Positions 1 to 32,402 of a DNA stretch of 32,402 nucleotides are shown one piece after another. The stretch comes from Frankia nepalensis (GTDB lineage Bacteria; Actinomycetota; Actinomycetes; Frankiales; Frankiaceae): the NCBI RefSeq assembly GCF_016786325.1, contig NZ_JADWYU010000088.1:27907-60308 (forward strand), in the 5' to 3' direction. The notes below the pieces were generated by a model. It saw nothing but the letters and a program-made list of their open reading frames with translations, had not been told where the DNA came from and searched no databases. Every line of letters starts with the position of its first letter. Position 1 is the stretch's first letter. The translations under genes and the position numbers were made by a program.

Positions 1-73
1 CGCCGGCCCGCCGGCCCCTCGGGGGGCCTCCGCCCGCCGCCGGCGGGCCGGGCGGCGCGGCGGGGAGCCCGGC

Positions 74-904
74 ATGCGAGTAGGCCGAACGTCCACCCGT
101 CGGGAGGACGTCGTCACGCTGGGAGCCTTCACCTTCGTGCTCCTCCCGCTGGCGGTGCTCGTCACACTGGTCGCGTGCGTGGCCACCGGGGCCGCCATGG
201 GCGCGGGCGCGTTCGGGGACCGGATCCTGGCGCGCGCGGCACCCGGCGCCGCCGCGCCGGCGGACCCGCGGGTCGTCCTCTGGGGCGACTCGCTGGCATG
301 GGAGTCGCGGGGGGCGTTCCAGGAGACGGCCCAGGCGGCCGGCGCCCAGGTCAGGACCCGCACCTTCGGCGGCACGGCGCCCTGCGACTGGCTGGCGGAC
401 ATCCCGATCCAGATCCGCGAGTGGCGGCCTACCGACGCGGTGCTGTCCTTCTCGGGGAACGCGCTGTCGGCGTGCATGCGTGGCCGCGACGTCGTCGACG
501 CGTACCGGGCCGACGGCGAGGCCGCGGTCCGGCTGCTGCGGGCCGGCGGGGTCCGGGTGTGGCTGGCGGTCGCGCCACCACGCCCGGACCAGCCCGTGCG
601 CACCGACGGCATGACCGATCTGGACCGCGTGCTGCGGTCGATCGCCGCGGTTCACGACCAGACCGGGGTCGTGTTCGCCGACCTCGTCGTCACGGCCCGT
701 GGGCGGTGGGCCGCCCGGCTGCCGTGCCGGCCGGGTGAACCATGCCAGCCGGACGGCCAGGTCCGGGTGCGCGGGCCCGACCGGGTGCACTTCTGCCCGG
801 TGCCCACCCCGGCGATGACCGAGTGCCCGGTCTACAACGCGGGCGCCGAACGCTACGGCGCGGCGATGGCGGCGCCGTTCCTCGCCCGGTCGCCGGCTAC
901 CTGA
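74..904 (+). CDS. Membrane-anchored SGNH-hydrolase-like protein
   Basis: A 276-residue protein. Residues about 17-45 form one hydrophobic segment preceded by Arg/Glu/Asp residues, so it is probably an N-terminal anchor with the rest outside the cell. After the anchor comes VLWGDSLAW with the GDS nucleophile block at residues 71-73. Near the end is D236-x-x-H239 followed by FC, matching the catalytic Asp/His of SGNH/GDSL esterases. Such domains remove or hydrolyse acyl groups on lipids, sugars or cell-wall polymers; the substrate here is unknown. Several Cys residues in the outer domain could form disulfides. The ATG follows a GGGGAG run at a suitable distance. The gene stands alone and ends in a strong hairpin; the 73 bases before it show no gene. 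Related domains are often fused to acyltransferase-3 membrane proteins, but none is present in this window. Confidence 0.75.
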   Translation: MRVGRTSTRREDVVTLGAFTFVLLPLAVLVTLVACVATGAAMGAGAFGDRILARAAPGAAAPADPRVVLWGDSLAWESRGAFQETAQAAGAQVRTRTFGGTAPCDWLADIPIQIREWRPTDAVLSFSGNALSACMRGRDVVDAYRADGEAAVRLLRAGGVRVWLAVAPPRPDQPVRTDGMTDLDRVLRSIAAVHDQTGVVFADLVVTARGRWAARLPCRPGEPCQPDGQVRVRGPDRVHFCPVPTPAMTECPVYNAGAERYGAAMAAPFLARSPAT

Positions 905-927
905 GCGCACGACCACACAGGGCCGCG

Positions 928-978
928 GGCGGGCCGGTGACCTCCGGCCCGCCTACGGCCGGAGGTCACCGGCCCGCC
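928..978 (+). terminator. 22-bp hairpin after the SGNH hydrolase gene
   Basis: A perfect 22-bp inverted repeat (928-949 with 957-978) with a 7-nt loop starts 24 nt after the stop codon of the SGNH gene. There is no U-tract, as is common in high-GC actinobacteria. It may stop transcription from both sides, since the antiporter operon ends at 1207 on the other strand. Confidence 0.75.
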
Positions 979-1206
979 GGAGAGGACTCGACGACGGTGC
1001 CGGGCGCGGAATCCGCGCTGGCGCGGGGTCTTCGACCATGATCCCAGAGGCGATGGTGCCGAAAACCGGCTCGTCGGGCGCCACAGCTCATGGCCCGATC
1101 CCAGGACCGGACAGCTACCAGCGGTTTTCCGTCGCCCCACGTGGCCGGCCGACGCCGGACCTCGGAACCAATGGGCTCGCGTCGGGCGTAACCGGGGACG
1201 GGCCCG

Positions 1207-1578
1207 CTATCGGCGGTCGGGACGGGCCGGCTGGCCGGGCGCGGGGGTCTCGCCGCGGTGGCTGGCCAGGTCGTCGACCAGCAGCAGGTCGTGGCGGATC
1301 CGGCCGGTGCGGTAGGCGGCCCGGCTGACCCGCTGGGCGACGACCGGCGCCGTCACCAGCTGCAGGAGGCCGACCAGCGCCAGCCCGGCGCCGTAGCGCG
1401 GCTCCACCTGCAGGGCGGCGCCGGCCAGGATCGACAGCAGGCCGATCGTCTGCGGCTTGGTCGCGGCCTGCAGCCGGGACGGCACGTCGGGGAAGCGGCG
1501 CAGGCCCCAGGAGCCGAGCACGCAGAACACCGCCCCGGTCAGCATCAGCGTCGCGGTCGCGACGTCGGCGCCGTTCAT
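1207..1578 (-). CDS. mnhG: Na+/H+ antiporter subunit G (MnhG/MrpG)
   Basis: A 123-residue membrane protein with three hydrophobic segments (about 7-25, 43-58 and 63-82) and the family-typical GSWGLRRFPDVPSRLQAATKPQT block between the first two. Length and layout fit MrpG, the last and smallest-role subunit of the Mrp cation/proton antiporter, which sits in the inner membrane complex with subunits A-F. Its ATG overlaps the stop of mnhF by 4 nt, so translation is likely coupled. The C-terminal tail after residue 100 is hydrophilic. It is the last gene of the operon; 229 bases without a gene follow before the hairpin of the neighbouring hydrolase gene. Confidence 0.93.
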   Translation of the reverse strand: MNGADVATATLMLTGAVFCVLGSWGLRRFPDVPSRLQAATKPQTIGLLSILAGAALQVEPRYGAGLALVGLLQLVTAPVVAQRVSRAAYRTGRIRHDLLLVDDLASHRGETPAPGQPARPDRR

Positions 1579-1841
1579 CGGGTGGTCCCGCGCTGCTCGA
1601 CGAGGCGGCCCGCCGTCACCGAGCCGAGAAAGCCCAACAGCGCGACCACGCCGAGCAGCGCGATGTTCCAGCCTTCCCGGTACATCGCGATGTCGACCGC
1701 CACCCCGCAGACGAGCAGCACGACGAGCACGTCGAGCGCGACGACGCGGTCCAGGTTCGTCGGGCCGCGCACCGCCCGGTCCAGCGTGAGCAGGCCCGCG
1801 ACGCCGAGCAGCGCCAGCGTGACGCCGTAGATGATGCTCAT
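1575..1841 (-). CDS. mnhF: Na+/H+ antiporter subunit F (MnhF/MrpF)
   Basis: An 88-residue protein with three predicted membrane helices (about 4-20, 35-51 and 58-77). The sequence RAVRGPTNLDRVVALD after helix 1 is the hallmark of MrpF. Length is normal for the family. The ATG at 1841 overlaps the mnhE stop as ATGA and its own stop overlaps the mnhG start in the same way. A longer reading frame runs through this region from further upstream, but that extension is the out-of-frame shadow of mnhE and has no membrane character. The role is as a structural subunit of the Mrp Na+/H+ antiporter. Confidence 0.93.
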   Translation of the reverse strand: MSIIYGVTLALLGVAGLLTLDRAVRGPTNLDRVVALDVLVVLLVCGVAVDIAMYREGWNIALLGVVALLGFLGSVTAGRLVEQRGTTR

Positions 1842-2527
1842 CGGCCCTTCCCTTCCGGCTCGAACGGCCCGGCCGGACGTTCGTGGTGATCTGGTTCCTC
1901 GGGGTGTCCCGACGTGACCGGCCGGTCCGGGTGGTCCGAGCGGCTGGGGCGGTCCGGCTGGGCGGGGCGGTCCGGTTGGTCGGGGAACGCCCTGATCACC
2001 CTGCGCTGCAGGCCGTCGATCCTGGCGCGCGCGCTCTCGACCGCCTCCGGCCCGCCGGAGGTGAGCATGTGGACGTAGAACACCCCGGCGTCGCGGTCGA
2101 CCTCGAGGACCGACGAGCCGGGCGCCAGCGAGACCGCGTGGGCGACCAGCGTCGAGACCACCTCGGAACGGGTGCGCAGCGGAACGGCGATGATCGCCGA
2201 CGGGGTGGCCGGACCAAACCTGATCATCTGCGTGGCGACCTTGAGGCTGGACGGAACCAGGTCGGCGATCAGGTAGGCGCCCAGCGCCAGCGCCCACGGC
2301 GGGCGGATGCGCGGGGCGCGCGAGGCGGCGCCGAGCGGCCGGAGCGGGAAGGCCGCGAGCACCGTGGCCGCGACGGCCACGCCGCTGAGCGCGACGAGCC
2401 CGTTCACCCGCCCCCACAGCAGCACCCAGACCAGCCACAGCCAGGCCAGCTGGGCCGGGCGCCGGGTGATCCGGGCGGCTCCGCCCGCCCGCGCCTGGCC
2501 GCCGGCGGGCGCGGGCGAGCCGGTCAC
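1838..2527 (-). CDS. mnhE: Na+/H+ antiporter subunit E (MnhE/MrpE) with long charged tail
   Basis: A 229-residue protein that starts at GTG 2527, overlapping the mnhD stop as GTGA. Two to three membrane segments lie at about 27-65 and 76-92, followed by the MrpE features VPSSLKVATQMI and PLRTRSEVVSTLVAHAVSLAPGS, then a beta-rich cytoplasmic domain with VDRDAGVFYVHML. Usual MrpE proteins are about 160 residues; here the extra length is a C-terminal tail from about residue 182 made of repeating PDR/PDQ/PSR triplets rich in Pro, Asp, Arg and His. The tail is encoded by a degenerate repeat at 1919-1984 and is probably disordered. Role: assembly or stability subunit of the Mrp antiporter. Confidence 0.92.
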   Translation of the reverse strand: MTGSPAPAGGQARAGGAARITRRPAQLAWLWLVWVLLWGRVNGLVALSGVAVAATVLAAFPLRPLGAASRAPRIRPPWALALGAYLIADLVPSSLKVATQMIRFGPATPSAIIAVPLRTRSEVVSTLVAHAVSLAPGSSVLEVDRDAGVFYVHMLTSGGPEAVESARARIDGLQRRVIRAFPDQPDRPAQPDRPSRSDHPDRPVTSGHPEEPDHHERPAGPFEPEGKGR

Positions 2528-4068
2528 CGGCCACCCCCCGCGCCCGCCGCCGGAAGGACGACATCCTGGTAGACCGTGGGGCGCAGGACGTCCTCGGCTG
2601 CCCGGCCGGTCAGGCCGGCCAGCGGGCCGGCGAACACCGTGAGCGCGACGCCCGCGGCGACCAGCCCCGCCGTCGCGGCGATCATCGGGCGGCGGACGGT
2701 GGCCGGGTTGGCCGGCGCGGCGCCGGGCGGCTCCGGGTCGGGCGACGCGGGCCGGGGCCGCCGCCAGAACGCGAACACCCACACCCGGACCATCGCGTAC
2801 AACGTCAGCAGGCTGGCGGCGAGCATCGCGGCGATGGCCAGGTAGGCGGCGACGCCGCCGGCCCGCGAGCCGGCCTGGAGCAGGGCGAGCTTCGCGACGA
2901 AGCCGGACAGTGGCGGCACCCCGGCGAGGCTCAGCGCCGGAACGGCGAACAGCACAGCCACCACCGGGGCCGCGGCGGCGAGGCCGCCGGCGCGGCGTGG
3001 CACCGACGTGCCCGCGTACCCGGCGACGAGACCGCCGACGAGAAACAGCGTCGCCTGGGTCAGGATGTGATGGACCATGTAAAGGATCACGCCGGACAGG
3101 CCGATCGCGGTGAACAGCGACAGCCCGAACAGCATGTACCCGATGTGGCTGACGAGCAGGAACGACAGCATCCGGTTCAGGTCCTCCTGGGCGATCGCGC
3201 CGAGCGCGCCGACCAGCAGGGTCAGGACGGCGACGCCGAGCAGCAGCAGCCAGGTCCCGTCGTGGGAGAACACCAGGGTGTGCGTCCGGATCAGCGCGTA
3301 CACGCCGACCTTGGTGAGCAGCGCGGCGAGCACGGCCGTGATCGGAGCGGGCGCCGTCGGGTAGCTGTCCGGGAGCCAGAAGTGCAACGGCACCGCCGCC
3401 GCCTTGATCCCGAAGACGACCAGGACGAGCAGGCCCAGCGCGGCGCGCAGCCCGTCCGGCAGGCCGCCGACCTCGCGGGCCAGGTCGGCGAGGTTGACCG
3501 TGCCGGTGGCGGCGTACACCAGCGCGATCATCGTCAGGAACAGCAGCGACGAGGTGAGACTGACGATCACGTATGTCATCCCCGCCCTGATCCGGGAGGC
3601 CGTCGTGCCGAGCGTGATCAGGACGTAGGACGAGACGAGCATGAGCTCGAAGGCGACGAACAGGTTGAACAGGTCCGCGGTCAGATAGGCCAGCGCGACG
3701 CCGGCGACGAGGCACAGGTAGACGGCCGTGAAGATCGTGTTGTCGCCGCGGGAGGTGTCCCTGGTGGCGCCCTGCCCGACGGCGTAGCAGAACACCGCGA
3801 ACGTCACGACGTCCGAGACGAGCAGCAGCAGCGCCGAGAGGCGGTCCGCGACCAGGGTGACCCCGATGGGCGCCGGCCACCCACCCAGGTTCGCGGCGAT
3901 CGGCCCGCCGGTGTCGGTGAGGACGACCAGCGCGGCCGAGTCGGCCGCCATCGCGCCGATCACGGCCAGGGCGAGCAGTCGCTGGGCACGGGGGTGGCGG
4001 CGCAGCACGAGGATCACGCCGGCGGCCAGCAGCGGAGCGATCATCGGCAGGACGACCAGAATGCTCAC
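2524..4068 (-). CDS. mnhD: Na+/H+ antiporter subunit D (MnhD/MrpD)
   Basis: A 514-residue polytopic membrane protein of the proton-translocating NuoL/M/N-like family. Start is GTG 4068, overlapping the mnhC stop. Helix-embedded residues expected in MrpD are present: E141 in FVAFELMLVSSY, K222 in VVFGIKAAAVPLHFWLPDSY, and K253 in LAALLTKVGVYALIR. H-rich MVHHILTQATLF lies in the later half, as in complex I antiporter-like subunits. A loop of Pro/Ala/Glu between the late helices (about residues 435-455) is the only low-complexity stretch. Together with MnhA it should form the ion- and proton-conducting core of the Mrp complex. Confidence 0.95.
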   Translation of the reverse strand: MSILVVLPMIAPLLAAGVILVLRRHPRAQRLLALAVIGAMAADSAALVVLTDTGGPIAANLGGWPAPIGVTLVADRLSALLLLVSDVVTFAVFCYAVGQGATRDTSRGDNTIFTAVYLCLVAGVALAYLTADLFNLFVAFELMLVSSYVLITLGTTASRIRAGMTYVIVSLTSSLLFLTMIALVYAATGTVNLADLAREVGGLPDGLRAALGLLVLVVFGIKAAAVPLHFWLPDSYPTAPAPITAVLAALLTKVGVYALIRTHTLVFSHDGTWLLLLGVAVLTLLVGALGAIAQEDLNRMLSFLLVSHIGYMLFGLSLFTAIGLSGVILYMVHHILTQATLFLVGGLVAGYAGTSVPRRAGGLAAAAPVVAVLFAVPALSLAGVPPLSGFVAKLALLQAGSRAGGVAAYLAIAAMLAASLLTLYAMVRVWVFAFWRRPRPASPDPEPPGAAPANPATVRRPMIAATAGLVAAGVALTVFAGPLAGLTGRAAEDVLRPTVYQDVVLPAAGAGGGR

Positions 4069-4694
4069 GGGGTGCTCCCCTCCGGGTGATCCGGGCCGCG
4101 GGCGGGGCCCGCGCCCCGCCTGGCGGCCTGGGTCGGCTGCCCTTCCTCCTCGTCCCGCGCCCCGTCCGTCTCGGCGCCGTCCGTCTCGGCGCCGTCCGTT
4201 TCGCCGACGGCCGTTTCGGAACCGTCTGTCTCGGCGCTGTCCTGTTCGGTGTCCGTCTGTTCGGTGCCTGTCTGTTCGGCGTCCGTCTGTTCGGGGTCGG
4301 TGGTCGTTCCCCGGTGCGCGCTGAGGTCCCGCTGGAGCCGGACGATCCGGGCGTCCTCGACGTCGTCGCGCACCTCGTCGTCGCCGAGCAGGGTCCACGA
4401 CCGGTAGGCCAGGGCGAGCAGGAACGTCGTCAGCGCGAACGTGATGACGATCGAGGTGAGCGCCATCCCCTGCGGCAGCGGGTTGGACATCTGCTCGGGC
4501 GCGGACGTGCCGACCATCGGCGCCCGGCCGCTGCGCCCGCCGACGAGCAGCAGGAGCAGGTTCGTGGCATGGCCGAGCAGCACGATCCCGATGAGGATCC
4601 GCATCAGCGACCGTTGCAGCAGGAGGTAGGTCCCGGCGGTGAACAGCCCGCCGACGACGGCGGCGGACGTGAGGTTGAGCGCCGTCGGGGTCAT
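4065..4694 (-). CDS. mnhC: Na+/H+ antiporter subunit C (MnhC/MrpC) with acidic repeat tail
   Basis: A 209-residue protein. Residues 1-105 are a normal MrpC/NuoK-like subunit with three helices (about 9-26, 31-51 and 77-97) and the family pattern LMRILIGIVLLGHATNLLLL. MrpC is usually about 110-120 residues. Here a highly acidic cytoplasmic tail of about 100 residues follows, with near-perfect five-residue repeats (EQTD-x and ETDGA) at residues 133-180. The ATG at 4694 overlaps the mnhA stop as ATGA. The tail is likely disordered and negatively charged; a role in cation attraction or partner binding would be guesswork. The core assignment is secure. Confidence 0.94.
   Translation of the reverse strand: MTPTALNLTSAAVVGGLFTAGTYLLLQRSLMRILIGIVLLGHATNLLLLLVGGRSGRAPMVGTSAPEQMSNPLPQGMALTSIVITFALTTFLLALAYRSWTLLGDDEVRDDVEDARIVRLQRDLSAHRGTTTDPEQTDAEQTGTEQTDTEQDSAETDGSETAVGETDGAETDGAETDGARDEEEGQPTQAARRGAGPARGPDHPEGSTP
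4155..4298 (-). repeat. 15-bp in-frame tandem repeat in mnhC
   Basis: Degenerate and partly perfect 15-bp units, for example GTCCGTCTCGGCGCC on the plus strand, encode the EQTD-x and ETDGA repeats of the MnhC tail. The period is a multiple of three, so copy-number change would not break the frame. Confidence 0.85.
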
Positions 4695-7600
4695 CGGTCC
4701 GAACCCGTCGACGCGCGGCCCAGTTCCGCCCTCGCTCCCGGCCCCGGGATCGGGACCGGGCCGGCGAGCACCGCATGGTCGCGATCGCCGGTCTCCGCGT
4801 CCACCACCGGTTCGGGCGGCAGGAACGCCTCCTTGTCGACGCCGGTGCCGAGCGTGCGCAGCAGCTCGAGCACCACGCCGGTGATCAGCAGATAGACCCC
4901 GACGTCGAAGAACAGGCTGGTCACCAGCTCGACATGGCCGAGCACTGGGAGGTCTCCCTTGAAGACGTAGCTCTCCAGAACCGCGCCGCCGAACACCGTC
5001 GGCGCGAGGCCCGCGAGCGTCGCGGTGAGCAGGCCGGCGCCGATCACCACCGTCGGCGCGACGGGCACCGCCGCGCCGACCTGCCGGCGGCCGCCGGCGA
5101 CATAGCGCAGGACGAAGGCGAAGCCGGCGACCAGCCCCCCGGAGAAGCCGCCGCCGGTGCGGGTGTGCCCGGCGAACAGCAGGTACAGCGAGAAGACGAG
5201 GACGACCGGGAACAGGGCCCGGGTGGTGACCTCGAGCAGCACCGACCCGCGGACCGGGCCGGCGTCGCGGCTGGCACCAGGCGAAGGCCGCCCGGCGCCG
5301 GCCGGCTCCGTCTCGCCGCCCGCCGCCGGGCGCGGCTCGGTGACCGTCCCGGCCGAAAGCAGATCGGCGGGCGGCGGCTCGTCGGCCACGGAACCGGCCA
5401 CGGCGGAGGCCGGCTCGGCGCGCCGGCGCGGCACCCCACCGTCGTGGGCGCGGAACGCGGCGGCGTCCGCGGCCGCGGACGGGCCGCGGGCGATCAGCAG
5501 GCTGGCGACACCGAGCGCGGCGACCGCCAGGACGGAGATCTCCCCGAGCGTGTCGAGTGCCCGGAAGTCGATGATGATGGCGTTCACGACGTTCGTCGCC
5601 CCGGTCTGCGCCGGCGAACGGGCGATGTACTCGGCGCTCACCTTGCTCGGCTCCGTCTGGGCGGCGGTGGTGGCGACCGCGAACACGGCGACCAACGTCC
5701 CGACCGCCAAGGCGACCAGGATCCGCGGCCAGCGGAGCACCCGAGGGCGGTCGGCGGTCGAGAACCGCGTCGGCATCCGGCGCAGCACGAAGACGAAGGC
5801 GATGAGCGAGAGCGACTCGACGAGGAACTGCGCGAGCGCGAGGTCGGGGGCGCCGTCAACGACGAACAGCCCACCGATCCCGTAGCCCACGCCGCCGAGC
5901 AGCAGCGCGGCCGTCAGCCGGCTACGCGCCCGCGCCGCGCCGAACGCGCAGCAGAGCACGATCGTGGCCAGCGGCAGCTGGATGGCGTAGTCCCAGGCGT
6001 GTACCTCGGTCGGCCAGGACCCGCCCGCGAGCAGCGCGGCTCCCGGGACCGCCAGCACCACCAGCATGATCACGCCGAGGTAGACCGGGAGGGAGCCGAT
6101 CTGCGTGCGCGCGGCGACCGCCATCGCGAGCCGGTCGACGGCCGCGGCGCCCGGCCCCTCACCGCCGGACCGTGAACCGGGCCGCGAGCCGCGCGGCCAC
6201 GGCGCGCGCCACCCGGCGCCCGCGCCGAGGCGCGCCTCGAGGGCGCGCGCGCCGGCGAAGAGCGCGCAGCCGCCGGCGAGCGCGCCGGCGGACAGCGCGA
6301 GCGCCGCGCCGGGCCCGTGCCACAGCGCCAGGTGGTAGCGCCCGTCCGGGCTTGGCGCGTAGGCGTCGGCGTAGCCGGCGGCCAGCGCGTCGACGGCCGC
6401 CGGCGCGAGACCCAGGGCCAGCCCGGCGGCGGCGAGCAGCAGCGCCGGGGCGGTGAACATCGGGCTCGCCGGCGCGAGCGGCGTCGGCGGCACGCCGTCC
6501 TTCGTCGCGAACGCGCCCCACAGGAGCCGCAGCGTGTAGCCGGTCGTCAGCGCGGCGCCAACGACCAGCACGGCCAGCGGCGCGAGCCCGGAGTCGTGCC
6601 AGAACGCCTCGAACGCCGCCTCCTTGCCGAGGAAGCCGACGAACGGCGGCAGCCCGGCCATCGAGCCCGCCGCGAGCAGAGCGGCGGCCGTCAGCAGGGG
6701 AGCGCGCCGCCCGACGCCGGACAGCGCGCGCAGGTCGCGCGTCCCGGCCCGGTGGTCCACGACGCCAACGATCATGAACAGTGTGGCCTTGAACAGGGCG
6801 TGCGCGAGGATCATCGCCGCCCCGGCGAGCGCGGCCGTCCGGGTACCGAAGCCGACCAGTGCCACGAGGAAGCCGAGTTGGCTGACCGTGCCGAACGCGA
6901 GCAGCCGCTTGAGGTCGGTCGCCGCGAGCGCCCGCACCCCGCCGACGACCATCGTCGCCGCGCCGAGCGCGACCGCCGGGATCCGCCAGCCGGGCACGGT
7001 GGCGAACGCCGGCGTCAGCGTCGCGACGAGGAACACGCCGGCCTTCACCATGGCCGCGGCGTGCAGGTAGGCGCTCACCGGCGTCGGCGCGACCATCGCC
7101 GCTGGCAGCCACGACGAGAACGGCGCCAGCGCCGACTTGCTGGCCGCGCCGACGAGGACGAGTGCCAGGGCCGCGACGACCGGGCCGTCGGCGGCGGGCG
7201 GGTCGGCGACGATGCCCGAGATCCGGTACGTGCCGGCGGCCTCGCCGAGCAGGACGAGACCGGCCAGCATCGCCAGCCCGCCGGCCGTCGTCACCAGCAG
7301 CGCCCGCGCCGCGGCCCGCCGGGCCGGCGACGTCCGCCCGCTCCCGCCGATCAGCAGGAACGAGAAGACGGTGGTGAGCTCCCAGAAGACGAACAGGGTC
7401 AGCAGGTCGTCCGCGAGGACCAGCCCGAGCATCGCGCCGGCGAACGCGAGCAGCGCGCCGGCCGACCGGCCGAACCCGTCGCCGTCGTGCGCGTGGTACC
7501 AGCGGGCATAGCAGAACACCAGGGTGCCGACCCCGGTGACCAGCAGCGCCATGAGCAGCGCCAACGGGCTCAGCCGCAGGGCCATGACCAGGTGCAGGTC

Positions 7601-7786
7601 GGGCACCCAGCGCAGGTGGGCCTCCGGCCGGGCCCCGGCGCCGACCGCCGGGACCTGGGTCAGCAGCCAGCCGAAGGTCGCGGCCGGCACCACGGCGCCG
7701 ACGAGGTGGACACGGGCGCCGAGCCGGCCGGCGAGCGTCGGGAGCAGCGCGGCGAGAACGAAGGGGCCGGCTACGGCGGCGAGCAC
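4691..7786 (-). CDS. mnhA: Na+/H+ antiporter subunit A fused to subunit B (MnhAB)
   Basis: A 1031-residue membrane protein, the first gene of the operon. Residues 1 to about 480 form the NuoL-like antiporter domain, with E136 in FVFWELTTVFSFLLIG, K217 in GAASKSALAPFSSWLP and K248 in HAAAMVKAGVFL. A further membrane block (about 560-770) matches the C-terminal MrpA/DUF4040 region. After a Pro/Ala/Glu linker of roughly 65 residues, residues about 849-985 form an MnhB domain (RALFPVVLVFSLYLLFAGHTRTGGGFSGG and a GVYLLITGVVLELL helix). MrpA-MrpB fusions are known in other bacteria. The start is GTG 7786 with GGGAG about 9 nt upstream. All downstream mnh genes overlap by 4 nt, implying one coupled transcript. 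The complex exchanges Na+ (or K+) for protons and supports pH and salt tolerance. Confidence 0.94.
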   Translation of the reverse strand: MLAAVAGPFVLAALLPTLAGRLGARVHLVGAVVPAATFGWLLTQVPAVGAGARPEAHLRWVPDLHLVMALRLSPLALLMALLVTGVGTLVFCYARWYHAHDGDGFGRSAGALLAFAGAMLGLVLADDLLTLFVFWELTTVFSFLLIGGSGRTSPARRAAARALLVTTAGGLAMLAGLVLLGEAAGTYRISGIVADPPAADGPVVAALALVLVGAASKSALAPFSSWLPAAMVAPTPVSAYLHAAAMVKAGVFLVATLTPAFATVPGWRIPAVALGAATMVVGGVRALAATDLKRLLAFGTVSQLGFLVALVGFGTRTAALAGAAMILAHALFKATLFMIVGVVDHRAGTRDLRALSGVGRRAPLLTAAALLAAGSMAGLPPFVGFLGKEAAFEAFWHDSGLAPLAVLVVGAALTTGYTLRLLWGAFATKDGVPPTPLAPASPMFTAPALLLAAAGLALGLAPAAVDALAAGYADAYAPSPDGRYHLALWHGPGAALALSAGALAGGCALFAGARALEARLGAGAGWRAPWPRGSRPGSRSGGEGPGAAAVDRLAMAVAARTQIGSLPVYLGVIMLVVLAVPGAALLAGGSWPTEVHAWDYAIQLPLATIVLCCAFGAARARSRLTAALLLGGVGYGIGGLFVVDGAPDLALAQFLVESLSLIAFVFVLRRMPTRFSTADRPRVLRWPRILVALAVGTLVAVFAVATTAAQTEPSKVSAEYIARSPAQTGATNVVNAIIIDFRALDTLGEISVLAVAALGVASLLIARGPSAAADAAAFRAHDGGVPRRRAEPASAVAGSVADEPPPADLLSAGTVTEPRPAAGGETEPAGAGRPSPGASRDAGPVRGSVLLEVTTRALFPVVLVFSLYLLFAGHTRTGGGFSGGLVAGFAFVLRYVAGGRRQVGAAVPVAPTVVIGAGLLTATLAGLAPTVFGGAVLESYVFKGDLPVLGHVELVTSLFFDVGVYLLITGVVLELLRTLGTGVDKEAFLPPEPVVDAETGDRDHAVLAGPVPIPGPGARAELGRASTGSDR

Positions 7787-8271
7787 GCGGCGCTCCCACG
7801 ATGCCGATCGAGCACGCCCCGGCGCAGCGATCCTGGTGGTCTGAGCCGGCCGTGACCAGGCCTGCCGTAGTCAGCCATGTCTGTCGTCCTTCGGCATCGA
7901 TGTCGAGTTGTGGGCAGTGCGCGGCGATGGCTCCGCGGGCGGTGCGCGGGTCATCGCCGTGTCCGTAGGTGCGCGTCGTGACGGGTGCGTCGTGACCGTG
8001 GCGGGGGAGCGTGCCGTGGTCGTACTGGTCGCTGATCGGGCCGGCGGCGTCGGTGCGCCGCCGGGCGCGCGTGGCTTCGAGCCTCCGCCTGACGGCCGGT
8101 GCGGCCGAGGCGGTAGGCGGGATCCGAGGGAGCCACGAGGAACCGGCCAGGCCACCCATCGTTCTCGGCCAGGCGGACCGGCCGGAGAGACAGCCGCCCA
8201 TGCGGGCTGGCGGTGTGGGTGGTCGCCGTGGGGGCGACGCCGCCATTGTACCTGTTCGTCACGATGTCCCA
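7787..8271. other. Upstream region of the mnh operon, no gene seen
   Basis: No frame here has convincing codon use or a recognisable product; the available frames are Arg/Pro/Ala-rich as expected from random high-GC DNA. It should contain the promoter of the mnh operon on the minus strand, but I see no clear -35/-10 pair and no known riboswitch. Confidence 0.55.
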
Positions 8272-8335
8272 GCGCGGCGGCGCGGCGGCGTGACGGCGCG
8301 GCGGCGCGGCGGCGTGACGGCGTGACGGCGTGACG
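8272..8335. repeat. Tandem 24-bp and 8-bp repeats
   Basis: Two exact 24-bp copies (8272-8295 and 8296-8319), built from GCGCGGCGG-type subunits and ending in GCGTGACG, are followed by two more GCGTGACG octamers (8320-8335). The array directly abuts the 17-bp hairpin at 8341. Confidence 0.85.
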
Positions 8336-8340
8336 GCCGG

Positions 8341-8380
8341 CGACGGCCAGCGGGCTCCCGGCGGAGCCCGCTGGCCGTCG
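8341..8380 (-). terminator. 17-bp hairpin downstream of the small peptide gene
   Basis: A perfect 17-bp inverted repeat (8341-8357 with 8364-8380) with a 6-nt loop lies 65 nt beyond the stop of the secreted peptide gene on the minus strand. No U-run follows. It probably ends the peptide transcript and separates it from the mnh operon. Confidence 0.75.
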
Positions 8381-8407
8381 CGTCCCGGCGTGCCGGCAGG
8401 GCCGCGA

Positions 8408-8428
8408 CCGGTCCCTGGCCGGGACCGG
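8408..8428 (-). terminator. Second hairpin after the small peptide gene
   Basis: CCGGTCCC and GGGACCGG form an 8-bp perfect stem with a 5-nt loop, 17 nt after the stop codon at 8445. Together with the 17-bp hairpin it forms a tandem termination or RNA-stability structure. Confidence 0.6.
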
Positions 8429-8444
8429 CGGACGGCGCGGACCG

Positions 8445-8654
8445 TCAGCAGGTCTCGGCGAACCACTCCAGGAACTCGTGATTGAGGGTTCCACCGCTCG
8501 TGATGACGTGGTACGCCAGCCGGGACGCCAGCCCGCACGCGTAGTCGGGCCGGGCGGCGCTCGCGCTGGACGCGGAGCCGAGCAGCACGACGCCAGTGGT
8601 CGCCACCACCGCGACAGCGGCCGCGCCGGCCTTCACCAGACGATTCCTGAGCAT
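8445..8654 (-). CDS. Small secreted peptide precursor, unknown function
   Basis: A 69-residue precursor. It has a textbook signal peptide: MLRNRLVK positive region, a hydrophobic core of Ala/Val/Leu and a SASSASA-type cleavage site after about residue 33. The predicted mature peptide is about 36 residues, starts ARPDYACG and ends in Cys. Its only two cysteines are C40 (seventh mature residue) and C69 (last residue), so a single disulfide could close nearly the whole peptide into a ring. The ATG at 8654 has a strong AAGGAGA site at ideal spacing, which argues that it is translated. It has its own terminator hairpins. I do not recognise a family; possibilities include a signalling peptide, a bacteriocin-like or surface peptide, or an enzyme-inhibitor-like peptide, none supported by a specific motif. 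Confidence 0.8.
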   Translation of the reverse strand: MLRNRLVKAGAAAVAVVATTGVVLLGSASSASAARPDYACGLASRLAYHVITSGGTLNHEFLEWFAETC

Positions 8655-9314
8655 TCTTTCTCTCCTTCTAGCGGCCTGGGAGAATGATGTCGGCGGGTAG
8701 TTCTCGAATCATCTCCCCTTGAATTTCCGTCCATTCGATGAGACCAGGGGAGGGCCGCCGGAAACCAGTACAGCGGCTGGACCGGCGCTGTCATCAACGC
8801 GTCATCGCGAGCTCGGCGCGCCGGGGCGACCGCGGCGGGCCGGCCGCTTTCGCTTCTATTCGGACGGTCGCCGGGGCGGTGTCCGCCGGAGGCCGGCCGA
8901 GTCCTCAATGCCCACGGCCGGCCCATGGCCGCCGCCGTCGCTCCGATGGGCGGAATCATGCATGTTAGGAACGGAGGATGAGTTTGTGGAAGACAGGCCG
9001 GCGGTCGGCCTCGTAGCCAGATCGGCACCTTTTCAGGTGATTCTCCCATCCTGCGCCGGGCGGTCACGGCAAGCGCCGTGCGAGCCCGCCGGGAACGGTT
9101 CAGCTCTCGGCGTCGCTCTCGGCGATGGCTGGGCCGACGCGCGTCGGACACGACAGATCGGTCAACGTGTGTGGACAGGCGAGGCGCGGTCAGAAGGGAT
9201 TATCTGCCCGAATCGGAATGATCGGAAGCGGTGTCGGCGCGTATTTCCGAGATCTCGACCCGTCATTCAGGTGGATGACTCCCGAGCGCGGGTCGCGAGG
9301 CGAGACTTAGGGGC
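8655..9314. other. Divergent intergenic region, no convincing gene
   Basis: About 660 bases between the peptide gene (minus) and the O-antigen-ligase-like gene (plus). Base composition is less GC-rich at both ends (about 8655-8740 and 9180-9310), fitting promoter DNA. TCGAAT (8704-8709) and ATTCGA (8733-8738) form a loose inverted repeat upstream of the peptide gene. One long open frame crosses the region but has poor codon use and runs into the next gene, so I do not call it. Confidence 0.5.
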
Positions 9315-10793
9315 GTGCGCGCCCCGCTGCCCTGGCACGACCCGTCGCCGGGATCGCTACCCGAGCGTTCCGCCCGTCGACATCGGCGGACGGAGCTGTT
9401 CCTTGTAGTCCCATTGCTGGCCGTCTGCGCGCTTTGCCTGGAGACCTCGGCCGACATCCTGCCGTCCCAGGCGCTGGCGGGCCCGGTCACGCTTGCCCGC
9501 GTGCTCCTGGCGCTGGCATTCGTCGCCCTGATCTTGGCCGGAGCGCGTGGCTCAGACTTCCGTACCGCGCTCGACCCGCCCATAGCGGTCCTGGTGCTCG
9601 CCACGGCGATTTCGACCCACCAGCACACCGACGGCGCGGCGCTGCGTTTTCTCCTCACGGCGGTGGCGTTCTATTACCTCACCGTCGGCCTCGTCCGCTT
9701 CGACCCCGAGGCGAGAGCCGCCCTGCCGCTCCTCGCGCTGGTCGCCGTGGCGATCCCGACGGTCGTCGGCCTGGCCCAGCTCGTGCAGCACGTGCCGACG
9801 ACGTTCTACCGGCGCGGGCTGTTCGGGCCCGTCGACAGCCCGACGCTGGTGCCCGGCCTGCGGACCCGCGCGATCGGCACGTTCACGAACCCGAACCTGC
9901 TGGCGGCCTACCTGCTGCTGCTGGGCCCGTTCGCGGCGCTACCCGCCGTCACCGCGCGGCGGCGTGGGATCCAGGTCGTCGCCGGCAGCCTGGCCCTGCT
10001 CACCTACGCCGGGGTGCTGGTCACCTTCTCCCGGGCGGCCGTCCTGGCCGTGCTCGTCTCCGCCGCCGTGGCCGTCCTGGCCGTACTCGCCCGCCGGCCC
10101 CACGGGCGGCTTCTTTCCCGCGCGGCCGGCCCGGCGTTGGCGATCACCGCGTCGGGGCTGCTGGTGGCGGGCCTGAGCGGAGTGCTCGGTCGGGTGTCCG
10201 GCCGGAGCGAGGCGTTCACGCTCGCTACTCGTGCCCTCGACGGCCATCTCGCCACCGGGGTCGGCCCGCGGCAGGCCGGCGTGGCGATGGACGCGCTCGG
10301 CCACGACGGCCCGTCCTATGCCCACGCCCACGACCTCTGGCTGACCTGGCTGCTGGAGGCGGGCGTGGCGGGCTTCGTGGCCATCGCGCTCGTCACGGTC
10401 GGCGGCCTCGTCGCGGCCGCCAGAACCGCGGCGGCCGGGAGTTCGCTGGGTGTCGCGGGACTCGCCGCGCTGACCGGGTTCTGCGTCATGAGCCTTGTCG
10501 ACAACCCCGCGAACGCCGAGCGCGTGGCGATGAGTCTCTGGCTCGTCCTCGGCCTCGTCATGGCCGACACCCGCCCGGGCTGGCTCAATCCGCGACCCGC
10601 GGACCATCGCGGCCCAGCGGTGATGGGCGGCCGCGCCGGCGACGAGACGGATCTGGCCGCCGTCCCCCACGTCGTCGCCGCCGGCGGACGAGACGACCAC
10701 GGACCGTCGGCGCCCCCGACCATCCCACTCGCCCGGCGGACGCGCGGGCCCGACGCCACATCCGATCATGGACGGCGCGAGCCGTACCGGTGA
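9315..10793 (+). CDS. O-antigen ligase/polymerase-like membrane protein
   Basis: A 492-residue protein with about ten to twelve hydrophobic helices between residues 28 and 418. It carries the typical family signposts: R185-AIGTFTNPNLLAAYLLL, the VTFSRAAVLAV motif with R240, and HAHDLWLTWLLEAG at 337-350, the periplasmic/extracellular loop with the conserved His. The WaaL/Wzy_C family joins or polymerises lipid-linked glycans on the outer face of the membrane. In an actinobacterium the likely product is a cell-surface polysaccharide or glycosylated protein or lipid. The last 70 residues are hydrophilic and poorly conserved in appearance. The start is GTG 9315 after a weak TAGGGG; no glycosyltransferases are nearby, so the substrate cannot be inferred. 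Confidence 0.82.
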   Translation: MRAPLPWHDPSPGSLPERSARRHRRTELFLVVPLLAVCALCLETSADILPSQALAGPVTLARVLLALAFVALILAGARGSDFRTALDPPIAVLVLATAISTHQHTDGAALRFLLTAVAFYYLTVGLVRFDPEARAALPLLALVAVAIPTVVGLAQLVQHVPTTFYRRGLFGPVDSPTLVPGLRTRAIGTFTNPNLLAAYLLLLGPFAALPAVTARRRGIQVVAGSLALLTYAGVLVTFSRAAVLAVLVSAAVAVLAVLARRPHGRLLSRAAGPALAITASGLLVAGLSGVLGRVSGRSEAFTLATRALDGHLATGVGPRQAGVAMDALGHDGPSYAHAHDLWLTWLLEAGVAGFVAIALVTVGGLVAAARTAAAGSSLGVAGLAALTGFCVMSLVDNPANAERVAMSLWLVLGLVMADTRPGWLNPRPADHRGPAVMGGRAGDETDLAAVPHVVAAGGRDDHGPSAPPTIPLARRTRGPDATSDHGRREPYR

Positions 10794-10826
10794 CCCTGGG
10801 CAGCCCGGAGCCGACCTCGACGCCTC

Positions 10827-10876
10827 TTCCTCGCGGGCCTACCCGTGATCGTTCCTCGCGGGCCTACCCGTGATCG
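10827..10876. repeat. Perfect tandem 25-bp duplication
   Basis: Two identical 25-bp copies (10827-10851 and 10852-10876), each beginning TTCCTCGCGGGCC, lie just after the O-antigen-ligase-like gene. The 228-bp gap also has the 10-bp palindrome CGACATGTCG at 10921-10930, a possible regulator site ahead of the MFS gene. Confidence 0.9.
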
Positions 10877-11021
10877 CCGAAGCTCACTGCCGGGCGGGAC
10901 GGGTATGGGTGGCACAAGGGCGACATGTCGGGTTGGCACCAGTGACCGAGGCGTGGATGGCCGGGACGCTGGTGTCTGTGACCACCGATGAAGGGCCCGT
11001 CGTGCCCGCCCGCGCGAACGC

Positions 11022-13055
11022 ATGATCCGGCCGCGTGATGACGCCGACGCGGCGGCGCTGCCGCTGTCGGGCTGGCTGCTGGCGCTCGCCGTGGCGGTCG
11101 CCTTCGCGGACGCCTCGATCGTGGTGCTCGCCGCCCCGGAGTTGCTCGCCGAGTACGACTCGACCGTGTCGGCGGTCTCGTGGGTGGTGACCGGATACAA
11201 CGTCGCGATCGTGCTCGCGGCGCTGCCCGTGTTGCTGCTCGCGCGCCGGCGCGGCTGGCTGGCGTTGACCGCGCTGGGCCTGGTCGTCTTCCTCCTCGCG
11301 TCGCTGGGATGCGCCGTCGCGGGCTCGCTGGGGTCGCTGATCTGGCTGCGCGTCGTCCAGGGGGGTGGCGCGGCCCTGCTGCTCGCCGGCTCGCTCCCGT
11401 TGCTCGCGCGGCTCGCCGGATCGGACCGGGCCGGCCTCGCGGCCTGGTCGGCGGCGGCCGCGGTCGGCGCCGCGCTCGGCCCCGCCGCTGGTGGCCTGCT
11501 GACCGAGATGTTCAACTGGCGGGCGATCTTCATCGTGCAGGCGCCGCTGGCCGCGGCCGCGATCGTGGCACTGCCGCGCGCCGCGCGGGCCGCCGGCCCA
11601 GCCCAGGGCGACCCGGCCGAGCCACGCGCCGCGGCCGGGTCGCCCAGCCCGGCCGGTTGGCCTGGCCCGACCGATCCACTCCGCCCAACCCGCCCCCTTG
11701 GCCCAACCCGCCCCCTTGGCCCGACCCACCCGCCTGGCCCGACCCGCCCTCCCGGCGCGGCCGGTCCGCTCGACCCCGCCAGTCCGCTCGACCCGGCGGG
11801 TGCCGTGGAGGTGCGCTCGTCGCGGCTGGTGGCCGCGCACGCGGCGCTGGCGATGGTCTCGGCGGCGCTGGTCGGCGCGCTGTTCCTCGTCATCCTTCTG
11901 ATGATCAATGGCTGGGGCGCGACGCCGCTGACCGCCGCCGCCGTGGCGACCGTGCTGCCGCTCGGCACCCTCGCCAGCCGCTACGTCACCGCCGGGCGCC
12001 GGCCGCGCACGTTGGCGCTCGCCGGCTGCCTGACCGTCGCCGGGGGACTGGCGAGCCTGGCCGTCGTGCCCGACAAGGGCTGGACGACGGCCGCCGTCGC
12101 GCTGGCCGTGACCGGCTTCGGGCTGGGGCTCGCGGTGCCCACGCTCACCGAGGCGTCCATCCGCACCGGCCCACGCCTGGCCTTCGACGGCACCCTCTCG
12201 GTCGTCGCGCGGCACGTCGGTCTCGTGCTCGCTCTCGCCGCGGTCACCCCGCTGCTGGCCTCCTCACTGGCGACGCGGCTCGACGACGCGGTCGTGGCCG
12301 GCACCGAGGCCGGACTGAGCGAACCCGTCCCGCTGGCCGACAAGGTCTCGCTCGCCCGTTCGCTGGGGGAGGCGCTCGGCGACACACCCGCCGGCGAGCT
12401 CCCTGACCTGGACGCGGTGTTCGCCCAGGTGGCGCCCGATGGCAGCCTCGACGCCCTGGAACACGACCTCTCCGGCATCATCACGACGGCGGTCACCGGC
12501 GCGTTCCGGGACTCGTTCGGGCTGTGCGCCCTGTTCGCGCTCATCGCCCTGGTGCCGGCGTCGCTGATCGGACGAGGGCGGTGGTCGGCACCGCGGGGCC
12601 CCACCCCGCTGCCCGCCCGGCTGGGGCACGCGACCCGGGCGGTCGCCGTCGTCCTCGCGCCCGTGCTGGCGGTCGTCCTCACCGCCTCGACCGTCAGCGC
12701 TGGCGGGCGGGGGACGCTGTCCGTACCCGACCCCTGCGCGACCCAGCCCGCGTTCGCGCTCGGCGGCGCCGACGGCTTCCTGCAGCAGATCGCGCTCGAC
12801 ACTCTGGACGGGGCTGCCTGTGAGCTCGAGACGAGCCGGGCCGCGCTGCTGCTGACACTGCTGCCGGAAAGCGGCCAGCCGCGGCTGGACATCTCGGACA
12901 GCAAACTCACGCGGGGCGTCCGGGAAGGCCTCGAACGCGCCGTCGACCGCCGCGCCGACGACGGGACGATCCCCGGCTGGTCGGCGACGGTGCTGCGGCT
13001 CGCGATCCGCGTCGGCCCGGTCGGCTGGCTGGTGGACCAGCTGCGCGCGGACTGA
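11022..13055 (+). CDS. MFS exporter, DHA2-like, with C-terminal extension
   Basis: A 677-residue transporter. Six helices fill residues 15-185, including WLRVVQGGGAALLLAGSLP and the antiporter motif ALGPAAGGLLTE (151-162) typical of 14-helix drug:H+ antiporters. A cytoplasmic linker (about 187-266) is Pro/Gly-rich with four PT(R/H)P(L/P)G repeats. Further helices follow to about residue 560. The first half carries the clearest family features; two long polar stretches in the second half (about 420-490) are extracytoplasmic loops common in this group. The final 110 residues are a hydrophilic domain with two cysteines (C572, C600), beyond the last helix and not usual for DHA2 proteins. Substrate is unknown; drug or metabolite efflux is the family role. 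No clear ribosome site precedes the ATG, so the start is tentative. Confidence 0.82.
   Translation: MIRPRDDADAAALPLSGWLLALAVAVAFADASIVVLAAPELLAEYDSTVSAVSWVVTGYNVAIVLAALPVLLLARRRGWLALTALGLVVFLLASLGCAVAGSLGSLIWLRVVQGGGAALLLAGSLPLLARLAGSDRAGLAAWSAAAAVGAALGPAAGGLLTEMFNWRAIFIVQAPLAAAAIVALPRAARAAGPAQGDPAEPRAAAGSPSPAGWPGPTDPLRPTRPLGPTRPLGPTHPPGPTRPPGAAGPLDPASPLDPAGAVEVRSSRLVAAHAALAMVSAALVGALFLVILLMINGWGATPLTAAAVATVLPLGTLASRYVTAGRRPRTLALAGCLTVAGGLASLAVVPDKGWTTAAVALAVTGFGLGLAVPTLTEASIRTGPRLAFDGTLSVVARHVGLVLALAAVTPLLASSLATRLDDAVVAGTEAGLSEPVPLADKVSLARSLGEALGDTPAGELPDLDAVFAQVAPDGSLDALEHDLSGIITTAVTGAFRDSFGLCALFALIALVPASLIGRGRWSAPRGPTPLPARLGHATRAVAVVLAPVLAVVLTASTVSAGGRGTLSVPDPCATQPAFALGGADGFLQQIALDTLDGAACELETSRAALLLTLLPESGQPRLDISDSKLTRGVREGLERAVDRRADDGTIPGWSATVLRLAIRVGPVGWLVDQLRAD
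11683..11754 (+). repeat. 18-bp in-frame tandem repeat in the MFS gene
   Basis: Four 18-bp units, the first two identical (GCCCAACCCGCCCCCTTG), encode PT(R/H)P(L/P)G repeats in the central cytoplasmic loop of the transporter. Confidence 0.9.
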
Positions 13056-13119
13056 GCGCCGGTCAGGCACTTCGCGGCGGCCAGCCACTGGTGATCCCGG
13101 TACCAGGCTCGGCGGTGTG

Positions 13120-13713
13120 TCAGCGCGAGGTGCCTTCCCCGCGACCGAGGGCAGCCAGATTCCACCCGTCGGCGATGGCCTGGGCGGCGGCGGCGAGGTC
13201 GTCGACGCCCTTGGCGAGCTCATCGGGCCGGTCGGTGCTCAGGTCGAGGTGGAATCCGTACAGGCTGGAGTCGACGAGCCGGACAACGCGGCCGACTATC
13301 TCCGGCGGTGCTCCGCAGCGGACGAGGTAGTCCCGCAGAGCCCGCACCCACCGCTCGTTCGCCTCTCTGACGATGGTGGCGAAGCGTTCCTGGCCGATCA
13401 AGCCGGTCGCCGCGGCCTGCACGTAGATGTCCGTGCAGCGGTGGAGTGGGTCGGTCTGGACGGCCGTCCACAGGGCGTTGACGCCCTGACGCACTCCGGC
13501 GGCACCAGGAAGCGCGTCGATGGCGGCGACCGCCCGGTCCTCGGCGCGCGTGACGACGGCTGCGACGAGCTCGTCGCGGCTGCCGAAGTGGTAGATGAGC
13601 ATCCGGTCGCTGGTGCCGATCGCCGCGGCGACCGGGCGGAGCGTCAGGCCGATGAGGCCATGTTCGAACACATGGTCGGTGACCTGGTCGAGCAGGTCGT
13701 CTCGGCGCCCCAT
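13120..13713 (-). CDS. TetR-family repressor next to an SMR efflux gene
   Basis: A 197-residue protein from ATG 13713; an in-frame GTG nine bases upstream would add three residues. Residues about 5-50 hold the winged TetR-type helix-turn-helix, with LTLRPVAAAIGTSDRMLIYHFGSRDELVAAV as its core. The remainder is an all-helical ligand-binding and dimerisation domain. It diverges from the SMR gene, and the 88-bp gap holds three near-identical 14-bp palindromes spanning the likely promoters of both genes. The simplest reading is a QacR/EmrR-like arrangement: the repressor blocks its own gene and the pump, and a pumped cationic drug releases it. Effector identity is unknown. Confidence 0.9.
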   Translation of the reverse strand: MGRRDDLLDQVTDHVFEHGLIGLTLRPVAAAIGTSDRMLIYHFGSRDELVAAVVTRAEDRAVAAIDALPGAAGVRQGVNALWTAVQTDPLHRCTDIYVQAAATGLIGQERFATIVREANERWVRALRDYLVRCGAPPEIVGRVVRLVDSSLYGFHLDLSTDRPDELAKGVDDLAAAAQAIADGWNLAALGRGEGTSR

Positions 13714-13733
13714 GAGGCCCACATAGTAGGAGT

Positions 13734-13787
13734 GTAGCGGGCGCTACATCCACGCGTAGCGACCGCTACACTTGTAGCGGTCGCTAC
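13734..13787. promoter_or_regulatory. Three palindromic operators, GTAGCG-N2-CGCTAC
   Basis: Perfect 12-of-14 palindromes at 13734-13747, 13756-13769 and 13774-13787, centres 22 and 18 bp apart. The second and third are mirror copies (GTAGCGACCGCTAC and GTAGCGGTCGCTAC) and together form a perfect 15-bp inverted repeat with a 2-bp spacer. They lie between the divergent TetR and SMR genes, 14 bp before the SMR start, and are almost certainly the binding sites of the adjacent TetR protein. Confidence 0.85.
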
Positions 13788-13801
13788 GTTCGGAGGACGT
13801 C

Positions 13802-14140
13802 ATGCACACAGCGCTCGCCCTGCTCGCCGCCGCGATCGGCAGCGAGGTCGCGGCCTCCGCGCTGCTCCCGCGCGCCGACGGCTTCAAGGACCCGTGGTGG
13901 ACCGCGGTCGTCCTGCTCGGCTACGGCCTTTCCATCTGGCTGCTCGCCCTCGTGGTCCGGACCCTGTCGGTGTCGGTGACCTACGCGATCTGGGCGGGCG
14001 TCGGCACCGCGGTGGTGGCGGTGGTCGGTGTGTTCTTCCTCGGCGAGGCGATGAGCTGGGCCAAGGGCGTCTCGCTCGCGCTCATCATCGCGGGCGTGAT
14101 CGGGCTGAACCTGGTCGGCGGCGCGAAGTCTGTCGCGTAA
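13802..14140 (+). CDS. SMR-family small multidrug efflux protein
   Basis: A 112-residue protein with four helices. It aligns by eye with EmrE/QacC: the membrane-embedded proton/drug-binding glutamate is E15 (AAAIGSEVAASALL), and the second signature is VTYAIWAGVGTA with Y61 and W64. Length is typical. It exports lipophilic cations or related small molecules in exchange for protons, working as an antiparallel or paired dimer in the membrane. The ATG has GGAGG at good spacing. Only one SMR gene is present, so it is probably a homodimer. Expression should be controlled by the divergent TetR repressor through the three operators immediately upstream. A guanidinium exporter is an alternative role; no guanidine riboswitch is visible, which disfavours it. 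Confidence 0.93.
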   Translation: MHTALALLAAAIGSEVAASALLPRADGFKDPWWTAVVLLGYGLSIWLLALVVRTLSVSVTYAIWAGVGTAVVAVVGVFFLGEAMSWAKGVSLALIIAGVIGLNLVGGAKSVA

Positions 14141-14184
14141 GCCGAGATGCGCCCGCCGGATGGCGCGGAGTGGGCCGGTCCGCT

Positions 14185-14227
14185 CTGCCGCGCCCGGCGA
14201 ACGAGGCCCCGTCCGCCGGCGCGGCAG
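14185..14227. terminator. Hairpin between SMR and methyltransferase genes
   Basis: CTGCCGCGCCCGGCG (14185-14199) pairs with CGCCGGCGCGGCAG (14214-14227), 14 bp with one bulged C and a 14-nt loop. It sits between the convergent SMR (plus) and methyltransferase (minus) genes and may terminate both. Confidence 0.6.
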
Positions 14228-14295
14228 ATCGGGCCGGCCGTGACCGAGATCCAGGGCCATCCGGTCTTTCTAGACGTGGAGGCCAGGCGTAATGG

Positions 14296-15036
14296 TCAGC
14301 CCGCCGGGCGCACGGCCCGCACGATCATGGCGTGTGGGTTGGCCAGGTAGTCGTCGAAGAACCCGGGCCCGTACAGGTCCTCGGCGTCCGGCGCGCACTC
14401 CAGCGGGCACCACTCGATCTCGCTGAACCCGCCCGTGGCCAGCACCTCGGTATAGGTCCGCCGGGACCAGTAGCGCAGCTTCAGCGCCATCGGCGGGTCC
14501 GTGGGAATGTTCAGCACGACCTCGTCGCCGTCCGCCGCCGCGCTGGGCCAGTCCAGGCTGAAGCCATACTTCAGGTGGCCGGGGCCGGCCGGATCGAGTT
14601 CCGGGTTCGGGACCAGCGTGACGAAGCGGCCGCCCGGCCTCAGGTTCGCGACCATCCGGGCGCACATCGAGCGCATGTGGTCGGTGTCGGCGGCGTAATG
14701 CAGCAGGTAGGTGGCCGCCACCAGGTCGAACTCGCCCAGCACCGGCATCTCGGCGGCGTCGTGAACGTGGTACTCGATGCCGAGCGGGGCTGCCTGCTCC
14801 GCCTCGCGACCGTGCCGCACCATCTCCGCCGAGGCGTCGACAGCCACCACCCGGGCGGCGCCCAGCTCGGCGAACTGGCGGGAGTAGAAACCTTCCCCGC
14901 AGGCGACGTCGAGCACCGACCTGCCGGCGACCGAACCCAGGTTCCGGAGAAACGAGTAGGACTCGACGCACGTCCGGAAGGCCGTCATATCGGCCTCGGT
15001 GTAGTTGGCCGCCGCCACGTCGTACTGGTTGACCAT
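14296..15036 (-). CDS. Class I SAM-dependent methyltransferase
   Basis: A 246-residue protein. Motif I is VLDVACGEGFYSRQF (41-55), the SAM-binding acidic residue is D67 in VVAVDASAEMV, and FDLVAATYLLHYA with MVANLRPGGRFVTLVPNP gives motifs II-III. This is the Methyltransf_25/11 type of small-molecule methyltransferase. The C-terminal half (KLRYWSRRTYTEVLATGGFSEIEWCPLEC) resembles toxin/biosynthesis-associated stand-alone methyltransferases, but the substrate is unknown. A strong GAGGGGGACGAG site precedes the ATG. A remarkable triple 11-bp direct repeat lies 51-83 bp upstream of the start, suggesting specific activation by an outside regulator. No biosynthetic partners adjoin it. Confidence 0.9.
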   Translation of the reverse strand: MVNQYDVAAANYTEADMTAFRTCVESYSFLRNLGSVAGRSVLDVACGEGFYSRQFAELGAARVVAVDASAEMVRHGREAEQAAPLGIEYHVHDAAEMPVLGEFDLVAATYLLHYAADTDHMRSMCARMVANLRPGGRFVTLVPNPELDPAGPGHLKYGFSLDWPSAAADGDEVVLNIPTDPPMALKLRYWSRRTYTEVLATGGFSEIEWCPLECAPDAEDLYGPGFFDDYLANPHAMIVRAVRPAG

Positions 15037-15086
15037 CTCGTCCCCCTCGCCGCGCCCGTTTCCCGGCGCCAGCTATGTGCCAAACG

Positions 15087-15119
15087 TTTTCGACAAGTTT
15101 GCGACGCGTTTACGACAGG
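15087..15119 (-). promoter_or_regulatory. Three tandem 11-bp direct repeats, TTTNCGACNNG
   Basis: On the plus strand the units are TTTTCGACAAG, TTTGCGACGCG and TTTACGACAGG, exactly adjacent, so one repeat per helical turn. They end 51 bp before the methyltransferase start on the minus strand. Direct repeats with an 11-bp period upstream of -10 regions are the known binding mode of SARP-type activators and of PhoP-like response regulators. No such regulator is encoded in this window, and the consensus differs from the textbook sites I know. Confidence 0.6.
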
Positions 15120-15559
15120 CTTCGGAAAAGGACCGCGGGAACTTCGGCGCCCAGTGTCGTCGCCGAACGTCACAAGTTTCCTTTCCTCTCGTCGCCTCCT
15201 CTCGGAGTCGCCGTCGATGAGATACAGGACACATCCGGAAAATGTGCCAGCGCCCGTCGGGAAGTGCCGGTATCGGAAAGGGCATGCGTACGCGGATCGG
15301 CGTTCGGATCCGTGCGTGGGATCCGCGGAAGGCGCCGTCGTCCCCGCGGGAGGTCAATGCCGGGACGAGTGGTGAACGCCTCGGTCGTGATCAGCCGCCG
15401 GGCGAGCTGTCCGGACCCGCTGGGTTCGTTGAGGAAGAGGTCGGACCGGACGACTCCGAGGACGCGCGGCGGCGGGGCCCGGTCGGGGTCGCGCCCCCGT
15501 TCGCGTTGTCCTGGTCGGCCTCTGCCGGAATGAACAGCCTCGGGGAGTTCCGCGTGTTA

Positions 15560-15575
15560 GCACCCTCGTGGGTGC
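15560..15575 (-). terminator. Possible terminator after the GNAT gene
   Basis: GCACCC and GGGTGC form a 6-bp stem with a TCGT loop, 20 nt beyond the stop of the acetyltransferase gene on the minus strand. It is short and lacks a U-tract. Confidence 0.4.
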
Positions 15576-15594
15576 CTCCTGCCAGGCGAGCCCG

Positions 15595-16308
15595 TCAGGA
15601 CGTGGGCTTACCAAGTCGGGCCCGCAGCTCGGCGAGGGAATGTCGTTGGTGACCGGACTCGTCGAAGTTGTCGTCGGCCAGCCAGGCGTCGAGCGCCTCC
15701 CGCACGAGCGGCCATTCGCTGTCGGTGATCGAGAACCAGGTGGTGTCACGGTTGCGGCCCTTGACGACCACGGCATTGCGCCAGGTGCCCTCCTCGACGA
15801 AGCCGAGCCGGGCGGCGGCGACGCGGGACGGCTGGTTGAGGCTGTCGCATTTCCACTCGTACCGGCGATAGCCGAGATCCTCGAAGACGTACCGCATGAG
15901 CAGGTACTGGACCTCCGTCGCCGCCCGGGTCCGCTGCAGCGACGGCGCGTAGATGATCGCGCCGACCTCGATCGTCCCGACCGCCGGCTGGCCGCGCAGG
16001 AGCGTCACGCGCCCCTGGAACCATCCGCCGGCCCGGTCCACGATCGCGAACGCGCGATCGACCTTCTCGGCCAGGGCGGTGATTCCGCGCGCGGCCGCCT
16101 CGGCGTCGGCGGGTGCCTCGTCACCCTGGTAGGTCCACAGCTCCCGATGGGGGCTCAGCCGTTCGAGCATCGGCCGCGCGTGCTCCACCGCCGACAGCGG
16201 CTGACGTTCGATCCAGCGCCCCGTGAACACCCGGGCCTCTGGCGGTCGCGCGCCCGACCAGCTGACCGGATCTCCCACCATCTGGTCCAGGTCGTTCAGC
16301 CGTGGCAT
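15595..16308 (-). CDS. GNAT-family N-acetyltransferase (RimJ/RimL-like)
   Basis: A 237-residue protein from ATG 16308; ATGs at 16317 and 16320 are close alternatives. An upstream-extended frame to 16527 exists, but it overlaps a hairpin terminator of the next gene and has random-looking composition, so I reject it. The fold is recognised from VGTIEVGAIIYAPSLQRTRAATEVQYLLMRYVFEDLGYRRYEWKCDSLNQPSRVAAARLGFVEEG in the middle of the protein: the beta4 strand, the altered acetyl-CoA pyrophosphate loop (Q/R-R-T-x-A-A-T-E) and the N-x-x-S-R-x-x-A-x-x-L-G-F motif of the RimJ/L subgroup. It transfers an acetyl group to an amine, perhaps a small molecule or protein N-terminus. The gene appears monocistronic. 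Confidence 0.88.
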   Translation of the reverse strand: MPRLNDLDQMVGDPVSWSGARPPEARVFTGRWIERQPLSAVEHARPMLERLSPHRELWTYQGDEAPADAEAAARGITALAEKVDRAFAIVDRAGGWFQGRVTLLRGQPAVGTIEVGAIIYAPSLQRTRAATEVQYLLMRYVFEDLGYRRYEWKCDSLNQPSRVAAARLGFVEEGTWRNAVVVKGRNRDTTWFSITDSEWPLVREALDAWLADDNFDESGHQRHSLAELRARLGKPTS

Positions 16309-16486
16309 GCCGCCCATCATCGTCGACGGCGCTGGCCGCGGCCGCGCTGGCCAGTTGAGCCGGCCACGGTTGATCCACACTCGTGGAACAATGTTTCGTG
16401 GCTTGGTTCGGCGCTGGGGCCCAGTGCCGGCCCCGCCAAGGTGCCCTGTATCGACGCCGGACATGATCGCTGTTTCTGCCCTCTGG

Positions 16487-16517
16487 GGGGTCGTGAACAG
16501 GTCCTCATCACGACCCC
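16487..16517 (-). terminator. 10-bp hairpin after the hydrolase/membrane-protein operon
   Basis: GGGGTCGTGA and TCACGACCCC form a perfect 10-bp stem with an 11-nt loop, 55 nt beyond the stop of the membrane protein gene on the minus strand. It lies upstream of the GNAT start chosen here and separates the two units. Confidence 0.65.
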
Positions 16518-16571
16518 TCCGGGGCACAAACGGCGATCACGCGGAGCGGGCGGACATTGGCGGTCGCGGCA

Positions 16572-17648
16572 CTAGCTCGAGGTCGCGTGCGCTGGGTCGA
16601 ACGCGGTCACGCGCGGTCGCGGCGCGCTGTCGGACGACAGGGACAGCAGGGCGATGCCGATCATGAAGGGCAGCAGCGTCGTCATGAACGGCGCGGTGAG
16701 GAAGTAGGCGGCTGTCGCTCCCGCGTCGCTCGCCTCGCTCAGCACTGGCACGTCGAACGCGCCAGCCGTGCCGAGGACCGCCGCGATCGTGGTGACGCCG
16801 ACGAGCAGCATCCCGCTCAGGACGACGCGGCCGGCGGCCCGCTTCGACAGCAGGCCGGCCCGGCGCCCGCCGATCGCGAGCGCGACGGCGGCCAGGTGCG
16901 CCAGCGCCACGTAGACCAGTTGGAGAAGATCTAGCCAGACGAGCATGATCGCGATCGGATCCGGCTCGCCGGGCAGGCCTTGCAGGTAGGCGTTGGCCTG
17001 CCAGGCGGTGTCCTCGACGGCGGCCTGGGCGGGCGAGGCGCCCGACAGGATCACTCCGACTCTGGCGACCAGGTTGGCGAGATATCCCGCGCTGCCGAGC
17101 CCGATCGCGGCGAGCGCGAGCGCGGCGGGCGCCCGTCCTGGCCCATCCCACAGCCTGGTGGCGACCAGGACCATGCCGGCGAGCAGGAGCCCGCCGACGA
17201 CGAGCAGGACGGCGGTGTTGGCGAGCATCGCGCCGGGGTGGCGGGCGGTGGGGATGCCGGTCAGGGACGCGAGAGCGAAGACGAAGACGGGCGCGACGAG
17301 CAGGGGGAGTGCCAGGGCGGCTTCCCGGTCGGCGGCGGCCGCCGCTCGCGCCCGGCGGATCACGGAGATCGCCGCCGCGGCATAGACCGCATCGATCATC
17401 AGGAACACCGGGGTGGGAAAGAGTGAACCGCCTGCCTGCGCGCCGGCCAGCGTCACGCCGACCACCCACAACAGGCCCACCTGGTAGGAGGCCACCTTTC
17501 CTCGGCTGCTCGGCGAGGTCGCCAGCGATGTCGCTGGCGGATTCCCGTGCGTGTGGCCGCTCGTCGCGCGGCCGAGCCCCGAGGACTTTCTCGTCGCGGT
17601 GCCGTCTCTCGTCGCGGTGCCGTCTCTCGTCGCGGTGCTGTTTCTCAT
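16572..17648 (-). CDS. Polytopic membrane protein of unknown function
   Basis: A 358-residue protein that I do not recognise. The first 50 residues are hydrophilic and begin with six-residue repeats (TATRDG). Then about nine hydrophobic segments follow, near 55-70, 78-96, 111-130, 142-163, 174-199, 232-260, 274-296, 310-325 and 327-337. The polar loop at 203-230 and the end after 340 are hydrophilic. No catalytic motif is evident. Its ATG overlaps the stop of the hydrolase gene as ATGA, so it is translationally coupled to that gene and probably works with it, under the same TetR regulator. Role in transport or in anchoring the hydrolase activity would be conjecture. Confidence 0.75.
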   Translation of the reverse strand: MRNSTATRDGTATRDGTATRKSSGLGRATSGHTHGNPPATSLATSPSSRGKVASYQVGLLWVVGVTLAGAQAGGSLFPTPVFLMIDAVYAAAAISVIRRARAAAAADREAALALPLLVAPVFVFALASLTGIPTARHPGAMLANTAVLLVVGGLLLAGMVLVATRLWDGPGRAPAALALAAIGLGSAGYLANLVARVGVILSGASPAQAAVEDTAWQANAYLQGLPGEPDPIAIMLVWLDLLQLVYVALAHLAAVALAIGGRRAGLLSKRAAGRVVLSGMLLVGVTTIAAVLGTAGAFDVPVLSEASDAGATAAYFLTAPFMTTLLPFMIGIALLSLSSDSAPRPRVTAFDPAHATSS

Positions 17649-17658
17649 CGCGGTGCCA
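17591..17658 (-). repeat. 18-bp tandem repeat spanning a gene junction
   Basis: Units at 17591-17608 and 17609-17626 are identical (TCGTCGCGGTGCCGTCTC); the third has two changes and a fourth is partial. The array covers the start codon of the membrane protein gene and the last codons of the hydrolase gene, and encodes the TATRDG repeats. Confidence 0.9.
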
Positions 17659-18424
17659 GGCGGGTGGCGAGGAACGAGGCGAGCACGTCCGGCTGGCTCA
17701 GGTAGATCTCGTGGTCGTCCGCGTCGGGGACTGGTACGAGTGGCACACCGTGCTGTTCGGCCAGGCACTCGGCTATCTGGCGGTGCAGCGCGTTCGCGCC
17801 GGCGCCGATGGCGACCACGACCTTGCCGGCTGGTAGCTCGCCCGGAGCGAAGGTGTGCCTGGTGATCAGCTGGGCGTCGTCGCGCATGACGGCCTCGGCG
17901 TTCGCCGACATCCGGGTGACCTCCGGGCCGTCGAGGTCCGCCCGTCCCTCGGACAGGACCGTGAGGGTGACCCGGAACGCGCCCACCCAGTCCTCCGGGT
18001 GTTCGGCGAGGTGGCGATCCCCGGCGGCGTTGATCGACGCGTGGATCTCGGCCCCGCCGGGCAGCACGCCGAGGGTGGCCGGCTCCCACGCGATCGCCTC
18101 GCGCACCAGGTCGGGATGGCGGGCGGCCACGGCGAGGGCGACCACGCCGCCGGAGCTGAACCCGAGCACGGTGGCCGGGGCCGCATGGCTCGCGCCGAGT
18201 TCGCGCAACAGCTCGGCCGCGTCGTCGGCGTGCTGGTCCGCGCCCTTGCCGGGCCAGTCCTCGCGGGTGCTCGAGCCGGTGCCGCGCCGGTCGTAGGCCA
18301 CGGCTCGCCAGCCGCTCGCCGCCAGCGCCGCCGCCTGGGGCGCGAGCATCTCGGCGTCCTCGGCACCGCCGTGGATCAGCAGGACGGTCGGGCCCTCCCC
18401 GAACGTCTTGTAGGCCAGTCTCAT
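17645..18424 (-). CDS. Alpha/beta-fold hydrolase
   Basis: A 259-residue cytoplasmic enzyme. LLIHGGAEDAEM (15-26) supplies the oxyanion-hole HGG, AYDRRGTGSS the usual second loop, and GFSSGG (88-93) the nucleophile elbow with S90. The likely catalytic histidine is H238 in DADDHEIYLSQP. The cap region is short. These features match small alpha/beta hydrolases such as esterases or lactonases; the substrate is unknown. AAAGGAG lies six bases before the ATG. The gene diverges from a TetR regulator across a 55-bp gap with nested inverted repeats, and is coupled to a downstream unknown membrane protein. A defence against a membrane-permeable toxic ester or a signal-degrading function are both possible. 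Confidence 0.9.
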   Translation of the reverse strand: MRLAYKTFGEGPTVLLIHGGAEDAEMLAPQAAALAASGWRAVAYDRRGTGSSTREDWPGKGADQHADDAAELLRELGASHAAPATVLGFSSGGVVALAVAARHPDLVREAIAWEPATLGVLPGGAEIHASINAAGDRHLAEHPEDWVGAFRVTLTVLSEGRADLDGPEVTRMSANAEAVMRDDAQLITRHTFAPGELPAGKVVVAIGAGANALHRQIAECLAEQHGVPLVPVPDADDHEIYLSQPDVLASFLATRLAPR

Positions 18425-18440
18425 CGCTGGCTCCTTTCGT

Positions 18441-18476
18441 CTTACTCAGGCTATATCGAATAGCGGCTAGAGTAAG
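18441..18476. promoter_or_regulatory. Nested inverted repeats between hydrolase and TetR genes
   Basis: CTTACTC (18441-18447) pairs with GAGTAAG (18470-18476), and inside it GCTAT (18450-18454) pairs with ATAGC (18460-18464). The sequence is AT-richer than the surroundings and fills the divergent promoter gap. It is the probable operator of the TetR protein encoded at 18480. Confidence 0.65.
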
Positions 18477-18479
18477 GCA

Positions 18480-19133
18480 ATGACGTCGAGCCGACAGCCG
18501 CGCCGCCGCTACGACGCCAGCGGGCGGCAGGCGCAGGCGCGGGAGAACCGCGCCAAGGTGATCGCGGCGGCGACCCGGCTGTTCGTCGAGCAGGGGTACA
18601 CGCCGACCTCGATCGCGCAGGTCGCCGCGGCGGCGGGGGTGTCGGCACCGACGGTGTTCGCCCACTTCACCTCGAAGGCGAACCTGCTGAAGATCGCGGT
18701 CGACGTGGCGATCGCCGGGGACGACGAGGAAGTGCCGCTGCACCAGCGCCCGGCCATGCGGCGGGTGCACGACGGCGCGACGGCCGAGGAGGTGCTCGAG
18801 CGGTTCGCCGCCGCCGGAGCCGACGTCGCGGCGCGGGCGAATCCGCTGTTCGAGGTGGTCCACGCCGCGGCCGACGCCGACCCTGAGATCGCGGCCCTGG
18901 CCGCCGAGCTCGACCGCCAGCGGCTGGCGGGAACGTCGATCATCGCGGCGTCGGTGGCCGACCGCCTCGGTGTCGGTGGCGACCCGGTGGCGGTCGAGCG
19001 CATCCGCGACACCATCTGGACGATGTTCTCACCGCAGGTCTACGGCCTGCTGGTCGTCAGGCGCGGCTGGCCGCCCGAGGCCTACCGGGCGTGGGTGGTG
19101 CGGGCCGCGGCCGCGGCCGTCGCGGACGCCTGA
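18480..19133 (+). CDS. TetR-family regulator of the hydrolase operon
   Basis: A 217-residue protein. The basic N-terminus (SRQPRRRYDASGRQAQARENRAKV) is followed by the helix-turn-helix, with TPTSIAQVAAAAGVSAPTVFAHFTSKANLL at about 40-69. The rest is the helical effector domain. Divergent placement only 55 bp from the hydrolase gene, with nested inverted repeats between, points to autoregulation and control of the hydrolase/membrane-protein pair. The pump-free arrangement suggests the effector may be the hydrolase substrate. The ATG has a weak TAAGG site. It ends 16 bp from the convergent NYN gene. Confidence 0.9.
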   Translation: MTSSRQPRRRYDASGRQAQARENRAKVIAAATRLFVEQGYTPTSIAQVAAAAGVSAPTVFAHFTSKANLLKIAVDVAIAGDDEEVPLHQRPAMRRVHDGATAEEVLERFAAAGADVAARANPLFEVVHAAADADPEIAALAAELDRQRLAGTSIIAASVADRLGVGGDPVAVERIRDTIWTMFSPQVYGLLVVRRGWPPEAYRAWVVRAAAAAVADA

Positions 19134-19149
19134 CCGGCGTCCACTCGGA

Positions 19150-19935
19150 TCAGCCGGTTCTGGGCTTGGTCGACTGGGCGTGCCTGCGGTCGCGGACGTA
19201 GATCACCGCGGGCTTGCCGCTACCGGGGCTGCGCCGCTCGACCTCGAACAGGTTGATCGCGGTGAGCAGTCCGCTGAGCCTGGCGTGGCCATAGGTCCTG
19301 GAGTCGAAGTCCGGCCGCTGGTTGGTGATGATGTGGCCGACCGAGCCGAGCGCCGCCCAGCCGTCGTCGTCCGACGCCGCGTCGATCGCCTTACGCAGCA
19401 GGCTGACCAGGGCGGCGTCCCCGCTGAGCTGGGCGACCGGCGCGCGTGGCGCCGGCCGGGGAGCCTCGTCAGGCGCGGTGGCCAGCGGCTCGGGGTGGGC
19501 GAGGTTCTCGACGTAGATGAACTTGTCGCACGCCGCGCGAAACGACATCGGGGTCTTGCGCTCCCCGAATCCGTACACCGTCTTCCCGGACTCCCGTAGC
19601 CGCTGGGCGAGCCGGGTGAAGTCGCTGTCGCTGGACACGAGGCAGAACCCGTCGAAGCGGCCCGAGTACAGGAGGTCCATCGCGTCGATCACCATCGCCG
19701 CGTCCGTCGCGTTCTTCCCGCTGGTATAGGCGAACTGCTGGATCGGCTGGATCGACTGCGCCAGCAACTGGTCCTTCCACCCCCGCAGGCTCGGCCCGGT
19801 CCAGTCCCCGTAGGCACGCTTCACGAACGCAGTGCCGAACGTCGCGACCTCCGCCAGCAGTCCCTCGACATTGGCGGGCGAGGCGTTGTCCGCGTCGATC
19901 AGCACCGCGAGCCGCGCCGTGTTCTCGTTCGCCAT
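19150..19935 (-). CDS. NYN (PIN-like) domain protein with LOTUS/OST-HTH domain
   Basis: A 261-residue protein starting at ATG 19935, chosen over an ATG 33 nt upstream because GAGGGGT lies at correct spacing. The NYN nuclease fold (about 8-145) shows LAVLIDADNAS with D14 and D16, TDAAMVIDAMDLL with D78, and CLVSSDSDFTRL with D103 and D105, the acidic cluster that binds Mg2+ in LabA/PIN-like RNases. An Ala/Pro linker (150-168) leads to a LOTUS/OST-HTH domain (about 170-248: LVSLLRKAIDAAS...GHARLSGLLTAINLFEVERR), which binds RNA in related proteins. Both halves together suggest an RNA-directed or RNA-binding nuclease. The architecture is widespread, and its role in bacteria is poorly known. Confidence 0.9.
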   Translation of the reverse strand: MANENTARLAVLIDADNASPANVEGLLAEVATFGTAFVKRAYGDWTGPSLRGWKDQLLAQSIQPIQQFAYTSGKNATDAAMVIDAMDLLYSGRFDGFCLVSSDSDFTRLAQRLRESGKTVYGFGERKTPMSFRAACDKFIYVENLAHPEPLATAPDEAPRPAPRAPVAQLSGDAALVSLLRKAIDAASDDDGWAALGSVGHIITNQRPDFDSRTYGHARLSGLLTAINLFEVERRSPGSGKPAVIYVRDRRHAQSTKPRTG

Positions 19936-20231
19936 GCGTACCCCTCGTCGTCGTGGGCCCATGGCCACGCGGTGGTGCGGCCGACCTCAACGGGATCATC
20001 CACGACGAGCGCGACCGAGGACCAGTTCGAACGATCACATGGCGGTCTGGGTGGGTCCGCGACGCCCCTGCCGCTGGTTGACCGGGTTACTCCTCGACCG
20101 GGATGCGCGACTGGGTGACCGGCACGTGGTGGTCCCACCGGGACCTGCCCGACCCGGCGAGCGCGGGGATCTCCAACCCGCGCGCCAAGGATCTCTCGAC
20201 GTCCCTTGTGAGGCAAGGTACTGTGTAAGGC

Positions 20232-20573
20232 ATGGAGTCACCCACAGGGCTGTCGACCGCGCTACGGCGCGGCACCCTGGAGTTCTGCGTGCTCGCCCTT
20301 CTGGAGAACGGCGAACTGTACAGCCTGGAGTTGGTACAACGGCTGGGGAGTGAGCAGACGCTTACCACCAGCGAAGGCACCCTGTATCCCTTGCTGTCCC
20401 GGCTCCGGCGCGCTGGTTGGGTTACCACGACCTGGCAGGAAGCGCCCAATGGGCCGCCGCGTCGGTATTACACCCTCGCCGCCAGTGGGAAGGCCGCGCT
20501 CGGGCATTTCCGAGCAGAGTGGGTCGCCTTCCGCGACACGGTTGACCGACTTGTCGGAACGGATCCGAAATGA
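20232..20573 (+). CDS. PadR-family transcriptional regulator
   Basis: A 113-residue winged-helix protein: RRGTLEFCVLALLENGELYSLELVQRLG, then TTSEGTLYPLLSRLRRAGWVTTTW and PRRYYTLAASGKAALGHF, the full PadR domain with a short C-terminal dimerisation helix. AAGG lies 4 bases before the ATG. The 296-bp stretch upstream has no gene and no obvious PadR operator, although GTACTGTGTAAGG just before the start is the AT-richest part. It overlaps the next gene by 4 nt (ATGA), a classic PadR/HAAS membrane-protein pair. Ligand or signal unknown; PadR repressors often control their own operon. Confidence 0.92.
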   Translation: MESPTGLSTALRRGTLEFCVLALLENGELYSLELVQRLGSEQTLTTSEGTLYPLLSRLRRAGWVTTTWQEAPNGPPRRYYTLAASGKAALGHFRAEWVAFRDTVDRLVGTDPK

Positions 20574-21010
20574 GCACCCAAGCGAACACCCTCGACCGGC
20601 TTGTCGTCAGCTACCTGGACTCGGTCGACCGCGCCCTGACCGGCGTGCCCGAAGTCCACCGCGCGGAGCTGCTGAGCGACCTCAGCGACCACATCGCCGC
20701 GGAACGCGCCGCCTTGGACGTACCGAACGAGGCCGCTCTGCGGGCCATCCTCGACCGCCTTGGCGATCCCGCCACCTTGGCCGCCGAGGCGCGGCTCATC
20801 GACGGCGGCCCGGCGACGCCGCCCATCAGCCAGCCGGTGGCCGAACGATCCGGGAGACGTCGGCCCGGCCGGCCAGTCTGGATTCTGGTCGGCCTCGGCC
20901 TGGCACTGTTGATCGTCATGGTGTTCGGTTTCGCCGTCGTGTCGACCAGCGGTGAATCCGCGCCGGCACCCTCATCGACGGCCCCGCCTCTCCCACCGCC
21001 ACCCCGGTAG
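20570..21010 (+). CDS. HAAS-domain membrane protein partnered with PadR
   Basis: A 146-residue protein. Residues 8-75 are the helical HAAS signalling domain (LVVSYLDSVDRALTGVP...ELLSDLSDHIAAERA...ILDRLGDPATLAAEA), and residues 103-125 a single membrane helix after a basic GRRRPGRP stretch. The C-terminal 20 residues are Ser/Pro-rich and outside the cell. HAAS proteins accompany PadR regulators and couple membrane or envelope state to the regulator. The start overlaps the PadR stop, so the two are produced together. Confidence 0.85.
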   Translation: MSTQANTLDRLVVSYLDSVDRALTGVPEVHRAELLSDLSDHIAAERAALDVPNEAALRAILDRLGDPATLAAEARLIDGGPATPPISQPVAERSGRRRPGRPVWILVGLGLALLIVMVFGFAVVSTSGESAPAPSSTAPPLPPPPR

Positions 21011-21035
21011 CGGCGCGCCCCAGCCACCGCGGTAG

Positions 21036-21073
21036 GGGGCCGCCGCTCTGGTTCGCGGGGCCGCCGCTCTGGT
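21036..21073. repeat. 17-bp direct repeat
   Basis: GGGGCCGCCGCTCTGGT occurs at 21036-21052 and 21057-21073, after the HAAS gene and about 170 bases before rtcB. Meaning unknown. Confidence 0.85.
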
Positions 21074-21140
21074 CGTTCGCTGGCGCCGAAAAGCGTTTGC
21101 CGGGCGCGGTGGGTTCCGGGAAGGTATGCGCATGACGCTC

Positions 21141-21206
21141 TGACCGACGGCAACCAGTTACTTCCAGGCTCCACGGCGCCGATCCGCGCCGTGACGCTGT
21201 CGGTCA
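21141..21206 (+). promoter_or_regulatory. Two-stem structured leader upstream of rtcB
   Basis: TGACCGAC (21141-21148) pairs with GTCGGTCA (21199-21206), and inside it CACGGCGC (21172-21179) pairs with GCGCCGTG (21186-21193) around a 6-nt loop. Both stems are perfect 8-bp inverted repeats, nested, with a 23-nt single-stranded strand between the left arms. The structure ends 33 nt before the rtcB start. I know no riboswitch of this shape. Confidence 0.5.
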
Positions 21207-21239
21207 CCATCCCTCCCCCGAGGAAGTAGAGCGTTCTTC

Positions 21240-22466
21240 GTGTCTCAGCTGCCCGCGGGCCAGGAAGCTGGTCAGGCCTCCGGCACGGCCAAGGACTCGG
21301 CGACGGTTGCCGTGTTCGCGTCTGACGCGAGTTGGATCGAGTCCGACGCCCTTGTGCAGTGCCACCAGGTCGCCGCCCTCGACGGCATGGTTCATGTCGC
21401 CGCGATGCCGGACCTCCATCCCGGCAAGGGCGCCCCGATCGGCGCGGCGATGGCGTCGACCGTGCTGTACCCATTCCTGGTGGGCTCCGACATTGGCTGC
21501 GGCATCGCCGTGTTTCCGCTGCGGCTCGGCCGGGTCGTGCCGGACAGGCTCGCCGCCCGGTTCCCCGACCTCGACCGCCCGCTGGATCCCGGCAACGAGA
21601 CGGACGCCCCGGCCTTCGACGCCGTCGGCGACGACATTCCCGCCGGCCACCTCGAGGGTCTCGGGACGGTCGGCCGGGGCAACCACTTCGTGGAGCTGGC
21701 GCGCGTCGACACCGTCGAGGAACCCGGTCACGCGGGCCGACTCGGGCTAGCCGCCGGTGACGTCGTCCTCCTCGTCCACAGCGGTTCGCGCGGGCTGGGT
21801 GAGCGGATCCTGCGGGAGCACACGGCGGCCCACGGCGCTGGCCCCGCTCCGGACCCCGCCGCCTACCTGGCGGCGCACGACGCGGCCGTGCGCTGGGGTG
21901 CCCTCAACCGCCGGCTGCTGGCGGCCCGGGTCGCCCACGCCCTGGGAGCCGAGCTCGCCGAGCCGATCGTCGACCAGTGCCACAACCTGGTCGAGGTCCG
22001 CGACGGCACCTACCTGCACCGCAAGGGAGCGGCGCCGGGCGACGGCCGCGACGTGCTCGTCGCCGGCACACGGGGCACCCGTTCCTACCTCGTCGCCGCG
22101 CACGCCGGGGCGCGGGCCAACTACTCCGTGGCGCACGGCGCCGGCCGCAAGATGTCGCGTGCCGACGCGCTGCGCCGGGGCCGGGCCAAGCACACGGTCG
22201 ACGAGCTGCGCCGCACGCCGGTCGGATCGCTGGTGGTCTGCGGCGACCGCCAACTGCTGTTCGAGGAGGCACCGACCGCGTACAAACGAGTCGAGCAGGT
22301 GATCGGAGACCTCGTCGCCCACGACCTGGCGACGCCCGTGGCCACCACACTGCCGCTGGTCACGTACAAGACGCCCGACCGCGCGGCCCCGCACCGACGG
22401 GACCGCCGGGCGGGCATGACGGGTAGAAGCTCGCGGGGCAGGCCGACCGGCTGGCGACCGGCCTGA
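21240..22466 (+). CDS. rtcB: RtcB-family RNA ligase
   Basis: A 408-residue protein with all RtcB hallmarks: MPDLHPGKGAPIGA, GSDIGCG (C87), GRGNHFVEL (H149), LVHSGSRGLG (H180), CHNLVEV (H248), GTRGTRSYLV, VAHGAGRKMSR (H299) and YKRVEQVIGDL. C87, H149, H180 and H248 match the Mn2+ ligands and H299 the guanylated histidine of characterised RtcB. The enzyme joins RNA 2',3'-cyclic phosphate or 3'-phosphate ends to 5'-OH ends with GTP, repairing or splicing cut RNA. It is in the shorter, stand-alone size class. No archease or RtcA gene adjoins. The start is GTG with a GAGGAAG site about 13 nt away, which is longer than ideal. The last 25 residues are Arg-rich and probably not part of the fold. Confidence 0.93.
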   Translation: MSQLPAGQEAGQASGTAKDSATVAVFASDASWIESDALVQCHQVAALDGMVHVAAMPDLHPGKGAPIGAAMASTVLYPFLVGSDIGCGIAVFPLRLGRVVPDRLAARFPDLDRPLDPGNETDAPAFDAVGDDIPAGHLEGLGTVGRGNHFVELARVDTVEEPGHAGRLGLAAGDVVLLVHSGSRGLGERILREHTAAHGAGPAPDPAAYLAAHDAAVRWGALNRRLLAARVAHALGAELAEPIVDQCHNLVEVRDGTYLHRKGAAPGDGRDVLVAGTRGTRSYLVAAHAGARANYSVAHGAGRKMSRADALRRGRAKHTVDELRRTPVGSLVVCGDRQLLFEEAPTAYKRVEQVIGDLVAHDLATPVATTLPLVTYKTPDRAAPHRRDRRAGMTGRSSRGRPTGWRPA

Positions 22467-22504
22467 ACCTCCTCGGCTTCGCCCTCACGGACGTCCGTGC
22501 CGCG

Positions 22505-22543
22505 CTGCCACCCTGACCGCGCACCACCGGTGCCGGGTGGCAG
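22505..22543. terminator. Hairpin between rtcB and cupin genes
   Basis: CTGCCACCC (22505-22513) pairs with GGGTGGCAG (22535-22543), with an inner stem GCACC (22521-22525) / GGTGC (22529-22533). It lies between the convergent rtcB and cupin genes and can serve both strands. Confidence 0.65.
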
Positions 22544-22579
22544 GCCGGCGGAGCCGCGCCCGGCCGCACGCCCGCGAGG

Positions 22580-22966
22580 TTACGATCGGGCGCTCCCCGA
22601 GGCCTTCGCATACTCGGTGGCCTGACTTCCAACATCGATCATGACGCACGGCTCATCCCCGACCACCCAGGCGTCGTGACCGGGCGGGCACAGCATTGCG
22701 TCACCTGCACCGAGGTCCGCGCTCGAACCATCGCGCATCTCGATGTGCAGCCGGCCGGAAACTATGTAGCCGAAGTGCTCGAATTCGCACAGCTCGGTGC
22801 CGGCGATCGGGCGCACCGACTCGGACCAGCGCCAGCCGGGCTCGAACACGGCGCGGTCGATGCCGTGCCCGGCGACCGACACGACGTCCACGTGACCGCC
22901 AGGAATGTCGCGACGCTCGTCAGGCCGGTCGAGGCTGCGCACGGCAACCTTCGTCATCGTCGCCAT
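22580..22966 (-). CDS. Single-domain cupin protein
   Basis: A 128-residue protein starting at ATG 22966, with GAAGGGAG six bases upstream; a second ATG lies three codons later. A frame open further upstream is noncoding in look. Residues 40-110 form a cupin barrel: RAVFEPGWRWSESVRPI, then EFEHFGYIVSGRLHIEMRDGS and GAGDAMLCPPGHDAWVVGDEPCVMID. Of the usual metal ligands only H64 and H97 stand out, and the first motif has Glu/Phe in place of the HxH, so metal binding is uncertain. Function unknown. It lies in the same direction as the GntR gene, 380 bp downstream, so a link to the catabolic cluster is possible but unproven. Confidence 0.85.
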   Translation of the reverse strand: MATMTKVAVRSLDRPDERRDIPGGHVDVVSVAGHGIDRAVFEPGWRWSESVRPIAGTELCEFEHFGYIVSGRLHIEMRDGSSADLGAGDAMLCPPGHDAWVVGDEPCVMIDVGSQATEYAKASGSARS

Positions 22967-23346
22967 CGTCGACTCCCTTCGTCGTGCCGTGGGCGGATGC
23001 TGGATCCCCGTCTCCTCTGGGTGTTCCCGGTCGCCCGCTTGACCGCACCCGTGAGCGGCCGCGAACACAGGCGGAGCGGGGCGGTTCGTTCTGGCTTGTC
23101 CCCCCTGCGGCCTCCGCGGTCGCGGACAGGTGGGAGCCCCGCGGGTGAGGGCCGAGTGATCTCGCTCTCCCCGGCAGTTCAGGTGTCTCTCGTGGACTCG
23201 GGATCGTCGCGCGCAGGAGCCGTGCGGCGAACTTCTCGGCTTCGATCCCGTCGACCCTGTCGACCCTGTCGACCTTGCCAGACGGGTGCCTCCCGCCTGC
23301 AACGAACGGTCATCGCCGAACCTGACGGAGACGCCGAACGATCGCG
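22967..23346. other. Gap between GntR and cupin genes, with 9-bp repeats
   Basis: No gene seen in 380 bases. Three 9-bp copies of C(C/T)GTCGACC run from 23248 to 23274, each with a GTCGAC palindrome. No clear terminator or promoter for either neighbour was found. Confidence 0.5.
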
Positions 23347-24009
23347 TCAGCCGCTGCCCACCTCGTGCATGGGAGCCAGGTGCCGGTAGAGGGCCTCGTC
23401 CCGATCGACGTCATGCACCATGTGCATGGCGGCTGCCCGTTCGTCACCGCGGAGGATTGCGTCGACGATCTCGGCATGGTGCGCCCACGACATCGTGGAA
23501 CGCTCCTCGACGTCGACCTCGAACATCCAGCGGACCTTGCTGCGGATGGTGCGCAGGAGTTCGACCAGCTCGCCGTTGCCCGAACCGACGGCGACCAGAT
23601 CATGGAACCGGTCGATGAGCGCCGGCAGCTCCGAGTACCGTCGCTCGGCGGTCGCGGCCGTGCCCAGTTCCACCAGGTGGGCCAGCTCCGTGGCCGCGGA
23701 CCCACCCCGACGCCTGGCGGCGAGCTGGGCCGCCAACACCTCGAGGTTGCTCCTGATCGCCATGAGTTCGAGTGCGCGTCGCGGCGAGGGCGTGGCCACC
23801 GTCGCGCCGCGGCGCGGCGTGAGCACCAGGAAGCCCTCCTGCGCCAGCCGCTGAAGCGCCTCCCGTACCGGAACCCGCGACACCCCGTGCTCGCTCGCGA
23901 TCCGCTCCTCGCGGATCCGCTCCCCGGGCCGCAACGCCCCTGCCACGATCTCGGAACGCAGCGCGGCCGCGATCGTGTCACGGAGAAGCTGAGGACCATC
24001 AGCAGACAT
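23347..24009 (-). CDS. GntR-family regulator, FadR/FCD type
   Basis: A 220-residue protein from ATG 24009; GTG 24018 is an alternative. The N-terminal winged helix runs LRSEIVAGALRPGERIREERIASEHGVSRVPVREALQRLAQEGFLVLTPRRGATV. The helical FCD domain follows, with ALIDRFHDLVAVGSGNGEL and ending in HHAEIVDAILRGDERAAAMHMVHDV, whose histidines (H-x-H and late H) are the metal/ligand-binding set of this family. It diverges from the ABC transporter/amidohydrolase operon and is its probable repressor, with a small acid, amide or heterocycle as effector. Two GTATAC-centred sites at the operon start are candidate operators. Confidence 0.9.
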   Translation of the reverse strand: MSADGPQLLRDTIAAALRSEIVAGALRPGERIREERIASEHGVSRVPVREALQRLAQEGFLVLTPRRGATVATPSPRRALELMAIRSNLEVLAAQLAARRRGGSAATELAHLVELGTAATAERRYSELPALIDRFHDLVAVGSGNGELVELLRTIRSKVRWMFEVDVEERSTMSWAHHAEIVDAILRGDERAAAMHMVHDVDRDEALYRHLAPMHEVGSG

Positions 24010-24403
24010 GGCGGCCACCAGGGTCAGGTTGGACGGTTGAGGTAGGAGCCACCGACATCAGGCGGTCCAGGACGCGTTGACCGGTGACGTCGACCGCTGC
24101 CACGGTACGGGCCATCAGCGACGCGGGGCCTGGATGAGCCGGACTCGGGCACCGACAGCCGCTCGTCGACCCGCCATCGTCGGTCACCTTCGCCACCAGT
24201 CGCCCGGCCTCCATGCAGTTGCCCGGGATCGACTCGCTGGGACCCGACTCCTCGCGACGTCGGGTACGGACCGGCCCGAGCCGAGCACCAACCGTACCGC
24301 TCCGCCGTGGACCGTTCGCCCGGACGCTGCTCACGCAGGGTGCACCTCCGCGGTTGACCCAAGGTCTTGACAGGGCGGCAACGAGGGAGAAACCGACCCA
24401 GTC
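24010..24403. promoter_or_regulatory. Divergent regulatory region of the catabolic cluster
   Basis: About 394 bases between the GntR gene and the ABC operon. It holds an ACCCGAC/GTCGGGT inverted repeat (24242-24248 and 24259-24265) and a perfect -35-like TTGACA at 24367-24372, but no good -10 at the matching distance. No riboswitch motif that I know is present. Confidence 0.4.
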
Positions 24404-24433
24404 TTGTATACGAGAATGGAGATTACGTATACG
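24404..24433 (+). promoter_or_regulatory. Paired GTATAC sites at the operon start
   Basis: TTGTATACGA (24404-24413) fits the TNGT-NN-ACNA pattern reported for FadR-type GntR regulators. With ACGTATACG further on, arms GTATACG (24406-24412) and CGTATAC (24426-24432) form a 7-bp inverted repeat. It overlaps the start of the ATPase gene, a position that would block transcription or translation start. Confidence 0.5.
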
Positions 24434-25189
24434 CCGGGCCGCTCTCCAGTGCCGGTAGCCCGGCTGCGCTCGGTCTCCATGGTGTTCGCGGACGGCACCC
24501 ACGCGCTGGACGACATCTCCATCGAGCTGCGGCAGTCCGAGTTCGTCTCCCTGGTCGGACCGTCGGGATGCGGCAAGTCGACGGTGCTCCGACTGCTCGC
24601 CGGGTTCGAGGTCCCCAGCACCGGCGCCGTCGAGACGACCGGCGACACGGTGGGCTACGTCTTCCAGGAACCAACGCTCCTGCCGTGGCGCACGGTGGCG
24701 GCCAACGTCACGCTCCCGGCGCAGCTGACCGGCCTGCCAGCGGCCACCGCCCGGGACCGGGCCGGGGACGTGCTGCGACGGGTCGGTCTGACCGGCTTCG
24801 AGAGGCACCGCCCCGGCCAGCTGTCCGGCGGGATGCGGATGCGGGTGTCCATCGCCCGCGCGCTCATGCTGCGGCCCCGGCTGTTCCTGTTCGACGAGCC
24901 CTTCGGCGCGCTGGACGAGATCACCCGGGAGCGCCTCAACGAGGAGCTGTCGTCCCTGTTCCTGACCGAGCCGTTCAGTGGGCTGTTCGTCACCCATTCG
25001 GTGCCGGAGGCGGTGTTCCTGTCCACCCGGGTGCTGGTCATGTCGGCGCGGCCGGGACGGATCGTCGCCGACGTCGCTGTCCCCTTCGGATGGCCACGCG
25101 CGCCCGGGCTGCGGTACACCCCGGAGTTCGCCGCCCTTGCCAGCCGGGTCTCCACCGCCCTGCGGGATGCCTGCGAGGTCACCTCGTGA
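24416..25189 (+). CDS. ABC transporter ATP-binding protein (NitT/TauT/SsuB-like)
   Basis: A 257-residue ATPase from ATG 24416; an in-frame TTG at 24404 is possible, and neither has a good ribosome site. Walker A is GPSGCGKST (48-56), the Q-loop VFQEPTLLPW, signature LSGGM (136-140), Walker B LFLFDEP with the ALDE D-loop, and the switch His in FVTHSVPEA. The YVFQEPTLLPWRTV stretch is typical of the nitrate/taurine/aliphatic-sulfonate/thiamine-precursor class. It powers uptake through the permease encoded next, whose GTG overlaps its stop by 4 nt. It is the first gene of the likely catabolic operon and sits on candidate GntR operators. Confidence 0.93.
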   Translation: MEITYTPGRSPVPVARLRSVSMVFADGTHALDDISIELRQSEFVSLVGPSGCGKSTVLRLLAGFEVPSTGAVETTGDTVGYVFQEPTLLPWRTVAANVTLPAQLTGLPAATARDRAGDVLRRVGLTGFERHRPGQLSGGMRMRVSIARALMLRPRLFLFDEPFGALDEITRERLNEELSSLFLTEPFSGLFVTHSVPEAVFLSTRVLVMSARPGRIVADVAVPFGWPRAPGLRYTPEFAALASRVSTALRDACEVTS

Positions 25190-26145
25190 ACGAGGCGGAC
25201 GTGGCGAACGAAGCGGACGAGGCGAACGAGCCGGTCACGAACGGGACGGTCACGACCGGGACGGCCGAGAACGGGACGGCTGTCGTCGTCCCGGCCCGCG
25301 ACGCACGAGCCGCGGACCCGGCGGCGCTGCGGCCCGTACGGCCCACCCGGCGCCCACCGGGGCGCTCCGGCCGGCTGGTCCGGCTGGTGGCGCCGCTGGC
25401 GACCCTCGCGGTGGTGCTCTTCGGCTGGTGGTACGGCAGCGTGCGCATCCTCGACCCCGATCGGCGTTTCCTGCTCCCGCCGCCGCAGGACGTGGCGCGG
25501 GTCGGCCTCCTGGACGGCGACAACCGCGCCGAGCTGCTGGGCGGTCTGTGGTCGACGAGCAAGGTGGCGCTGGTCGGGCTCGCGCTGTCGATCGTGATCG
25601 GGGTCCTGTTCGCGATCGTGATGAGCCAGGCCCGCTGGGTGGAGCACTCCCTCTACCCGTACGCGGTCGTGCTCCAGACCATCCCGATCCTCGCCGTCGT
25701 CCCGCTGCTCGGATTCTGGTTCGGCTTCGAGTTCCGTAGCCGGGTCATCGTCTGCGTTCTGGTAGCGGTGTTCCCCATCATCACCAACACCCTTTTCGGG
25801 CTACGGTCCGTGGAGCCCGACCTGCACGACCTTTTCTCGCTGTACGGCGCGGGCCGGGTCCGGCGGCTCGTTCGTCTCGAACTGCCGGCGGCGTTGCCGG
25901 CGGCGATCACAGGCTGCAAGATCTCCGCCGGCCTGGCGGTGATCGGCTCGATCATCGCCGACTTCTTCTTTCGTCAGGGCGACCCCGGTATCGGGCGCCT
26001 CATCGACATCTATCGGCAGCGGGTGGCCACCGAGCAGCTGCTCACCGCGCTGTTCCTGTCGTCCCTGGTCGGGCTCGTCCTGTTCTGGGGCTTCGAGGCG
26101 CTGGGTGGTTTCGTGCAACGCCGCCGGAGCTCCCGGCCGCACTGA
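25186..26145 (+). CDS. ABC transporter permease (NitT/TauT type)
   Basis: A 319-residue protein from GTG 25186, overlapping the ATPase stop. The first 65 residues are hydrophilic with repeats NEADVA/NEADEA and TNGTV/TTGTA/ENGTA. Six helices follow from residue 66, within them TSKVALVGLALSIVIGVLFAIVMS. The cytoplasmic EAA loop is LELPAALPAAITGCKISAGLAVIGSIIADFF at about 233-263. Such permeases act as homodimers with the ATPase above and a binding protein. The N-terminal repeat region is unusual for the family and probably disordered in the cytoplasm. Confidence 0.92.
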   Translation: MNEADVANEADEANEPVTNGTVTTGTAENGTAVVVPARDARAADPAALRPVRPTRRPPGRSGRLVRLVAPLATLAVVLFGWWYGSVRILDPDRRFLLPPPQDVARVGLLDGDNRAELLGGLWSTSKVALVGLALSIVIGVLFAIVMSQARWVEHSLYPYAVVLQTIPILAVVPLLGFWFGFEFRSRVIVCVLVAVFPIITNTLFGLRSVEPDLHDLFSLYGAGRVRRLVRLELPAALPAAITGCKISAGLAVIGSIIADFFFRQGDPGIGRLIDIYRQRVATEQLLTALFLSSLVGLVLFWGFEALGGFVQRRRSSRPH

Positions 26146-26215
26146 CCACTCGACTCCCGCCGGGCACTCCAGCCGGGCACTCCCGCCGAGCGCCTCCGCC
26201 CACCACCCACCGCGA

Positions 26216-26245
26216 CCCCGGTACACATCACCCCGGTATAGATCA
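26216..26245 (+). repeat. 15-bp direct repeat ahead of the binding-protein gene
   Basis: CCCCGGTACACATCA and CCCCGGTATAGATCA (13 of 15 identical) are adjacent, just before the AAGGAGA ribosome site of the binding protein. Possibly a regulator site or RNA element in the gap between permease and binding protein. Confidence 0.6.
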
Positions 26246-26259
26246 TCAAGGAGAGACCA

Positions 26260-27405
26260 TTGGACAAGGTTCGTGTTGGGGTTGCCGCCGCGCTCGCCGT
26301 GGCCAGCGCCGCCCTGACCGCCTGCTCGTCGACGGACTCCGGCACCGCCTCAGCCGACCCGACGAATCCGGCCGGGGCCACGGGCCCACTGCGGGGTGTC
26401 TGCCCGGCGACGGTTGTGATCCAGACCGACTGGTACGCGACTCCCGAACGGGCGGCCGCCTATCAGCTGGTCGGCCCGAACGGCACGATCGACGCGAAAA
26501 AGGGCAGTTACCGCGGCCCACTGGGCGCCACGGGCATCGAGGTCGAGGTCCGGCTCGGCGGCCCGTTCATCGGCTTCCAGCCAATTCCCGCCCAGATGTA
26601 CCAGGACGAGTCCATCTATCTTGGCTATGTCGCGACCGACGACGCCGTGCAGGCGGCCGACAAGTTCCCAACCACGGCCGTGGTCGCTCCGCTCGACATC
26701 AACCCCCAGATCCTCATGTGGGACCCCTCCACCTACACCATCGACGACTGGCCGGACGTCGCGAACACCGACGCGAAGGTGGTCTACCTCGAGGGCCTTC
26801 CCTTCATGGACTATCTCGTCAGCAAGGGCTACGTGAAGCCCGAGCAGCTCGACGCGTCGTTCGACGGAACGCCGAGCCGGTTCGTGGCCGAGCGCGGCGG
26901 ACTGATCCAGCAGGGCTATGCCAGCAACGAGCCGTACCGCTGGGAACATGACGTGCCGGACTGGATGAAGCCGGTGGACTACCTGCTCGTCCACGACGCC
27001 GGTTACGAGATCTACCCGCAGGGTCTCGCGGTGCGCTCCGACACGTTGACCGACTCCTCGGCCTGCCTCAAGGAGCTCGTTCCCATGATCCAGCAGGCTC
27101 AGGTCGACTACGTGGCGAACCCCGGCCCCACGAACGACACGCTGGTGAAGATCGCCGAGGCGATCGGTGACGGACCGCCGATCACGGCAGCCGCCAACGC
27201 GGACGCGGTCACGGTGATGACGGACCTCGGCATCGTCGGCAACGGCTCCAACAGCACCCTCGGCGACTTCGACCTCGCCCGGGTCGACCGCACCATCGGC
27301 GTCCTTGGACCGATCTTCGCCGCCCGCAACACCGACGTGCCGCCGGCGCTGGCCGCGACCGACATCGTGACCAACGAGTTCATCGACCAGGACATCCACC
27401 TGTGA
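26260..27405 (+). CDS. ABC substrate-binding lipoprotein (NMT1/SsuA-like)
   Basis: A 381-residue precursor. The start is TTG with AAGGAGA well placed. The signal peptide ends in LTAC with C22, a lipobox, so the mature protein is lipid-anchored outside. The first strand VVIQTDWYATPERAAAYQLV and the later LGGPFIGFQPIPAQMY, GYVATDDAVQAA and PLDINPQILMWDP fit the NMT1/THI5-like binding-protein fold of the NitT/TauT group. DACLKELVPMIQQAQVDYVANP is in the C-terminal lobe (with S for D here). The ligand is unknown. Position directly before two amidohydrolases suggests an amide, urea-like or heterocyclic compound. It overlaps the next gene by 4 nt. Confidence 0.88.
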   Translation: MDKVRVGVAAALAVASAALTACSSTDSGTASADPTNPAGATGPLRGVCPATVVIQTDWYATPERAAAYQLVGPNGTIDAKKGSYRGPLGATGIEVEVRLGGPFIGFQPIPAQMYQDESIYLGYVATDDAVQAADKFPTTAVVAPLDINPQILMWDPSTYTIDDWPDVANTDAKVVYLEGLPFMDYLVSKGYVKPEQLDASFDGTPSRFVAERGGLIQQGYASNEPYRWEHDVPDWMKPVDYLLVHDAGYEIYPQGLAVRSDTLTDSSACLKELVPMIQQAQVDYVANPGPTNDTLVKIAEAIGDGPPITAAANADAVTVMTDLGIVGNGSNSTLGDFDLARVDRTIGVLGPIFAARNTDVPPALAATDIVTNEFIDQDIHL

Positions 27406-28790
27406 CGACCGCGACCGGGGTGCCGCCGGGCGTCGCCGATCTGGTGATCGGCGGAGCCACCCTGGTCGCCACCGTCGACGCCAGCCGCCGGGAGATCCCC
27501 GGCGGCTGGGTCGCGGTGGTCGACCGACGGATCGCGGCGGTCGGTGGCCCCGGCGGCGAGCCGCCAGCGCGGGAACGCATCGACGCCTCTGGATGCCTGG
27601 TGACGCCAGGCCTGGTCAACACCCACCACCACCTGTGGCAGAACCTGACCCGAAGCTACCGACCGATGACCACCACCGACTTCCTCGGCTGGCTCGACGC
27701 GCTTTACCCGCTGTGGGCGACCCTCGACGAGGAGAGCACCTACCTGTCCGCGCGCGTCGGCCTGGCCGAGCTGGCCCTCGGTGGCTGCACGACCACCAGC
27801 GACCACCTCTACCTACAGCCACCGAACATGCCGAGCCTGGTGGAAGCCGAGATCGCCGCGGCCCGGGAGGCGGGGATACGGTTCCACGCCACCCGCGGGG
27901 CCGTCGACCGCGGCCGGCGCGACGGCAGCCCGATGCCCGACCACCTGGTGGAAGATCCCGACGACGTGCTCGCCGACTGCGAGCGGCTCGTCGCTCACCA
28001 CCACGATCCCTCGGCCGAGGCGATGGTCCAGGTCGCTCTCGGACCGCACTCGGTGTTCGGCGCCACCTCCCGGCTGATGACCGGCGTCGCGGAGCTGGCG
28101 GAACGGCTCGACGTGCGGCTGCACACCCACCTGTCTGGCGACCTCGCCGACAATGACTACTGCCTGTCGCTCCATGGCTGCCGTCCGGTCGAATGGTTCG
28201 AATCGCTAGGCTGGGCGAGCCCGCGCACCTGGGTGGCGCACTGCTTCTTCCCTGACGCCCAGGAGATCCGCCGCCTCGGCGCGGCCGGGGTCGGGGTAGC
28301 CCACTGCGCGACCGCCGGCCTGCTCATGGGGGTGGGGATCGCGCCGGTCCCGCAACTGCGGGCGGCGGGTGCGCCGGTCGGTATCGGGGTGGACGGTTCG
28401 GCCAACTCCGACTCCTCGTCCATGTGGCTGGAAGCGCGGACGGTAATGCTGGCCAACCGGTTCCGCGGCGGGCCGGCCGCGTTTGGCGCTCGGGATGTGC
28501 TTGAGCTGGCCACCATCGGTGGTGCCGCCTGCCTCGGGCGCGCTGGAGAGATCGGCGTGCTGGCGCCCGGTGCCAACGCCGACCTCGCCGTCTGGCCGGT
28601 CGAAGGGCTGGCCTGGGCCGGCGCCGTGACCGATCCGATCGACGCCTGGTTGCGGTGCGGACCGGCCGCTCCGCGCCATGTCCTGGTGGGGGGTCGGTCG
28701 GTGGTCTGTGACGGGGTCCTGTCGCGGCCCGACCTGCCCGACGTGCTGCGCCGCCACGACGCCGCCGCCCGCAGGATGCAGCGATGCTGA
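27402..28790 (+). CDS. Amidohydrolase, 8-oxoguanine deaminase/TrzN-like group
   Basis: A 462-residue TIM-barrel metal hydrolase from GTG 27402. LVTPGLVNTHHHLWQNLTRSY gives the metal-binding H75 and H77 in the wording used by 8-oxoguanine deaminases and triazine hydrolases; HTHLSGD gives H243, VAHC H280, and GVDGSANSDSSSMW D331. In the deaminases of this group the third motif reads HLAE, where Glu activates water; here it reads HLSG, so G246 sits where Glu is expected. VAHCPSSN is also replaced by VAHCATAG. The enzyme therefore probably has an altered substrate or reaction. It likely hydrolyses a C-N bond of an imported heterocycle. It overlaps the binding protein (4 nt) and the next amidohydrolase (7 nt). 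Confidence 0.9.
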   Translation: MTTATGVPPGVADLVIGGATLVATVDASRREIPGGWVAVVDRRIAAVGGPGGEPPARERIDASGCLVTPGLVNTHHHLWQNLTRSYRPMTTTDFLGWLDALYPLWATLDEESTYLSARVGLAELALGGCTTTSDHLYLQPPNMPSLVEAEIAAAREAGIRFHATRGAVDRGRRDGSPMPDHLVEDPDDVLADCERLVAHHHDPSAEAMVQVALGPHSVFGATSRLMTGVAELAERLDVRLHTHLSGDLADNDYCLSLHGCRPVEWFESLGWASPRTWVAHCFFPDAQEIRRLGAAGVGVAHCATAGLLMGVGIAPVPQLRAAGAPVGIGVDGSANSDSSSMWLEARTVMLANRFRGGPAAFGARDVLELATIGGAACLGRAGEIGVLAPGANADLAVWPVEGLAWAGAVTDPIDAWLRCGPAAPRHVLVGGRSVVCDGVLSRPDLPDVLRRHDAAARRMQRC

Positions 28791-30172
28791 TCGACCGGAT
28801 CACCGACGCCCGGCTCGTCGGCCCCACACCCACGGACGGGCGCGCCGCCGAACGGCGCCACGACATCGGACGGCGCCATGACGTTGTCCTCGGCGGCGGA
28901 ACCGTTCTTGCCGTCCGGCCGACTGGCGCCGCCCAGCCGGGTGAAGCCGTCGGCCCTGGTGGCGTCGAGCCGGGTGATGCCGTCCGGCCGGCAGGCGCCC
29001 GGCGCCCGGCCGGGACCACCCTGCCCGTCCAGGGCCGGGTCGTGGCGCCCGCCTTCGTGGACGCGCACGTGCATCTCGACAAGGCGTACCTCTCGGCCGC
29101 GGTGGCGGCCGCGCCGGCGGGGACGCCGTACGCCGTCGCGGGCCGGTCTCCAGAACCGTCCGGTCCTCGCCTCGACGCCGCGATAGCCGAGGTGGGACGG
29201 CTGCGCGAGACCGTGCCCATCGAGCGCATCCACGCCGGGGCCGCCCTGGCGATCGACACCCTCGTCCGCCACGGCACGGTCGCGGCCCGCGTCCACGTCG
29301 AGATCGACCCGGTCGCCGGGCTCGACCTCGTCACCTTCCACCAGGCTCTGACCGCCTCGGTCGCCGACCGGTGCGAGGTGCAGCTCGTCGCCTTTCCCCA
29401 GCGGGGTCTCGAGCGCCCCGGCACCCGCGAGCTGATGGCCGCGGCGATGGCGGAAGGTCTCGACGTGGTGGGCGGGTGCCCCTACGTCGACCAGGACCCG
29501 ATCGCGCACCTGGACGCGGTGTTCGCCCTGGCCGAACGACACGGCCGCCCGGTCGACCTGCACCTGGACTTCCACGACGAGCCGGGGCGGTCCCTCATCG
29601 AGGCGGTGGCCGAACGGACCCGCGCGCACGGCATGGCCGGACGGGTGACGATCGGTCACGTCACCACGCTCGCCGCCATGGCTCCGACCGCCCAGGCCTC
29701 GGCGCTGGACCTGCTCGCCGACGCTGGAATAGCCCTCGTCGTCCTCCCGGCCACCGACCTCTATCTCGGTGGGCACGGGGAGCCGGGGACCCGCAGCCTC
29801 GCGCCGGTCGACCGGGCGATCCAGGCTGGCGTACGGGTCGCGATCGCGAACAACAACCTCGCCAACCCGTTCGCGCCCTTTGGGAACGGCAACCTGCTAC
29901 AGGCCGCCTGGCTGGCCGGGATCACCCGCAGGATGGCCGACGACGACCAGCCCGGCGGGCTGCTGGCGGCGGTCACCACGACTCCGGCGGCCATCCTCGG
30001 GCTCCCCGAGCACGGCCCCCAACCCGGCCGGGCCGCCCACCTGGCCGTGCTCGACACCGCCGATCCGGCCTCAGTGCCGCTCGGAGCCCCGGCCGTCCTG
30101 GCGACGCTGCGCGCGGGCCGCCTCGTCCACCGCGTGACCGTCCCCGAACCCGTCGGCGGGGCCGGGCCGTGA
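28784..30172 (+). CDS. Amidohydrolase, cytosine-deaminase (CodA)-like with altered active site
   Basis: A 462-residue protein starting inside the end of the preceding gene. The N-terminal 85 residues include a low-complexity insertion (RRHDIG/RRHDVV and AVGPGGVEPGDAVRP). The barrel has APAFVDAHVHLDKAY (H95, H97), VHVEIDP, LVAFPQRGL, GGCPYVDQDP, DLHLDFHDEP (H260), TIGHVT (H292) and LPATDLYLGGHGE. This order matches CodA-type enzymes. However, CodA has HCDE and HDDVFDPW, while this protein has HLDF and NNNLANPF (about 356-363), so both acidic residues at those sites are replaced (F263, N357). A non-deaminating or differently metal-bound activity is likely. Its partner upstream is a second amidohydrolase, suggesting sequential steps on one substrate. 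Confidence 0.87.
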   Translation: MLIDRITDARLVGPTPTDGRAAERRHDIGRRHDVVLGGGTVLAVRPTGAAQPGEAVGPGGVEPGDAVRPAGARRPAGTTLPVQGRVVAPAFVDAHVHLDKAYLSAAVAAAPAGTPYAVAGRSPEPSGPRLDAAIAEVGRLRETVPIERIHAGAALAIDTLVRHGTVAARVHVEIDPVAGLDLVTFHQALTASVADRCEVQLVAFPQRGLERPGTRELMAAAMAEGLDVVGGCPYVDQDPIAHLDAVFALAERHGRPVDLHLDFHDEPGRSLIEAVAERTRAHGMAGRVTIGHVTTLAAMAPTAQASALDLLADAGIALVVLPATDLYLGGHGEPGTRSLAPVDRAIQAGVRVAIANNNLANPFAPFGNGNLLQAAWLAGITRRMADDDQPGGLLAAVTTTPAAILGLPEHGPQPGRAAHLAVLDTADPASVPLGAPAVLATLRAGRLVHRVTVPEPVGGAGP

Positions 30173-31050
30173 CCAGCATGCTCGCGTCCGACGGGGGAGA
30201 GAGGCAGGCGGCGATCGACAGCCGACATGGTCCCCGGCCGGCGGATCCGACCCGGCCGGGGGATCTGACCGGGCTCTGGCGGCGCACCTTGCTTGCCTGG
30301 CCGGATGGCCGACGCGACGACACCAGTTCGGTGCGGTGGCTGCAGGGTCCGCGCCACTACGTCGACCTGCGGTGCCCGGTGGGGCGGACCGCCATCGGCG
30401 GCGTCGCCGCGCTTCGCGAGCTCACCGGGGCGCATCTCGGCCGGCTCGCCGGCCAGGAGGGTTTCGCCGGCGAGCTGCGCCGGGAGGAGGAGGTCTTCCA
30501 CTGGGTCCGTGACATCGATCTCCAGCCCACCTCCGTCCACCTCGACCAGGGAACGCTCCGGTACGACGGGCCGCTGCTGGTCGAGGAGGGGGTTGGGCAG
30601 GCGTACGTCGAACACTGGCAGCGGTGCGACACCGGCCCGGGCCCGTGCGCCGATCTTCGGCTGGCCCATCCCCGGACCGGTCGCCGGGGAGTCGTCGTCC
30701 GCGTCGGCCGGCATTTCGGCTACGCCCGCGGCCGGCCGCGTGACCTCCCGCCGGAGTCGGCCGGGTCCTCGCTCGGCGAGCTGCTCAACCAGAACGCCAG
30801 CTCGCGGCACCGGCAGGACCTCGTCGACTGTGAGATCTCGCTCGGCGTCATCGACGACCACGGCTGGACCATCACCAGCTCCAGCCTGCCCTTCCGGGAG
30901 AACCAGCCGTTCGGGCTGGAATGGCGGACCGACGGCACCGTGGTGACGGCCGATCCCGATCCGGACGGACGGCTTCGGCAGCGGATATGGGCGGTGCTCG
31001 GCGCCGCGGGGGACGTCGCCGCCTGGTCCACCGAGCCGGCGGCCAACTGA
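30169..31050 (+). CDS. Unrecognised 293-residue protein of the catabolic cluster
   Basis: Starts at GTG 30169, overlapping the previous stop as GTGA. No signal peptide or membrane helix is seen. The body begins GLWRRTLLAWPDGRRDDTSSVRWLQG and continues as alternating polar/hydrophobic strands (VDLRCPVG, FAGELRREEEVFHWVRDIDLQP, GTLRYDGPLLVEEG, AYVEHWQR), ending with GWTITSSSLPFRENQPFGLEW. This looks like an all-beta, lipocalin-like or two-barrel protein; a distant likeness to fungal HRI1-type proteins is possible but unverified. It is translationally coupled to the amidohydrolases, so it should act in the same pathway, perhaps as a small-molecule-binding protein or isomerase. No catalytic motif is evident. 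Confidence 0.75.
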   Translation: MTSMLASDGGERQAAIDSRHGPRPADPTRPGDLTGLWRRTLLAWPDGRRDDTSSVRWLQGPRHYVDLRCPVGRTAIGGVAALRELTGAHLGRLAGQEGFAGELRREEEVFHWVRDIDLQPTSVHLDQGTLRYDGPLLVEEGVGQAYVEHWQRCDTGPGPCADLRLAHPRTGRRGVVVRVGRHFGYARGRPRDLPPESAGSSLGELLNQNASSRHRQDLVDCEISLGVIDDHGWTITSSSLPFRENQPFGLEWRTDGTVVTADPDPDGRLRQRIWAVLGAAGDVAAWSTEPAAN

Positions 31051-31124
31051 TCCGTCACCGGGCCCCGACACGGTGCGCCGGAACACGCACGCGTCGGAAC
31101 ACGCACAAGGAGGAGGTTGCCATC

Positions 31125-32198
31125 ATGGGTGAGGCCATCGGCTTCTCGCGGGTTCCACTGATCGACATCAGCGGGCTGCGGGGCGGGCCGGCCGACCGGG
31201 ATCGCGTCGTCGCGGAAATCGGCCACGCCGCCCGCGAGGTCGGGTTTCTCCAGATCACCGGCGCCGGGGTGCCGCCCGCGCTGTTCGCGGGCCTGCTGGC
31301 CGCCGCGCGACGGTTCTTCGCCCTACCCATGGACGAGAAGATGAAGGTCTACATCGGCGCGTCGAAGAACCACCGCGGCTACGTCCCGGAGGGCGAGGAG
31401 GTCTTCAGCGCCGGCGGACGGGACCGCAAGGAGGCGTTCGACCTCTCCCTGGACCTGCCGCCGGACGACCCCGACCACCTCGCCGGCAACCCGCTGCTGG
31501 GACCGAACCAGTGGCCACCGCTGCCCGGGTTCGCCGACGCGGTCATGGCCTACTACGACGCGGTCCTGGCCCTCGGCCGGCGCCTGCTGCACGCGTTCGC
31601 GCAGGCCCTGGGTGAACCGCCGACGCTGTTCGACGACCACGTCACCAAGCCCCCGAGTCAGCTGCGGCTTCTGCGCTACCCGGCCGGCCCTGCCGCCGAC
31701 GACCGCGAAGCAGACGACCGTGAAACGGACGACCGCGAAACGGACGCGGTGGGCATCGGCGCGCACACCGACTACGAGTGCTTCACCCTGCTGCGGTGCA
31801 CCGGGCCCGGACTGGAGGTGCGCAACGGCGTCGGGGAGTGGATCGATGTGCCCCCGGTCGAGGACGCCTTCGTCGTCAACATCGGCGACATGTTCGAGAT
31901 CCTGACGAACGGAGAGTTCGTCGCCACCCCGCATCGCGTCCGCCGGGTGACCGCGGAACGGTACTCCTTTCCGTTGTTCTTCAGCGTCGACTACCACACC
32001 CGGGTGGTTCCGCTGGAGCGTTTCGTCCGTCCCGGCCGCCCGGCCCGCCCCGGTCTCGTCGCGGGCGAGCACCTGTTCGCCCACACCGCGCAGACCTTCA
32101 CCTACCTCAAGGATCGGCTGGCCACCGGCGAAATCGTCCTGCCAGCCGGGTCGGTCGGCCTGTCGTCCTTCGGTCACCCAACCCAGACGGCGGGCTGA
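31125..32198 (+). CDS. 2-oxoglutarate/Fe(II)-dependent oxygenase (IPNS-like)
   Basis: A 357-residue enzyme from ATG 31125 with a strong AAGGAGGAGG site. The N-terminal DIOX_N-type region has VPLIDISGLRGG and AAREVGFLQITGAGVP. The jelly-roll core has H214-x-D216 in GIGAHTDYECFTLL, H270 in ATPHRV, and R279-Y-S281 in ERYSFPLFFSVDY, the three iron ligands and the 2-oxoglutarate-binding Arg/Ser. Fold and order match plant-like and bacterial IPNS/ACC-oxidase-type oxygenases. An insertion at 191-207 (ADDRE/TDDRE repeats) sits before the first iron ligand. It probably hydroxylates or oxidatively opens the imported compound or its product. It is the last gene of the operon, 74 bp after the unknown gene. 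Confidence 0.92.
   Translation: MGEAIGFSRVPLIDISGLRGGPADRDRVVAEIGHAAREVGFLQITGAGVPPALFAGLLAAARRFFALPMDEKMKVYIGASKNHRGYVPEGEEVFSAGGRDRKEAFDLSLDLPPDDPDHLAGNPLLGPNQWPPLPGFADAVMAYYDAVLALGRRLLHAFAQALGEPPTLFDDHVTKPPSQLRLLRYPAGPAADDREADDRETDDRETDAVGIGAHTDYECFTLLRCTGPGLEVRNGVGEWIDVPPVEDAFVVNIGDMFEILTNGEFVATPHRVRRVTAERYSFPLFFSVDYHTRVVPLERFVRPGRPARPGLVAGEHLFAHTAQTFTYLKDRLATGEIVLPAGSVGLSSFGHPTQTAG
31695..31745 (+). repeat. 15-bp in-frame tandem repeat in the oxygenase gene
   Basis: Three and a half 15-bp units of the type ACGGACGACCGCGAA encode (A/T)DDRE repeats in a surface loop just before the iron-binding HxD motif. Confidence 0.9.
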
Positions 32199-32328
32199 GA
32201 GCCGCGCACCGCGGGACACGGCGGTGAAGAGCGGACGAGGACGTTCGACTCATGGAGCCTTGGGCGCGGTGGTTGCGGTGGTCGGTGCCGCCGAGGGCGA
32301 AGTGGCGCAGGGCGGTGAACTTGGCCTC
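32199..32328. other. Flank of the group II intron insertion site
   Basis: 130 bases between the oxygenase stop and the intron 3' end. On the minus strand a frame continues with KFTALRHFALGGTDHRN, which I do not recognise; it may be the broken 3' end of a gene interrupted by the intron, or noncoding. Confidence 0.4.
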
Positions 32329-32402
32329 GTCGGGTAGCCCCGGCGCATTGCTGCGCCGGGGCCCCCTCAGAACCGGCCGTGCCCGCTTTCCGGGCAACCG
32401 GC
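32329..32402 (-). mobile_element. 3' end of a group II intron (domains V and VI), truncated by window end
   Basis: Read on the minus strand from 32402, the sequence begins GCCGGTTGCCCGGAAAGCGG and ends GGCCGGTTC at 32370. This is domain V of bacterial group II introns without its first two bases: lower stem (GA)GCCGG/CCGGTTC, the CG bulge on the 3' side, and upper stem TGCCCG/CGGGCA capped by a GAAA-containing loop. Next comes a TGAGGGGGC linker and domain VI, a perfect 11-bp stem (32337-32347 with 32352-32362) with a four-base loop. The tail CTACCCGAC ends in AC, matching the AY rule for 3' splice sites, so the intron/exon border is probably at 32329. The reverse transcriptase body lies beyond the window. 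Confidence 0.78.

What the first reader, a model, noticed from the sequence alone, without database searches (positions are those of the whole stretch)
8445..8654. Tiny secreted peptide closed by its last residue
A well-formed signal peptide, strong ribosome site and double terminator support a real gene. The mature part of about 36 residues has just two cysteines, one near the start and one as the final residue, which would give a nearly full-length loop if disulfide-bonded. I recognise no family.
Basis: partly seen in the sequence, partly recalled or inferred. Interest (0 to 1): 0.5.

Follow-up and report, generated by a model that had tools for sequence, protein, structure and literature searches.

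The report
Secreted two-cysteine hairpin peptide
A soil bacterium related to Frankia appears to secrete a 36-residue peptide whose two cysteines, one being its last residue, could clasp it into a two-helix hairpin; similar peptides occur in the same genome and in one related species, and what they do is unknown.

Summary
Window 8448-8654 (- strand) encodes 69 residues: a Sec-type signal peptide, then about 36 mature residues with Cys7 and Cys36, the last residue. There is a strong ribosome site, coding-like GC3, and two very stable hairpins after the stop, though no U-run. 'No family' is only partly right. Direct searches found no homologue, but an own-genome look-alike led to three mutually related peptides of the same build: one in this genome, two in a genome whose contigs sum exactly to Pseudofrankia saprophytica CN3. 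All three also end in Cys. They and the look-alike share an upstream direct repeat (TCACACG-N5-TCACACG); 10 of its 11 sites in eight genus genomes lie in these two. The window gene lacks that repeat, and its sequence link to the group is weak (global shuffle tests 1-5 per 1000, 7-52 per 1000 with cysteines fixed; local alignments and one profile test at or near chance). AlphaFold from the single sequence gives a confident two-helix hairpin (pLDDT 94.7). Most likely it is a Sec-exported, disulfide-locked helical hairpin acting outside the cell, probably on other cells. The nearest working analogue is the gallocin-A-like hairpin bacteriocins, but it fails their leader, partner and immunity tests. 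Function is unproven.

The parts
8445..8654 (-). coding sequence of the 69-aa precursor, with stop codon
8556..8654 (-). signal peptide, residues 1-33 (cleavage ASA|ARP; one residue later is possible)
   Evidence: sequence; rule
8448..8555 (-). mature peptide, 36 residues, net charge -2, predicted helix-loop-helix
   Evidence: (35 of the 36 residues folded)
8535..8537 (-). codon of the first cysteine (mature Cys7)
8448..8450 (-). codon of the second cysteine (mature Cys36, last residue)
8662..8667 (-). ribosome binding site AAGGAG, 7 nt before ATG
8401..8436 (-). first hairpin after the stop codon
8340..8381 (-). second hairpin, 19 bp with 4-nt loop, no U-run after it

Best explanation
The gene makes a precursor that goes out through the Sec pathway. 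After removal of about 33 residues, Cys7 and Cys36 oxidise and lock the peptide as a compact two-helix hairpin, which acts outside the cell as a diffusible ligand, most likely in antagonism or signalling between bacteria. Shown: the open frame with its ribosome site, the signal peptide by anatomy, and the two cysteine positions. Predicted: the hairpin. Inferred: the disulfide, release into the medium, and a target on other cells. It belongs, probably but not certainly, to a small set of two-Cys peptides with terminal Cys in Pseudofrankia.
For: Gene anatomy. AlphaFold of the window's own mature sequence alone (35 of 36 residues): helices 2-18 and 25-34, pLDDT 94.7, five models 91.2-94.7; the cysteines (6 and 35 in that numbering) lie 12 and 10 residues from the helix ends at the turn, so at similar height. 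Three same-build peptides ending in Cys were found by sequence search, not by selecting for Cys. The trio is mutually related: 0 of 1000 shuffles in each of its three pairs. Restricted occurrence: a profile of trio plus window found no further full-length match in 35 family genomes or 393 class genomes, and the window sequence alone matched only its own genome of 393 at E<=0.001.
Against: The window peptide's link to the trio is weak: the full-length trio profile gives it 13.2 bits, reached by 171 of 500 and 227 of 500 shuffles, and local alignments to the trio are reached by 71-386 of 1000 shuffles. It lacks the shared upstream repeat (0 matches). No ABC exporter, partner or immunity gene was seen beside it. 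Net charge is -2, unlike most antimicrobial peptides (recalled). Single-sequence models of short helical peptides can look confident without being right; the Cys-Cys distance was not measured. Searches scored at most 15 first-look candidates per genome, so their negatives are not exhaustive.
Confidence: 0.4

Rival explanations
1. Surface-active or structural peptide of the hyphal or sporangial surface, working by assembly at the cell wall as chaplins do (chaplins recalled).
For: Half the residues hydrophobic and 5 of 36 aromatic; sporangia are recorded for the three Pseudofrankia type strains (Table 2 passage of PMC9680954); the relatives' upstream repeat also precedes two larger secreted proteins.
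Against: No chaplin or other Pfam hit above cut-off. Restricted distribution is odd for a structural part. Helical prediction.
Confidence: 0.2
2. Peptide signal (pheromone) sensed by the same strain or its kin.
For: Small, with a Sec-type signal peptide, closed by one predicted disulfide; divergent versions of the same build in one genus.
Against: No sensor or receptor gene recognised next to it. The other copies lie in unrelated neighbourhoods.
Confidence: 0.2
3. Extracellular inhibitor of an enzyme, for example a protease, using the hairpin as a rigid frame.
For: Small, presumably disulfide-locked frame with variable residues.
Against: No similarity to a solved inhibitor by sequence: 2 hits at E<=10, both antibody chains; no sequence feature points to a reactive loop.
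Confidence: 0.12
4. Chance open frame, not a gene.
For: No convincing orthologue in the 34 other family genomes searched, 7 of them congeners; no consensus promoter.
Against: AAGGAG at right spacing, signal peptide, GC3 0.90, hairpins right after the stop, same-build peptides elsewhere.
Confidence: 0.05

Closest known systems
Gallocin-A-like hairpin subgroup of class IIb bacteriocins (PMC10100652; abstract and passages seen)
   Same: Two cysteines near the two ends of the mature peptide, predicted antiparallel helical hairpin, few positive charges, comparable length (42 and 60 aa there, 36 here).
   Different: Sec-type signal peptide instead of a double-glycine leader with its own ABC transporter; no partner peptide or immunity gene seen beside it; activity unknown; no sequence similarity claimed or tested.
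Glycocins such as sublancin (features recalled; only a search listing seen)
   Same: Short two-helix peptide with an outer cysteine pair spanning almost its whole length.
   Different: Five cysteines, a glycosylated residue and dedicated modification genes there; two cysteines here.
Chaplins (recalled)
   Same: Sec-exported small peptides of filamentous actinobacteria, some with one cysteine pair.
   Different: No profile hit; helical rather than beta prediction.
The trio of peptides L108, L109, L110, in a genome matching Pseudofrankia saprophytica CN3 (two) and in the window's genome (one)
   Same: 69-71 aa, Sec-type signal peptide, [RK]P at or one residue after the cleavage site, first Cys 5-7 residues in, Cys as last residue.
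   Different: The trio has the upstream TCACACG-N5-TCACACG repeat and clear mutual similarity; the window peptide lacks the repeat and is only weakly similar.

Membership tests
Class IIb hairpin bacteriocins (gallocin A subgroup) | Two cysteines close to the N and C ends of the mature peptide | tested here: met
   Cys7 and Cys36 of 36
Class IIb hairpin bacteriocins (gallocin A subgroup) | Antiparallel helical hairpin | tested here: met
   Prediction only: helices 2-18 and 25-34, pLDDT 94.7
Class IIb hairpin bacteriocins (gallocin A subgroup) | Double-glycine leader and dedicated ABC exporter | tested here: not met
   Sec-type signal peptide ending ASA; no ABC exporter among the genes called at window 4000-16000
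Class IIb hairpin bacteriocins (gallocin A subgroup) | Adjacent partner peptide and immunity gene | tested here: not met
   Nearest called genes are an Mrp-type antiporter gene about 660 nt away (recognised by eye; the MnhG subunit of the same cluster is a Pfam hit) and an O-antigen-ligase-like gene
Class IIb hairpin bacteriocins (gallocin A subgroup) | Intramolecular disulfide and antibacterial activity | not testable with these tools
   Needs mass spectrometry and assays
Pseudofrankia terminal-Cys peptides (trio L108, L109, L110) | Signal peptide, 69-71 aa, two mature cysteines, last residue Cys | tested here: met
Pseudofrankia terminal-Cys peptides (trio L108, L109, L110) | Sequence similarity beyond composition and cysteines | tested here: inconclusive
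   Global alignment to L110, L108, L109: 3, 1, 5 of 1000 shuffles, but 51, 27, 52 of 1000 with Cys fixed; local 267, 71, 386 of 1000. Trio profile, mature only: 10 of 500 and, Cys fixed, 16 of 500 (453 and 472 of them scored); full length: 171 and 227 of 500
Pseudofrankia terminal-Cys peptides (trio L108, L109, L110) | Upstream TCACACG-N5-TCACACG repeat | tested here: not met
   0 matches with up to 3 mismatches in the window
Chaplins | Match to the chaplin profile | tested here: not met
   Pfam scans: no such hit at E<=1 or, for the mature part, E<=10

The most novel reading that the evidence does not exclude
Pseudofrankia carries a fast-diverging, strain-specific set of Sec-exported, single-disulfide helical-hairpin peptides closed by the last residue. 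Most are switched, together with larger secreted proteins, by a dedicated direct-repeat operator, and they act on other cells. The window peptide is a member that has escaped that operator.
Probability: 0.25. Interest if true: 0.6.

Novelty: new variant of a known kind. Interest (0 to 1): 0.4.

Why it matters
Tiny secreted peptides are easily missed by annotation and by homology search. Here an anatomy-first reading leads to a small peptide set with its own apparent promoter element in a poorly understood branch of Frankia relatives. If the hairpin and a role in interaction hold, it would be a Sec-exported, two-cysteine counterpart to the hairpin bacteriocins, made without the usual exporter or immunity genes alongside, and cheap to test because the mature peptide can be synthesised.

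Tried and rejected
Direct homology: genome contigs, 593 pattern stretches and none confirmed; viral contigs, 600 stretches with the window peptide and 38 with the profile, none confirmed; plasmids and phages by tblastn, no match at E<=1 for the window peptide; plasmids, no match for the contig-11 peptide at E<=0.01 or for L109 at E<=1. Family genomes with the window peptide alone: best non-self E 0.0191 in 35 genomes, on a frame that is not a secreted peptide. Pfam, NCBIfam, PHROGs: nothing above cut-off or E 0.01 for the window peptide; DUF218 (residues 21-58, E 0.019, 15.3 bits against a cut-off of 27.6) and DUF7155 (signal peptide, E 0.28) I take for chance. PADLOC was not searched. PDB by sequence: two antibody chains, chance. 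PDB by fold: 14 matches with E 4.1-9.6, pieces of other, mostly larger helical proteins, uninformative. Rfam: nothing in the window at gathering threshold. Synteny: the neighbouring O-antigen-ligase-like gene was found only in this genome of 35 at E<=1e-10, and by pattern in no genome contig. The nearest Mrp relative (genome G007, 76%) has about 1.1 kb of DNA upstream of the gene on a 4.6-kb contig, and I saw no such peptide among its ORFs of 35 aa or more. A shared promoter between the window gene and the relatives was looked for by pairwise alignment: of four window pairs only the one with L110 exceeded its 300 random sequences, 30.0 against a maximum of 29.0, by a long low-identity alignment that I do not trust; the repeat itself is absent from the window. 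A truncated longer gene was rejected by eye: past the stop lie the hairpins, and the trio ends at Cys too. A peptide in a distant genome (L129, 54 aa, two Cys, PVTCVLFQNP) resembles the trio, E 0.0024 in one of 393 genomes, which is about what chance gives.

Rows dropped: I looked at 19 of the 22 non-self rows (L061, L068, L070 not examined; L060 gave no readable frame because its locus is short). In one search I read 16 loci. In one search I looked at 10 of the 45 non-member rows. In one search I looked at 7 of the 36 rows that lie outside G000 and G003, among them all five with an open frame of 120 aa or less.

Full report
What is there. On the minus strand, 8654 to 8445, lies a 69-codon frame opened by ATG. 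AAGGAG stands 7 nt before the ATG. Third-position GC is 0.90 against 0.65 and 0.57 in positions 1 and 2; three genes nearby (Mrp-type antiporter, ligase-like, MFS-type; the first and last named by eye) show the same third-position excess. Residues 1-33 form a Sec-type signal peptide by anatomy. The remaining 36 residues hold cysteines at 7 and 36, so the last residue is a cysteine. The 118 nt from the stop codon form two strong hairpins (z -7.2, 0 of 200 shuffles as stable), but no U-run follows and the terminator scan does not list them.

Where it comes from. The window lies in contig 346 of a 10.73-Mb assembly. Genomes placed in the same genus include contigs of 8,815,781, of 6,884,336, and of 8,190,446 + 1,788,146 = 9,978,592 bases. 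These equal the lengths of EuI1c, DC12 and CN3 in Table 1 of PMC9680954 (passages seen), so the genus is Pseudofrankia, the former Frankia cluster 4, and G003 is CN3 by length. The window's own strain is not identified.

Direct relatives. None were found by pattern plus tblastn in genome contigs or viral contigs, nor by tblastn in plasmids or phages. At E <= 0.001, of 393 genomes of relatives only the genome itself matched (at most 15 candidates per genome scored).

Indirect relatives. The best own-genome look-alike (contig 11, E 0.079) is an 87-aa secreted peptide with two mature cysteines, the second four residues before the end (L002/L111). Searching 35 family genomes with it gave 22 non-self rows at E <= 0.1. 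Among the 19 that I read were the window peptide (E 0.0199) and three others of 70-71 aa: L110 in this genome (E 0.031), and L108 and L109 in G003 (E 0.015 and 0.032; these two rows cover little beyond the signal peptide). All three have [RK]P at the cleavage site, Cys 5 residues in, and Cys as the last residue. They were not selected for cysteine. A profile of the trio plus the window peptide (A2) recovers its four members in 35 family genomes and, next, the contig-11 peptide at E 4.2e-5 over positions 2-54; of the 45 other rows the best is E 7.2e-4, the signal region of a 553-aa frame. In 393 class-wide genomes no further full-length match appears. There, 33 other genomes give 36 rows at E <= 0.02; none spans the whole model, 24 of them end before position 55 and 31 lie in frames longer than 120 aa. 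The best of them, E 2.3e-6 over positions 2-38 of a 602-aa frame, is stronger than the contig-11 hit, so a signal peptide alone can reach such values and that hit proves little. At most 15 candidates per genome were scored, 150.

How solid is the link. Within the trio it is solid: 0 of 1000 shuffles in each pair, cysteines fixed or not. For the window peptide it is weak. Mature-only global alignment gives 3, 1, 5 and 4 of 1000 shuffles against L110, L108, L109 and L111, but 51, 27, 52 and 7 of 1000 when the cysteines stay in place; local alignments are worse, 267, 71, 386 and 32 of 1000. A profile of the trio without the window scores the full-length window peptide like shuffles (171 and, cysteines fixed, 227 of 500); mature-only 10 and 16 of 500 (453 and 472 scored). 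With L111 added, mature-only is 2 and 2 of 500 (448 and 479 scored), and full-length 2 and 10 of 500. The contig-11 peptide has no significant similarity to the trio in its mature part (52, 576, 848 of 1000) and is tied to it by its upstream element. I therefore call the window peptide a probable, not proven, member.

A shared upstream element. The four relatives carry TCACACG-N5-TCACACG (halves slightly changed in two of them) ending 60, 56, 159 and 64 nt before the starts of L108, L109, L110 and L111 (the L111 start is uncertain). The pattern TCACACGGWTYYTCACACGGC was made from these four, so they match by construction. With up to 3 mismatches over 8 genus genomes it has 7 sites in G000, 3 in G003, 1 in G006 and 0 in the other five; the reversed-pattern control has 1 site in all 8. 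Seven of the 11 sites are new. Two stand 105 and 91 nt before genes for proteins with Sec-type signal peptides: an RTX-repeat protein (Pfam HemolysinCabind, E 2.1e-17) and a 446-aa repeat protein in G003 that I take for RCC1-like from memory. Two stand 178 and 46 nt before 112-aa and 125-aa proteins without signal peptide, the latter in G006 with 3 mismatches. The other three have no convincing gene behind them. Direct repeats spaced by about one helical turn are typical of OmpR-type response regulators (recalled); M. tuberculosis PhoP uses TCACAGC with a strict 4-bp spacer (PMC4832192, passages seen). Here the spacer is 5, so the regulator is unknown. The window has no such site.

Structure. 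AlphaFold on the window's own mature sequence (35 of the 36 residues, no alignment) gives helices 2-18 and 25-34 with mean pLDDT 94.7, pTM 0.62, the five models between 91.2 and 94.7. Residues 6 and 35 (the cysteines) are 12 and 10 residues from the helix ends at the turn, so a disulfide clasping the open end is plausible; the distance was not measured. Fold search finds only chance helical pieces. The relatives were not folded.

What it probably does. Sec export, oxidation outside the cell and a rigid hairpin are the mechanical reading. Role is inference. Anionic or neutral charge (window -2, L110 -3, L108 -2, L109 -3, L111 0), divergence of the mature parts, absence from the other genomes searched within the limits above, and solitary genes in unrelated neighbourhoods suggest a diffusible factor acting on other cells more than a housekeeping part. 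The nearest described working analogue is gallocin A and similar class IIb peptides, with two cysteines near the ends and a predicted disulfide-locked helical hairpin (PMC10100652, abstract and passages seen). Membership fails on leader type, exporter, partner and immunity gene.

Novelty in print. Three full-text searches (8 of 8 papers listed; 6 of 6; 10 of 458) list no paper on such peptides in Frankia relatives by title or abstract start; of the 2008 Frankia secretome paper PMC2266912 I saw passages only. The library lacks most subscription journals, so this is no proof of absence.

Noticed in passing
G000:C147:3771, C11:98767, C339:20414, C345:48787, C88:96336; G003:C1:4527950, 5087579, 5959707: A direct-repeat element TCACACG-N5-TCACACG, before the peptides and before some genes for larger secreted proteins; 10 of its 11 sites in eight Pseudofrankia genomes lie in two of them; regulator unknown.
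   Followed up: partly
window 8272-8335: Six overlapping copies of an 8-nt-step repeat (GCGTGACG / GCGCGGCG) just beyond the second hairpin.
   Followed up: no
window 9315-10793 (+): O-antigen-ligase-like protein (Wzy_C 29.8 bits, just under the cut-off of 31.7) found in none of 34 other family genomes at E<=1e-10; locus seems strain-specific.
   Followed up: partly
window 1207-7786 (-): Mrp-type antiporter cluster (MnhG subunit by Pfam; the rest by eye); the genome has a second copy of the large subunit on contig 88, 71% identical over the searched part, and the closest match to the window copy is in genome G007, 76%.
   Followed up: partly
L129:1498-1662: A 54-aa secreted-looking peptide with two cysteines and a PVTCVLFQNP stretch like the trio's PLTCELLEP, with a ribosome site (AAGGGAG), in a distant actinobacterial genome; the match is at chance level.
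   Followed up: partly
G003:C1:5087579 (L119): 446-aa protein with a signal peptide and repeated WGxNxxGQLG-like units (RCC1-like from memory) behind the shared element.
   Followed up: no
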